DNA of 64,000 bases from the NCBI RefSeq assembly GCF_050003625.1, contig NC_134398.1:102725886-102789885 (forward strand), given 5' to 3'. The translations under genes were made by a program, and so were the position numbers. Shown here one piece after another: positions 1 to 64,000 of the stretch. Position 1 is the stretch's first letter; each line of letters starts with the position of its first letter. The notes under the pieces are model-generated. The model was given only the letters and a program-made list of their open reading frames with translations. It was not told the DNA's origin and did not search any database. Source of the stretch: Haematobia irritans. Lineage: Eukaryota; Arthropoda; Insecta; Diptera; Muscidae.

Positions 1-2455
1 TGACTTGCTCTTCATGACTTACGACGCAAAATTCCGTCAGAAACGCATTGAATATGAGTTGAGAGACTTTCGTAGATTAAATTATAACCTACTGAATGAA
101 ATGGTTAATAATATTGCTTGGGATAATATTTATTACTTTGATGAATTTCATGCAGCAAAATATATCAACACTGTTTATTGCATCCGTTCCGTTAAAAATC
201 ATTAAAAGTAAACCCAAACAACAGCCTTGGTTCAATCAAGAAATTAAGACATCAATCAGTAAACGTGATTTAATATACAAACGGTGGAAACGCTATAAAA
301 CTGTTGAGCTACACGAAGAATTCAAAAATGCAAGACGTGAAGTCAACGAAAAAATTAAAGTCGCAAAAACAGAATTCTATAGACAACAATTTGGTATGGC
401 AGTTGATAGTGGATCAAAGTGGAAAGTAATCCGTGATATTGGTATTGAGAAAGCACTCAGCGCCAGCTGATATTGATGTTGATAATCTGAACGAAATCTT
501 TGCGCGTCAATCCATTTCTACTAATGCGTCAAATGATTTAGCATACCCGATTATAACATCAAATTATGATGATTCTAATATCGAATTCAATTTTAACTGT
601 GTTGAACAATGTGAAGTCCTGAAATGTTTCCTATCTATAAAATCAAATGCTGAAGGAACAGACGAACTAAGTCCAAAATTCATTAAATTATTGCTTCCAA
701 AGTGCCTGCCCTATTTCACTTTCATTTTTAATACAATTCTCACAAAATCTGTTTTCCCCAAGTCATGGAAATTTACCAAAATTATTCCTTTACCTAAGCC
801 TAAATCAAATGAATTTCGTCCCATAGCCATACTGCCATATCTGTCGAAAGTTCTGGAACGTATTATGTACAATCAAATGAACACATATATTAAATCGCAC
901 AACCTACTAACAGAGAAACAATCAGGATTCAGACCTCAAAGAAGTTGTATCACCGTGCTTACGGATGTAATTGAGTATCTGAGATCAAAACTGGATGAAA
1001 ACATGGTATCTGTACTTGCACTGCTTGATCATAGTAAGGCGTTCGACACTGTGAACCATAGAATCTTAACACGAAAATTAAAACAAATGTTTTACTTTTC
1101 TGACTCTGCCTGCAGGCTTCTTTCTTCGTAATTTAGCGGCAGAACACAATCTGTTTATCACTGTAATCAAAAATCTAGTGCGCTGAATATCAACAAAGGT
1201 GTTCCACAGGGATCATTGCTTGGTCCGCTATTATTTTGCTTGTATGTAAATGATCTGCCTGCAGTTTTACGGTATTGCAAAGTCCACCTATATGCTGATG
1301 ATGTTCAAGTTTATGCTAGTACATTTGTTAATAAACTGCCAGTATGCATCGAAGAAATTAATAAGGACTTGGAAAGAATAAATAATTGGGCACTAACGAA
1401 TGAACTTATGATCAATCCCACCAAATCGAAATGCTTGTTTATTTACAAGAAAAATGTCAAGATAAACAAGCAACTTCCGATATATATTAATAATGAGGTG
1501 ATAAACACTGTTCAATCTGCAACAAATCTGGGAGTTACTTTTAATGAGCATCTAACTTGGACTAACCATATTCAAAGCAATATTGCTAAAACCTACGGAA
1601 TGTTGCGTAACTTGTGGACTGTGCAATCATCAACACCACATCATATTCGAATGCTTCTATCCAAAACGTATCTTATTCCTGTTCTTCTGTATGGAGTTGA
1701 AATATTTGGAAACTGTAGCAGCGCTGATAAGCAAAAGCTAAGAGTAGCTTATAACAATATTGCAAGATATGTATTCAATAAAAAACGCTATAACCGAATT
1801 TCTACATTTGCCTACCAACTATTCAACATGACTTTCGACAGCTTTTTAAATTTCAAATGTCTTGTATTTTTCCAGAAAATTATTTATACTGGTGAACCAA
1901 CATATCTGTATGATAGACTTCAATTTTCTCAATCAAATCGAGGGAAGAGGATCACTCAACTTCGCTATAAATATGCTGCATCTGAGAATCAATTCCTGAT
2001 CTGCGCAATACGTCTTTGGAACAATCTTCCTACCCATATTCAGTTAATAAGCAACGCATTTCAATTTAAGAAAACACTTCAATCATTTTTTAATAACCAA
2101 GTTTAAGTAAACTTTTTTTTAATTTTCTTTCATTTTTTACTTATTATCCATATATAAATTCATTATTAATTTTAACAATTGTAAGCATTTTTGTTTTGTA
2201 CCATCTACTTATCTACCTTACTATTCTTAAATGCTTTCTTTTCTACTTTTTTTTTTGTTTTTTCAATCATATTTTACAATTATTATTATATTTATACATC
2301 TTTTTTTATTATTATATTTTTTATTTTTTTTTCTTTCAATTGCAATGTTAATTATCAGACTGTGATGCGAAAATAACATTATTTTTACCTAGTACTGTAA
2401 CTTATAAGATATAAAATCTTGTTGTGCTAGGACAAATCAAATTTATAAATAAATA
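1..2455 (+). mobile_element. LINE (non-LTR retrotransposon), 5' end outside window
   Basis: The stretch carries the linker and reverse-transcriptase part of a non-LTR element, followed by an AT-rich 3' untranslated region that ends in an (AAAT)n-like tail near 2455. The endonuclease domain would lie upstream of the window. The reverse transcriptase resembles the Jockey/CR1 group; I cannot fix the clade. The 3' tail runs straight into the minus-strand SINE that follows. Confidence 0.8.
5..2106 (+). pseudogene. LINE ORF2 reverse transcriptase, broken
   Basis: This is the RNA-templated DNA polymerase of the LINE. Three frames must be joined to read it. Bases 5-205 hold the endonuclease-RT linker, the frame then shifts near 185-205, and it shifts again near 455-470. 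Bases 433-2106 share one frame but contain an in-frame TAA at 1129-1131. Visible RT motifs are FRPIAILPYLSKVLERI (block 2), GFRPQRSC, the DHSKAFDTVNH block that holds the first catalytic Asp, GVPQGSLLGPLLF, and the catalytic YADDVQVYAS near 1290. The C-terminal thumb and tail continue to the stop at 2106. With two frameshifts and one stop the copy is dead; it was mobilised by target-primed reverse transcription when active. Confidence 0.85.
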
Positions 2456-2640
2456 AAAAATAATATAGTAGTATGTAATGTTGAACACATTTTCGGAATC
2501 TTCCGAACGTATTTGGAATATATGTAAAAAAAAAAAAATAAAAAAAATTTGGTGTTCGGTCCAAGCAGGGATCGAACCCAGGACCCTTGGCATGCAAGGC
2601 GAACGTACCAACCACTGATCCACGTCGCCAACAAATGTAT
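2456..2640 (-). repeat. tRNA-derived SINE (minus strand)
   Basis: Read on the minus strand, 2630-2552 forms a tRNA-like head with an A box (TGGATCAGTGGTTGG) and a B box (GGTTCGATCCC) and a TGC-type anticodon region. A T-rich spacer and a short body follow, ending near 2456. The acceptor ends do not pair as in a functional tRNA, so it is called a SINE and not a tRNA gene. A body-only copy in the opposite orientation lies at 4594-4685. Confidence 0.7.
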
Positions 2641-2741
2641 GTTTCTATTAAACAATGTTATGTTTGCATCGGCTCGTAGGCGCCGCAAGCTATGCTATAC
2701 AAATGTAACTTATAACGATAATTATCTATTGATGAACATAA

Positions 2742-3004
2742 CAGCTACGTAGTGGATAGTGTGCTGGCTTACAAACTTTGAGGTCCGCTGTTCGAATCCC
2801 CGTCCGGCAAAATGTAAAATTTAAAAAATATATAAAATTGAATAATTTCTTCTACAATGTATGTATTACAGCAAAAGGTGCTAAGAACTAAAAAACTCGT
2901 GGAAGTGAGAAAGATGTGAGGGAATATACAATTAGGCAGATTGAGCACAATCTTCTTTGGGAGAAAATTCTTCTAAGCATATAATATTTTTGGGCTCAAA
3001 ATGC
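2742..3004 (+). repeat. tRNA-like segment plus fragment of the palindrome-rich family
   Basis: Bases 2751-2802 show A-box-like (TAGTGGATAGTG) and B-box (GTTCGAATCCCC) sequences. From 2768 on, the sequence matches 8268-8632, which lies inside the palindrome-rich element at 7902-8877, with small differences. It is therefore a partial second copy of that element's interior and not an independent gene. Confidence 0.6.
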
Positions 3005-4593
3005 TTCCAATTTTTTTTATACCCTCCACCATAGGATGGGGGTATATTAACTTTGTCATTCCGTTTGTAACACATCGAAATATTGCTCTAATACCCCATA
3101 AAGTATATATATTCTGGGTCGTGGTGAAATTCTGAGTCGATCTGAGCATGTCCGTCCGTCCGTCTGTTGAAATCACGCTAACTTCCGAACGAAGCAACCT
3201 ATCGACTTGAAACTTGGCACAAGTAGTTGTTATTGATGTTGGTCGGATGGTATTGCAAATGGGCAATATCGGTCCACTTTTACGTATAGCCCCCATATAA
3301 ACGGACCCCCAAATTTGGCTTGCGATTGCTCTAAGAGAAGCAAATTTCATCCGATCCGGCTAAAATTTGGTACATGATGTTAGTATATGGTCTCTAACAA
3401 CCATGCAAAAATTGGTCCATATCGGTCCACTTTTACGTATAGCCCCCATCTAAACGGACCCCCAAATTTGGCTTGCGATTACTCTAAGAGAAGCAAATTT
3501 CATCCGATCCGGCTGAAATTTGGTACATAGTGTTACTATATGGTCTCTAACAACCATGCAAAAATCGGTCCATAATTACATATAGCCCCCATATAAACCG
3601 ATCCCCCATCCGATCCGGCTGAAATTTGGTACATGGTGTTGGTATATGTTCTCTAATGACCATGCAAAAATTGGTCCACATCGGCCTATAATTATATATA
3701 GCCCCCATATAAGCCGATCCCCAGATTTGACCTCCGGAGCCTCTTAGAGGAGCAAAATTCATCCGATCCGGTTGAAATTTGGTACGTGGTGTTAGTATAT
3801 GGTCTCTAACAACCATGCAAGAATTGGTCCATATCAGTCCATAATTATATATAGCCCCCATATAAATCGATCCCGAGATTTGTCCTCCGGAGCCTCTTGG
3901 AGGAGCAAAATTCATCCGATCCGGTTGAAATTTGGAACATGGTGTTAGAATGTTAAGAAGCACGCAAAAATTGCACCATATCGGTCCATAATTATATATA
4001 GCCCCCATATAAACCGTTCCCCAGATTTGATCTCCGGATCCTCTTGGAGGAGCAAAATTCATCGGATCCGGTTGAAATCTTAGTATAAGGCCTCTAATAA
4101 CCATGCCAAAATTGGTCCATATCGGTCTATAGTTATATATAGCCGATCCCCAATCACACAAAAATTGGTCCATATCGGTTCATAACCACTCGAGCAAAAA
4201 ATAATCTACCAAAATTTTATTTCTATAGAAAATTTTGTCAAAATTTTATTTCTATAGAAAATTTTTTCCAAATTTTATTTCTATAGAAAATTTTTTCCAA
4301 ATTTTTTGTTGTCAAAATTTTATTTTGCCAAAATTTTGTTTCTATAGAAACTTTAAACTTAATTATATACGTATTTAATCGGCCTTTTTTAGTTTAATAT
4401 ATACCACGTATGGATTATGTGGTATATATTACGGTGTAAGGAAGTTTTAAGATACCTTGCCATCGGCAAGTGTTACCGCAACCCAAGTAATTCGATTGTG
4501 GATGACAGTCTTCAGTAGAAGTTTCTACGCAATCCATGGTGGAGGGTACATAAGCTTCGGCCTGGCCGAACTTACGGCCGTATATTCTTGTTT
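3005..4593 (-). repeat. fly dispersed repeat with TATACCCTCCACCAT ends
   Basis: One end starts at 3018 with TATACCCTCCACCAT and the other carries the inverse ATGGTGGAGGGTACAT at 4536-4551, followed by a GGCC-rich palindrome and TTCTTGTTT. I recognise this as a very common dispersed repeat of calyptrate flies. The interior holds about six degenerate direct repeats of roughly 150 bp between 3230 and 4170 (ATATAGCCCCCATATAAACC, CATCCGATCCGG, CAACCATGCAAAAATTGG). A 208-codon minus-strand reading frame at 3547-4173 is a by-product of these repeats. A partial copy in the opposite orientation is at 56764-57042. Confidence 0.75.
4196..4350. repeat. short tandem repeat, TTTCTATAGAAAATTTT units
   Basis: About four to five units of roughly 29 bp built on AAAATTTTATTTCTATAGAAA occur in a row. 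Each unit contains the palindrome TTTCTATAGAAA. The same motif recurs at 32700-33400 and at 39825-39960 in unrelated elements. Confidence 0.8.
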
Positions 4594-4685
4594 TTTTTTT
4601 TATTTTTTATTATTTACATATATTCCAAATACGTTCGGAAGATTCCGAAAACGTATTCAACATTACATACTACTATATTAAATTT
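4594..4685 (+). repeat. SINE body fragment, inverted relative to 2456-2640
   Basis: Bases 4612-4680 are the reverse complement of about 2458-2530 with few changes (ATTCCAAATACGTTCGGAAG core). No tRNA head is present. Confidence 0.65.
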
Positions 4686-5062
4686 TTACTACGAAACTGT
4701 AAAGTGTGTCTTATAAAAGACTTAAAGACAGAAAAGACCAGTGCTTGATATAAACGAAATGGACTGAGTTCAAATCAAATATTATTTTTTTATTGCAAAA
4801 TGTTTGAAATTTACGAAGAAATTCAAAAACTCTTACAAAAGAAGAACGTGAAGTCGAGTATATACATATAGAAATATTTTTCCATCGAATCCTAAATTTA
4901 ACGATAGCGATTCAAAAGCACATTATATTTAAATTCTAAACAATCATTTTACAACCAACACATGAATTTATTTAGATGTGAACAATTGTTTGCTAGCATG
5001 TAACACCATTAATTTGGAAATACAAATAAATATGAATTTTTATTAACGAATAATTTTGTACT
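4686..5062. other. AT-rich stretch, nothing identified
   Basis: No reading frame, RNA gene or clear repeat structure is visible between the SINE fragment and the mariner. Confidence 0.5.
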
Positions 5063-5130
5063 TACGAGGGCGGTTCGGAAACTTCTTAGCCTATTAATGA
5101 AAGAGAATAGTTAGTTTTTCAAAAATATTT

Positions 5131-6530
5131 TTATTTTTCAATATAATATACTGAAACTTCAATACACTTAGTCCAACGCTTTTCCAGCAATTCTATCCCT
5201 TGATTAAAATAGTTTTCCTCAAGGTCTTCAAAACACTGGTTTACAACTGTAATTGCATCTTCATTTGAGTTAAAACGCTTGCCAGCAAGGATTTTTTTTA
5301 GATTTGGGAACAAGTAAAAGTCACTGGGAGCTAAATCAGGAGAATAAGGTGGGTGGTCAAGCAACTTTAATTCGTTGATTTTAGCCATTGTTCAAACACT
5401 CTTGTGTGCTGGTGCGTTGTCTCGATGAACAATTATTTTTTTGTGTTTTAAGCCAGGACGTTTTTCTCGAATTTTTACATTTAATTGATCCAAAGGTTGC
5501 AATAGTACTCTGAATTTATTGTTTTACCCTTTTGCAGATAGTCAATCAATAAAATACCTTTGAAGTCCCAAAAAACCGTTGCGATAACCTTACCAGCCGA
5601 TTGAATTATTTTTGCCTTCTTTGGGCACTTCTTCCAGCTTCAGTCCATTGTTTGGATTGTTCTTTTGTCTCTGGAGTATAGTGGTGGATCCATGTCTCAT
5701 CAACGACGCTTAAAATCCATTTTATTTCGCTTAAAACGATCCAAACAAGCTTGAGAAATGTTCATTATGCGTTTTTGATCGACTGTTAACAAATGCGGTA
5801 CCCATCTTGCAGAAAGCTTTTTCAACTGAAGTTCTTCATGCAAAATTAAATGGACTCGATCAATTGAGATGCGCATGATATTAGCAATTTCACGCACTTT
5901 TATTCGTCGATCATTTAATACCATATCATGCACTTTGGCTACAATTTCTGCTGGTGTTTGCTGTTTTTGGACGTCCACTACGTGGTTCATCTTCAATGCT
6001 TGTACAACCACGTTTAAATTCAGCAACCCAATTTTTTACTGTTGCATATGAAGGAGCACTTTCACCTAGGTTAGGTTAGGTTATGTGGCAGCCCGATGTA
6101 TCAGGCTCACTTAGACTATGCTGCCCGATTCCATGTTAAGCTCAATGACAAGGGACCTCCTTTTTATAGCCGAGTCCGAACGGCGTTCCACATTGCAGTG
6201 AAACCACTTAGAGAAGCTTTGTAACCCTCAGAAATGTCACCAGCATTACTGAGGTGGGATAATCCACCGCTGAAAAACTTTTTGGTGTTCGGTCGTAGCA
6301 GGAATCGAACCCACGACCTTGTGTATGCAAGGCGGGCATGCTAACCATTGCACCACGGTGGCACTTTCACCTAACACATTCACCATATCATTATGAATTT
6401 CTTGTCCCGATAAATATTTAATGACAGCACGCATTTCTAATTTTTCCAATGTAAAAAAATTGCGCATGCGTCTTTTTTGAACACCTGTTTCTATATGAAG
6501 GAGTTGCCACATCGAAACAATATTTAACAT
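5131..6530 (-). pseudogene. mariner transposase, degenerate
   Basis: The gene reads on the minus strand in pieces. The N-terminal part (about 6510-6375) is separated from the rest by the SINE. Bases 6026-5700 encode the helix-turn-helix region. A frameshift near 5700 is followed by the first catalytic motif VDETWIHHYTPE. More stops and shifts follow to about 5400. Bases 5388-5131 hold the end of the DDE/D core, HPPYSPDLAPSDFYLF, with the third Asp of a mariner-type triad, then the C-terminus. Frame breaks and the SINE make it inactive. It would have cut and pasted the element at TA sites. Confidence 0.85.
6069..6360 (-). mobile_element. tRNA-derived SINE inserted in mariner
   Basis: Read on the minus strand it starts with a tRNA-like head (A box TGGTGCAATGGTTAGC, B box GGTTCGATTCC), continues through a body containing GGTGGGATAATCCACC and the GAACGCCGTTCGGACTCGGC core, and ends in a TAACC repeat tail. 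Perfect 13-bp copies of GCACTTTCACCTA flank it at 6056-6068 and 6361-6373, the target-site duplication made by LINE machinery. I recognise the sequence as an abundant SINE of muscid flies. Confidence 0.93.
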
Positions 6531-6630
6531 GTGTTCATAACAGAGATGTTAGTTTCCAAAACACTAAACTTTTTTCTGTTTATACCGCGCTTTTTGTGCT
6601 AGGCTAAGAAGTTTCCGAACTGCCCTCGTA

Positions 6631-7022
6631 ATTTCACTTTTAAGGCCGGTATAAAGTTTGCATTATCGGGTTAAAATGGCCATGTTTATCCTTTTACTTT
6701 TCTTTAATAATTTATTTTAAAGAAAATAAACTTATTCAATTGTTGCTATGGATCATTCCCCACCAATTTATAATACAATTTGCCGAAAAGAGTAATAATG
6801 TTATTCTGGTTTTACCGATTCGAGTTTTGCCGCCAAAATGAGAAATAATTTTAGCGGCAAAACTCGAACTCAATGCCCGCTTTTATTTTCGAAAGTATCC
6901 GTCAACTCCTCTTGGACTACTTATTAATAAAGAGGGACTAAACTTTGTTTTTATAGATCTTACTGTTTAATTTTTCCCTGTTTCCCCCTGTGTTCATTTT
7001 ACTGTCACAACTCTAAAAAGAG
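6631..7022. other. non-coding stretch with one strong hairpin
   Basis: No reading frame is supported. The inverted repeat at 6819-6868 is listed separately. Confidence 0.5.
6819..6868. repeat. perfect 15-bp inverted repeat (hairpin)
   Basis: TTCGAGTTTTGCCGC at 6819-6833 is the reverse complement of 6854-6868. After one mismatch the stem continues for five more pairs (AAAAT with ATTTT), leaving an 8-nt loop. It may be part of an unrecognised repeat. Confidence 0.8.
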
Positions 7023-7024
7023 TA

Positions 7025-7593
7025 TACTGAAAAAAATATTGTCGTGAGGCCAAAGATTTCATGTCCTTAAAATAAGAATACAAAGTTTGCTTAGCTTAGA
7101 AGACGCATTTCTCTAATACAAAGTTTTTTCCTTGTTCAAAAGTCGATAAACTTATCAATGAAGTCGTGTTGTCCTTATAATTAAGTGATTTGACTTATCA
7201 TAACATGAACGAAAAAAATTTTGGACTAAGGTCAACTTGACTTTAATAATTCAGAAAAATTCTTTAAAATTAATGAAATTGTCTGAAATTTGTTGAATTT
7301 TTGCATCTTGACAACATAGCAAAAAATCGTTCAAAAATAAGACATGTTTTTCAACACTTTATTTTAAAGACATTTTTTACTTGAAGCATAGCGTAATTTC
7401 TACTGAAAGTCTTGAAAAAGCGAAAAATTAAAATTTGCTTCGTAGAGTCAAGTACAAAAAACCCAAATTTAAAAGAGAATTGTGTCTTAAAAGTATCCTT
7501 ACTTGAATTCTCCGCTTCTTTGGCTCGGAATCAATACCAAAATTGTTAAAGTAGAGACAAAATCTTTGGAAACGGTCATTCTTTTTTTCAGTG
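7025..7593. mobile_element. TA-flanked MITE with (C/T)ACTGAAAAAAA ends
   Basis: The left end is TACTGAAAAAAATA after TA (7023-7024). The right end, reversed, is CACTGAAAAAAAG before TA (7594-7595). There is no coding capacity. A diverged copy lacking its right end is at 9433-9920 (shared ATTGTCGTGAG, CCAAAGATTTCATGTCCTTA, TTTTGTATCTTGAC-type segments). Confidence 0.65.
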
Positions 7594-7883
7594 TATAGTG
7601 CCCTTTCGTTAGTTTTATGAAGATCCCTTTGTAATTTTTATATGTTCCACTTTTTTTTTAATCTCCTCTCCGAATATTCATTTTAATATTCAAATTAAAT
7701 AATATTTTCACTTAAGCATATCAAATTTTTGGCGAAGACAGAATCCCAAAACTTCACAGAAGGTTCGATGGATGAAGTTGCTAGACGAGATAGTATTGTT
7801 ATTTTGGGTTGGGAATGGTTCCTCGAGCAATGGGAAATCATAGCCCAATCCAAAAATAATTCAAGAAAGAGAAATGAGACATA
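7594..7883. other. flank of element A, no gene identified
   Basis: A 70-codon frame at 7729-7941 runs into the LTR and has no recognisable domain. Bases 7691-7741 are nearly identical to 35764-35814 on the other side of element A, so the pre-insertion DNA already held a short direct repeat. Confidence 0.5.
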
Positions 7884-8267
7884 TGTTGCAGGCTATATCT
7901 ACACGGATGAAAAAGACTGTTTTTCATATGTTTGGCTATAAACATTATATGTTTGGAACACAAATTTTTAAACACAATATTTTTGAGTGCAAGCATATAA
8001 TGTTCATAAACTAGCATAACATGTTTGGGACATATATGTTAATATGTTAGAACATATTATGTTTGGGACATAAAATGTTTGTAAATATAATATGCTTGGA
8101 TGCAAACATATATTAATTTAGAAATAGCCTATAAACATATATGTGTTTAGTAGCTTGGAGCGTTATTTAACAGGGAGCGATATTGAATTAAGTTGGTGGT
8201 TGTTGCTTGTTATTACAAAATTAACATTTTATTTTTCCTTGGGCAATTGATCTGCTACTTCTTTGAT

Positions 8268-8325
8268 CCTTACAAACTGTGTGGTCCGCTGTTCGAATCC
8301 TCGTCCAGCAAAAGGTAAAATTAAA
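8268..8325 (+). repeat. tRNA-like segment (B box) inside palindrome-rich element
   Basis: GTTCGAATCCTCG here corresponds to GTTCGAATCCCCG at 2792. The segment is degenerate and is not a tRNA gene. Confidence 0.5.
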
Positions 8326-8463
8326 ATAAAAAAAATCATACAATTGAATAATTTCTTCTACAATGTTTGTATTACAGAAAAAGGTGCTAAGAACTAAAAA
8401 ATCTCGTGGAAGTGAGAAAGATGTGGGGGAATATACAATTGGGCAGAAACAAAATTTTGAGCA

Positions 8464-8551
8464 TTCAGGTCGAAAACCTATTTTGTTAGCACCTACATTA
8501 CCTATTTATTTTCATAATTCATTATGATTGTAAATATATAAATAAATAAAT
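8464..8551 (+). mobile_element. 88-bp 3' end of a LINE with target duplication
   Basis: AAAATTTTGAGCA occurs at 8451-8463 and again at 8552-8564. The DNA in between ends in an (AAAT)n tail, as expected for a severely 5'-truncated LINE. The homologous piece at 2742-3004 lacks it. Confidence 0.7.
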
Positions 8552-8943
8552 AAAATTTTGAGCACAATATTGTTTGGGAGAATTTTTTTAAGCATATAAT
8601 ATTTTTGGGTGCAAAATGCTTCCAAACATATTATATGTTCACATAATAACATATTGTTTTTTGGAAGACAACATTATTGAATTTGGATGCAAAAATACAA
8701 AATGTTTGGAACTTAGACTACCCAAACATATATTGTTTAGACCAATATGCTTTCAAACATATTATATATTGGAAGAGATCAAACATATAAATGTTTGGGC
8801 AATACCCAAAAATGTATATGCTTGAAGCAAAATATGTTTGGGAGTATAAGTTACAGAAGCGATTTTTTGTGAGCGTGTATATATATGGGTATAGCGGCCG
8901 ACAGGCGGTATGGTATGGCTACGGCTACGGGGTCACAATTGAA

Positions 8944-10632
8944 CAGCGTTGCCAATTTAGCTTTTTTCCCGCTAGATTTGGCTTTTTTTTGAAGACGTTT
9001 AGCGGGGAAAAAATGCATTTAGCTTTTAGCTTTTTTCTGGCTTTTTTCATGACCCTTTTAGCTATTTTTGGCTTTTTTATTTACGAGATGTTCCTATTGC
9101 AATATGGATAAAACTTCGATTTTATCTAAGCCTAGCTGCCAGAATAAAGTTTTCCACATATTTCAAAGCTAATTTGAAACATTAATAATTATTCCGGCCA
9201 TTATGGGGGCATTTTGCAGCAAATACACCTTGTTGTAAAGTTTTTTCCTCGTATTCATAAAATTTATCGTAAACTTTAAATCCACTATTACCATACAAGT
9301 TCCTTATATAAAATGTCAGTAAATTATTAGGAATATTAGCATTTGACTCGTTTATTCTTTTTATGTTATTATAATATTTCAAAGTTATTATGATATTACT
9401 AAATTAAAATAGTAGATGTGAATTGCTTTGTATACTGAAAAAATATTGTCGTGAGACCAAAGATTTCATGTCCTTACAATACGAACGCGAATTTTGGTTA
9501 TAATAGCATTTGTGAATTTCTCTTATATAAACTGTTTTCCTTGTCCAAATGCCGATAAAGTCGTTTTGTCCTTATACGAGTAGTTAAGTGATTCAACTTA
9601 AAAATCTGTATCTTTTCATGAAAGAAGACTAGGGTCAAATCTAAAAATTTCTTAAAATTAATGATATAGTCTTTAAATTTGTGGAGTTTTTGTATCTTGA
9701 CCACAAACCAAAATAGCGTTAAAAAATAGAAGAGGCTTTTCAACATTTTATTCGTATTAAAGTCGAGTCTGAATTTGGAAATTTAAGTTGTCGTTAGCAC
9801 GTTTTTAAAGCACCGTGATAGCTCAGGAAGAAAAAGATGAAAAAAAACGAATGAATTCAAATTTGACTCGGAATCAATACCAAAATCATTAGTGTACAAA
9901 ATCTTTGGAACCGAACATAGAAATAATAAGGGAAATAAAGTTTTGAATATGGTATTATTTTTTTTAACATAAAAAAAATGCAATAAAAAAATCGTAGTGA
10001 TAGGATCAAAACAAATCTGCTATTTATTAATGGAATGGATTTACATTTACGAAAATTGGACAACAATAGGTTTGTATGGGAAGTTTTCGAAAAAAGTTAT
10101 TCAGTATAAACTTGCAAGATAGTTAGAATGGGTTTTTATTCTCTTGGGTAAAATTAGGAGAATTGTACACGTTCACGAATTTATGATTAATTCGGTTAAA
10201 ATATATAATATATTGATATTTTCTAATGCAGTTCTATGTGACATTGTGCAATATATCACACATTAGACTTGTTGATGATTAACCAGCTGATAATTGCAAG
10301 TTTACTGGGAAATATGTTTTTACTAGGAAATGTAAACGAAGGACGAAAAATTTCTGATAGTAATCAAAATGTATCGAGTACGCAAATAGAGCTAATATGA
10401 CATAGATTTTCTTACAGTCTCACAGAAATGGAATTAAAATTACTACAATTAAAATAATATGCATTTTAAGTGAAATAAAGCTTTAAAGTTTGTTAAATTT
10501 CAATCAAAAATGTGACTTTTTATACAAAAAAATGTAGCTTTTTTAGCTATTTTTTTAAATTTTTTAGCTTTCTTTTGGCTAGTTTTTTGGACAAATCTAG
10601 CGGTTTTTGGTGAAACAATTCTGGCAACGCTG
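8944..10632. mobile_element. hAT element, non-autonomous (1689 bp)
   Basis: Perfect 11-bp terminal inverted repeats CAGCGTTGCCA / TGGCAACGCTG are flanked by an 8-bp duplication CAATTGAA (8936-8943, 10633-10640). The 3' LTR of A carries a single CAATTGAA at that site. Subterminal regions are rich in TAGCTTTTT and share CCGCTAGATTTG in inverted orientation, the kind of site hAT transposases bind. There is no transposase frame. A MITE copy sits inside at 9433-9920. Confidence 0.9.
9433..9920. repeat. diverged MITE copy, right end missing
   Basis: The left end TACTGAAAAAATATTGTCG follows TA at 9431-9432. Similarity to 7025-7593 continues to about 9920 and then stops without the expected terminal repeat. 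Confidence 0.55.
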
Positions 10633-10792
10633 CAATTGAAATTCATTTTTTATTGTATTTAGCGTGTCCAGATTTCATTTGGTGGTTGATTTTGGCGAAC
10701 GGGGCAGTTTATTGGTGACTTTGAGCGATTGAGATGAGGGGAAAATGCAAATTATTTTCAATTAAGAAAAGAATTGATTTTCGGCTCAAGTA

Positions 10793-11859
10793 AAGGGTGA
10801 TACGGTCAAAATTTGGTCAATATAAACTTGGCGTATTTCTTTCAATTTCGCATATAAAAAACCTGAACACCCCTCATTTTGAAGGTGTGTGTGTGTAGAA
10901 TGTTGCTCCTATTTTGATTTTGGAATTCACTCTTCAGTTGTCAAAATGCCGTCCAAGCAAGAAGAGCAGCGTATGAAATTTTTGCTCGCGCATCGCGAAA
11001 ATCCGAGCTACTCGCACGCAAAGCTGGCAAAATCGCTAAAAGTTGCCAAATCAACCGTTACAAATGTAATTAAAGTGTTTGGGGAACGTTTGTCGACAGC
11101 CAGGAAGTCTGGATCGGGGGGAAATCGAAAACCGGAAGCCGCTGAGACGACAAAGAGAGTTGCCGGTGGTTTCAAGCGAAACCCTAACCTCTCACTCCGA
11201 GATGCCGCAAATAAGCTGGGTGTATCGTCTACAACCGTGCATCGAGCCAAAAAATGAGCCGGACTATCGACTTACTAGAAGGTAGTGACTCCAAATCGCG
11301 ATGATAAACAAAATTCGACGGCCAAAGCGCGATCCCGGAGGTTGTACACGACGATGCTGACGAAGTTTGACTGCGTGGTAATGGACGACGAAACCTACGT
11401 CAAAGCCGGCTACAAGCAGCTTCCGGGACAGGAGTTTTATACGGCAAAAGGAAGGGGAAAGGTAGCAGATATTTTCAAGCACATAAAACAGTCAAAGTTC
11501 GCAAAGAAATATCTGGTTTGGCAAGCCAACGACAAGAACCCTCCCAACACGCCAGAGCTCCGCCCAATTGAGAAATACTGGGCTATTGTCAAGCGGAACC
11601 TAAAGATGACCAAAAAACTGCTAAGGACGAGTAGCAGTTCAAGGCAAACTGGCTTTCTGCGGCGAAGAAGGTGGACAAGGTGGCTGTACAAAATCTGATG
11701 GCAGGTGTCAAGCGTGAGGCCCGGCAATTCGGATTTGGAAAAGAATATTTTTCCTGAATTTTATACTAATTGAACTTGAAAAAGAAATTTAATTTGATTT
11801 TTCGATTTCACCGATTTACACGCGTTTTCCCTTGACCAAATTTTGACCGTATCACCCTT
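10793..11859 (+). mobile_element. Tc1/mariner-like element (1067 bp)
   Basis: The ends are a long inverted repeat starting AAGGGTGATACGGTCAAAAT at 10793 and its mirror ending at 11859. TA at 10791-10792 and 11860-11861 is the target duplication, and the 3' LTR of A has a single TA. The internal transposase gene is deleted. Confidence 0.93.
10946..11698 (+). pseudogene. Tc1/mariner-like transposase, frameshifted and internally deleted
   Basis: The likely start is the ATG at 10946 (MPSKQEEQRMKF). The first part, to 11257, holds a helix-turn-helix DNA-binding region (LAKSLKVAKSTVTNVIKVFG) and a second HTH (LRDAANKLGVSSTTVHRA). A frameshift near 11250-11285 leads to the first catalytic Asp motif VVMDDETYVKAGY. 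The sequence then jumps from KKYLVWQ straight to NTPELRPIEKYWAIVK, the third catalytic block (Glu in PIE). The middle Asp region is absent. It would bind the AAGGGTGATACGG ends, but this copy cannot catalyse transposition. Confidence 0.85.
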
Positions 11860-12156
11860 TAGTTGATGTGATGTGTGTGGTATCAAGGGGCCCAAAATAA
11901 AATGAGAAATGTGGCTGTAATGGAGAGTTTTGGGTCATGGTTGGGTGGGCAAGTGTGAGGTCAAAACACCAAGATCTCTGGATCATTGTTTTCCCTTTTA
12001 AGTTCGTCAGGTATCGTTCGTTTTGTTTTGTGTAAGTTCAAATTCTTCAATGTTAGTGCCCTGGGTTTGATATAGGCGGGTTGAGTCCCACACCCACTGA
12101 GATCGCCGTAGTAAGCCGGACGGCCATGTCAAACGCCGCTATAGACGCACATAACA

Positions 12157-12957
12157 GAGATGGCGCCCAATCTAAAAGTAAGCAAAACAGCCTAATTTTG
12201 CAATTTATAAAGTGGTTAACGAAATTGCCTCTTAAACTGTGATATTAGGATAAGGAAAACTGTGCAATAATACCGAAGCACATAGCCATAGAAACTAGAC
12301 AGTTATAGCTTCATTTAGGGAATTGTGCAATAACCGTTTTGTGTAAATAACGCGAAAGTCAGAGTATAGTGAATTCCGTGTGCCATGTACTTGTTTACGT
12401 TCTGAGTGTTAACAAAATGTCATGGACAATGATCTAGAATTAGTTTTTTTTGTACAACCGTGTTTGTTCTGTCAAGATTGTCTTGGGAAACATTGATGCA
12501 TCTCCTTAGAGAACGCTTTATATCAAATTAGAGAGATAGTACCACACAAGCACACACACAATTATTTCTGAAAATTCCAAAGCCCCCTCGACTTTAATGA
12601 TATTGTTTACGTAAAAGAAAATTAAAAGAGAGTCTGTTTTATGGTGTGAAGTAGAGTAGATTGTATGTGTTCTTTAGATTAATATATTTAGATTTACTAC
12701 GTTGAACTATTCGTATTTTTATATTTATTACATCGAACTATATTTACATGAATTTTAATTTGGTGTTTAGTGAAATTGTTTTGAAAATTCCATTCAACCG
12801 TGTTTTGATAATCGATTAAACGACTGGAAATTATTTTTCGGACCCAGTAGGGAAATGAGCTATTTTACTCGCTCAAGGGTAAAGTAACGAATCATTTGAC
12901 TTAAACAGATCCGCGTATAACCCAAGGAAGAAGAATCACGTAAGTTTTGAGGACGTT
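12157..12957 (+). other. 5' leader of element A
   Basis: This is AT-rich untranslated leader between the LTR and gag. No upstream reading frame of note is seen apart from the primer-binding site at its start. Confidence 0.7.
12161..12170 (+). promoter_or_regulatory. primer-binding site of element A
   Basis: TGGCGCCCAA lies four bases after the LTR end. It begins with the complement of a tRNA CCA tail and matches the first ten bases of the lysine-tRNA type of site; the match then stops. The tRNA identity is inferred. Confidence 0.65.
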
Positions 12958-14331
12958 ATGGAACAGTCGAATGCTCAAATGAATGGGTATGAAATTTTTT
13001 ATCTTGCTGGTTCGATAATGAGGGGTAATCAACAGGGTGCTGCCGCCCCGAATATTGGGCAACCTCAAGAACCTAATATTGCCCCAAATGGCACTTATCA
13101 GAACCAGGAGGCTGGTGAGACATTTCCACCAGGTGTGAGAGATATGGTTCAAGATGAGGCCGCATCCGTTCAGCGATCTCTGGAGGATAAGGTCAGGGAT
13201 ATGGTCAGGAATGAAATGAGTGATGTTAGGAAGATGATTGATTCATTGGCCAAGGGTATGAGTGAGCTTTCAGAGGCTGTTCGTAAACAGGCACCTGCTC
13301 CTCAAACACAAAATACGCCGTCTGCTAACTCTAACAACCAGGTGAGCTGCGGGGGTCAAATGAATACATTACCGGCTTCAACTAGTAGTGGCACATACTC
13401 AAACGTTCAAACGCCGAGATCATCACCGATGCCCTCTGACAACAATGCTATCGTGAACATTCCTAATGGTAACAATGAACCTCTTAGAATCAGAGTGGAC
13501 AAATTAGGACTGAATTTCAGTGGAGATCCAAGAGATCTCCGTGTTAATGATTTCATTTACAGACTGGAGATAATGCAAGAACAATACAACATTCCCTGGT
13601 CTGAGGTATTGAGGGATTTTTCATTCTTAGTTTCTGGCCAGGCGAGGGAATGGTATTGGCTGCATAGACGGAACAGTACAGATACTGACTGGGAGGGACT
13701 AAAACATGCTTTGCGGGACCAATATCAGTCGCCACAATCGAAGTTCGACATACTGAGGGAACTACTCGAAAGGAAACAACGACATAATGAGACAGTAAAC
13801 GGATATTTTCACGAAATGGGGATATTGCGCTCGCGGTTAATGCAACCAATATACGAATATGAAATGATTAAGATTTTAAAAGGAAACATCAGAGAAGACC
13901 TAAGGCGTCACGTTTATCAAATGACAATATCGTCCGTGGAACAATTGCGTATTGAAGCTGAGCGTAATTTTCCCCGACGTGAAAATAGACCCATGCCTAT
14001 ACCACCACGACCGACTAGACAAGTTAATGAAATTTATGACCATGAATATGACTGCCCTAGTGAGGAATCTTCAGTAGATATGCTAGAAAATGTGTCAGCA
14101 CTTCGCGGCCCAACTCAAACGAAGACGAAGATCACTTGCTGGAATTGCCGCGAAGCTGGACACATGTTTATGGATTGTCCTGCAGATTTCAGGAGATTAT
14201 TTTGCTACCGATGCGGAAAGCCTGATACTGTAACCCCTAAATTTCCGGTGTGTCAGGGAAACCCGAAGAAGGGCGTGGAGGATACAGGGGAACTACGTCC
14301 GTCCGAAGTCCCTGTGACACAAAACAATTAG
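12958..14331 (+). CDS. gag: gag of element A
   Basis: This is a 457-residue capsid/nucleocapsid protein that would package the element RNA in cytoplasmic particles. The first 170 residues are low-complexity (Gln, Asn, Pro, Ser rich). A capsid-like region follows from about residue 175 (LGLNFSGDPRDLRVNDFIYR) to about 350. The C-terminus has a CX2CX4HX4C knuckle (CWNCREAGHMFMDC) and a second finger without His, CX2C...FX2C. In the related gag at 50.6-51.4 kb the Phe position is Cys, so this copy has probably lost one zinc ligand. The frame is intact from ATG to TAG. It overlaps pol in the -1 frame at a slippery site. Confidence 0.88.
   Translation: MEQSNAQMNGYEIFYLAGSIMRGNQQGAAAPNIGQPQEPNIAPNGTYQNQEAGETFPPGVRDMVQDEAASVQRSLEDKVRDMVRNEMSDVRKMIDSLAKGMSELSEAVRKQAPAPQTQNTPSANSNNQVSCGGQMNTLPASTSSGTYSNVQTPRSSPMPSDNNAIVNIPNGNNEPLRIRVDKLGLNFSGDPRDLRVNDFIYRLEIMQEQYNIPWSEVLRDFSFLVSGQAREWYWLHRRNSTDTDWEGLKHALRDQYQSPQSKFDILRELLERKQRHNETVNGYFHEMGILRSRLMQPIYEYEMIKILKGNIREDLRRHVYQMTISSVEQLRIEAERNFPRRENRPMPIPPRPTRQVNEIYDHEYDCPSEESSVDMLENVSALRGPTQTKTKITCWNCREAGHMFMDCPADFRRLFCYRCGKPDTVTPKFPVCQGNPKKGVEDTGELRPSEVPVTQNN
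14256..14262 (+). promoter_or_regulatory. candidate -1 frameshift site GGGAAAC (gag-pol, A)
   Basis: The heptamer is in the X-XXY-YYZ register with gag codons GGA and AAC. Slipping back one base places the ribosome in the pol frame, which is open from here to the B insertion. The same heptamer in the same register and position relative to the second zinc finger occurs at 51327-51333. Confidence 0.75.
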
Positions 14332-14499
14332 AAGATAAGGGACTTCACATTTTTGTTAATAATAATAAGATTAGAGAAAATAAAGATAAAACTAGGATCG
14401 ATTATAAGAATTTTACACCGGCTGAGAGACACTATATACCACTGGAGCAGCGTAAAGAAAACTATGAGAAAGTTCGGGAAAGAATTTTTAACTCGGATG
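14262..14499 (+). pseudogene. pol: pol of A, N-terminal spacer, cut by insertion
   Basis: The -1 frame encodes a spacer ahead of the protease (TPAERHYIPLEQRKENYEKV). It ends at GATG 14496-14499, where the B composite begins. After the composite the frame resumes in phase at 30571, with GATG repeated. The reading frame was therefore continuous before the insertion. Confidence 0.8.
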
Positions 14500-14566
14500 T
14501 TTAGTAATAAAAAAAGACTTTTCTTCTTTAGCACAAATTTATTACTGCTCTTCAAAAAACAGAAAG

Positions 14567-14569
<3 letters not shown>

Positions 14570-14615
<46 letters not shown>
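14570..14615. repeat. (TA)n microsatellite
   Basis: About 22 TA units occur inside the B LTR. Other B LTR copies have only four to nine units at this place. Confidence 0.9.
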
Positions 14616-14617
<2 letters not shown>

Positions 14618-14898
14618 CAAAAATTAAAATCTAGAATATTCTTTGACAGAAGTACAACAAAACGTTTTTTGAGCATTTCTTTTCAAATAACAAACAATCA
14701 TACATACATTCAAATGTATAATGTAAAAAATAACATATTGGTAACACGAACAAATATACATAACACATAATTAAATCCTTTTATGGAATTTCATCAAATT
14801 CATATATGTACAAACAAATTAGGATGACAAGGAAAAACAAAGCCTACTGGTAATTTTAAAATATATATTCATAATATAACATAAATATACATATATAT

Positions 14899-15501
14899 TG
14901 TGACGAATTTGATAATTATAGACATAAGTTTATTTAAATTAGTTTCCGTTAATTTAAAATTTCAAATTGTAACGATAAAATTTCGCTATCACTTCTTGGA
15001 ATCATCTATTCATTTTCTAGTATTTTCCTGAATTTCTTTTATGTTCTTTTGTTTGCTTACCGAAATGTTAGTTCTTACTCTCTCATAGAATAACAACCCC
15101 TTTGCTTTGTTATTTTGCTTTCTCATTTCATCTCATTGTCTATTGTCATTGTTGTTGTAGTAATGCGAGCATATATCTATGTGAGTGTGTATGTGTTTGG
15201 CAGCCACCAGACGAATAACTTAATGGTCGTAGATCCTTCTAGCCTTGTCTAAGAATGTTATGGCGTTGCCAGAATATTGTAGTGCTACCAGAATGTTCTC
15301 GTATTGCCACACCGTCATATATAAAAGCGCTCACATGCTTCTAACGAGTCAGTCTTAATTAAAGCGTCAAACGAATAACTTCAGTGTGAACGAATTGTAA
15401 AGTGTGAAGTCATAGTAAATAAATTGTAGATTGTCGTTATTTAAAAGAACTGTGTTTTAATTGTCCGGTAATTAAAAACGCCTAAATATAAAAACGTAAC
15501 A
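14899..15501 (+). repeat. 5' LTR of C (603 bp)
   Basis: It starts TGTGACGAATTTG and ends AAAACGTAACA. The TATATAAAAGCGCTC segment at 15318 is a plausible TATA box, with transcription starting shortly after near the TCAGTC-type initiator at 15350. Confidence 0.9.
15318..15352 (+). promoter_or_regulatory. probable core promoter in C 5' LTR
   Basis: A TATATAAAAG box is followed about 30 bp downstream by GAGTCAGTCTTAA, an arthropod initiator-like TCAGT. This segment is absent from the shortened 3' LTR. Confidence 0.55.
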
Positions 15502-15503
15502 AT

Positions 15504-15520
15504 TGGTGTCAGAAGTGGGA
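15504..15520 (+). promoter_or_regulatory. primer-binding site of C
   Basis: TGGTGTCAGAAGTGGGA starts two bases after the LTR end. It is complementary to the 3' end of a leucine-type tRNA ending in CCA (from memory of the family). Element B has the related TCAGAAGTGGGAT. Confidence 0.75.
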
Positions 15521-15540
15521 TAACGAAAAAAAAATCTACA

Positions 15541-16920
15541 ATGAAGTTTAATGAGCTTCGTGTGGAAGACTTAAAAAAGGAATTGAGCAAACTGGAGCTG
15601 CCGACAACAGGCAATAAGGCCCAGCTTCAAAAGCGTCTACTGGAAGAGTTTGAACGGCGTAATATGGACATTGCGACGCATGAGTTTGATTATAAGGAAG
15701 ACATTGATGAATCAATACTCGTCAATACAAGCAGTGTAGAAACTCCATCTGTGGCTTCGAGTGTTGTGGATTACACATCAATGCTCAATGTTTTGAGCAA
15801 AATGATGGAAGAAAACTCTAGAAAAATCATGGATGAGAATTCTAGAAAAATGGAAGAAAATTCTAGAAAATTGCTTAAAGAAAATGCCCTACAAATGGAA
15901 GCAAGTTCTAGAAAATTGGAAGAAAAATTCGACGAAAATTCTAGAATTCTCAATGAAAAACTACAACAAATTTCTGAAGGCATGGAAAAACGTGTGGACC
16001 ATATAGAAAATCAAATTGTGGAATTGGATAAGAAAGTTCTTTCTGTGGATGAGAAAATTATGGTTCATGATGAGAAGTTTCTGCACATCGAGAAAAAAAT
16101 GTCAGAGCTGGAAATTAAAGGTGGTCCAGTGCGCGTCATTGAGGGCTCAAAAATCAAAACTCCTCTTTTCGATGGCTCAACGTCATTTGATGTCTTCAAA
16201 TTACAATTCGAAATGGTTGCTTCTAGAAATTTGTGGAATGACGATGATAAAGCAATTGAACTTCTATTGGCATTAAAGGGCAATGCTGCTGATGTGATAC
16301 AAAGCATTCCCGCTGCTTCTAGAAATAACTATAATGAAGTAATAGCGGCGCTTCAACGCAAGTATGGTGGAGAGCACAAGCAAGACATCTTTAGAATGGA
16401 ATTAAGAGGTAGAGTCCAGAAATCAAACGAGACTCTACAAGACTTTGCAACAGAAGTTGAGCGGTTGGTGCTACTGACATACCCAGGAGAGAGTCACCCA
16501 CTTGTGGACCGCATCAAAATTGAGACCTTTGTGAATGGCATTCGAGACCCAGACATAAAATGTGCAACATATGCGTCACAAAAGGCTACATTCGCAGAAA
16601 CAGTAACATTTGCACTTGCGCAAGAAACTGCGAGATTGCTGGCACGGCCTCAAATTCACAAAATACGCAGAGTAGAGACCGAGTGTGAAGAATCGAAATC
16701 TATCATTGACTCGATGAAAGAGGCAATGAAGCAGGTAATGCAAGAATTGAAACAGGATGCAACTAAATCCCGAATCAAATGCTATAACTGTGATAAGACG
16801 GGACATCTAGCTCGAGAATGCAAAGCACGACGCAAACGGTCAAGATCCACATCACCATCTCCATTAAACAATAACCATAAGAAGGTGACCCCACAGTCAA
16901 GTGAGTCACCTTTAAACTAA
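15541..16920 (+). CDS. gag: gag of element C
   Basis: This 459-residue protein opens with a SAP-type helix-extended-loop-helix (residues 5-40, LRVEDLKKELSKLELPTTG), a DNA-binding fold also seen at the start of the B gag. A long coiled coil with ENSRK repeats spans about residues 85-200. A capsid-like region follows (about 215-370), then one zinc knuckle CYNCDKTGHLAREC near residue 413 and a basic tail. The ATG at 15541 is 20 bases after the primer-binding site and is the first start. The gag stop TAA at 16918 is immediately preceded by the slippery heptamer TTTAAAC. The frame is intact. Confidence 0.93.
   Translation: MKFNELRVEDLKKELSKLELPTTGNKAQLQKRLLEEFERRNMDIATHEFDYKEDIDESILVNTSSVETPSVASSVVDYTSMLNVLSKMMEENSRKIMDENSRKMEENSRKLLKENALQMEASSRKLEEKFDENSRILNEKLQQISEGMEKRVDHIENQIVELDKKVLSVDEKIMVHDEKFLHIEKKMSELEIKGGPVRVIEGSKIKTPLFDGSTSFDVFKLQFEMVASRNLWNDDDKAIELLLALKGNAADVIQSIPAASRNNYNEVIAALQRKYGGEHKQDIFRMELRGRVQKSNETLQDFATEVERLVLLTYPGESHPLVDRIKIETFVNGIRDPDIKCATYASQKATFAETVTFALAQETARLLARPQIHKIRRVETECEESKSIIDSMKEAMKQVMQELKQDATKSRIKCYNCDKTGHLARECKARRKRSRSTSPSPLNNNHKKVTPQSSESPLN
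16911..16917 (+). promoter_or_regulatory. -1 frameshift site TTTAAAC (gag-pol, C)
   Basis: The heptamer sits in register as T-TTA-AAC directly before the gag stop TAA. A -1 slip enters the pol frame, which is open from here to 20501; upstream of about 16902 the -1 frame is closed. The heptamer is one of the most efficient known slippery sequences. Confidence 0.85.
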
Positions 16921-19900
16921 ATCGAGCTAGTTCAGCGGGGCAAGAGCTGGCTCCCACAGACGATGGCCCCACCATCTCCATATCAATAGTTCAACAGAAA
17001 AATAACAATTTAACTATTGCGGGTGTTGTTAATGGCGACAAGCGTACTTTGACGTTGGATACTGGTGCATCAAAGTCTATCATTAGATCTGATTTAGTAA
17101 AAGGAAAAGTTACACCACTGATTGGAGTCAAGCTACGCACGGCTACAGGGGAACCCGCAACCGTATATGGAAAGGTCGCCGTAAAATTAACTATTGCTAA
17201 CAAATCCGTTACTTATGATTTCATTGTGGCCGATATAATAGACGAAGTTATAATTGGAGCGGATTTCATGATTGCTTTTGGTATCAATCTGGATATGAAG
17301 CGTCGTGTAATGACATGGTGCGATGCCGAAATAACTGTAAACGTGGGCTATAGTGAGAATACACCCGTCAGACGTTTGACAACGAGCCAGTCAGAGTCTA
17401 TACCACCGAATGCCGAAGCAATTATATGGGTTCCTATGAATGGAGATTGTGAAGTCGGCCAATTGTGGGTTGTTGAACCAGCAGAAAACAAAAGCAACAA
17501 CATCTTGATAGCAAATGCCCTGGTAACAACGAACGAAGAGAGACTAATACCAGTTCGTGCCTTGAACTTGTCTGACAATCACGAGCAAATTGTAAAATTT
17601 TCTGACATTGGCAAATGTACACCAGTCGAGGCAATAGTCAATTTGGAAGGCAACTCATCAAAGACACATGGAGCAGTGAGAAAACATCTAGAAGCGTATG
17701 TCGAGGCTTGGACACGTCATCTATCGCCGTCAGAGAGAAATAAAGCCAAGCAATTGTTGTGGAAAAACGCCTGTGCTTTTGCTTCTGAAAAGGGAAATCA
17801 AGGAAGAACATCTGTAGTGAAACATGAAATTAAAACCGCAGAAGAAAGGCCCATAAAACAGGCACCACGAAGTGTTCCCCTGGCAAAAAGAGACGAAGTT
17901 CAAAAGCTCATAAAGGAAATGGCGGAGAGTGGAGTGATCGAGCCATCATCAAGTCCTTGGTGTTCCCCAGTTGTGCTGGTCAAAAAGAAAGATGGAAGTA
18001 CCCGATTCTGCGTGGACTACAGAAAACTGAATGATGTCACCAAAAAGGACAGTTATCCGCTTCCACGCATTGATGACACGTTGGACACACTAGCCGGAAC
18101 AACGTGGTTTTCTACGCTTGATTTGCAGAGTGGATATTGGCAAGTAGAGATCGCTGTGAAAGACAAGGAAAAGACGGCTTTTGGCGTTAATGGCGGTCTC
18201 TGGCAATTCAATGTAATGCCGTTCGGGCTCTGCAACGCTCCGGCTACCTTCGAAAGATTGATGGAGCGGGTACTGAAGGGGTTGCACTGGAAGTCGTGCT
18301 TGATATACTTGGACGACATCATAGTGATGGGCAAAACATTTGACGAGCACCTTAAGAACTTGAAAGACGTTATCCAGCAATTGTCAGCCGCTGGTCTACG
18401 CCTTAACGCAAAGAAATGCTCCCTTTTCCAGCGGGAAGTTAAATACCTGGGCCATCATGTGACTGCAGAGGGCATATCCACCGATGAAGACAAAATCCAA
18501 GCTGTCAGAGATTGGCCACGACCCCGAAATCTCCACGAATTAAGAAGTTTCCTTGGGTTATGTACATATTACCGACGATTCGTCCCAAACTTCGCCAGCA
18601 TCGCCGCTAGTCTCCATAAATTGACGCAAAAAGGTCAGAAGTTCCAGTGGAGCGACGAACAGGAGGATTCATTCCAACACTTAAAAGAACTTTTATGTTC
18701 AGCTCCTGTTCTAGCGTATCCTATTCCGGGCGAAAAATTTGTTTTGGATACAGATGCTAGCGAGCATGGTATTGGAGGTGTGCTATCCCAACAGATAGAC
18801 GGCAAGGAGAAGGTCATCGGATATTTCAGCCGAACGTTGTCCAAGCCCGAAAAGAACTACTGTGTAACGCGACGAGAGCTGTTAGCCGTCATAGAGAGTG
18901 TAAAACATTATCATAAATATTTGTATGGACAACACTTCTTGCTCAGGACTGATCACTCAGCTCTACGATGGTTGCTCCAATTCAAGAATGCGGAAGCTCA
19001 ACTGGCACGTTGGATCGAGAGGCTCCAGAGCTATGATTTTAGTATCGAGCATAGAAAAGGTGGAAAACACGGTAACGCTGACGCTTTGTCACGTCGACCT
19101 TGCAGTATAGAATGCAAGCACTGCTCGAAGGCTGAACATAAGGAGGAGATTGTTGATATTCGGCTGTTACACATCGAATCTGGAGTGGACTGGCCAACAG
19201 AACAGCGTAAAGATCCCATTTTGAACAAAATTATTTCGGCAAAGGAAGAGCATAAGAAGCCCAGTAAGAAAGACATCGCAGCCGAAAGTCCACTTATGAA
19301 ATCATACTGGGCTCAATGGGATAGTTTAGTTCTAGCCAATGGATCCCTGCAACGTAAATGGGAAAGCGAAGATGGCAAGAGCAGCCGAAATTTGATCATC
19401 GTTCCAGATTCCAAAATAAGAGACGTTTTGGCGGAGTTCCATAATGGTCCCAGTGGAGGTCATCTGGGAATAACCAAAACCGCCGATAAAGTGAAGCAAC
19501 GATTCTACTGGGTTGGATGCCAGAAATCAATTGCTGAATGGGTAGCCAATTGCGAGAAGTGCATGAAGGCGAAAGGTCCAACAAGGAAAAGTCGAGGTCC
19601 TATGCAAGAATATAGACCAGGAGCCCCGTTTGAAAGAATAGCAATGGACGTGGCAGGCCCTTTCCCAGTAAGTGATTCTGGAAACCGTTATGTCCTTGTG
19701 GTCATGGATTACTTCAGCAAATGGCCGGAGGTGTATGCAATTCCAAACCAAGAGGCAAAAACGATTGTGGATGTGGTCAACAAAAACTGGATATGTCGCT
19801 ACGGTGTGCCGTCCGAGATTCACTCAGACCAGGGAAGAAATTTTGAATCGGCCATATTCAAAGAGATGTGTGAATCCCTTGGTATCAAGAAAACGAGGAC

Positions 19901-20501
19901 TACACCATTACATCCACAATCCGATGGCATGGTAGAAAGGTTTAATCGCACTCTGGAAGAACATCTTCGAAAAGTAGTGGACAACGGCCAGAGGGACTGG
20001 GACGAGCATATACCAAAGTTTTTGCTGTCGTATAGATCTGCCATTCATGATTCCACCTCTCGAACACCGGCCAATGTTCTATTCGGAACTGAGTTGACGT
20101 TGCCTGGAGATCTGATATTCGGCGCTAAACCTAATGAGCTCGCCATGGAAGAAAACAGAAACGACATCCCAAACACTTTCGGTGAAGTTCACGAATCAGT
20201 GCGCAACAAAATAAAAATGGTCAGCAACAGAATGAAGGCGAGATACGATCGTGCTGTAAATACTAAGGGCTTCCAAGAAGAAGAATTGGTTCTGCTATTT
20301 AACCCGCAACGAAAGAAAGGATTGTGTCCTAAACTGCAAACACAGTGGGAAGGCCCATACAAAGTCATCAAGAGGATCAATGATGTTGTATACCGGATTC
20401 AGAAGGACGACAGCCCTAGATCAAAGATGAAAGTTGTACATCTGGAACGATTGGCTCCTTACGGAACAGGTTCTGTGCCTGTTCGGGACGAACAGGCTTA
20501 A
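16917..20501 (+). CDS. pol: pol of element C (protease-RT-RNase H-integrase)
   Basis: A single open frame of about 1,195 codons is entered by -1 frameshifting. Counting from 17049, the aspartic protease motif LDTGASKSII is at about residue 3, RT has FCVDYRKLND near 320 and the catalytic YLDDIIVMG near 420, and RNase H has LDTDASEHGIGG near 565. Integrase has its HHCC finger (GGHLGITKTADK ... CEKCMKAKG, about 800-840) and a DDE core: Asp in AMDVAGPF near 864, Asp in SDQGRNFES near 926, Glu in GMVERFN near 962, with 35 residues between the last two. Everything needed for reverse transcription and integration is present without a break. The stop at 20499 is followed by the polypurine tract. Confidence 0.96.
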   Translation, partial: LNRASSAGQELAPTDDGPTISISIVQQKNNNLTIAGVVNGDKRTLTLDTGASKSIIRSDLVKGKVTPLIGVKLRTATGEPATVYGKVAVKLTIANKSVTYDFIVADIIDEVIIGADFMIAFGINLDMKRRVMTWCDAEITVNVGYSENTPVRRLTTSQSESIPPNAEAIIWVPMNGDCEVGQLWVVEPAENKSNNILIANALVTTNEERLIPVRALNLSDNHEQIVKFSDIGKCTPVEAIVNLEGNSSKTHGAVRKHLEAYVEAWTRHLSPSERNKAKQLLWKNACAFASEKGNQGRTSVVKHEIKTAEERPIKQAPRSVPLAKRDEVQKLIKEMAESGVIEPSSSPWCSPVVLVKKKDGSTRFCVDYRKLNDVTKKDSYPLPRIDDTLDTLAGTTWFSTLDLQSGYWQVEIAVKDKEKTAFGVNGGLWQFNVMPFGLCNAPATFERLMERVLKGLHWKSCLIYLDDIIVMGKTFDEHLKNLKDVIQQLSAAGLRLNAKKCSLFQREVKYLGHHVTAEGISTDEDKIQAVRDWPRPRNLHELRSFLGLCTYYRRFVPNFASIAASLHKLTQKGQKFQWSDEQEDSFQHLKELLCSAPVLAYPIPGEKFVLDTDASEHGIGGVLSQQIDGKEKVIGYFSRTLSKPEKNYCVTRRELLAVIESVKHYHKYLYGQHFLLRTDHSALRWLLQFKNAEAQLARWIERLQSYDFSIEHRKGGKHGNADALSRRPCSIECKHCSKAEHKEEIVDIRLLHIESGVDWPTEQRKDPILNKIISAKEEHKKPSKKDIAAESPLMKSYWAQWDSLVLANGSLQRKWESEDGKSSRNLIIVPDSKIRDVLAEFHNGPSGGHLGITKTADKVKQRFYWVGCQKSIAEWVANCEKCMKAKGPTRKSRGPMQEYRPGAPFERIAMDVAGPFPVSDSGNRYVLVVMDYFSKWPEVYAIPNQEAKTIVDVVNKNWICRYGVPSEIHSDQGRNFESAIFKEMCESLGIKKTRTTPLHPQSDGMVERFNRTLEEHLRKVVDNGQRDWDEHIPKFLLSYRSAIHDSTSRTPANVLFGTELTLPGDLIFGAKPNELAMEENRNDIPNTFGEVHESVRNKIKMVSNRMKARYDRAVNTKGFQEEELVLLFNPQRKKGLCPKLQTQWEGPYKVIKRINDVVYRIQKDDSPRSKMKVVHLERLAPYGTGSVPVRDEQA

Positions 20502-20512
20502 GCGGGAGGCAG
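20501..20512 (+). promoter_or_regulatory. polypurine tract of C
   Basis: AGCGGGAGGCAG lies immediately before the 3' LTR and would prime plus-strand synthesis. Confidence 0.75.
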
Positions 20513-20628
20513 TGTGACGAATTTGATAATTATAGACATAAGTTTATTTAAATTAGTTTCCGTTAATTTAAAAGAACTGTGTTTTAATTGTCCGGTAATT
20601 AAAAACGCCTAAATATAAAAACGTAACA
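20513..20628 (+). repeat. 3' LTR of C, shortened to 116 bp
   Basis: The first about 50 and last about 65 bp match the 5' LTR, but 487 bp in between are missing, including the promoter. The break lies at an 8-bp direct repeat ATTTAAAA present at both deletion borders in the 5' LTR. Confidence 0.92.
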
Positions 20629-20778
20629 ATATATATAAAACTAAAGTACTCTCAAAGAAATTTGTTAGTTCAATGAATGAAAATTCATAAACATATAACT
20701 ATATATACTAAAAATATGCTACAACTCGGCTATCCTGACAATGAGACACCTGGTCTCATCATATAACCTTCTCTACCC

Positions 20779-23376
20779 CTAATTACTTTTTTTCCAAGGA
20801 CGCATACTTGCAACCGCCCATACGCCACTATATGGTGCTCGCGAATGTTGGAACCCATCAACGTCTTTGAGCAAGTATCTGTCATTTCTTAAAACTTTGC
20901 ACACCCTAAACGGTCCCTTAAATTTTGGCAAAAGTTTTCATGAAACACCAGACGAAGAGTCGAAGTTCTTTATCATTACGTAATCGCCCTCCTTGTAAAC
21001 AATTGCTTCCTTTCTTTTTCTAGATGTATAATCCTCATTGTAGCTTTGCAAGGCTTGCTGCTTTTTTGATGCTTCAATTCGGATTGCCTTGCTGTCAACC
21101 GGTTTTGAAATAACTACTTCTGACAAATTCTCCCTTAACAGATCAACCACTTTACCCCTTTGACCAACTCCAAACAGCATAATACTAGGATGTTCGCCTA
21201 TAGATCTGTGCACCGTGTTATTGAGGGAATATTCCACTTTATCTAAAATACTATCCCAATAAACACCCCTCTCGACGTCAACAAGTTTAGCTATCATTGG
21301 ACCCAATGATCGGTTGACCCTTTCCACCTGGCCATTTGCTTGTGGAGAACCAGTTGCTATTTTTATGTGTGCAACGTTGTTCTCCTTCAAAAATTCTTCA
21401 AAATCCTTGGATGTAAAACAAGACCCTCTATCACTTATTATGCATCTCGGACGGCTATATGACCTGAAATAATACTTCAATGCTAATATCGCCTCTTTCG
21501 TGTTTGTAGTCTTCGTCGGATATAATCTCACGAATTTTGTGCAAGCATCTATCACCACCAAAATATGTTTAACGGGCCTGCCATTATCCACCGGTCCGAA
21601 ATGGTCTATATGAACCACGTCAAAAGGATTTACAGATTTCGGTATACTATGAACCTGGCCTTCTATCTTACCACTGTTTCCAGAGTAAACTATACATTTA
21701 AGGCAGTTCCTAATATGTGTCAAAGCCTTTTCCCGCATTTTCGGAAACCAGTACGTTTTTCTTATTAGTTCCGTCATTTTATCAGCGCCTACATGTCCTA
21801 ACTCATCATGATACTTATATAAAAAATGATTTTCCATCTCCTCTGGGACATAGAACAGTATATTGCCCTCATTCATCTTTCGATATAATACGCCGTTACG
21901 CATTTCATACATACTATGCTCACCCTTTTGCAATTCACTCTTAATGCGAATCATCCGTTCGTCCCTATTTTGACAAATTACAAGGTTTTCCTCGAATGTG
22001 TTTGTTTCTATTGTCATAATATTAGTACTCCTGCTGAGAGCATCTACGTGCTGCATCCTTTTGCCTGATCGATGTTCGAGATCAAATTCATAATTCTGAA
22101 GTTCTAAGGCCCATCTAGCAATACGTGGATTAAGATCCTTCTTATTAAGAGTTAATGTTAACGAATTACAGTCTGTTACTATTTTGAACTTTTTACCTTG
22201 AAGGTATGTATGAAATCTTTTCAGGGCATAAATAATAGAAAGAGTTTCCAACTCGAAACTGTGGTATCGTGATTCGGTATCAGTAGTCCTTTTCGAAAAA
22301 TAAAAGATTGGATGAAATTTTCCAACGGACTTTTTCTGCAATAAAACCGATCCAAATCCAATTGAACTAGCATCGCAGTGAAGTTCAGTTTCGTCCCTAG
22401 GGTCATATAAGGCCAATACGGGAGCTTTTACTAAACATTGTTTTAATTGTTCAAATGCCTTCACTTCTGCCTCACCAAAAACAAACTTTTTGTCCTTTTT
22501 TGTTAAATCGTACAAAGGTTTCGCAATCAATGAAAAATCTTTTACAAATCTCCGAAAATACGAACAAAGTCCCAGAAATGACTGAACTGCGTGTTGTCGG
22601 TCTGGAAGTGGAAAATTTCTGATTGCTTCTATGCCGTTTTCGTTTGCTCTTATTCCATGCTCACTAATAAAATACCCTAAATATTCTACCGACGTCTTTA
22701 GAAATTCGCATTTATCCAACCTCAATTCCAGATTATTTTCTACCATCCTTGTAAATACATCTTTCAAAATTTCGATATGTTCGTCAATATCTTTTGTTCC
22801 TATCATAATGTCATCGAGATATATTATAATCTTATCATCCTTTATCATATCGGCAAATACCTTCTGTACATACCTCTGAAATACAGATGGAGCATTCTTT
22901 AAGCCAAATTGCATCCTAAGAAATTCGAATTGACCTAATGGTGTGACAAATGACGTATATTTCACTGAATCGGAATGGACAAACACATGAAAAAACGCAT
23001 TTTTTAAATCTATTTTCGTGAAAAATTTCTTACCCGACAGCCTGTCCAACAAATCATCAATCAAAGGTATGGGAAAATTATCTTTAACTGTGACTTTATT
23101 TAACGTTCGAAAATCAATACACATTCTGATATCTCCCGTCTTCTTTTTGACAAGTACAATAGGTGATGCATACTCTGAGTCACTTGGCCTTATATAATCT
23201 TTTTCTAAATAGTCATCTAAAATAGTCTGAAGTTGGTTCTTCTCACTATATGATAATCTTCTGGGTGTATAACTGAATGGTTTATCGCTAGTCAAAGAAA
23301 TTTTCATTTCACCATATATTTGTGGTTTCGAAGGACGTTCAGGGCTCTCATAATAGTCATAAACTGTCTCGTGCAA
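20779..23376 (-). pseudogene. pol: pol of element B (RT-RNase H-integrase)
   Basis: An 812-codon open frame on the minus strand (23376 to 20938) starts inside pol, upstream of RT. RT shows CIDFRTLNKV and the catalytic YLDDIMIGT, RNase H shows LHCDASSIGFG, and integrase shows its HHCC finger (DELGHVGADK ... CLKC). The DDE core has Asp in HIDHFGPVD, Asp in SDRGSCFTS and Glu in GQVERVN, again 35 residues apart. An in-frame TGA at 20940-20938 cuts it, but the same frame continues for about 50 residues to a TAG at 20779, so only the extreme C-terminus is lost. The 5' part of the gene (gag, protease) is missing: at 23379 it abuts a plus-strand LTR head to head. Confidence 0.9.
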
Positions 23377-23496
23377 TTTTTAGTATATATAGTTATATGT
23401 TTATGAATTTTCATTCATTGAACTAACAAATTTCTTTGAGAGTACTTTAGTTTTATATATATATATATATATATGTATATTTATGTTATATTAGTA

Positions 23497-24431
23497 AAGG
23501 GTGATTCTTTTGAGGTTAGGATTTTCATGCATTAGTATTTGACAGATCACGTGGGATTTCAGACATGGTGTCAAAGAGAAAGATGCTCAGTATGCTTTGA
23601 CATTTCATCATGAATAGACTTACGATCTGCCACAACGTCGAATTTTCAGTGAATGGGCCCTAGAAAAGTTGGCAGAAAATCCGCTTTTTTATCGACAAAT
23701 TTTGTTCAGCGATGAGGCTCATTTCTGGTTGAATGGCTACGTAAATAAGCAAAATTGCCGCATTTGGAGTGAAGAGCAACCAGAAGCCGTTCAAGAACTG
23801 CCCATGCATCCCGAAAAATGCACTGTTTGGTGTGGTTTGTACGCTGGTGGAATCATTGGACCGTATTTTTTCAAAGATGCTGTTGGACGCAACGTTACGG
23901 TGAATGGCGATCGCTATCGTTCGATGCTAACAAACTTTTTGTTGCCAAAAATGGAAGAACTGAACTTGGTTGACATGTGGTTTCAACAAGATGGCGCTAC
24001 ATGCCACACAGCTCGCGATTCTATGGCCATTTTGAGGGAAAACTTCGGAGCACAATTCATCTCAAGAAATGGACCGGTAAGTTGGCCACCAAGATCATGC
24101 GATTTGACGCCTTTAGACTATTTTTTGTGGGGCTACGTCAAGTCTAAAGTCTACAGAAATAAGCCAGCAACTATTCCAGCTTTGGAAGACAACATTTCCG
24201 AAGAAATTCGGGCTATTCCGGCCGAAATGCTCGAAAAAGTTGCCCAAAATTGGACTTTCCGAATGGACCACCTAAGACGCAGCCGCGGTCAACATTTAAA
24301 TGAAATTATCTTCAAAAAGTAAATGTCATGGACCAATCTAACGTTTCAAATAAAGAACCGATGAGATTTTGCAAATTTTATGCGTTTTTTTTTTTTAAAA
24401 AATGTTATCAAGCTCTTAACAAATCACCCTT
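23497..24431 (+). mobile_element. mariner-like element D1 (DD41D type)
   Basis: The ends AAGGGTGATT / AATCACCCTT are flanked by TA (23495-23496, 24432-24433). The 935-bp copy is shortened at the 5' side of its gene. An identical insertion site and nearly identical sequence occur at 27033-27967, because the surrounding segment was duplicated. Confidence 0.9.
23669..24322 (+). pseudogene. mariner transposase D1, N-terminally truncated
   Basis: A 217-residue open frame contains the whole catalytic core: Asp in FSDEAHFW (residue about 15), Asp in WFQQDGATCH (about 111) and Asp in TPLDYFLWG (about 153). Forty-one residues separate the last two, which matches the rosa (DD41D) group of mariner. The N-terminal helix-turn-helix region that binds the ends is missing, since the full protein should be near 340 residues. 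It therefore cannot act alone. All three catalytic Asp residues are kept, unlike the sister copy at 27205. Confidence 0.85.
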
Positions 24432-24813
24432 TATATATTCTAAAATTACCAGTAGGCTTTGTTTTTCCTTGTCATCCTAATTTCTTTGTACATATATGAA
24501 TTTGATGAAATTCCATAAAAGGATTTAATTATGTGTTATGTATATTTGTTCGTGTTACCAATATGTTATTTTTTACATTATACATTTGAATGTATGTATG
24601 ATTGTTTGTTATTTGAAAAGAAATGCTCAAAAAACGTTTTGTTGTACTTCTGTCAAAGAATATTCTAGATTTTAATTTTTGTAATATATATATATAGGCT
24701 TTCTGTTTTTTGAAGAGCAGTAATAAATTTGTGCTAAAGAAGAAAAGTCTTTTTTTATTACTAAAATTCAGAAGTGGGATAAGAAATCCAAGTGAAGATT
24801 TTTTTTTTTTACA

Positions 24814-25974
24814 ATGGACGTCATAGCGGATAACTACACTGTCCTTCAATTACGCCGTTGGTTGCAACGTATAGGATTGAGCTCCAGCGGGTCAAAAAGT
24901 GCCCTCGTTCTTCGACTAAATAGTGTGCCGGCCGAAAAACGTGGAGAATGCCCCAAAGAAATATCCGATGAAGTGAATGCATTAGAAGGAGAAAATGCTG
25001 AAAAAGAATCTGTCAATTTAATTCAATTTCCGGAGTCAAAACTATGCGAAGACAGCCAAGGTGAGGAAATTTTGGATTCGGAAGCATGTAACAATATCCG
25101 GCACCCAACTCACGCTGCTGGCGTTCCTATGTTAATTGAACTTTTAAAAATGGAATTGGATATCACAAAAAGAGAAAAAAATTTGCTTGAGAAAGAAAAT
25201 TTATTTCTGCAAATGAAAAATCACGAAGGAACAACATCTGATTGTGGCACTAAAGAAGAGAAAATTTTGAAATGTGATACCATGAGAAATGTTGTTGCTA
25301 ACCATTCACTATTGAGAGAGTTTATTTTGGATTATGATGGAACCAGTTCAGTGGAAGTGTGGGTTACTCAATTGAAACATATTTGCGAATCTTACGCTGC
25401 TGACGAAAATGCTATTAAAGCACTGTTAATGTGTAAACTGAAAGGAAAAGCCCAAATGTGGCTATATGCCCAACCAGATTTTGTAAAACGGAGGTCGTGT
25501 GATCTTCTTGAGGAAATGAAAAATGTGTTTTCTACCAAAGAAAGTAAGATGGTACTACGGCATAGATTCGAGTCTAGAAGATGGATATATGGCGAATCAT
25601 TTATGGAATACTACAATGCCAAAATTCTTCTCGCCAACAAGATAAGTATTGATGAAGACGAATTAATTGACTGCATCATAGACGGAATTCCGGATGAGCA
25701 GCTTAAGATTGAATTTAATCACACTATTTTTAATATTGATGTAGAGAATGATGGTAAACGTGAGTTGAAAGTAGGGGAGGATTTGGATCATTTGACAAGG
25801 AAAAAATTGCACGAGACATTTTATGACTATTATGAGAGCCCTGAACGTCCTTCGAAACCACAAATATATGGTGAAATGAAAATTTCTTTGACTAGCGATA
25901 AACCATTCAGTTATACACCCAGAAGATTATCATATAGTGAGAAGAACCAACTTCAGACTGTAGCATATTTTTAG
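24814..25974 (+). pseudogene. gag: gag of B, unit 1, internally deleted
   Basis: The N-terminal SAP-like segment (LQLRRWLQRIGLSSSGSKSA), coiled region and capsid region match unit 2 at 28366 almost perfectly. After GIPDEQLK the sequence jumps about 610 bp relative to unit 2, losing both zinc knuckles and the protease, and resumes at FNHTIFNIDV. It then reads into the beginning of RT (PRRLSYSEKNQLQT) and stops at the LTR junction. The deletion keeps the frame open over 386 codons. Confidence 0.88.
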
Positions 25975-26193
25975 TATATATAGTTATATGTTTATGAATT
26001 TTCATTCATTGAACTAACAAATTTCTTTGAGAGTACTTTAGTTTTATATATATGTATATTTATGTTATATTATGAATATATATTCTAAAATTACCAGTAG
26101 GCTTTGTTTTTCCTTGTCATCCTAATTTGTTTGTACATATATGAATTTGATGAAATTCCATAAAAGGATTTAATTATGTGTTATGTATATTTG
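25970..26193 (+). repeat. B LTR (plus), truncated at duplication joint
   Basis: The LTR starts at 25970 and stops inside its middle at 26193, where it is joined to minus-strand pol sequence also found at 22658. No mariner is present here. Confidence 0.85.
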
Positions 26194-26918
26194 TCCATGC
26201 TCACTAATAAAATACCCTAAATATTCTACCGACGTCTTTAGAAATTCGCATTTATCCAACCTCAATTCCAGATTATTTTCTACCATCCTTGTAAATACAT
26301 CTTTCAAAATTTCGATATGTTCGTCAATATCTTTTGTTCCTATCATAATGTCATCGAGATATATTATAATCTTATCATCCTTTATCATATCGGCAAATAC
26401 CTTCTGTACATACCTCTGAAATACAGATGGAGCATTCTTTAAGCCAAATTGCATCCTAAGAAATTCGAATTGACCTAATGGTGTGACAAATGACGTATAT
26501 TTCACTGAATCGGAATGGACAAACACATGAAAAAACGCATTTTTTAAATCTATTTTCGTGAAAAATTTCTTACCCGACAGCCTGTCCAACAAATCATCAA
26601 TCAAAGGTATGGGAAAATTATCTTTAACTGTGACTTTATTTAACGTTCGAAAATCAATACACATTCTGATATCTCCCGTCTTCTTTTTGACAAGTACAAT
26701 AGGTGATGCATACTCTGAGTCACTTGGCCTTATATAATCTTTTTCTAAATAGTCATCTAAAATAGTCTGAAGTTGGTTCTTCTCACTATATGATAATCTT
26801 CTGGGTGTATAACTGAATGGTTTATCGCTAGTCAAAGAAATTTTCATTTCACCATATATTTGTGGTTTCGAAGGACGTTCAGGGCTCTCATAATAGTCAT
26901 AAACTGTCTCGTGCAATT
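26194..26918 (-). pseudogene. pol: duplicated piece of B pol (RT)
   Basis: Base-for-base copy of 22657-23378 on the minus strand: N-terminal pol, fingers and palm including YLDDIMIGT, cut after YLGYFISEHG. It is open but truncated, and stands head to head with the next LTR just as the longer copy does. Confidence 0.9.
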
Positions 26919-27032
26919 TTTAGTATATATAGTTATATGTTTATGAATTTTCATTCATTGAACTAACAAATTTCTTTGAGAGTACTTTAGTTTTATATAT
27001 ATATATATATGTATATTTATGTTATATTAGTA

Positions 27033-27967
27033 AAGGGTGATTCTTTTGAGGTTAGGATTTTCATGCATTAGTATTTGACAGATCACGTGGGATTTCAGAC
27101 ATGGTGTCAAAGAGAAAGATGCTCAGTATGCTTTGACATTTCATCATGAATAGACTTACGATCTGCCACAACGTCGAATTTTCAGTGAATGGGCCCTAGA
27201 AAAGTTGGCAGAAAATCCGCTTTTTTATCGACAAATTTTGTTCAGCGATGAGGCTCATTTCTGGTTGAATGGCTACGTAAATAAGCAAAATTGCCGCATT
27301 TGGAGTGAAGAGCAACCAGAAGCCGTTCAAGAACTGCCCATGCATCCCGAAAAATGCACTGTTTGGTGTGGTTTGTACGCTGGTGGAATCATTGGACCGT
27401 ATTTTTTCAAAGATGCTGTTGGACGCAACGTTACGGTGAATGGCGATCGCTATCGTTCGATGCTAACAAACTTTTTGTTGCCAAAAATGGAAGAACTGAA
27501 CTTGGTTGACATGTGGTTTCAACAAGATGGCGCTACATGCCACACAGCTCGCGATTCTATGGCCATTTTGAGGGAAAACTTCGGAGAACAATTCATCTCA
27601 AGAAATGGACCGGTAAGTTGGCCACCAAGATCATGCGATTTGACGCCTTTACACTATTTTTTGTGGGGCTACGTCAAGTCTAAAGTCTACAGAAATAAGC
27701 CAGCAACTATTCCAGCTTTGGAAGACAACATTTCCGAAGAAATTCGGGCTATTCCGGCCGAAATGCTCGAAAAAGTTGCCCAAAATTGGACTTTCCGAAT
27801 GGACCACCTAAGACGCAGCCGCGGTCAACATTTAAATGAAATTATCTTCAAAAAGTAAATGTCATGGACCAATCTAACGTTTCAAATAAAGAACTGATGA
27901 GATTTTGCAAATTTTATGCGTTTTTTTTTTTAAAAAAAAGTTATCAAGCTCTTAACAAATCACCCTT
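27033..27967 (+). mobile_element. mariner-like element D2, duplicate of D1
   Basis: AAGGGTGATT ends and TA (27031-27032, 27968-27969). It is almost identical to D1, in the same LTR position. Confidence 0.9.
27205..27858 (+). pseudogene. mariner transposase D2, third catalytic Asp replaced by His
   Basis: A 217-residue frame like that of D1, with two amino-acid changes visible. One turns TPLDYFLWG into TPLHYFLWG (GAC to CAC at about 27652), removing the third metal-binding Asp; the other is Ala to Glu in NFGEQF. With the missing N-terminus this copy is doubly inactive. Confidence 0.88.
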
Positions 27968-28365
27968 TATATATTCTAAAATTACCAGTAGGCTTTGTTT
28001 TTCCTTGTCATCCTAATTTCTTTGTACATATATGAATTTGATGAAATTCCATAAAAGGATTTAATTATGTGTTATGTATATTTGTTCGTGTTACCAATAT
28101 GTTATTTTTTACATTATACATTTGAATGTATGTATTTGATTGTTTGTTATTTGATGTTTGTTATTTGAAAAGAAATGCTCAAAAAACGTTTTGTTGTACT
28201 TCTGTCAAAGAATATTCTAGATTTTAATTTTTGTAATATATATATATAGGCTTTCTGTTTTTTGAAGAGCAGTAATAAATTTGTGCTAAAGAAGAAAAGT
28301 CTTTTTTTATTACTAAAATTCAGAAGTGGGATAAGAAATCCAAGTGAAGATTTTTTTTTTTTACA

Positions 28366-30135
28366 ATGGACGTCATAGCGGATAACTACACTGTCCTTCA
28401 ATTACGCCGTTGGTTGCAACGTATAGGATTGAGCTCCAGCGGGTCAAAAAGTGCCCTCGTTCTTCGACTAAATAGTGTGCCGGCCGAAAAACGTGGAGAA
28501 TGCCCCAAAGAAATATCCGATGAAGTGAATGCATTAGAAGGAGAAAATGCTGAAAAAGAATCTGTCAATTTAATTCAATTTCCGGAGTCAAAACTATGCG
28601 AAGACAGCCAAGGTGAGGAAATTTTGGATTCGGAAGCATGTAACAATATCCGGCACCCAACTCACGCTGCTGGCGTTCCTATGTTAATTGAACTTTTAAA
28701 AATGGAATTGGATATCACAAAAAGAGAAAAAAATTTGCTTGAGAAAGAAAATTTATTTCTGCAAATGAAAAATCACGAAGGAACAACATCTGATTGTGGC
28801 ACTAAAGAAGAGAAAATTTTGAAATGTGATACCATGAGAAATGTTGTTGCTAACCATTCACTATTGAGAGAGTTTATTTTGGATTATGATGGAACCAGTT
28901 CAGTGGAAGTGTGGGTTACTCAATTGAAACATATTTGCGAATCTTACGCTGCTGACGAAAATGCTATTAAAGCACTGTTAATGTGTAAACTGAAAGGAAA
29001 AGCCCAAATGTGGCTATATGCCCAACCAGATTTTGTAAAACGGAGGTCGTGTGATCTTCTTGAGGAAATGAAAAATGTGTTTTCTACCAAAGAAAGTAAG
29101 ATGGTACTACGGCATAGATTCGAGTCTAGAAGATGGATATATGGCGAATCATTTATGGAATACTACAATGCCAAAATTCTTCTCGCCAACAAGATAAGTA
29201 TTGATGAAGACGAATTAATTGACTGCATCATAGACGGAATTCCGGATGAGCAGCTTAAGGTACAAGCCAATTTACAATGTTTTGGAAATAAAACACAACT
29301 TTTGCAAGCTTTCTCAAAAATCGAGTTGAAACAGCCGAAGTCGACGAATAAAAATCCCAAATTGAAGTGCTACAATTGTAACTCTTTTGGACACATTGTC
29401 ACAGATTTCCCAAAGCCAAAAATTGAAAGAGGTGCATGTTTCAACTGTGGAAGTAAGGATCATCGCATTGCGGAGTGTTCAACATCTAATACTGTGGCTC
29501 TGGTGGAAGACAACGATTATGTAAGGTACTTTAGATTTAGTCTAGATTATGATTTCAAAAATTATTTTTATATAGAATGCTTAATTGATTCTGGAAGTCC
29601 GGTTAGTTTTGTTAAGAGGTCGGCTGTTGAAGGAATAATTGATATGGAGAATCTTACTTGGTCTCATTATAATTTTTATGGACTAAATAAAAGTAGGTTG
29701 GATGTATTCGGGAAATTTGAGTGTTTCGTTTTAGTTGGGGGCATTTCATTTAAATTGGAAATGCTTGTTGTTTCTGATAATAGTATGCAACATTCTTGTG
29801 TGTTAGGAAGGGACTTTTTGCGGAAAGGTAATTATGAATTAGTCCCTAAAGAAATTGTGGATGTAAGGAATGAATTTAATCACACTATTTTTAATATTGA
29901 TGTAGAGAATGATGGTAAACGTGAGTTGAAAGTAGGGGAGGATTTGGATCATTTGACAAGGAAAAAATTGCACGAGACATTTTATGACTATTATGAGAGC
30001 CCTGAACGTCCTTCGAAACCACAAATATATGGTGAAATGAAAATTTCTTTGACTAGCGATAAACCATTCAGTTATACACCCAGAAGATTATCATATAGTG
30101 AGAAGAACCAACTTCAGACTGTAGCATATTTTTAG
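28366..30135 (+). pseudogene. gag: gag-protease of B, unit 2, fused to start of RT
   Basis: A 589-codon single frame holds the SAP-like N-terminus (residues about 8-42), coiled/capsid regions and two zinc knuckles near 335-365. The first is CYNCNSFGHIVTDF, where the last Cys is Phe; the second, CFNCGSKDHRIAEC, is complete. A protease motif LIDSGSPVSFV is near 405. The frame ends about 20 residues into the RT region at NQLQT, where DNA jumps to the sequence just before the 3' LTR. Gag and protease share one frame here, unlike A and C, so B seems not to need frameshifting between them. The rest of pol exists only on the minus strand of the composite. Confidence 0.88.
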
Positions 30136-30570
30136 TATATATAGTTATATGTTTATGAATTTTCATTCATTGAACTAACAAATTTCTTTGAGAGTACTTT
30201 AGTTTTATATATATGTATATTTATGTTATATTATGAATATATATTCTAAAATTACCAGTAGGCTTTGTTTTTCCTTGTCATCCTAATTTGTTTGTACATA
30301 TATGAATTTGATGAAATTCCATAAAAGGATTTAATTATGTGTTATGTATATTTGTTCGTGTTACCAATATGTTATTTTTTACATTATACATTTGAATGTA
30401 TGTATGATTGTTTGTTATTTGAAAAAGAAATGCTCAAAAAACGTTTTGTTGTACTTCTGTCAAAGAATATTCTAGATTTTAATTTTTGTAATATATATAT
30501 TGGCTTTCTGTTTTTTGAAGAGCAGTAATAAATTTGTGCTAAAGAAGAAAAGTCTTTTTTTATTACTAAA
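30131..30570 (+). repeat. B LTR (plus), right end of composite
   Basis: A complete 440-bp LTR without the mariner; it ends TTACTAAA and is followed by the GATG target copy. Confidence 0.88.
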
Positions 30571-32695
30571 GATGTGAGGGTTATACCCGGAAAAATCTCC
30601 AAAATAAGGAAAAAGGCAAAAGAATGGCGTGAGCAAAGGAAATACTTAATAGACTCGTTGGCAAGGATTACGAAAGTTTCTAATGATCCCAGGGCTTTTT
30701 CCGAAATTGATATTATGGGGAAAAGGATCAAGGGATTATTGGATTCTGGCGCAACAGTCAGTATTTTGGGGAAAAACTGTAGAGAAGTAATCGAAGAGTT
30801 AGAAATTCCTATTATACCACTTTCGAGCAAAGTTACTACTGCTGGAGGGACAAGTTATAGGGTTCTGGGTAAAGTAAAAGTTAATATTCACTACCAAAAT
30901 CAAGAAAAGGAAATGTTTTTGTACTTATGCCCAGATTTGGAGCAATATTTATACCTTGGGATTGACTTTTGGCGAATGTTCCATTTAGCCCCCGAACTCA
31001 TAGGCGTATCCGAAATAAACATTGAAAAAGTTACCAATAATATGGCAAATCCAGATGTAAAATACAAACTCAACCCTCATGAACTTTCTAATGAACAATC
31101 CGAACGGTTAAAACAGACAATAGAAAAATTCAAAACGTTCGAGAAACATGGTTTAGGATGTACATCGTTAGAAAAACACTCAATCAAGCTGATCGATGGG
31201 GCAGAACCGGTAAAAGATCGGCATTATCCAATGTCTCCTGCTATACAAGCCATAACATACGAGGAAGTTGACAACATGTTAGCTCTAAAGGTTATCGAAG
31301 AAAGTGAAAGTCCCTGGAGCAACAGAACAACCATAGAACGGAAACCGGGGAAAAATCGTTTCTGTTTAGATGCCCGCAAGTTAAACAATTTGACCGTAAA
31401 AGACGCCTATCCCCTCCAAAATATAGATGGAATATTGAGTCGAATTGACGAAACCCACTTTATAAGCAGCGTGGACCTTAATTACGCTTTCTGGCAGATA
31501 GAGCTAGATGAAGAGAGCAAGTCGTATACAGCCTTCACGGTTCCAGGTCGTCCATTGTACCAGTTCCGTGTGATGCCTTTCGGCTTGTGCAATGCCGCAC
31601 AACGATTATGCCGTCTGATGGACAATGTCATTCCCCAAAGACTAAAGGAGAATGTTTTTGTGTACTTGGACGACTTTCTGGCAATTTTGACGAGCATCTG
31701 AGGTTTCTCAGCGAAGTGGCTGAATGTCTGCAGAAAGCTGGTCTCACCATAGGACTGAAAAAGTCGCAATTTTGTTTCCGTCAATTGAAATATTTGGGTT
31801 TCATAATTGGAGAAGGGGTATTGCGCACTGATCCTGATAAAATTGAGGCGATCAACAAAATAAAAGTACCAAAAAACGCCCGCGAAGTGCGAAGTTTCCT
31901 TGGTACCGCTGGATGGTACCGAAGATTTATTAAGGATTTCGCCACAATCTCGGCTCCACTCACAGACACGCTAAAAAAGTCTGCCAAGTTCAATATGGAT
32001 GAAAAAGCAAAAGAGGCGTTCGAAAAACTTAAAAAGGCCTTAACCTCGGCGCCCGTTTTGCGACACGCCGATTTTTCAAAACCCTTTTTCATTCAATGTG
32101 ACGCATCGGAGTATGGTATAGGAGCAGTTCTGTTCCAATTAAATAGCCAGAAGGAAGAACACCCTATAGCCTTCTACTCACAAAAGCTCAATAAATGTAA
32201 AAGAAACTACAGTGTCACTGAAATAGAGTGCCTGGCGGCGGTGATGGCAATTAAGAAGTTTCGGCCCTACGTTGAACTGATGGAATTTACGGTGATTACA
32301 GATCATTCGAGTTTGCAATGGCTAATGAGTCTAAAAGATCTTACTGGTCGTTTGGCTCGGTGGTCATTGCAACTCCAAGGATTCAATTTCAAAATCGAAC
32401 ATCGGAAAGGCAAGGACAACGTAGTGGCCGATATGCTATCCCGCTTCTCCATAGTAGACGAACTGGAAATGGACCAAGTATTTGAGTTCGAAACGGCGGA
32501 ATTCGAGAGTGACGAATACAAAGAGCTCAGGGAGGAGATAGAAAAGAATAAAGAACGGCTACCGGACTTGCGTGTTGCAGGAAATATGGTATTTAAGAGG
32601 AGTTTGGATTCTGACTTTCGGGATTCCCAAGAATTTCAGTGGAAGTTGTGGGTTCCGGAATCTTTGACGCAAATTCTAATCGAACAAGCCCATGA
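30571..32695 (+). pseudogene. pol: pol of element A (protease, RT, RNase H), integrase lost
   Basis: The frame continues in phase from 14499. Protease has LLDSGATVSILG. RT has FCLDARKLNNLTVKDAYPL, VDLNYAFWQIELDEE, MPFGLCNAAQRLC and the catalytic VFVYLDDFL near 31660. A small deletion just after YLDD (about 31685) shifts the frame, and the second part (31587-32807) resumes with FDEHLRFLSE, then RNase H (FIQCDASEYGIGAVLF) and its end. At IEQAHEN, just ahead of the integrase zinc finger, coding homology stops near 32695. Integrase is absent, so this copy could move only with help. Confidence 0.88.
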
Positions 32696-34872
32696 AAATT
32701 TCATGACTCTAGAAAATTTCCTCCAAATATATTTCTGCAGAAATTTTTTCTCGAGATGTTGTTTCCATACAAAAAAAGAGTCTGTTGTAAAAATGATCCT
32801 AAAATGAACTAATATTTATTGCAAAAATTTTATTTTGTTTTAGTTTATTTTTAAAATTTTGTCTCAAAAATTCTATGAACTAAATGACAGTAGAATCTCA
32901 ATGACTTCTAAATTAGTTCATTTCTAAATTTTCGTACACTTCACAAAAATTAGTAAGAATAGGCTACAGCGTTGTTAAATGAGAATGATCTGGCGCTTAA
33001 AATTTTTTCGGTATATTTAATTCATATTTTTTCGAAAAAGATGCATTTCAGAAATGGGAATTAAAAATCCAAAAATGTTGGAAAATTTCGTCGATGTAAA
33101 GAATTGCGAAATTTGGAATAGTTCATTTTTCCCATAATGTAGTTTACATTTTGTTCTGTGTAGGAAATGTCCTCGAGATGTATTTCTGTAGAAAACTTTC
33201 TCAATATTTTGTTTCTATAGAAAGTATTCCTCAAGATGTTATTGCTATGAAAAATTTTCTCGAAATTTTATTTCCATAGAAAATTGTATCGGAATGTTGT
33301 GTATAGATAACTTTCTAGAAATTTTATTTCTATAGAACATGGTCTCAGAATTCCACTTTTATGGAACATTTTTCTAGGAATTCTATGTTTATTATAAAAG
33401 ATTTCCTCGAAAATGTGATGTCTATAGAGAACTTTTAGTGACACACAGATGTTTTTTTCTGATTCAATCACGAGATTGATTGATCCAATAATAAAAAGAA
33501 ATAATAATAAATGATACAATTAATTTGCGTGATTAATTTTTATTTCAATGGGAAATTGTGTTGATTCAATTAAATTCGTAATGGGATTTATGTTATATAT
33601 TTTTGTGAAACTCAATAAGGATTTAAACTGGGAAAAAGATTCGTGAAATTGTTTCTGTGAAGAATTTGTTTCTATAGAGAATATTCTCAACATTTTCTAA
33701 TAATTATAGAATTTTTTCTAAAATAAAAAAAAAATAAAAAGTTAGGTCAATAGGAAACTTTCTGAAAATATTGCTCCTATAGAAGATTGTTCCGGGATAG
33801 CTGTTTGCTATAGGAAGCTTTCTCAAAGATTTATGTCATAAGGAATTGAAGTACCCCTTACTTGAGAAGGAAAATCGTGTAGGGACTACCAACACATCAG
33901 AAATTCTCACAGTCTCCCCTTTTGGTGGAATTAGACCAACTAGTGCAACCGTAAATATAACACAAGGAGAAATTGGAATAATTGCCAATCGCACGGTAAT
34001 TTCATTTGATAACACGAAAATATGCAATGCATTCCGGCTTATGCCTTTAGTAATGCAGGAAATGATTTCGTAATTCTTGGATATTTTCAGACGGCTCACA
34101 GAATTTAGAAACAGAAGGCAAAAAATTTAGAAACAAAAGGTATTTTATGTATACGAGTTAATTTCTTTTAGGTTTACAAATCTTTCAAAAAATGCACTTA
34201 GTATATATTGTTGAGAATGATAAACGATGGATAATTGAAGTAGAACACTATTGTAAGTTTGTTTTTATATATGGTTTGTTATTACACATCATTACAATGG
34301 ACTATATTGACACTACTACATTTATGATAGGGCTGATGTAATTGTTCTTTCTGTTTTTGTTGAGATGTGAAATCTGTCTTTTTGGTAAAAAGAGGAAGAG
34401 TGCACAAATAAACAAAAGTAAAGAAACAACAATTACACCATGCACAAGAGAACGATAGGTGGACACACACAGGGTGATAGGCTGCAGGCAAGGGATTCTC
34501 AAATAGACAAACGGACGGCGACAGGGCACTAGCCACATGGGTATTGCATACCTTTTTCTTTGAGGCAGTGGACAGACGTATTTTCCATAGGGGGACAGGC
34601 AACTGCGGTTGTAGTCATATGGTAGAAATTGACATGCGACATTTCATCAGCGGGACCCTTTTTGTTATTCCACCAGATTTCGTTGACAATGGGCACTGTG
34701 GAAGTAAATATAGGTTAGAAGCGGACAAGAACTGTCTTTTGTACATACCTGGGGATAAGCGATCGCCCGAGATTGTAGCCCGGCTTGAGACGCTCAGGGG
34801 TGGGAGTTCCCCACGTGGACCATAGGCCTGCACATCATGTTCGTTCTCGAAGTCTCGTCGACCATGGTGGTT
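32696..34872 (+). other. decayed 3' interior of A
   Basis: Bases 32700-33430 are degenerate units of TTTCTATAGAAAATTTT type. Bases 33433-33600 resemble the AT-rich TGATTCAATCAC family. Two short frames, 33846-34073 and 34544-34825, have no domain I recognise; they may be remnants of a gene after pol. No clear polypurine tract precedes the 3' LTR. Confidence 0.5.
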
Positions 34873-35401
34873 TGTTGCAGGCTATATCTATATATATGGG
34901 TATAGCGGCCGGCAGGCGGTATGGTATGGCTACGGCTACGGGGTCACAATTGAAATTCATTTTTTATTGTATTTAGCGTGCCCAGATTTCATTTGGTGGT
35001 TGATTTTGGCGAACGGGGCAGTTTATTGGTGACTTTGAGCGATTGAGATGAGGGGAAAATGCAAATTATTTTCAATTAAGAAAATAATTGATTTTCGGCT
35101 CAAGTAGTTGATGTGATGTGTGTGGTATCAAGAGGCCCAAAATAAAATGGGAAATGTGGCTGTAATGGAGAGTTTTGGGTCATGGTTGGGTGGGCAAGTG
35201 TGAGTTCACAACACCAAGATCTCTGGATCATTGTTTTCCCTTTTAAGTTCGTCAGGTAGCGTTCGTTTTGTTTTGTGTAAGTTCAAATTCTTCAATGTTA
35301 GTGCACTGGGTTTGATATAGGCGGGTTGAGTCCCACACCCACTGAGATCGCCGTAGTAAGCCGGACGGTCATGTCAAACGCCGCTATAGACGCACATAAC
35401 A
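34873..35401 (+). repeat. 3' LTR of A (529 bp), uninterrupted
   Basis: TGTTGCAGG...CACATAACA, about 98% identical to the joined 5' LTR. It is followed by CATA, the copy of the bases before the 5' LTR. Confidence 0.93.
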
Positions 35402-36120
35402 CATAAACACAAGTGGGCTAAATTTTGAGTTAAGTCTTTATTAGAGGATGATCTCACCAAGTAGTTCTATTCGTGGCTGCGGGAAAATAAAAAGTGTTTT
35501 ATTGAATGTTTCCTGCCAGCCAGAAAACCTATCGATTTTCTATTTAACTAATTTTTAGAACTAGTTGAAAACTGAAATTATCTTTTGACATTTATCGATA
35601 TTACTATCTTTAGTGTAAATCGAACAATTTCATACATTTCAAGTGATTCTTAAACCATAATATTTTTCCGTTACAATTCAAAATTCAGAATGATTAATTT
35701 CTATACATAGTAAATTCAGAAATGGGTTATAGTTAAATTAAGTCTAAACAGTCTTGTTTAGACACAAATTAAATAATATTTTCAATTAAGCATATACATT
35801 TTTTGGCGAAGTCTTATATCACAACATATATATGTTTACTCCAAATTTGTAAATTTATATTTGTTTATATTCACACATATTATTTTTCCAATCACTTCCA
35901 GATTTTGTACGTAATTTCCAGGTTACATACAAAGACGATGTTAATAATAAAAATAGGGGAATAATGCATATTGTAGCTTATAATCTTCGAAATAAAAGAT
36001 AATAGTTTTCTGTGCAAATTAAACAATTAAACAAAAAATATTGGTGACAACCACAACCACTAAATTGGAAATAATAATTTCTAATTCGAGTAGGTTGAAA
36101 AACTGGGTATTAAGTGTAAT
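35402..36120. other. AT-rich flank of A, no gene
   Basis: Bases 35764-35814 repeat 7691-7741. No coding signal is seen. Confidence 0.5.
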
Positions 36121-36452
36121 TTTACTGAAAACATAATATGTATGTTTTAAATGTCGTAAAATTATATTTTAACGCGGTAAGTATTATTTCTATTGTTAGT
36201 GTAACTTTTCCAAAAATATCGTGTTTGGACGTTCGTTGTAAGAATTATATGCTTCTGTGCAAACATTTTTTGTATTAAAAATTTATTCACGTAAACATAT
36301 TATGTTGTAACATATTAACATATCGATTGCAAACATAATATACTAGTTTTCAAACACAATATTATTGTACCCACACATATTGTGTTAATTTTTTTGTCCT
36401 AAACATCTTATTTTTGTATCCAAACATATAAAAACACACTTTTTCCTCCGTG
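36121..36452. mobile_element. palindrome-rich TA element, right-hand part
   Basis: Dense AAACATATTATGTT-type palindromes end at 36452 in a terminal sequence that reads, reversed, CACGGAGGAAAAAGTGTG, followed by TA (36453-36454). It interrupts the RNase H frame of element F. The left boundary is not resolved. Confidence 0.65.
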
Positions 36453-36454
36453 TA

Positions 36455-37100
36455 CCAATACACCTCCTATTTCCGTATTGATAGCATCACAGTGTATATA
36501 AAACGGCTGTGAGAAATAAGGGCTACGCAGCACAGGAGCGGTTGACATTATGGTCTTTTCATCTTCAAAGGATTTTTGTGCTTCATCATTACATACAAAT
36601 TTTCTATTCCCTTTTTGCAAACCAGTTAACGGACTTGTTACAAAGCATAATTCCTAATGAACTTTCGGTACCAAACAGACATACCCAAAAATCGAGGAGA
36701 CATCGTCTGCGGCGCATTAAATAAGCCAAAAAGCATAACCTTGAATTTGTACAAGGGGCGGCCGGGAACAGTTAATGCTGTTTTATCTTTCGACGATTTC
36801 TCAAGTGGGATTTGCCAAAAGGCATCCTTGAGATCTAAACTGGTTATAAATTCAGCACGAGGAAGTCGACTGAGAATGCCATCGATGTTAGGCAAAGGAT
36901 ATGCATCCTTGACCGTAACTACATTAACCTTGCGGCTATCTAAACAAAGTCGGACTTTCCCCGGCTTTTGCACTAAGACCACAGGTGAAGACCACGTGCT
37001 ATCACTTTCTTCCATAACATCCATTGCCAACATCCGATCAACCTCATCATAAATCAGTTTCTCCATTGCTGGTGAAACCGGAAAATGACGCTGTTTGATC
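36455..37100 (-). pseudogene. pol: F pol: RT and RNase H remnants
   Basis: RT fingers and palm are clear (CLDSRKVNVVTVKDAYPLPN, LDLKDAFWQIPLEKS, FGLFNAPQT). The sequence then jumps to FLGMSVWYRKFI, so the segment with the catalytic YxDD is deleted. RNase H (YIHCDAINTEIGGVL) is broken by the TA element at 36452. Confidence 0.85.
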
Positions 37101-37197
37101 GGGGTAGCATTACCGACATCAATAAAATGTGAAACAACATTGGTACGACCAGTCCCTGTTTCGAAAACGAAGGGATGGTATCAATAACAGCTTGTAA

Positions 37198-37683
37198 TCA
37201 TTTACGATCAATATCAGACAAAGTTTGTAAAACAGAAATTTCTGAAACTCGTTCCGAATTATGACTAACAACTAAATCCGAAAGTAAATCAGGAGGAAGT
37301 AAATTGAAAAGTTTACAGAAATCTATACCTAAATATCGATTCTGGGATAGTCCCGGGACAATATAAAGAATAATTTGCTTCGAAATATTTTTGTACAAAA
37401 TTTCAGATTGAATTTTACCTACGACATAAATACTTTTGCCGCCAGCAGAATATACGACTGAGTTCATCTTCTTAAAATCTCGGTTCGAATCTAAAAATTC
37501 TTTAGCCGCTTCCGCGCCAAGACAGCTAACAGTAGCACCTGTATCTAGCAAGCCACTAAAAGTTTTACGTAACAAAACGGCTAAAGCATATGACCTATTA
37601 TCATGGTGTTTATTATTGGCAATACTAAGCAATTCCTTACTAGTATACTTAACATCACGCCAATATTTCCGCATACGCTCCAA
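37198..37683 (-). pseudogene. F protease region
   Basis: A 161-codon frame with the aspartic protease motif GLLDTGATVSCLG and a C-terminal YLGIDFCKLF block, homologous to A and E. It is preceded by the basic spacer RKYWRDVKYTSKELLS. It is separated from RT by a short out-of-frame stretch (37067-37197). Confidence 0.85.
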
Positions 37684-37747
37684 TGAACGAGAATACTTTT
37701 TATCATTTTGTCGATCACTAAATATTTCGGCACGTTTAGCCTGATAT

Positions 37748-38256
37748 TCAGCTAAGCGTGTATGTAATGGTCTTGACCAAAAATTTGAGGGTCAGAATTG
37801 GAAGATGAATTAAACATTTTAACAGAAGGTAAAACATCGAATCAAATAAAGCAGATATATGCTGACACAACAATTCAAAATTCCCACCTAAAGTTTCCTT
37901 AGTTAATGCCTCAGCTCTATATAGAAAATTCCCAATAGACATGCCCTTCGGGTCTCCAGAAAAAGTAAGCCTCCAATTGTGGATAATATGTCCAACTTTA
38001 TCGGATCGAATAGAAGAGACTGCGCTCTGACCCATTGAAGAATTGGAGCCTATTTGGTCCCTATTAGGTGATGTTGAAGAACTATTAGTCCCGTCAGGTA
38101 TTCCTAACAACTACTCTAAAGTCTGAACTGGCATAGCACCACTAGGAGACGTAGAAATAATACGAGAAGGTTGATTATTCGAAGGAGAGACAACGGATGT
38201 TACAGGAGGTTGACTCAACCTACTAAGACTAGCCTGAACACTCGTGTCTATCATCC
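37748..38256 (-). pseudogene. gag: F gag, capsid region fragment
   Basis: Minus-strand codons include a Ser/Pro/Asn-rich linker and NWRLTFSGDPKGMSIGNFLYR, aligning with LGLNFSGDPRDLRVNDFIYR of A. An in-frame TAG lies near 38111. The zinc-finger part is not present: the frame goes from the capsid start to the protease spacer after a large deletion. Confidence 0.75.
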
Positions 38257-38258
38257 TA

Positions 38259-38714
38259 CACCCTCAAAAAAATCGTTTCTATAACATATACCCCAAACAC
38301 ATTTTGCTTCTATCATATATATTTTCAGGATTGGTGCAAAAAAAAATATTTTTTGTATTGTTCAAACATATTATGTTTCATCTTAGGGCATACATTGGTA
38401 GCAAAAAATTGTAATGAAATTTTCTTTGTGTGGATATATTTTTAAGGCGCCAATTGGTTACTTCCATTGTTTTACTTGCAGCATACTCTCTAGGTCTCTC
38501 TTTCGAAACACATATATGTTTATAGGCTATTTCAAATTATTATATGATTGCATCTAAGCATATTATATTTACAAACATTTTATGTCCCAAACATGTTATG
38601 CTAGTTTATGAACATTATATGCTTGCACTCAAAAATATTGTGTTAAAAAATTTGAGTTCCAAACATATAATTTTTACACCCAAACATATGAAAAACATTT
38701 TTTTTTCGTCCGTG
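38259..38714 (-). mobile_element. palindrome-rich TA element, complete short copy (456 bp)
   Basis: The ends are CACCCTCAAAAAAATCG and, reversed, CACGGACGAAAAAAAAATG, flanked by TA (38257-38258, 38715-38716). Its two halves match the reverse complement of the two ends of the 7902-8877 copy, with the middle missing. Confidence 0.85.
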
Positions 38715-38717
38715 TAG

Positions 38718-39025
38718 CTAACTGCTCGCAGATTGTAAACCTGATCGACTAGAGTCGAAATCCAAAGCTCGTTGAGATTGAGAACGAGGTGTCATTGGAG
38801 ATGGCTGCGCCTGAGTAGAAATCGTTTTAGCAATACTCAAAACTTCACCACACCAAGGACAAATTTTCTCCTTTTTAATATGTTTCGATAAACAAGATTT
38901 ATGAAATGTATGAGTACAAGGAGCAGTAACTGCATGTACATTGCTCGTAATTCTTTGCTTGCAGATACCACATTCTGCCACTGCGGAACCCTGGCTAAAT
39001 CTTCAGTATCCTGATTCAAAGACAT
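38718..39025 (-). pseudogene. RING-H2 finger frame at the 5' end of F
   Basis: The 87-residue frame (38981-38718) has Cys4, Cys7, Cys22, His24, His27, Cys30, Cys41 and Cys44, an exact C-x2-C-x14-C-x-H-x2-H-x2-C-x10-C-x2-C RING-H2 pattern (CTHTFHKSC, CPWC). It is followed by a Ser/Pro-rich linker like those of gypsy gags. An ATG at 39025 is one frame off, so a 1-nt indel probably separates start and finger. A TAG ends it just before the TA element. RING-H2 fingers usually mediate ubiquitin transfer; A and E gags lack it. A host exon captured next to F is the alternative. Confidence 0.6.
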
Positions 39026-39688
39026 TTTAATGAAAATACAATTCGTAACGAAACCAAAAAAAAAATTAAAATTTAACAAATTAGTCAACTAAACTATGTA
39101 ATTTTTGGGGGTGGAATAAATTCCAATCGAAAAAAGCAAAAATAAAAATAATTAATCAATATCATATGTTTGACATCCATAACTGGCTATAGGTAGGAAC
39201 AAGGCCGCATTCAGGGGGGGGGGGGTGAGGGGGATCAAACCCCCCCCCGAAATGAATGATATTTTTATATAAATAAATATATATTTTTAGCTGCATAGAA
39301 AAATCTTATCGAAGATGTTGAAGAAAAGCTGGAGGTTTTATTTTGAAAAACCCTTACCTATAAAACTTGCACAAATCATAGAATACTAGTTGAAAAGCCC
39401 GTCAAACGACGGTAGAAAAAACAAATTGTTTTTGTTCTCGCACTACAGATTTCATTTTTGGAAAATGTATTTCTGCTTTTTATTGTTTTGTTTGTTGTTT
39501 TTTTTTTGTGAACATGACTCGCTTTGTTTGGCCATAGCAACAACAACGAAACAGCCAAACACACATGTGTAAATGAAATGGCGCAAATCCTGCGAAAAGA
39601 ACCTGCCTAATTCAGCGATGGAAGCAATAAAGAGATATTTCCAAACGTGAATATTCTTTTAAAAATTTTGGTCACTTTGCCAGTTACT

Positions 39689-40304
39689 CAGGGATGGAAA
39701 ATACAATTTTTAAGAAAGTACAAAAAAGGTATTTTTTGAGCGGAAAGGTACTTTTTACTAAATTTCAACAAAAATTTCACTGGAAGATTATTGTCAAGAG
39801 ACTGAATTTTAAAGAAAATAAAATTTTGACAAAATTTTCTATAGAAGTAAAATTTTGCAAAAATTTCCTATAGAAATAAAATTTTTACAAAATTTTCTAT
39901 AAAAATAAAATTTTGCAAAAATTCTATATAGAAATAAAATTTTGACAACATTTTCTACCGAAATAAAAAATCGATAATATAGAATCGCATTCTTTTTTCG
40001 ACTAAAACTTTCTTGAAGTTCAATAAAATCCTGTTTTTGACAATGTCTTTTACAAAATTTTCTTCCCACATGAACATGTCTGTTTTGCCATATTTGTAAA
40101 TATGTAAATGTATTAGCAAATAAGGTTGATAAAGACTTGCTCAAAATATTAAAATATTTTGTCAAAGCTATTGTACCATAAATCTGATATCGACTCAAAA
40201 ATGTCTACACAAAAGGTACTAAATTATTCGCGGGGGTATTACGGTAATGACCGGGGTGAAAAAGGTTTGAAAAAAGTACTATAGTACTGCATTTTCCATC
40301 CCTG
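39689..40304. mobile_element. hAT MITE (616 bp)
   Basis: CAGGGATGGAAAATACA at the left and its near-perfect mirror ending CCATCCCTG at the right are flanked by the 8-bp duplication CAGTTACT (39681-39688, 40305-40312). It contains four TTTCTATAGAAA-type units but no coding sequence. Confidence 0.92.
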
Positions 40305-40477
40305 CAGTTACTACGTGCTCATCCGAACGTTCATTTTCAACAATGAAGAGATTAAAGACGTATCTTAGAAATTCGACTAGTAGACTCAAAGGATTGGCAT
40401 TAATGTCGGTTCATCGCCGAATAAATGTGCCGACTGAAGAAGTCATTGATTTATTTGCTGCCCAAAAAGCCTGTCGG

Positions 40478-41910
40478 CACAAGCGTAGGAAGGCCTCTGG
40501 GGAGGGGGCTTAGACCCCCCAGAAAAATTTTAGCCCCCCCCAGAATTTGAAAACCTATTTACGATTTTACATTTTTATAAAAATTAAACAAGTATATACT
40601 CGTACAACGCACAAAGTTTCACTAAAGACTTTCATGCACAATCGAATTACTTTGGTCTGATATTTATGAAATAAAGCTGTGGTTGAACTTATGATTTAGT
40701 TGAATAAAAAATAGTAATTGATATTAAAACTATTCTTTCATAAATTAATATCTTAATAATACTGCAAAAAAGCGTCGCCAAAAAAGAAGTGAAAATGTTC
40801 TTTTTGGGTCTGGAAGTGGTACAAAATTGGCGGAGAAGCGATGAATGTAATATGAACTTGTCATAGAACGAATGTCCACCGTTTCAACAACCGTTGCAAT
40901 GAATTTGCATCACTTCTTAAGGTGTGATCTGAATTCAGTGTTTTGAATGTGAATTAAAAATTTTGTGATATTTTCCCAAATAAATAATTTTTATACTTTT
41001 TATGATTTTTAATGCATTCTAACGCTTGTTTGAAACGTTTTTTCAAATATTATCGATTTTTCTATAATGGATTTAGCATTTTTGTGGCAAAATTTGAATA
41101 ATTTGTACCATTTTATTTATTCTTAAACTTTTTTTAAACTATTTGAAAAAAGAAAACAAAAAATTACGCATTAAAATATAAAAAAATGAAGTAAAAACAC
41201 TTCCTGTGTAGTTAAAATAGTTAACTTCTTTGTGAGGACATTTTTGGAAGTGCTTTTAAAGTTGTGCCTTTAGAACAACTCCCAATTGTTTGCTGCGAAA
41301 AGTGTGGAACTACCCTAAGGGAAATGGATCAACCACAGAACTGGTACGGGACTAGTCCCTGGTGTGTATGGGCCAGTCCCAGTTCTGATCAAAACGTATG
41401 GAAGGGACCGTCCACTTTAACATGGGTTTGTCATTGACGGAGTAAACTTACATTTTAGGACGCGTCTTGGACTCATCCCAAAGGACACGTCCTGGGACAA
41501 TTTAGCAGGAGCAACCCATAAACAGGTCCTCAGGAACCAGTCTCGGACAAACTCTTAGAAATCTCTTCCAATTTGGGCTCCTAATCGAACCCGAAATGAA
41601 AAAAAAAACTTTTGAAATATCTCGAACAAAACGTTATTCTGATAATTTTATTTCACTAAATGTGAAAATTGCAACTAACTGGAGCACAGGTACTAGTTCT
41701 GTGATAGGTCCGTCAGTGGCAATTTGCACCAATTTCCCGCAGGGTACTTTTAGTTGCTTTATTATAAATTGATTGTCGAGTTATTTTGATGTCTATTTTT
41801 TTATTCAATTTTATGAAATAAAACATTAGTTGAACCTATAAGTTCAGTCTATAAAGTTTTAGCTAGGGGGGCTATAGCCCCCCCTAGGAAAATTGTCTAG
41901 CTACGCTAAT
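40478..41910. mobile_element. G/C-run element inserted in hAT transposase
   Basis: Both ends carry GCGTAG followed by G-runs and C-runs (GGGGGCTTAGACCCCCC near the left, GGGGGGCTATAGCCCCCC near the right). GTCGGCAC at 40467-40474 and GTCGGCTC at 41915-41922 may be an 8-bp duplication with one mismatch. The exact borders are uncertain. The interior has no gene; 41290-41560 looks like part of a dispersed repeat. Confidence 0.5.
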
Positions 41911-41937
41911 GCCCGTCGGCTCAATTTAATAGTATAA

Positions 41938-44936
41938 AAATATTGTATGCATACCTATGCATAAATAAAATTTTCTACACATTAAATTATATGAATAATT
42001 TTTTTTTAAGTTGAAAGTTGAGTCTAGCTTCAGAATAATTAAGATTTTAGTTAAAAGTCTGTGAAAACGGTATGTCTCTAGCATAAAAAAATCCAGTAAC
42101 AAAATATCCTGAAAGCACATGCAATTTAACATGATATTTAAATATAGGGTATTAAACTTCATCATCAAGGAAAACGGGTTGAAATTAGCTTCTAGATCCA
42201 AAATCAACATTCCTGAAATCCTAAATGAAAAGGTCGATAACATAGTATACGAGGTATATGAATCTACAAGTCCAGTTTGGACCACAACTCTAATGGTTCG
42301 TTTGCCAAAATTCCAGGAACTATGATTCAATAAACAGAAGAAAAACAGAAATTGAAAAATAAATATAGAAAAATTATCGAGAGCCACACAAACAGATTTG
42401 AACAAAGTTCAAATATGACAAAAATTTTTAAAGAAGTTTCAGTGTGGGCCCAAATCGTTGGGCGTCATTCATTCAGTTTCCGGCCACTATCTCGTCGGCA
42501 ATCGAGGTGGTTCAAAATATCTACGAAGTTCAGTATTTACAACGAAACCCACAATATAAAAATTATTAACGAAAGTATGTGTGCTGAATATATCAAGAAA
42601 TAGAAAGATAGATAAAGAAGGATCTAAAACCCCAAAAGAAACGCAGAACATATCGTTGTGGAACAGATGTATAGGTGTTGACATCTGACCTGACCCCTCC
42701 CAACTTTGACCATGAGTGATAAAGCACCAAATTTTTAATGGTCCCAAATGTTTCCAACCCATCACCAAGTTAGGATATCAACAAACAAAAAATTACAATT
42801 TCATTTTCATTTCATTTATTCAAATCAAAAAATTCAATAACAACCCTATTTCAAATCCATATTCAAATACAGCCAAAAGGCATATAAGTTTTCATATGAA
42901 TGATAATCATACATATATTCAACATAAGTTCAAAATCGTAACCACTGTTGGAAAATTTGCCAGCTTATTATTTTTATTTATTGTTTACTTTTTTTGCCGC
43001 AAATCGAAGATATTAACGTTCCTTATTGTTTTTCTTTTTGTATTATCGAACGCCTTTTTATTCTCTGACCTTTATAAAATAGGATTGGCAAATCGATGAC
43101 ACAACAGTGTTGTATTTTCGATTATGGTCTGATAATTGACGTTGCTTTTAGAGAAACGGAGGTAGACCGACCATGCGGTGAGAGCATGAATACCTGGTCT
43201 TTTCTGAATCGAACATTCGCAGAGTGAACACCCAGAAGAATTTTTTTTGATACAAGGCAGAAATTGTGCATAAGTGAATATAGAGTGACGAGTAGTAGTA
43301 AAAAAATAAAATAGACAAGCTTGAACACAATTATTTTTTTTTTTGGGAATAGGAGTTTTATGTGCGAGAAAAAGGGGCAAGAATATTAAATATTTCGATT
43401 CCTATGCCACTATTGCTATATTAATATTCTTGGATACGACAGAATCACGTGTAAGCTTTATGATTTAACAAAATTACAAAGTAAAAACAAAATGGATATG
43501 GTAATAAATAAATTACCTACTAAATTTCAGATACAATTAAACATTTGTTCATACCATTAAAATTTAAATAAAGAAAAGAAGATTTTGTTAAATCACAAAA
43601 GTGTTGCATGTAATTTGTTTGTGTACAATGTGTTTAGATTTATGACTTCTAATTTTTCATCTGTCTACAAAATTTCTGAAACCCATGGAGGAAACTACGA
43701 TTTCATGAATGAACATATCCTAACCACATCAAAATACTGAAACATATATGTTTGAACAGGGAAACTAATTTTGGTAAAAAAAATAAAAAAAAATAAATAA
43801 ATATTACAGGCCAAGGCCCCTTTATTGTACGAACTGTACAAACCATATCATAGGTATCAATGACAAGAACCTCCAAGATCACGTGCGCCACCTTTGCTTC
43901 ATTGTCAGCATCAAGTTCTTTGATATTCGTGCATGAGCCACCCAGTAATCACCACGTGGTAATACCGTACTGCCAAATAAGGTAATAACGTGTAAAAAAA
44001 GAGATTCTTGAATGTTTAAAATTGCAATATGATTTTTGCTGAAAATAAAACTAACCTTGTGCTGTGGAACCTGTCTATTTTTCCCAATTCCCTATATAAT
44101 CACTAAACCTAAACTAACCTAAAAAAAACAAAATTTCACAACCCAAATAATAAAAAAGTTACATTTGAATTACACTAACATGTCTGCCTCTTTTACAACA
44201 ACAAGAGAATAAAAAAGTGTCAAAAACGATAATAATATGATTAAGACTACATAAACATTGTAAAAACGTAACAAAACTTCTTCTAGAATGTATGTTTTGA
44301 AAAGTCAGTATAAATAATAAAAAAAAATCAAATTCAAGTTACTATAAGTTATATTAGTGTTATATTAAAACTATCTACCTATTAAAAAAAAAGCAAATAT
44401 TATTAGAATAATACAAAACAATTGTTAAAGAAAAATACAAAACAACAAAAACTTGCTAAAATTAATATTATATTTTCTTTTTGCCTTATAATTGCTACGT
44501 AAATACCTATAAATAATAAAAAATTATTAAAACCTTGTTAGCTTAATAAATTAAAATAATATCAAATACGACATTTCTATTATTGTTAAAAAAAATTATA
44601 TCTGTTTTATATACTTATGTTACAATTGTCTTTTCTTCTATATTTCAAACAACAACAACAAAAACAAACTTCTTTGAAATTATATATATTTGTTAAATCT
44701 ATATTTTTAATAAAAATTTAGTATAAATAGTATTATTATAATTATTATTCTTATTCAAACATAAATTTACCTTTAAAAAAATCTAAAATAAGGAATAAAA
44801 CTGTTTAATATGTGAATTCAAATCGTATAAAATGTGTTAATTACTAAACCAAAGAGTTGAAATGTAACGGTCACAAAAGTAGACAAATTCAAGATTTGGG
44901 ATATTTCCAAATATTCTTTAAGGCATAGGAAATATC
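41938..44936. other. AT-rich region, no supported gene
   Basis: Several frames of 60-160 codons exist but none shows a recognisable domain or biased composition. No repeat structure was resolved. Confidence 0.45.
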
Positions 44937-45224
44937 ATGGATGACAGAAATGTCATATGGGGTGGGCAAGCTTTGAGACTAATGGTGATTTCGATTGGTA
45001 AAAAATATGTTGCATATTTTACACCTTACCCCCATAAATCGAAAATTTTTGTTCGATTGGAAAATTCAGTGCAGCCTGCCCAAAATGTGCACGTTCGATT
45101 GACGGGGTGTTACCCATCGCAAGAGCAAAAGTGTAACCCATTTTACACCATAGCTGGTCTGCGGTGCAGATGGTTACACCTTCAATCAGATGTTGAAGAC
45201 GCTTTTATTCGTCCACCTAAATAA
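44937..45224 (+). CDS. unrecognised 95-codon frame
   Basis: This frame starts with ATG and has a fairly even composition (YVAYFTPYPHKSKIF, YTIAGLRCRWLHL). I see no family. It lies just left of the Harbinger gene and may be chance or part of that element's end. Confidence 0.2.
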   Translation: MDDRNVIWGGQALRLMVISIGKKYVAYFTPYPHKSKIFVRLENSVQPAQNVHVRLTGCYPSQEQKCNPFYTIAGLRCRWLHLQSDVEDAFIRPPK

Positions 45225-45384
45225 TGGCGTTATTGAAAATACAAAAGAAAGTGTGTGATGCGTGTATTGTGGTTGCTTTTCAATTTCTTCACTACAGCTG
45301 ATTAATTTACCAAGAAGAAGCATTCCAATTGTTTAGTGCCGCGATAAAAAATTGGGTATTAAATATTTTTAAAATAAAAGCAAA

Positions 45385-46711
45385 ATGCAAAAAGCAAACT
45401 CGTTTTTTTGGCCAACACCATTGTGGATGCGCTATTGGAGAATAGTTCTTCTTCTGACGACGAAGAAGTTACAACATCATTGCTTGGACGAAATGACCAA
45501 CGGCGAGTTAAAAACTTTGTTGGGGATGTAATTAATTTGTACTCTGAAGTCGAAGTAAGATCATTTAAAAAAATAAAAATCGAAGTAGGATCATTTAAAA
45601 AAATAAAAATCAATCAATTTCCTTTAGTTCAAGAAAAATTTGCGTGTTAGTCGAGATAGTGCCAATCACCTTATCGAAAGATTTCATTCAACGAAAGTAG
45701 AAAGGACAAATCAAGGGGGAAGGCAGCAAGTATCAACTGAAAACTCAATTTTGGCATTTTTATGGTAAGATTTGGAAAAGTTGTGTTCACAGATCCATAT
45801 AAAGAACTATTTATTCACAGGTTTAGTGGCAATAAAACTACATTGAGGGAAGTTGCAAATCTTTTTGATATGTCACTTTCTACTGTCCACTCATGTATCA
45901 ATAGGGTATTGGAATTTTTTGTCAATGATGTGGCGCCTCGGGTAATAAGATTTCCAACGACAAACGAAGAAAAAGAGCAAGTGGCCAGAGAGTTCGAACT
46001 GGTATTGATAATCTACTTTAAGTGAATCAATATATAACAAGTTATAATTATTATAGATATCGGGAATTCCAAACGTTTTGGGTTGTATAGATGGAAGTTA
46101 TATATCTGTGCGAACACCTAAACACAAGATTCGATCAACCTATGCCAACCGTCATGATACTGTATCAATAACAATGCAAGGAATATGCGATTCAAAACTG
46201 CGATTTCTCGATGTGTACACTGGCGTACCCAGCAAAATTCACGATTCGAGAATATTGAAATTGTCGTTTATTTCTAAAGATTTGCCGGCATTATGCTCCC
46301 CAAAGTTTTATTTACTTGGAGATTCGGCTTATCCATTAAGGGAATATTTATTAACACCATATAGAGACTATGGAAATATAAGCGAATCAGAAAAAAATTA
46401 CAACTTGAAATTTTGTCAAGTTGTAAATTGAAAATGCTTTTGGGATTTTAAAATGTTGCTTTCGGCAGTTAATGCGATTGGACTTTCACAAAGTGGAGAC
46501 AATGGCAAAATTTATTATATGGTGCTGTGCCCTACATAATATTTGCATTGATAGAGATGATTTATTAGAAGAATATATAGAAAATACAGAAGAAGACTAC
46601 ATCGTAAACAATGAATCTTCGAGCGAAGCCCCAAGAAATGCACTGCAAACCCAACTAGGACAATTGAAAAGAAACGAACTCAGAGACTATTTGTATGTGT
46701 CGTTAAATTAA
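45385..46711 (+). pseudogene. Harbinger transposase, three introns, two 1-nt lesions
   Basis: Exons are about 45385-45554, 45628-45764, 45821-46001 and 46057-46711, separated by short GT-AG introns of 73, 56 and 55 bp; each splice restores the family sequence. The DNA-binding part has KTTLREVANLFDMSLSTVHS. The DDE core shows Asp in GCIDGSYISV, Asp in LLGDSAYPL and Glu in ENAFGILK. The C-terminal ALHNICI block follows. Two breaks are seen. The ATG at 45385 is one base out of phase with the body, at a run of seven T (45403-45409). One extra base near 46424 creates a stop just before the catalytic Glu. In other respects the gene is remarkably complete. Confidence 0.88.
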
Positions 46712-47360
46712 ATTTTATTTCAATTCCGTTTTAAGAACTTTGATATTAGAATTAAGATTTGTTTTTAAACAAATTGATAATATCTTTTTAATAAAGTATA
46801 ACCTTTTTAATAAAGTATAACCTTACAAATAATTCATTTGTACTTCACATTTTGATTTGTTTTTTAAACAAGTTATTTTTAAAGCGAATTCAAGTCATGC
46901 GTAGCTGCTGTCTTGAAATTAGTGCCCTGGTCCTGTATATCGAATGAAAACTTTCTTTCCTATTCCAAACGAAAGAAAATTGATTTTGGGTCCTCTATTT
47001 TGAAAGGCAAATCACTTCATATATTGTTGAAACGATCGTATACAATATGAGTCATGGAAAGAGTAAAAACATTTTTAAAATTTGAACGAATTCTCAAGCC
47101 AAAACTTTGAAAATACTAATTTTTGACAATCAATGTATGCTTATAGAAAAAAACGAACATTCAAAACTAGAAAAACCCGAATTGATTCGAATTCGAGTTA
47201 CCGCTTTTCTTTCGAATGGCGTTTCGTTCGATATATCGGAACAGGGCATATAGTATATATAGTAGAATATGTATATAATAGTATACAGTATAACATAAAA
47301 TTCATTTATATGTGTATTTCACATATCTTAACTAGGAATAATCTATGGTATAGTAACTCA
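46712..47360. other. non-coding gap between convergent Harbinger genes
   Basis: AT-rich. Poly(A)-type AATAAA signals follow the transposase stop near 46790-46810. No other gene. Confidence 0.5.
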
Positions 47361-47858
47361 TTATTTGCTTTGAAAAAGTTTTTCCATATACTCTTTCATT
47401 TCTTTGATGGCTTCCATTTTTTCTTTGTGTCGTCTTTCTCTTGCTTCTTCCTTCATTTTGGCAATCTCTATTAATGCGTCCTGCACGGATGACTTTCTTT
47501 TGCTTGGATTTTCTTTCTCTTTCACCTCTTTTTTAACACATTTCTGGCTGCTTATTTGAATCTCAGGTTCGATGGAATCGTCTATTGCATTTATTAGCAT
47601 CAACTCCTCTTCAAAATCTACTTTTTGTCTTTGCGAACCTGAGGTATTGTTATTTTCAACTGCCGATTTCTTACGTCTCAATATGGTCTTGTACCTTTCT
47701 TGGCATTGTTTTGCAGTTTTATTTGGAATGTCTTCAGATATTTTGTACCACATCTCCTTTTTGTTTTTAAACCGTTTTAAAGGACCGATTTGCGGCAAAT
47801 ACCTCCCATAAAAATCCAAAAGCATTCTTGTTTCACCTTCCGACCACAATAGTGACAA
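47361..47858 (-). CDS. Harbinger Myb/SANT-like accessory protein
   Basis: A 165-codon intact frame. The N-terminal half is a Myb/SANT-like (MADF-type) trihelix domain: WSEGETRMLLDFYGRYLP, then KNKKEMWYKISEDIP and KTAKQCQERYKTILRRKK. The C-terminal half is Lys/Glu-rich and predicted coiled coil (MKEEARERRHKEKMEAIKEM). In PIF/Harbinger elements this partner carries the transposase into the nucleus and helps bind the ends. The frame opens with TTG; a short first exon may lie upstream at about 48124-48080 (MDKGETTSPSCYKQ), ending in CAG-GT, which would supply the ATG. Confidence 0.8.
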   Translation of the reverse strand: MSLLWSEGETRMLLDFYGRYLPQIGPLKRFKNKKEMWYKISEDIPNKTAKQCQERYKTILRRKKSAVENNNTSGSQRQKVDFEEELMLINAIDDSIEPEIQISSQKCVKKEVKEKENPSKRKSSVQDALIEIAKMKEEARERRHKEKMEAIKEMKEYMEKLFQSK

Positions 47859-49896
47859 GATATAAAAAATTACTCTTTTAGGTTACAGCGTTGAAATATA
47901 GCAAAAAGGCGAAGGCAAGGAACTGGTGTTGCATTTTAGGATCCAAGTGGGGAAGCAATCAGAACGAATTCTGTAGGAGAGTAATAATAATATACTTATG
48001 TCTTCCGCCTGCCACAAATTCCAACAGCCATTGTGTCTTCTCCTTGTCCCCATAATGTAATTTTATGAACCTTACCATTAACCTGTTTGTAACACGAAGG
48101 ACTTGTAGTTTCGCCTTTATCCATTATAAAATAGTTAATGATTGTCACTTTTCCTTGACTATTTAATTCCACTAATAGTTGTTAACAATAAATGAAATAT
48201 GTATTACCGCCAATTCTCCTTTGTTTACAAACCACTTGTCTTTTTTTTCTTTTGTTTTGTAACAGTGTTGCACCGTTTTTGTTCGTTTTCAAACGCAAAC
48301 GGTGTGGTATATGCAGGGGGTTTCGGCAACATTGTGGTAACACCATAAAATGTTTTACCATTTGTATGCAACACTTTTTTTTCCAAACGAAATCACCATA
48401 AAATATCTAAGCCTCACAAAGAAATCCAAACGTTGAATTTTAAATTTTACTCCAGGCAAAACAATCTGAAAAATGCATATCCGTCACAAGAAAAATCAAC
48501 CATAGCCCGAATCAGTCATTTTAAGACATCCCATCCCTGTACTAACTGGCAGAGAGAGAAAACAAACACACATATACATTGGTATGTTCTTCCAGTGGGA
48601 ACATACCAAATGGGATCAGAGCTGTACATGTGTTATTTCTATTTACAGCTTTTGGAAACTCCCAGCTCTGGTGCAGGTTGACAACATGGTACGTTAAAAA
48701 TTTTAAATGTATAACCTAAATAACGGATAAGAACCTACCCATCCGGCGAGCTAGACCGCAGCATAACACCATAGTACCATTTCCGCTAAGGGGTTATCAC
48801 ATTTTGGCGCCCGGCAACATGGGGCGACGTTTTTTGATTCTACTTTCAATCATAAAATTTTCGCACCCAGAACAGTGGATTTTTTTTTACACCTTGGTTT
48901 TTATAGTGTATGATACACAAAAAGAAAAAACCAATTTCATCCACATATTATCATCCATTAATTTTTTGTTTCAGCAATAGAACAAGACCAACAAAAGACT
49001 TTGTCAAGAACATCGGATGTCACGGAAGGAGCTTTAGCACCATGCCGATTCGCAACGATGTGCAGTCAAATTCCTATGTTGTGTCCAAAGACCAAAAATT
49101 GAAAACATATTGTTTTTAGAGAAATCCTGAAAGCATAGATTACAATGGCTATAAAGCTGAATATATCTATTTGTTTCAGTTTCTCAAAACAAAATGATTG
49201 AGATATTGAGTCGTATCAAAGTAATTGAGTATTAATTTTTATATATGATTTTTCAAACCTGTTTTGCCATAATTCCAACAACCTTAAATAAAAACACCGA
49301 AAATTTAAAATTCAATCGAATTTTTATCTTTGTTTTATTAAAATAAAAAAACAAATATTTAAAATTATTAACAATCTAAAATCTTCACAATATTAAATTT
49401 CTACCTAAAAAAATTAGAAAATACTTAAAATATTATGAAAATGTATATATATTTATAACGATTGTATTTGGATTTCCTTTGTCTTCTTTTGATCCGACCA
49501 GTTACGAAATTTCAACTTTGCATGTATATCTGTGTATCTGAAAAAAGAAAGAAAACAAAAATTGTTATTAATATCATTTGTAGTATTATATGTTTAGTTT
49601 TTTGTATTACTAACTACTAGAATAAAAATTATACTAAAAATATTTTTCAACTATATATTCAAAATCAAATTTATTTCAATATTTCTCTTAATTTTTCAAA
49701 ATATAAAAACATTTGATTTTTTTTTGTTTTTTACGTATCATTTTGTTTATTTCTTATTGATATTGTCTGTGTCCAAAAAAAAAATATATATTTTCGACTT
49801 ATCAGACCATCACATTAATTTTCAATAAAACTATTTTCAACATTATATGACCAAAATAGAAATTTCTATTTATTGAATTTGAGTTTATTAATCGTC
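47859..49896. other. Harbinger end and AT-rich spacer
   Basis: No further gene is supported. 48230-48400 may contain the Harbinger terminus. 49300-49890 is AT-rich and would include the leader of element E; no LTR or primer-binding site could be picked out. Confidence 0.4.
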
Positions 49897-51393
49897 ATGC
49901 CAAGTAGATCGAGGATAAATGCACCATCTAGGTCTTCAAATAGAATCGCGGCTAGAAATAATCAACTAAGTATTTTGAACCCAAATGCGGAAAATTTTGA
50001 ACCAAATTTAAATTCTAGCGTTTCACACTTAAATACTTCTGAAACGGCAACTTCGACCAACAATACTCTACATTCTAATTCGATCAATTCAGAATCTAGT
50101 GTTAACAGAACTATTTTGAATTCTGCTAATATACCACCTTTGATGTCTGTACGGTTTCAACCCGAAATAGGCCCACAGACAACATCGTCTCCAGAATCGT
50201 TACACTCTATAACGACTCCTGAATACAGTAGTATCACGGCTAGATCGATTAGAAGGGAATTTTCAAGCATGAATCGGGCAAGGTTACCAACTTTGGAGGA
50301 AAACGTAAATCCTGATACTGCTGTGAACGCAGATGGATTGAGTTTAAGGGACTATGTCAGTGCATCGGTAGGTGCTGCACAGGCAACTATGCTACAAATT
50401 ATTGAACAGAGGCTAGCGGTAATGATACCACAAGCCATAAGGAATTCCTTAAATTCTCAAGGAACCGTTTCAGTTGAGAATAATAATATTCCCCGCACTG
50501 ACCGTTTGCCAAAATTATCAGGTAAATGATCGTTATGGACAAGAATCACAAACACCAAATTTTCGACAACATAACCAACAGACACAATTTCCACAACGGA
50601 TGCAAACTCATCCACCCTACCAACAACAGGGGTATATGCCTCGAAATGCTCCTGACCAATGATCACAAACCCATATGATCACAAACCCATGACACCTTTG
50701 CAATTGCAAAAATGGGGTTTGAAATTCGATGGCTCTTCAAAGTCAGTCAGCGTCGAAGATTTTGTTTTTCGAGCAGAATGTTTGAGAGACGATTATAATT
50801 GTCCTATGGATATTTATGTGAAAGGGTTTCACCATCTCCTAACCATCTCCAACAAAATCCAACATGCCAAATATCATTTCATTAAGAAATTCAAAAATTT
50901 CGAAACCGATTTCGAAATTCAAATATGCATAATGGAAAGACGACAATTGCCCTCTGAGACCGCTGAATTGCGTGTTCCAATGCATGAGTATGAGCTTGTT
51001 CGAATAATGAAAGATAATTTGAAGGAAGGTTTGGAAGAAGAATGTAAGAGAGCCGAAAGAAATATTTCAAAGCGAATCTCTTACAGACAACAAAACCAAA
51101 ATTTTCGACGAGTTCATGAACTTGAAATAGAGGAAATTGATCCTTCTAATTTTCAATCTGAGGTAGAGGCTTTGTATCCAAATACAGTTCCAGTTAGACA
51201 ACTTATCTGCTGGAATTGCAAAAAATCTGGCCATACATTTATCGATTGCCCTGACGAACAACGGAATATATTCTGTTACAAATGTGGGTTCGATGGGACA
51301 ACATCACCCAAATGCCCAAAGTGTACGGGAAACCCACAACGGAACATGACGAAGACTGGGCAAACATGTTCGAAACAAGAATCGACCCAGTAG
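49897..51393 (+). pseudogene. gag: gag of element E
   Basis: The likely start is the ATG at 49897 (MPSRSRINAPSRS). A Ser/Asn-rich N-terminus runs to 50520, where the frame shifts; a Gln/Pro-rich piece reads in another frame (50520-50662) and the first frame resumes at 50659 with the capsid block LKFDGSSKSVSVEDFVFRAE. The capsid shows an internal deletion against A. The C-terminus has CX2CX4HX4C (CWNCKKSGHTFIDC) and a second CX2CX9CX2C finger (CYKCGFDGTTSPKCPKC). The stop is at 51391-51393. Confidence 0.82.
51327..51333 (+). promoter_or_regulatory. candidate -1 frameshift site GGGAAAC (gag-pol, E)
   Basis: Same heptamer, register and place after the second zinc finger as in element A at 14256-14262. 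The -1 frame is open from here to 51824. Confidence 0.75.
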
Positions 51394-54300
51394 TTTTGCA
51401 ACAGAATAGTACCGTATTAAATACTGACAATGATTTTTCGAAAAGATTTTTGACAGCGAATGATTTTCCTAGCGGCAATGTAGTTATTTCAAGTTCAACA
51501 AATTTGTCCAAGGTGGAACACAATACATCGGAATGCGAAGTCTCACACAATTATGGAAAGGATATGACGAGATCTATAACTGAGGGAAATAGGAATGAGT
51601 ATCACATTGAAAATCGGAATTCCAAGGGCACCAATATCCTTACAGGAAGATCTGATACAGTTTCAGGTAAAAATACAAAGACTATAATACCATACGAAGT
51701 CCGATTGGAAAATTACAATCGAAAAAGACAAGAAATTTTTCGAGACTTCGTGCCTGAGATCAGTAGAAATGTTTTGAGGGCAAGAAAAGGATGTAAACGG
51801 AGGAAACAGGAAAGAAAGAAATAGCTTCAGCTTGTTTATCTGTTGAGGGGGACATTCGACCGTATATGAACGTCAAACTGAACGGAATAGAAATGCAAGG
51901 TTTAATGGATAGTGGAGCAACTGTGAGTTGCTTAGGCAAGAATTGTTTAGAAAATGTTGAGAGGATGAAGGGACAAATTTTAAATTTAAAATCTGTAATA
52001 AATACTGCTGGCGGTGAGCCATTGAAGATAATTGGAAAAGTTATATTGTCAGTTAAATGTAGAAACACAGATAGGGAATTGGTATTTTATTTGGTACCAA
52101 CACTAAAACAGACCTTGATTTTAGGATACGATTTTTGGCAGAAACTTGGCATACGGATTTCGATGGGTAACGATATTTTATGTGAAATAGCAATATTTCA
52201 CACCGATAGGAAAATGCACGATCTAACCCCTGAACAGAATATAATTTTGGAGAATGTGAAGCTCTCGTTTCGTTGCTACACAAAGTACGGACTTGGCAAA
52301 ACTCATCTGGAGAAGCATTTGATATGCTGCTCCGAAAAATATGAGATATTTTCCAGTCAGTCCAGGCGTACAGAAACTTCTATATGAAGAACTGGACAGA
52401 ATGCTTATGTTAGGTGTAATAGAAGAAGCAAAAAATGCAGATTGGATCAATCGAGTAACACTAGTGATGAGGCCTAACAAGAATCGTCTATGTCTGGATG
52501 CAAGAGAACTAAATAAGGTGACTCGCAAAGATGCCTACCCCTTGCCCAACATAGATGGTTTGTTAGCCAGATTAGGTGACACATTTTTCATCACAGCAAT
52601 AGATCTAAAGGACGCATTTTGGCAAATTCCTCTGAAGGAATCAAGTCGTCCATTGACAGCGTTAACAGTTCAAGGCAGGCCACATTACCAGTTTAAGGTA
52701 ATGCCCTTTGGACTGTGCAACGCTGCTCAACGGATGTGTCGACCGATGGACAAAGTGATTCCTTCAGAGTTTAAAGACCGTGTTTTTGTGTACCTGGACG
52801 ATTTATTGATTGTGTCTCCTAATTTCGAGAGCCATATGTAAATGTTAAAGCTAGTGGGAAACAATCTGACAGAAGCTGAATTGACCATAAACATGGACAA
52901 ATCCAAATTCTGTTATAAAGAATTAAAATATTTGGGTTACATAGTTGGTGAAGGCAAATTGAAACCCGATCCGGCCAAAATCGAGGCAATAATGAGTATC
53001 AAGCCACCTAAGAGCCAAAAGGATGTACGTAAATTTTTAGGTACTGTGGGATGGTATCGAAGATTCATCCATGATTTTTCGACACTCACAGCATCTCTTA
53101 CCGATACCTTAAAAAATCACCAAAATTTACAATGACTCCCGAAGCATTAGATTCGTTTGAAAAACTAAAGTTGTGTTTGATCTCTAGCCCGGACTTCGAT
53201 CGCCCATTTTTTATTCAGTGCGATGCGTCGAATGTTGGCGTTGGAGCAGTACTTTTTCAGAAGGATGATAACGATTGCGAACATCCCATTGAATACTTCT
53301 CAAAAAAATTAAATACTGCCCAACGAAACTATTCGACCACTGAAAAAGAATGTTTGGCTGTCATTTTGGCGATCGAACGTTTCAGACAATATGTCGAATT
53401 AATGGAATTTTCTGTGATTACTGACCATTCAAGTCTCCAATGGTTAATGAGGCAACGTGACCTCAATGGCCGACTTGCCAGATGGAGCTTGAAACTGCAG
53501 GGCTATAAATTTTCAATAGAACACAGAAAAGGGTCCAAAAATGTTGTTCCAGACATGTTGTCTAGGTTGAGTATGGACGAATTGGTTCTAGAAGATCTGG
53601 CATTAATTAATTTCGAATCTGATGAATTTAGAAATTCCGATTATCTTTCGCTAATAGACACGATTGATTTTATTGTATTGGATCATAAAACAAAATTTGT
53701 TCTTTTGAAGCCAATGACAAAGGCGACGACAAAATTTGTGAATAAATTTCTTGTGGAAGAAGTGTTCCATAAATTCTGAGTATCTGAGTGTATACACTCT
53801 GATAATGGGAAACAATTTGTCTCCGAATCCTTTCAAGAATTGTTAAAGTTATTTGGTATACGCCACATAAGATCACCTATACACACACCACAGGCAAACG
53901 CAAGTGAACCTGTTAATCAGACGATCCTAAGTAGCATCCGATCCTACCTGAAAACGGATCAAACAAAAAAATTTGTCAAAAATAGAATGTTCATTGAGAT
54001 CAACAATACATTCTTCAACAGGTACGTCACCATATTTTGCTTTGACGGGATACCAAATGATTACTCACGCGGACGCATATATAATATTGAGGAGACTGAA
54101 TGCATTAGAAGAGGGCGAGATAGATGTACTACCTAAACCTGATCAAATGCAAATACTGCATAGAAGAATTAATGAGAAATTGCATGAGGCCTATGAGAGG
54201 AATGTAAGGTCATATAATAGGAGAAGTCGTTTTACAACCTTTCGTCCAGGACAAGAAGTGTTTAGGAAAAACTTTGTGCAAAGTAATTTTGCCAAAGGGA

Positions 54301-54431
54301 TAAATGCAAAATTTTGCAAACAATGGCTAAAATGCCAGATAAGAAAGGCAATCGGTAATTGCCAGTATGAGGTCGAGACACTTAGGGGGGAATACATAGG
54401 TGTAATTCACGCACAACATCTACGAGTATGA
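51333..54431 (+). pseudogene. pol: pol of element E, multiply broken
   Basis: The frame-pieces are a spacer (to 51824), protease with GLMDSGATVSCLG (51866-52387), RT with CLDARELNKVTRKDAYPLPN and YLDDLLIVS (52341-53135, with an in-frame TAA at 52839), RNase H with FIQCDASNVGVGAVLF (53132 on), and integrase remnants to 54431. The integrase HHCC finger and first catalytic Asp are deleted: RNase H C-terminus passes straight to DHKTKFVLLKPM. SDNGKQFVSES and the following core are present after a TGA at 53777. The C-terminal region ends GVIHAQHLRV. At least four frameshifts or stops make it dead. Confidence 0.88.
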
Positions 54432-55030
54432 GAATGTGTCTATATATCAATAACCTATTGCTACCACATATGTTTTAGTTTTCTCACCACTTAAAATTCT
54501 GTTTATCCACCGATGAGTTGTTGTTATCCACATGATATATTTTTTTACTTGAATCCATAGTACTTCAAAATCCAATGAAGATCCATGATACTACATTTAT
54601 TATAGCCAATTAAAACAGAACAGCACCTATAGAAAAAGATAAAACAATATTAGTACAATTGGATAATTTGATTGAATGAATCTGAAAATAAACAAAAAAA
54701 TGAATTAGTGTATGATTTTTAACGAATATATACACATAAAACTTATCTTTCGAAACAAAATGGAAATTCCACGGCATTTCATATCCAAGTGGTCACGTAG
54801 TATCTTTAATTTTTGTTGTAAAAATTTTAGCAATCATATCCACAGTAATTATCCCATTTCTAGATTTCGTTTTCTTTTCCTTCAAACATAAAACAACGCA
54901 GACATTGAATTGTCAATGTATTCCAAAAATGCCATAATCATTCCACATTTTCATTTTGACTGCAATAATGATAACAGGTATATCGACCGCTAATATTTCT
55001 TTCATTTTCACAACTACAAGGCAGACTGTG
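54432..55030. other. AT-rich region after E
   Basis: No 3' LTR could be recognised and no gene is seen. Confidence 0.4.
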
Positions 55031-55039
55031 AATCACAAA

Positions 55040-55690
55040 TTCAAAATGTCATTCACGCACGCTCACGCATGCCGTTTTTAGAATTGCTCACGCTCACGAA
55101 TGAATTCGTAACATTCACGCACGATCACGCACGCCCGTTTTTGAATTTCTCACACTCACGCACGCTCACGAATGAATTCGTAACATTCACGCACGAAGGT
55201 GTTTATTGATTCACGCACGTTCACGAACCAAAATCCTGCAAAGATAAACAGTCACGATTGCAGAATAGTGACTACCGCACGCTCACGACGGGAAATATGA
55301 ACTCACGAACAACAAACTTATTCACGCACACTCACGATTCGAAAAAAACTACTCACGCACGTTCACGAACAATGAAACGTACTTCCACACACCCACGATT
55401 CATAAAAAACTATTCACTCACGCTCACGATGTAAAATGCAACTCACGCAAGTTCACGACATACGAAACTTACTCACGCACACTCACGATTCATAAAAACT
55501 ACTCATGCACGCTCACGATGTAAAATGCAACTCACGCACATTCACGATTCATAAAAACTATTCACGCACGCTCACGATGTAAAATCAACTCACGCTCGTT
55601 CACGACTATTATACTTACAAAACAAACGAAAAAATTTAATTCACGAATGAGTACGAACTTAAAAACTTACTCACTCTCGCTTGTGATACA
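55040..55690. repeat. degenerate tandem array, CACGCACGNTCACGA units
   Basis: Some 25 variants of a 15-20 bp unit (TCACGCACGCTCACGA) are interspersed with short AT spacers (TTCATAAAAACTA, ATGTAAAATGCAA). It has higher-order periodicity of about 60 bp between 55,310 and 55,600. Confidence 0.9.
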
Positions 55691-55699
55691 AATGAGCTA

Positions 55700-56199
55700 C
55701 CCACACAAATTCGCCAAAATATTTCTAATTAAAAATCTGAAGTTGAAAACGTACTCAATTAAAAAATTAACAGATACAATTAACATTTTAATCAAATCAA
55801 AATATAAACTCAATTAAAATTTGAATTGATTTTGTCTGAAAAACTTAATTAATTTTTTATTGAGGCAATCAATGATTTATAGTGTTATTGTTTACTTATT
55901 TTATTTTTTATTATATTATAATTACATATATTATAATTATACTATATAGAATTATTTTTTCAGATCTAAGCCAAAATTTAATGAACCAATGAAACCAATT
56001 ATTTCCGAAAATTGTTAATTTTATATTTGGAAGTATGTTTTCAATTTAAAAATGTAAAAATGTTCATTCATTATCTTAGTTGGCTTTATTATTTATTTTG
56101 ATTAACAAGTTAATTTTATAAGTTAATTAATTAATTGATTACGTTTTCAATTCCAATCAACTTTTCAATTGGAAATATTTTACTGATATTTTTTCGTGT
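55700..56199. mobile_element. AT-rich TA-flanked element (500 bp)
   Basis: It lies between TA (55698-55699) and TA (56200-56201). The ends are CCCACACAAATTCGCC and, reversed, CACGAAAAAATATCAG; both continue to AAAATATTTC. The interior is rich in AATTGATT/AATCAATT. It is related to the family at 58334-63391. Confidence 0.55.
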
Positions 56200-56763
56200 A
56201 AAGAAAAAATCCAACTATAATATAATCAGAAAGCACATAAGAAAGTGTAAACTCTTGTAAAGTTACCATAAATTATTTCATCGAAGAAACCAATAATTAT
56301 AAATAAATAAACAATACAATAAATAATTATTGCATCAATTAAAAAATAAAGTTTCGACCACAACCAATTAAGTAATTCATTGAAAGTGCCGGAAGAAATC
56401 AATTATTGTTTAATCAAATAAGGCTTCTTGTTTCTTATTAATTCTGTGATTGATATCTAATCTGTGGCAATATCTAAAAATAAAATGCTGCTTATGTTTA
56501 AAAATGTAGTCAAAGATCATATAATACATGAAATTATAATACTACATGAAACAATTGACTTCGTTATAAAGAATAGCGATAGATACGGCTTTTTTTTTTT
56601 TTGCTGCAGAAAATGTCTTGAATGCATAGAAAAATATCTTTCGTCCGAATGGTTGTCCTCGCTATATCTAGCAAGTAAACCAGGCCCAAAATTACGTTAA
56701 ATTGTGTGTGTTGTTGCATTCTCCCTAAATCATACCATTCAAAACAAATCATATTACTAGTGC

Positions 56764-57042
56764 GGTTTAAATGGGAGCTATATATAAATAAGGACCCATA
56801 TGGAAATTTGCTCTTCCGGAAGCCAAATATGGGGGCCCATTTGTAATACCATCCACCTACATAAATAACAACTACTTATACCAAGTTTTATATCGATAGC
56901 TTGTTTCGTTCGGAAATTAGGTTTCAACATGCGGACCGGCATCGCTAGATCGAGTTTCACCACGACCCAGAATATTATTCTGTATGAGAGCAGTATTTCA
57001 ATGTGTTACAACCGGAATGACGACGTCAGTTATACCCCAACA
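56764..57042 (+). repeat. partial copy of the 3005-4593 dispersed repeat
   Basis: Reads as the reverse complement of about 3045-3300 (AATACCATCC, AACAACTACTT, CGTTCGGAA, TTTCACCACGACCCAGAATA). Strongly diverged. Confidence 0.75.
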
Positions 57043-57344
57043 CATTATTCAGAATTTTTCGATATAAAAATGAAAGCAGTATCGATACTGGACATTTTGC
57101 TTAATATGCGTCATATATTTCAAATAGTTCATTGAGTACACTATGTTCATAGGATTTAAAATTTAACCCCATGAAACTATGTACATGTTAAAAAATTTAG
57201 TAAAATATACTTGAGTAAATCTTACTTTTTAAAGCTAATTATTAAAAAATAAATTTTAGCTGCGAAACATGAATAATGAAAATGTTGTTTTTAATAAAAT
57301 CTAGTATGAAGTCCAATACAGATATTTCATACATACTTTTTATC

Positions 57345-57915
57345 GTGAGCAAGACATTTTTGTAGATATAAAATTTGTCGTGAGCGTGAATAGGTTCGTG
57401 ATTTCTCGTGAGGCTGAATTAATTCGTGAATGTGAATTTTTTCGTGAACGTGAATTTCATCGTGAGTGTGAATTTTTCGTGAATGTGAGTTTCTTCGTGA
57501 ACGTGAATTTTCTCGTGAGAGTAAATTTTTCGTGAACGTGAATTTTCTCGTGAGAGTGAATTTTTCGTGAACGTGAATTTTTTCGTGAACGTGAATGTCA
57601 TCGTGAGTGTGAAGTTTTCGTGAATGTGAATTTCTTCGTGAACGTGAATTTCTTCGTGATCGTGAATTTTGTCGTGAGCGTGAATTTTTCGTGAATGTGA
57701 ATTTTTTCGTGAACGTGAATTTTGTCGTGAGCGTGATTTTGAAAAAAAATTACTCACGCACATTCACGAACAGAATTTGATGTTCACGCACGATCACTCA
57801 CGACACATTTTTGTTCAGTCCCATTCACGCACATGCACGTGATTTGGTCAAAATTTCATTCACGAATCACGTGACTCACGCGTGAATCACGCGTGTCACG
57901 AAAACTTCGTGTCAC
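57345..57915. repeat. degenerate tandem array, mostly inverted CACG units
   Basis: Bases 57345-57735 repeat TTTTTCGTGAACGTGAAT-like units, the reverse complement of the array at 55040-55690. From 57750 to 57915 the units switch back to the CACGCAC orientation and end in a palindromic GTGACTCACGCGTGAATCAC stretch. A minus-strand 114-codon frame is only a by-product of the repeat. Confidence 0.88.
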
Positions 57916-57920
57916 ACGCA

Positions 57921-58331
57921 CACCTCTACTGTGAATATACCTGAAATAAAAGGAACTATGTTAGCAATTTTTAATATACAAAATTCAAAAAAAAAAACGA
58001 CAATTAGATTTTTGTTACTGAGATGTAATGACATCGTACTTATCTTTTACATTTATTTCCAAAGAAATACTTTTGTATAGGTAAAGTAATTTATCGAATT
58101 GGAGAAACAGATGCTGTTTCAATCTTCGTAATGCTTCATGCGTATTGCATCAATCTCCATATACACAGCCCTTATGGGAAATTGTCCACAAAGCGATAAA
58201 ATTGTTTAGTTATGTACCATGACATATTTTCGTTCTCTCATTATGTTTGGCATATATACGGCGATCATCCTGTTTGTTTTGCTACGATAATATACACATA
58301 TACATGGCTGTTTGTGTTACTTCGATGCTTA
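57921..58331. other. no gene identified
   Basis: Short AT-rich stretch between the CACG array and the CACACAAAAAATT element. Confidence 0.45.
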
Positions 58332-59351
58332 TACACACAAAAAATTATCACCAAAATTTTTTCAATTAAACACTTAATTGAATTTGGAATCGGATTCAAT
58401 TAATATGTTAATTGATTCAATTAATTATTTAATCAAATCCGAATAAAAACCAATTAAAAAAATGATTGATATTTGTTACGTTTCCAATTAAAATATTAGT
58501 TGATTCAATCAATGTGTTAATCAATTCGGAAATAATTTTCAATTACAAACGTGATTGAAAAATTTTCCGTTTCCAATTACACATGCGATTGATCCAATCA
58601 CCTTTGTGATTGAAATTGAATAATTTTGAGCGATGGAAAGAGCGAAAAGAGAACAAGAGAACGGGTATTTATTCAACAATGTATAATGGAGAGATCAGTC
58701 TGTGGAAGTAACTCGTAACGAACGATCGGGTTTTTGTTTTTCGCGTAAATTGAAAAACATTATTGGCGACATTATGTCTGCTGCATTAAAAATGTGTGCA
58801 TAAATATTTTGAACGCAACAACAAATCATAGCAAAGGGTTGAAATAAATAAAGTGTGCAACAACAAATGTCCACGTGGTAAAGGTTTGAAAAAATATATG
58901 AAAGAACGCATTTGAAATTAGCTGTGTTTGTGTTTTGTGGTATTGTAAAAATGAAAAACAATCTACTTGTATCGAAGGTAAGAAATTGTGAAATGTGAAT
59001 ACCGTTTTCCATTGAAGTCTGTTTACATTAACCGGACTAAAATAATATATTTTTTATTCATTTCTTTTAGTGACCAATTTTATTTCGTAAAAATGACCAA
59101 TCAATCCCATCAACTCCATCATTTTATCAAATATATTAGAATATAAGAATATGTTTGTAATCAAAAGGTGGGTACCGTATTGATCTTTTAAAATTATAAA
59201 TTTCTTCCTTAAAAACAAGAGCGGTATGAGTTTTTTGGAAGATTCACCTTGAAGTTGCGAAGTAGCGTTGGCATTAAATTGCATTTTTGCTTTACCTGCC
59301 TTTTTCAGTTTGAACCCAAGTAGAGAGCAGTATATCTGATATATAAGCTAA

Positions 59352-61450
59352 CACACAAAAAATTATCACCAAAATTTTTTTTCAATTAAACACTTAACTG
59401 AATTTGGAAACGGATTCAATTAACATGTTAATTGATTCAATTAATTTGTTAATCAAATCCGAATAAAAACCAATTAAAAAAATGATTGATATTTGTTACG
59501 TTTCCAATTAAAATATTAATTGATTCAATCAATTTGTTAATCAATTCGGAAATAATTTTGAATTACAAACGTGATTGAAAATTTTCCCGTTTCCAATTAC
59601 ACATGTGATTGATCCAATCACCTTTGTGATTGAAATTGAATAATTTTGAGCGATGGAAAGAGCGAAAAGAGAACAAGAGAACGGGTATTTATTCAACAAT
59701 GTATAATGGAGAGATCAGTCTGTGGAAGTAACTCGTAACGAACGATCGGGTTTTTGTTGTTCGCGTAAATTGAAAAACATGATTGGCGACATTCTGTCTG
59801 CTGCATTCAAAATGTGTGCATAAATATTTTGAACGCAACAACAAATCATAGCAAAGGGTTGAAATAAATAAAGTGTGCAACAACAAACGGCCACGTGGTA
59901 AAGGTTTGAAAAAAATATATGAGAAAATGCATTTGAAATTACCTTTGTTTGTGTTTTGTGGTATTGTAAAAATGGAAAACAATCTACGTTTATTGGTAAG
60001 AAATTGTGAAATGTGAATACCGTTTTCCATTAAAGCCTGTTTACATTAAACGGACTAAAATAATATATTTTTTTATTCATTTCTTTTAGTGACCAATTTT
60101 ATTTCGTGAAATTGACCAATCAATCCAATCAAATCCCTCATTTTATCAATTATAATATATAAGAATATGTTTGCAATAAAAAAGTAGGTACCGTATTGAT
60201 CTCTTAAAATTATAAATTTTTTTCACTCCTAGTTCTTAAAACCAAGAGCGGTATGGGTTTGTTGGAAGATTCACCTTGAAGTTGCGAAGTGGCGTTGGCA
60301 TTAAATTGCATTTTTGTTTTACCTGCCTTTTTCAGTTTGAACCCAAATAGAGAGCAGTATATCTGATATATAAACTAATGAGCTGAATTATGTAATGGTA
60401 AAAAAGTTCTTTCTTTTGGATTTAAAAAAATGAAAAATATCCGAAAATAATAAAAATATGTATTTTCCATTTATATTTTTCCTATTTCCAGAATTTGCAA
60501 AGTATCATCAATATAATACCAAATATTACATTGCTTTCCCATTATTTTTGTCTTTGAGTGGTTCAAATTTTAATAGACGATTTCAATGTGTGGAAATTTT
60601 GGAAAGGAATTGTTACTAAAATTAAATTACCGAGCTCCTTAATACACCTTTTTTTGCTAAAAGACTACCACTGCAAAAGAAGATTATAAATCTGCAACCT
60701 GGAACTAAGAATTGAACTTGATATTCTATGCAGGTAATGTTTAACAAAATTAACTTTTAATTGAACAAAATTAAATTCGAATTATTTTGTTTACTTTCAG
60801 AAAAACTAAGGCTGCTGATTTATTGGAAATCTAGGCGCATCTACATATTAGAAGGAACATGCTAACATGGTTATTATTATAAGGAAGATAGTGATTTATA
60901 TAATTTATTTTTTCACCCTATAGTTGTTATTGATTGTAATTGTATTTGTAAGTTATGTTAGAACAAAACACAAATGACAAGAACCAAATTTATTTGTCTA
61001 TTGCATAATTCAAAAAATAATAAAATATTAAATATGTTTTATGAGAAACACACATTTTCTTTTATTTCAAATAAAACTAAATACGATTTTGGGGTCGCAA
61101 TATATAAATTTGTTGATCGAAATTTATAGCAAATTTCAATTAATTATTTAATTGAATGAATTAAATAGTTGATTGATTGTTGTCGCGAAATTAATTAAAA
61201 TTTTAATTGATTCAATTAAAACTGTGATTGAATTTTATGTTAAAAATCAATCACGTTTTTAATTGATTCAATCACACAATTAATTGATTCCGTGACAAAA
61301 GTCAATTAAATTTTTAATTAAAAATCGTGTTGGTTTTCAATCAAAATGGGTGATTGATACTATCATTTTCGTGATTGAAGACATTTCAATTAAAAAAATG
61401 ATTGAATCCGCGATTTTCGTGATTGAAATAAAAAAAAAATTTTTTGTGTG
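59352..61450. mobile_element. inner copy of the CACACAAAAAATT element (2.1 kb)
   Basis: It has perfect 13-bp inverted ends, CACACAAAAAATT and AATTTTTTGTGTG. Its left half matches 58334-59350 and its right half matches 61452-63391 (minus the MITE), so it sits in the middle of a copy of itself. AA on both sides may be the 2-bp target duplication. Confidence 0.75.
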
Positions 61451-61478
61451 AATGAGCTGAATTATGTAATGGTAAAAA

Positions 61479-62416
61479 CCCAGCAAAAACTAGCTGTCAT
61501 TACACGTTGCATTACATTGCGGCGAGTTATAATGACTAACTTGTAATGACAAAAATAAATACTTCTCGGTAATTTTCGAATTGTTATTCTCAAATTTTTA
61601 GGCAGTTGTAGTTAACGAATTAATAAAATAGAATAAATGATGGTACCATTAGGTATAATTATTCACATAATCGAGCACTTACATAAAATATCAAAAAGAA
61701 TATGTAATGTAACGGTAATTCTGAAAATTGATCCGTTAAGAAATTTTTATCACAAATATTTCATAATAATTGTGTTTAATGACATTGTCATATTATGTTT
61801 TAAATAAATGCTTTCTTATACCTCATTCACATTACATTTCCAAAATGCGCTTAAACTAAATTTCAAATGCCATTTGCCTTATAAAAAAGAGACTTAAAAT
61901 CCACTTTTCGTAGATTTTGAACCTTATGTGAATTGGCTATTGGGTATATTATAACGTAATTCACGAATCCAATTCCCTTAAACAACCTACATTTATTTCT
62001 ATTTTAAGTGTGAAATTAATTTGCATCTTATTTAGATTATTTATTAGATTTTTTGTTTATTTATACAATATTCGTTTCTATTCAAGTAGTTCTTCTATTA
62101 CAGCATCACTCGCCATATTTTGATTCATTGTAATCGGCGATAGAAATCAATATTTTCGAGATTTGGTTGCCTGAGACAATAAGTGGCTATTTTGCAAGGT
62201 TTGGTGTATCTACGAATAAGTCATTACATATTAGGTGATTATATGCTGTAAATGCACTACTTATTTTATGGCCGAAAGTATGCCTGGGGAGAAGTACTTT
62301 CCTTCTAGGACATGCGTATGTAAATGTAATCCGAAGCGATGCCAATTAATAAGTGGTTATTAATTTTTAAATAGGCTTACCTACAAGATTACCGGGTAAT
62401 GAGAGTTTTTGCTGGG
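61479..62416. mobile_element. MITE with CCCAGCAAAAACT ends (938 bp)
   Basis: Perfect 13-bp inverted ends CCCAGCAAAAACT / AGTTTTTGCTGGG, with further similarity inside (TCATTAC). The homologous uninterrupted site is at about 60391-60400. The target duplication is at most two A residues. No coding sequence. Confidence 0.85.
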
Positions 62417-63393
62417 AAGTTCTTTCTTTCTATTTATATTTTTTCTATTTCTAGAACTTGCAAAGCATCATCAATATAATACCAAATATTACATTCCTTT
62501 CCCATTATTTTTGTCTTTGATTGGTTCAAATTTTAATAGACGATTTCAATGTGTGAAAATTTTGGAAAGCCATTGTTACTAAAATTAAATTACCGAGCTC
62601 CTTAATACACCTTTTTATGCTAAAAGACTACAACTGCAAAAGAAGATTATAAATCTGCAACCTGGAACTAAGAACTGAACTTGATATTCTATGCAGGTAA
62701 TGTTTACCAAAATTAACTTTTAATTGAACAAAATTAATTTCTAATTATTCTGTTTACTTTCAGAAAAACTAACTTAGCTTACAGGCTGCTGATTTATTGG
62801 AAATCTAGGCGCATCTACAATTAGAAGGAACATGCTGACATGGTTATTATGATAAGGAAGATAGTTTATAAGGGATATAGTTTTTTTTTCACCCTATGGT
62901 TGTTATTGATAGTAATTGTATGTGTACGTTATGTTAGAACAAAACATACAAGAACCAAATTTATTTGTATATTGCATAATTAAAAAAATAAAATATTGAA
63001 TATGTTTTATAAGAAACACATGTTTTCTTTTTTAGGGCGCAATATATAAATTATTTGATTGAAATTTCTAGCCAATTTCAATTAATTATTATATTGAATG
63101 AATCAAATAGTTGATTGATTTTTGTGGCGATTTTAATTAAAATTTTAATTGATTCAATTAAAACTGTGCTTGAATTTTATGTTAAAAATCAATCACGTTT
63201 TTAATTGATTCAATCACACAATTAATTGATTCCGTGACAAAAGTCAATTAAATTTTTAATTGAAAATCGTGTTGGTTTTCAATCAAAATGGGTGATTGAG
63301 ACTATCATTTTCGTGATTGAAGACATTTCAATTTAAAAAATGATTGAATCCGCTATTTTCGTGATTGAAATAAAAAAAAAAAATTTGTGTGTA

Positions 63394-64000
63394 GCCACAA
63401 AATAAACATTGAGTTTGGCAAATGGGGGGATACCTATACACAATGAGAATTAGAATTTAGTTCACAACAATAAAGTAATGCTATACTTATCTTTTGCCAA
63501 CCATAGATCACGCACAGGTATAAATTACATTTATTGGGGAACACCAAATGCCACTTCGGTTTTAGTTTTGTTCTGTACAAACCACTTTTTTTGCCAGACT
63601 CGACATTAACAGGTAGCCTTCCATCAATATTTCATCAACATTTATTATTCAGTGTCAGACGACACGTTTTGCTTTACATGAACAAATTTTATTGTTCCTG
63701 TTTATTTGGCATATACACAATCGTGCGTCATTCACCACCAGTTACATCGGCTACTTGTGTGCATTTCATTTCCATGAACCAACAATGGACATTGAAGGTA
63801 TACCCATAATGATAGAAAATTCTGAAACGTCGTAAGTGATACCTAGAAAAGCGAGAAAAGGAAGAATTAGAACGACAGCAACGGAAAATTACACTTATCT
63901 TATACATTCACTTTCAAACGCATAATTATTATTAGGATTGGAGAACCGACATGGTCTGCTGCTTTTGGAAATGTACACCTTTCATTATGCTAGACACTGT
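63394..64000. other. no supported feature
   Basis: A 91-codon frame at 63534-63809 has no recognisable domain. No repeat structure was resolved to the end of the window. Confidence 0.4.

Follow-up and report, generated by a model that had tools for sequence, protein, structure and literature searches.

The 64,000-nt window of the Haematobia irritans genome analyzed here (NC_134398.1, GCF_050003625.1; all coordinates are positions in this window) contains an insert of LTR retrotransposon family B, at 14500-30570, with the same U5 LTR terminus at both outer ends, each facing outward, inside an exact duplication of GATG. The GATG target lies inside the pol gene of a host element, A. We consider it probable that a rearranged B DNA with two U5 ends integrated into A pol, its U3 ends having been lost beforehand in internal joints. 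The features of the locus are as follows.

10633-14495 (+): host element A, left half, with LTR, gag, and pol start
10793-11859: interruption in the left LTR of A
12883-14331: gag of A
14496-14499: left target-site duplication copy, GATG, from the outer-end sequence and the single GATG of the empty site L057
14500-14898 (−): left inverted LTR of B, U5-side part; the outermost base is the LTR 3′ end
14899-20628 (+): element C, ordinary Ty3/gypsy-type, 5.7 kb, nested in the left LTR of B
20629-20723 (−): left inverted LTR of B, U3-start part; TGTAGCAT begins at 20723
20724-20739 (−): tRNA-Leu 5′-end copy of 16 nt with one mismatch, immediately ahead of the LTR; minus-strand sequence GTCAGGATAGCCGAGT
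20938-23379 (−): B pol, open frame of 813 aa with reverse transcriptase, RNase H, and integrase
23376-23381: joint J(a), pol(−) to LTR(+), with a shared 6-nt ATTTTT
23376-24765 (+): middle LTR of B, with a transposon fragment inside
23618-24322: open frame of the transposon fragment, 234 aa, no Pfam match
24796-25974 (+): gag, first copy, 609 bp deleted, continuing into the pol start
25959-26194 (+): truncated LTR ending at the joint of the tandem duplication, where one T (26194) is shared
26194-30355: tandem duplication, second copy (the first spans 22654-26194)
28348-30135 (+): second gag frame, fused to the pol start and deletion-free, with SAP and zinc knuckle
29963-30119 (+): pol start, 157 bp, including the ATTTTT shared at J(a); inverted copy at 23225-23381
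30120-30570 (+): right LTR of B, 451 bp, TGTAGCAT...ATTACTAAA, starting exactly at the LTR boundary
30571-30574: right target-site duplication copy, GATG, from the outer-end sequence and mapping to L057
30575-35401 (+): host element A, right half, with pol and LTR
30532-31701 and 31512-32807 (+): A pol, two overlapping frames with protease, reverse transcriptase, and RNase H matches
34947-35401 (+): right LTR of A

The left outer end of the insert reads GATG followed by TTTAGTAATAAAAAAAGAC (14496/14500), and the right outer end reads GTCTTTTTTTATTACTAAA followed by GATG (30570/30574). The LTR arms at 14500-14898 and 30207-30570 are reverse complements that match from the outermost base on, with a few substitutions and one TA-repeat expansion between them. 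An inverted-repeat scan of the whole window (exact seed of 40) gave 26 outer ends, TA runs counted; identical 4-mers immediately outside were found only for the B pair. Because the window contains no Ns, no scaffold gap is marked within it. A 5-bp duplication, which would also suit the other six B loci, is excluded by the window ends and by the solo LTR at C3:231528931, both compatible with 4 bp only. A terminal-inverted-repeat element, either a DNA transposon or Maverick-like, was likewise rejected; the frames encode gag and reverse transcriptase-RNase H-integrase, and DNA polymerase matches were found in 0/8 frames scanned.

A 135-nt query joining the two flanks returned 11 matches, namely the two window halves and nine other copies of A, in all of which (9/9) the site is uninterrupted. 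The best empty-site match (L057, ~78 kb from the window locus) is 100% identical over the joined-flank query, lacks B, and contains a single GATG; window positions 14500 and 30571 map to its positions 4401 and 4397, respectively, an overlap of 4 bp. Similarity to the A locus extends over the surrounding 9.9 kb and takes in most of the transposon that interrupts the left LTR of A; L057 seems to be a duplicated copy of this A locus that lacks B. Among the other eight A copies, which are gapless here, the 4-mer at the site is GATG in three and GAGG or GAAG in five. The 351-nt stretches upstream of two reverse transcriptase places near the window gave no blastn match to A. When the left flank, one GATG, and the right flank are joined, the host A frame (...RERIFNSDVRVIPGKISKIRKK...) has no stop. 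The first-pass annotation had described both outer ends as the same U5-side LTR end pointing outward, with GATG duplicated exactly and the host pol frame rejoining across it. The observation of outward-facing identical U5 ends inside an exact GATG duplication is confirmed by the exact termini at 14500 and 30570, and the rejoining by the stop-free joined reading. That annotation had named a coincidental GATG with no empty allele as a refutation; the empty site was looked for, and every other A copy found is uninterrupted there.

The full 16 kb, which the same annotation had treated as one composite, is instead the product of more than one event: element C, the transposon fragment, and the tandem duplication came after integration. 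The original B insert was ~5.8 kb, arranged as LTR(−) and pol(−), then LTR(+), gag(+), and 157 bp of pol, and finally LTR(+). Its pol and gag do lie on opposite strands, as had been noted (20938-23379 on the minus strand and 28348-30135 on the plus strand, respectively); Pfam matches within pol(−), at 20941-23379, follow the order RVT_1, RT_RNaseH, Integrase_H2C2, rve. Element C has direct LTRs (TGTGACG...CGTAACA), of which the right is internally deleted, and is flanked by ATAT on each side; it encodes gag (SAP, zinc knuckle) and pol (reverse transcriptase, RNase H, integrase) and has the primer binding site TGGTGTCAGAAGTGGGAT. The frame at 23618-24322 is presumably mariner-like. The duplicated unit (~3.5 kb) comprises pol(−), the LTR with its transposon fragment(+), gag(+), the pol start(+), and the LTR start(+). 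Events after integration would comprise transposon entry into the middle LTR, tandem duplication, loss of the 609 bp from gag, and the arrival of C.

Elsewhere in the genome, seven B loci with a full LTR were identified: three complete copies, three solo LTRs, and one 85% copy. No further inverted-LTR copy, for which the first-pass annotation had proposed a search, was found among them. All seven have one U3 and one U5 end, leaving the window copy as the exception (1/8), and each has a 4-bp duplication (TTAT, ACAG, ACGT, AAAT, GTAA, TTTC, TATG), so that this length holds at 8/8 full-LTR loci, window and 85% copy included. These seven ordinary loci indicate that the window ends and the length of the duplication are typical of family B. 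LTRs are direct in 3/3 complete copies elsewhere, whereas the outer LTRs of the window copy are inverted; it is therefore the copy, rather than the family, that is aberrant, and B belongs to the Ty3/gypsy-type LTR retrotransposons. The three complete copies can be told apart at six LTR columns; wherever a window LTR (left, middle, or right) covers one of these, its letter agrees with that of the other window LTRs. With gaps ignored, the left and right window LTRs differ by 2 substitutions in 456 positions, as compared with 2, 0, and 2 in 449 positions for the LTR pairs of ordinary copies; this low divergence fits a single birth of the insert. Searches with gag, pol, and LTR identified neither a second rearranged copy nor a mobile composite family, the pol list being a lower bound because 40 of 65 first-look candidates were scored. 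The locus count leaves out eight short LTR matches (42-80 bp) and a 411-bp pol fragment on C5.

The insert contains two internal joints, J(a) and J(b). At J(a) the LTR lacks its first 8 nt, and on the pol side the joint falls where AAGGAAAAAA ends; this 10-nt purine run is one of 17 of at least 9 nt in the internal region (4.3 kb) of a single ordinary B copy. The missing LTR bases and the 6-nt microhomology indicate that J(a) is not a clean integrase joint. At J(b) (30119/30120), pol meets the exact LTR start, though this exactness is uncertain by 1 nt given one T common to pol and LTR; such a start is as expected of an integrase product or a plus-strand end. The two pol breakpoints overlap by 157 bp, as against the 4-bp stagger of the family, at one internal site, that an auto-integration product would show. 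A base private to the left arm in this overlap occurs in both tandem copies of that arm and in neither right-arm copy.

A preformed rearranged DNA with two identical ends, already suggested by the first-pass annotation, is still the simplest source of an insert whose two U5 ends lie within a genuine 4-bp duplication. A B DNA copy with U5 at each terminus would have entered A pol, with a single concerted integrase reaction generating the GATG duplication, and both U3 ends would have been consumed by the internal joints ahead of integration: one, trimmed by 8 nt, joined head-on to the pol start through the microhomology at J(a), and another, at the exact LTR boundary, joined ~150 bp deeper in pol at J(b). 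In the favored route, one B cDNA would auto-integrate into a second B cDNA near a putative internal plus-strand start, and the released pol-LTR arm would then be end-joined; the arm overlap would correspond to the distance from plus-strand start to integrase cut (152 bp after AAGGAAAAAA, or 157 bp with the bases shared at J(a)). In its favor, J(b) is exact to the LTR start and J(a) falls at the end of a purine run. A link between Ty1 auto-integration and a central DNA flap is stated in the title of a 2006 paper by Garfinkel et al., to which PMC4751563 and PMC2644782 refer. Counting against this route, J(a) is not an integrase joint, its purine run is one of 17 and the A-run could have been selected through microhomology, a second cDNA is required whose body was later lost by LTR-LTR recombination, and the internal breakpoints are without the family's 4-bp offset. 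Auto-integration, a U3-U3 dimer, and strand switching are all candidate routes to the rearranged DNA.

The dimer—two full B cDNAs joined head-to-head at their U3 ends and integrated via the two U5 ends, after which the 10-kb palindrome is shortened by loss of its central part, giving J(a), and of most of one pol, giving J(b)—is a possible but rather unlikely alternative, with the two-U5 integration unchanged and only the joints arising differently. It accounts for the survival of U5 ends only, and loss of the centre of long palindromes through microhomology is well known, in keeping with the 6 nt at J(a); moreover, the pol breakpoints fall near mirror positions in the two arms, as from one cut through a folded palindrome. 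However, the U3-U3 junction is absent from the insert, and the exact LTR start at J(b) becomes a coincidence. Somewhat more doubtful is strand switching by reverse transcriptase, in which a minus strand started at U5 would stall in the A-run at the pol start, jump at ATTTTT to an already completed minus strand close to the U3 end of the latter, copy LTR and gag, and jump again from pol to the LTR start. The microhomology at J(a) is as expected for a template jump, and LTR elements commonly show internal deletions from pol to LTR; yet this scheme requires a complete minus strand to jump to, as well as two independent jumps, of which one must land precisely on the LTR boundary.

Rearrangement of the genome after an ordinary insertion, such as entry of a second, opposite B at the same GATG and deletion of the palindrome centre, would yield the same ends, with J(a) as a microhomology deletion, but is very unlikely: it demands two independent hits on the same four bases in a 1.17-Gb genome with eight full-LTR B loci found, the LTRs of both arms share one haplotype, and there is no pile-up of B elements outside the window among the LTR places found. 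Simple inversion of an ordinary insert would place a U3 end beside one GATG, where none is present. Fusion of two haplotypes or loci inside the segment during assembly is given equally little weight. Repeats of this length can mislead assemblers, and the near-copy of the A locus at L057 indicates that the region is duplicated; against this stand the lack of Ns, the absence of B from that nearby copy, and the arm-specific distribution of the private base.

A copy of the tRNA-Leu 5′ end lies directly before the 3′ LTR in B and its relatives; tRNA-Leu-CAA primer sequences for comparison were taken from PMC7555719. The longest purine run in the last 20 nt before the LTR is 4 in B, L042, and L044, where the tRNA-Leu 5′ copy is found; the corresponding value, equally crude, is 6 for C and 4 for A, though the LTR edge of A is uncertain. 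No instance of the tRNA-like block before an LTR was found in a pattern search of viral_contigs (0 matches), and a hairpin upstream of the block was rejected, not being the lowest-energy fold in two of three sequences. We regard as improbable a reading in which a 5′ fragment of tRNA-Leu, the same tRNA as the minus-strand primer, primes the plus strand in the B clade, the 16-nt copy standing where a polypurine tract is expected; U3 ends made in this way may be unreliable, and integrase would take either terminus. If true, a tRNA-primed plus strand and a tolerant integrase would account for the two-U5 insert. No precedent for tRNA-primed plus strands appears among the titles and abstract openings listed, which cover few subscription journals and are weak evidence of absence.

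The integrases of retroviruses and LTR elements ordinarily act on one U3 end together with one U5 end, and pairing of two ends of the same kind is known from test-tube reactions. A natural chromosomal two-U5 insert with a correct duplication and a matching empty site is a clean germ-line record of such same-end pairing. The titles and abstract openings listed, in which subscription journals are mostly uncovered, hold no precedent for an insert that has two U5 ends or inverted LTRs, which is weak evidence of absence. The insert also suggests that products of auto-integration or dimer type, usually seen as dead ends, can be rescued by integration; inverted LTR pairs inside a short exact duplication provide a signature searchable in any long-read genome.

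Family B resembles ordinary Ty3/gypsy-type elements in its zinc-knuckle gag, its reverse transcriptase-RNase H-integrase order, and the direct LTRs and 4-bp duplications of its three complete copies; the window copy departs from these in its inverted outer LTRs and in having pol and gag on opposite strands. DIRS elements also have inverted repeats at their two ends, but they use a tyrosine recombinase and make no target-site duplication, whereas B encodes an integrase of rve type, is flanked by a duplicated target site, and does not belong with them. A further likeness is to retroviral and Ty1 auto-integration products (inverted two-LTR and truncated one-LTR circles), in which U3 is joined inside the element's own DNA and the arms are inverted. 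Those products, however, are circles and dead ends, while the B copy in the window is a linear two-U5 product, resident in a chromosome and flanked by a target-site duplication.

The Ty3/gypsy-type B insert lies within the pol gene of host element A, in a window placed at C2:102725886-102789885 of the 1.17-Gb genome. As described in the first-pass annotation, the same LTR end, ...ATTACTAAA, faces outward on both sides of the insert and abuts both copies of GATG in opposite orientations. The host pol frame, also described as in phase, indeed stays open when the left flank, a single GATG, and the right flank are joined. Among 26 inverted-repeat outer ends found across the whole window (exact seed of 40), the B-insert pair alone has the same four bases outside both arms.

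Features of the B insert and its surroundings (window coordinates unless C2 is given)
10633-35401: host element A, Ty3/gypsy-type; gag 12883-14331, pol resumes at 30575
14496-14499 and 30571-30574: two copies of GATG flanking the B insert in A pol
14899-20628: element C, nested and of ordinary build; direct LTRs of its own, ATAT on either side
23376-23381: J(a), reversed pol start joined to the ninth LTR base, six bases shared
30119/30120: J(b), pol joined to the exact first LTR base, one shared T
C2:102657000-102666900: L057, 9.9 kb around the best empty-site match, inverted relative to window 10633-37113

A 135-nt query made of the joined flanks matched nine other copies of A, all of them continuous (9/9); the best match, 100% identical, is on the opposite strand, ~78 kb away from the insertion. 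The surrounding locus, L057, matches A in the window at 98.4-98.6% identity in three long stretches, has most of the transposon interrupting the left LTR of A (10754-11528, 96.6%), and matches the right-hand flank of A (36632-37113; 94.6%, partly twice); window 35177-36631 has no match in L057. We take L057 to be a rearranged duplicate of the window's A locus, probably a young segmental duplication at ~98.5% identity. L057 lacks B and has one GATG, which settles the target-site duplication noted earlier at the B insert. The insert in the left LTR of A (10793-11859) is transposon-like, with a helix-turn-helix frame in which HTH_24 exceeds its cut-off and other HTH matches are weak. Other repeats in the window include tandem arrays at 3104-4078 (spacings mostly 153 bp) and 57385-57758 (spacings 17-18/35 bp).

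Genome searches with B gag and B pol recovered the same three near-identical, complete copies; these are ordinary 5.2-kb LTR-gag-pol-LTR elements with direct LTRs (3/3). The gag search gave 20 matches (three in the window, the three copies, and 14 at ≤73%), and the pol search at least 49 (four in the window, the three copies, one 411-bp fragment, and 41 at ≤73%), a lower bound reflecting 40 scored of 65 candidates. LTR matches numbered 26: eight in the window, six LTRs of the complete copies, three solo LTRs, one copy at 85%, and eight short pieces left out of the B locus count. Duplications are TTAT, ACAG, and ACGT at the complete copies and AAAT, GTAA, TTTC, and TATG at the other four loci, and the LTR start TGTAGCAT and end ACTAAA occur in 7/7 of these loci. 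By this standard, the window copy has the true U5 terminus (LTR end side) at both sides and a duplication of family length; it alone, of eight B loci, lacks a U3 (LTR start) end at its borders. The 411-bp pol piece (G000:C5:12947801-12948211; L045, L046), two mismatches from the window and bordered on both sides by the words GGTCTTCAGTTCCC, looks like a captured fragment within another repeat. The 120 relatives listed for a piece of B reverse transcriptase come, where an organism is named, from insects and spiders, making an arthropod source likely.

The 16 kb previously treated as a single composite includes later events. Element C splits the left LTR of B. The transposon fragment in the middle LTR occurs in both tandem copies and is therefore older than the tandem duplication, whose joint at 26194 has one shared base; a 609-bp loss in the first gag copy postdates the duplication, since the second gag copy retains this sequence. 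With all four set aside, the insert would have been about 5.8 kb: LTR(-), pol(-), LTR(+) without 8 nt, gag(+), a 157-bp piece of pol(+), and LTR(+).

At the six columns separating the three complete B copies, the left, middle, and right LTRs of the window have the same letters where covered. With gaps ignored, there are 2 substitutions between left and right over 456 positions; the first middle LTR, compared over its 3' part, has 2/324 and 2/325 against these two, and the second middle copy shows five differences, three beside a local 16-nt insertion; LTR pairs of the ordinary copies differ by 2, 0, and 2 in 449. Private pol substitutions in 2478 columns number 10 in the window and 9, 6, and 11 in the other copies. 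By these comparable values, the age of the composite is about that of the ordinary copies, and the three LTRs in it were probably identical at birth.

The end structure requires either integration of two U5 ends or two insertions at the same four bases, a very unlikely pair. The earlier proposal of a rearranged cDNA with two identical ends is supported for the two-U5 integration, while the route by which both U3 ends disappeared is one that we infer, with auto-integration favored. The pol side of J(a) stops at the purine run AAGGAAAAAA; counted in one ordinary copy, the internal region has 17 such runs of ≥9 nt, this one included. The pol between the two breakpoints occurs in both arms (152 bp from the purine-run end, or 157 bp counting the shared bases of J(a)). 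Under auto-integration, the U3 end of one cDNA would attack a second cDNA within pol, giving J(b); the released pol-LTR arm would be extended up to where its plus-strand piece begins, past the purine run, and end joining of this arm with the U3 end still left would then give J(a). This single scheme would account for J(b) being exact, for the microhomology in J(a), and for the overlap of the arms. This route needs a putative internal plus-strand start and later LTR-LTR recombination, of a kind that left the three solo LTRs in the family. A U3-U3 dimer whose center was lost later, and template switching as the source of the joints, are less favored alternatives. Auto-integration in Ty1 and retroviruses yields inverted and truncated circles (PMC4751563, PMC2644782).

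The B LTR has TGTAGCA at its start and the complement of TTTAGTA at its end; in L044 and L015, treated as one element with inferred LTR edges, the start is TTTAGTA and the end the complement of TGTAGCA. The termini look exchanged, as though either could serve as the U3 or the U5 end in the B clade. An observation that may matter more than the composite itself concerns the 16 nt directly 5' of the 3' LTR, GTCAG(G/A)AT(A/G)GCCGAGT, found in B and three relatives at 66-70% pol identity.

Positions of the 16-nt block
B: window 20724-20739 (-); also L029, L031, L034
Relatives: L042 at 4121; L043 (-) at 4031; L044 (-) at 3975

The block occurs in 4/4 B loci having the pol end, and the bases preceding it differ. 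A search of the loci compared, allowing ≤3 substitutions, gave one extra match, in L033, away from any B LTR. Judged against published sequences (tRNA-Leu-CAA GTCAGGATGGCCGAGTGGTCTAA and reverse primer TGTCAGAAGTGGGATTCGAACG in PMC7555719; an identical tRNA-Leu 5' sequence in PMC10505166), the block reproduces the tRNA-Leu 5' end in the sense orientation. The B 5' LTR is followed by AT and TCAGAAGTGGGAT, which complements the 3' arm of the same tRNA-Leu without the part pairing with CACCA; element C carries the full AT and TGGTGTCAGAAGTGGGAT. The block occupies the place of the expected polypurine tract, and within the 20 nt preceding the LTR, purine runs are ≤4 nt in B, L042, and L044, with C (6) and A (4) a weak control. 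One lead is that plus-strand synthesis could be primed at the block by a 5' tRNA fragment base-paired with the minus strand. In Ty3, a second tRNA contact in the 3' region is described as forming through hybridization to the tRNA (PMC5371799), whereas the B block is instead a sense copy of tRNA sequence.
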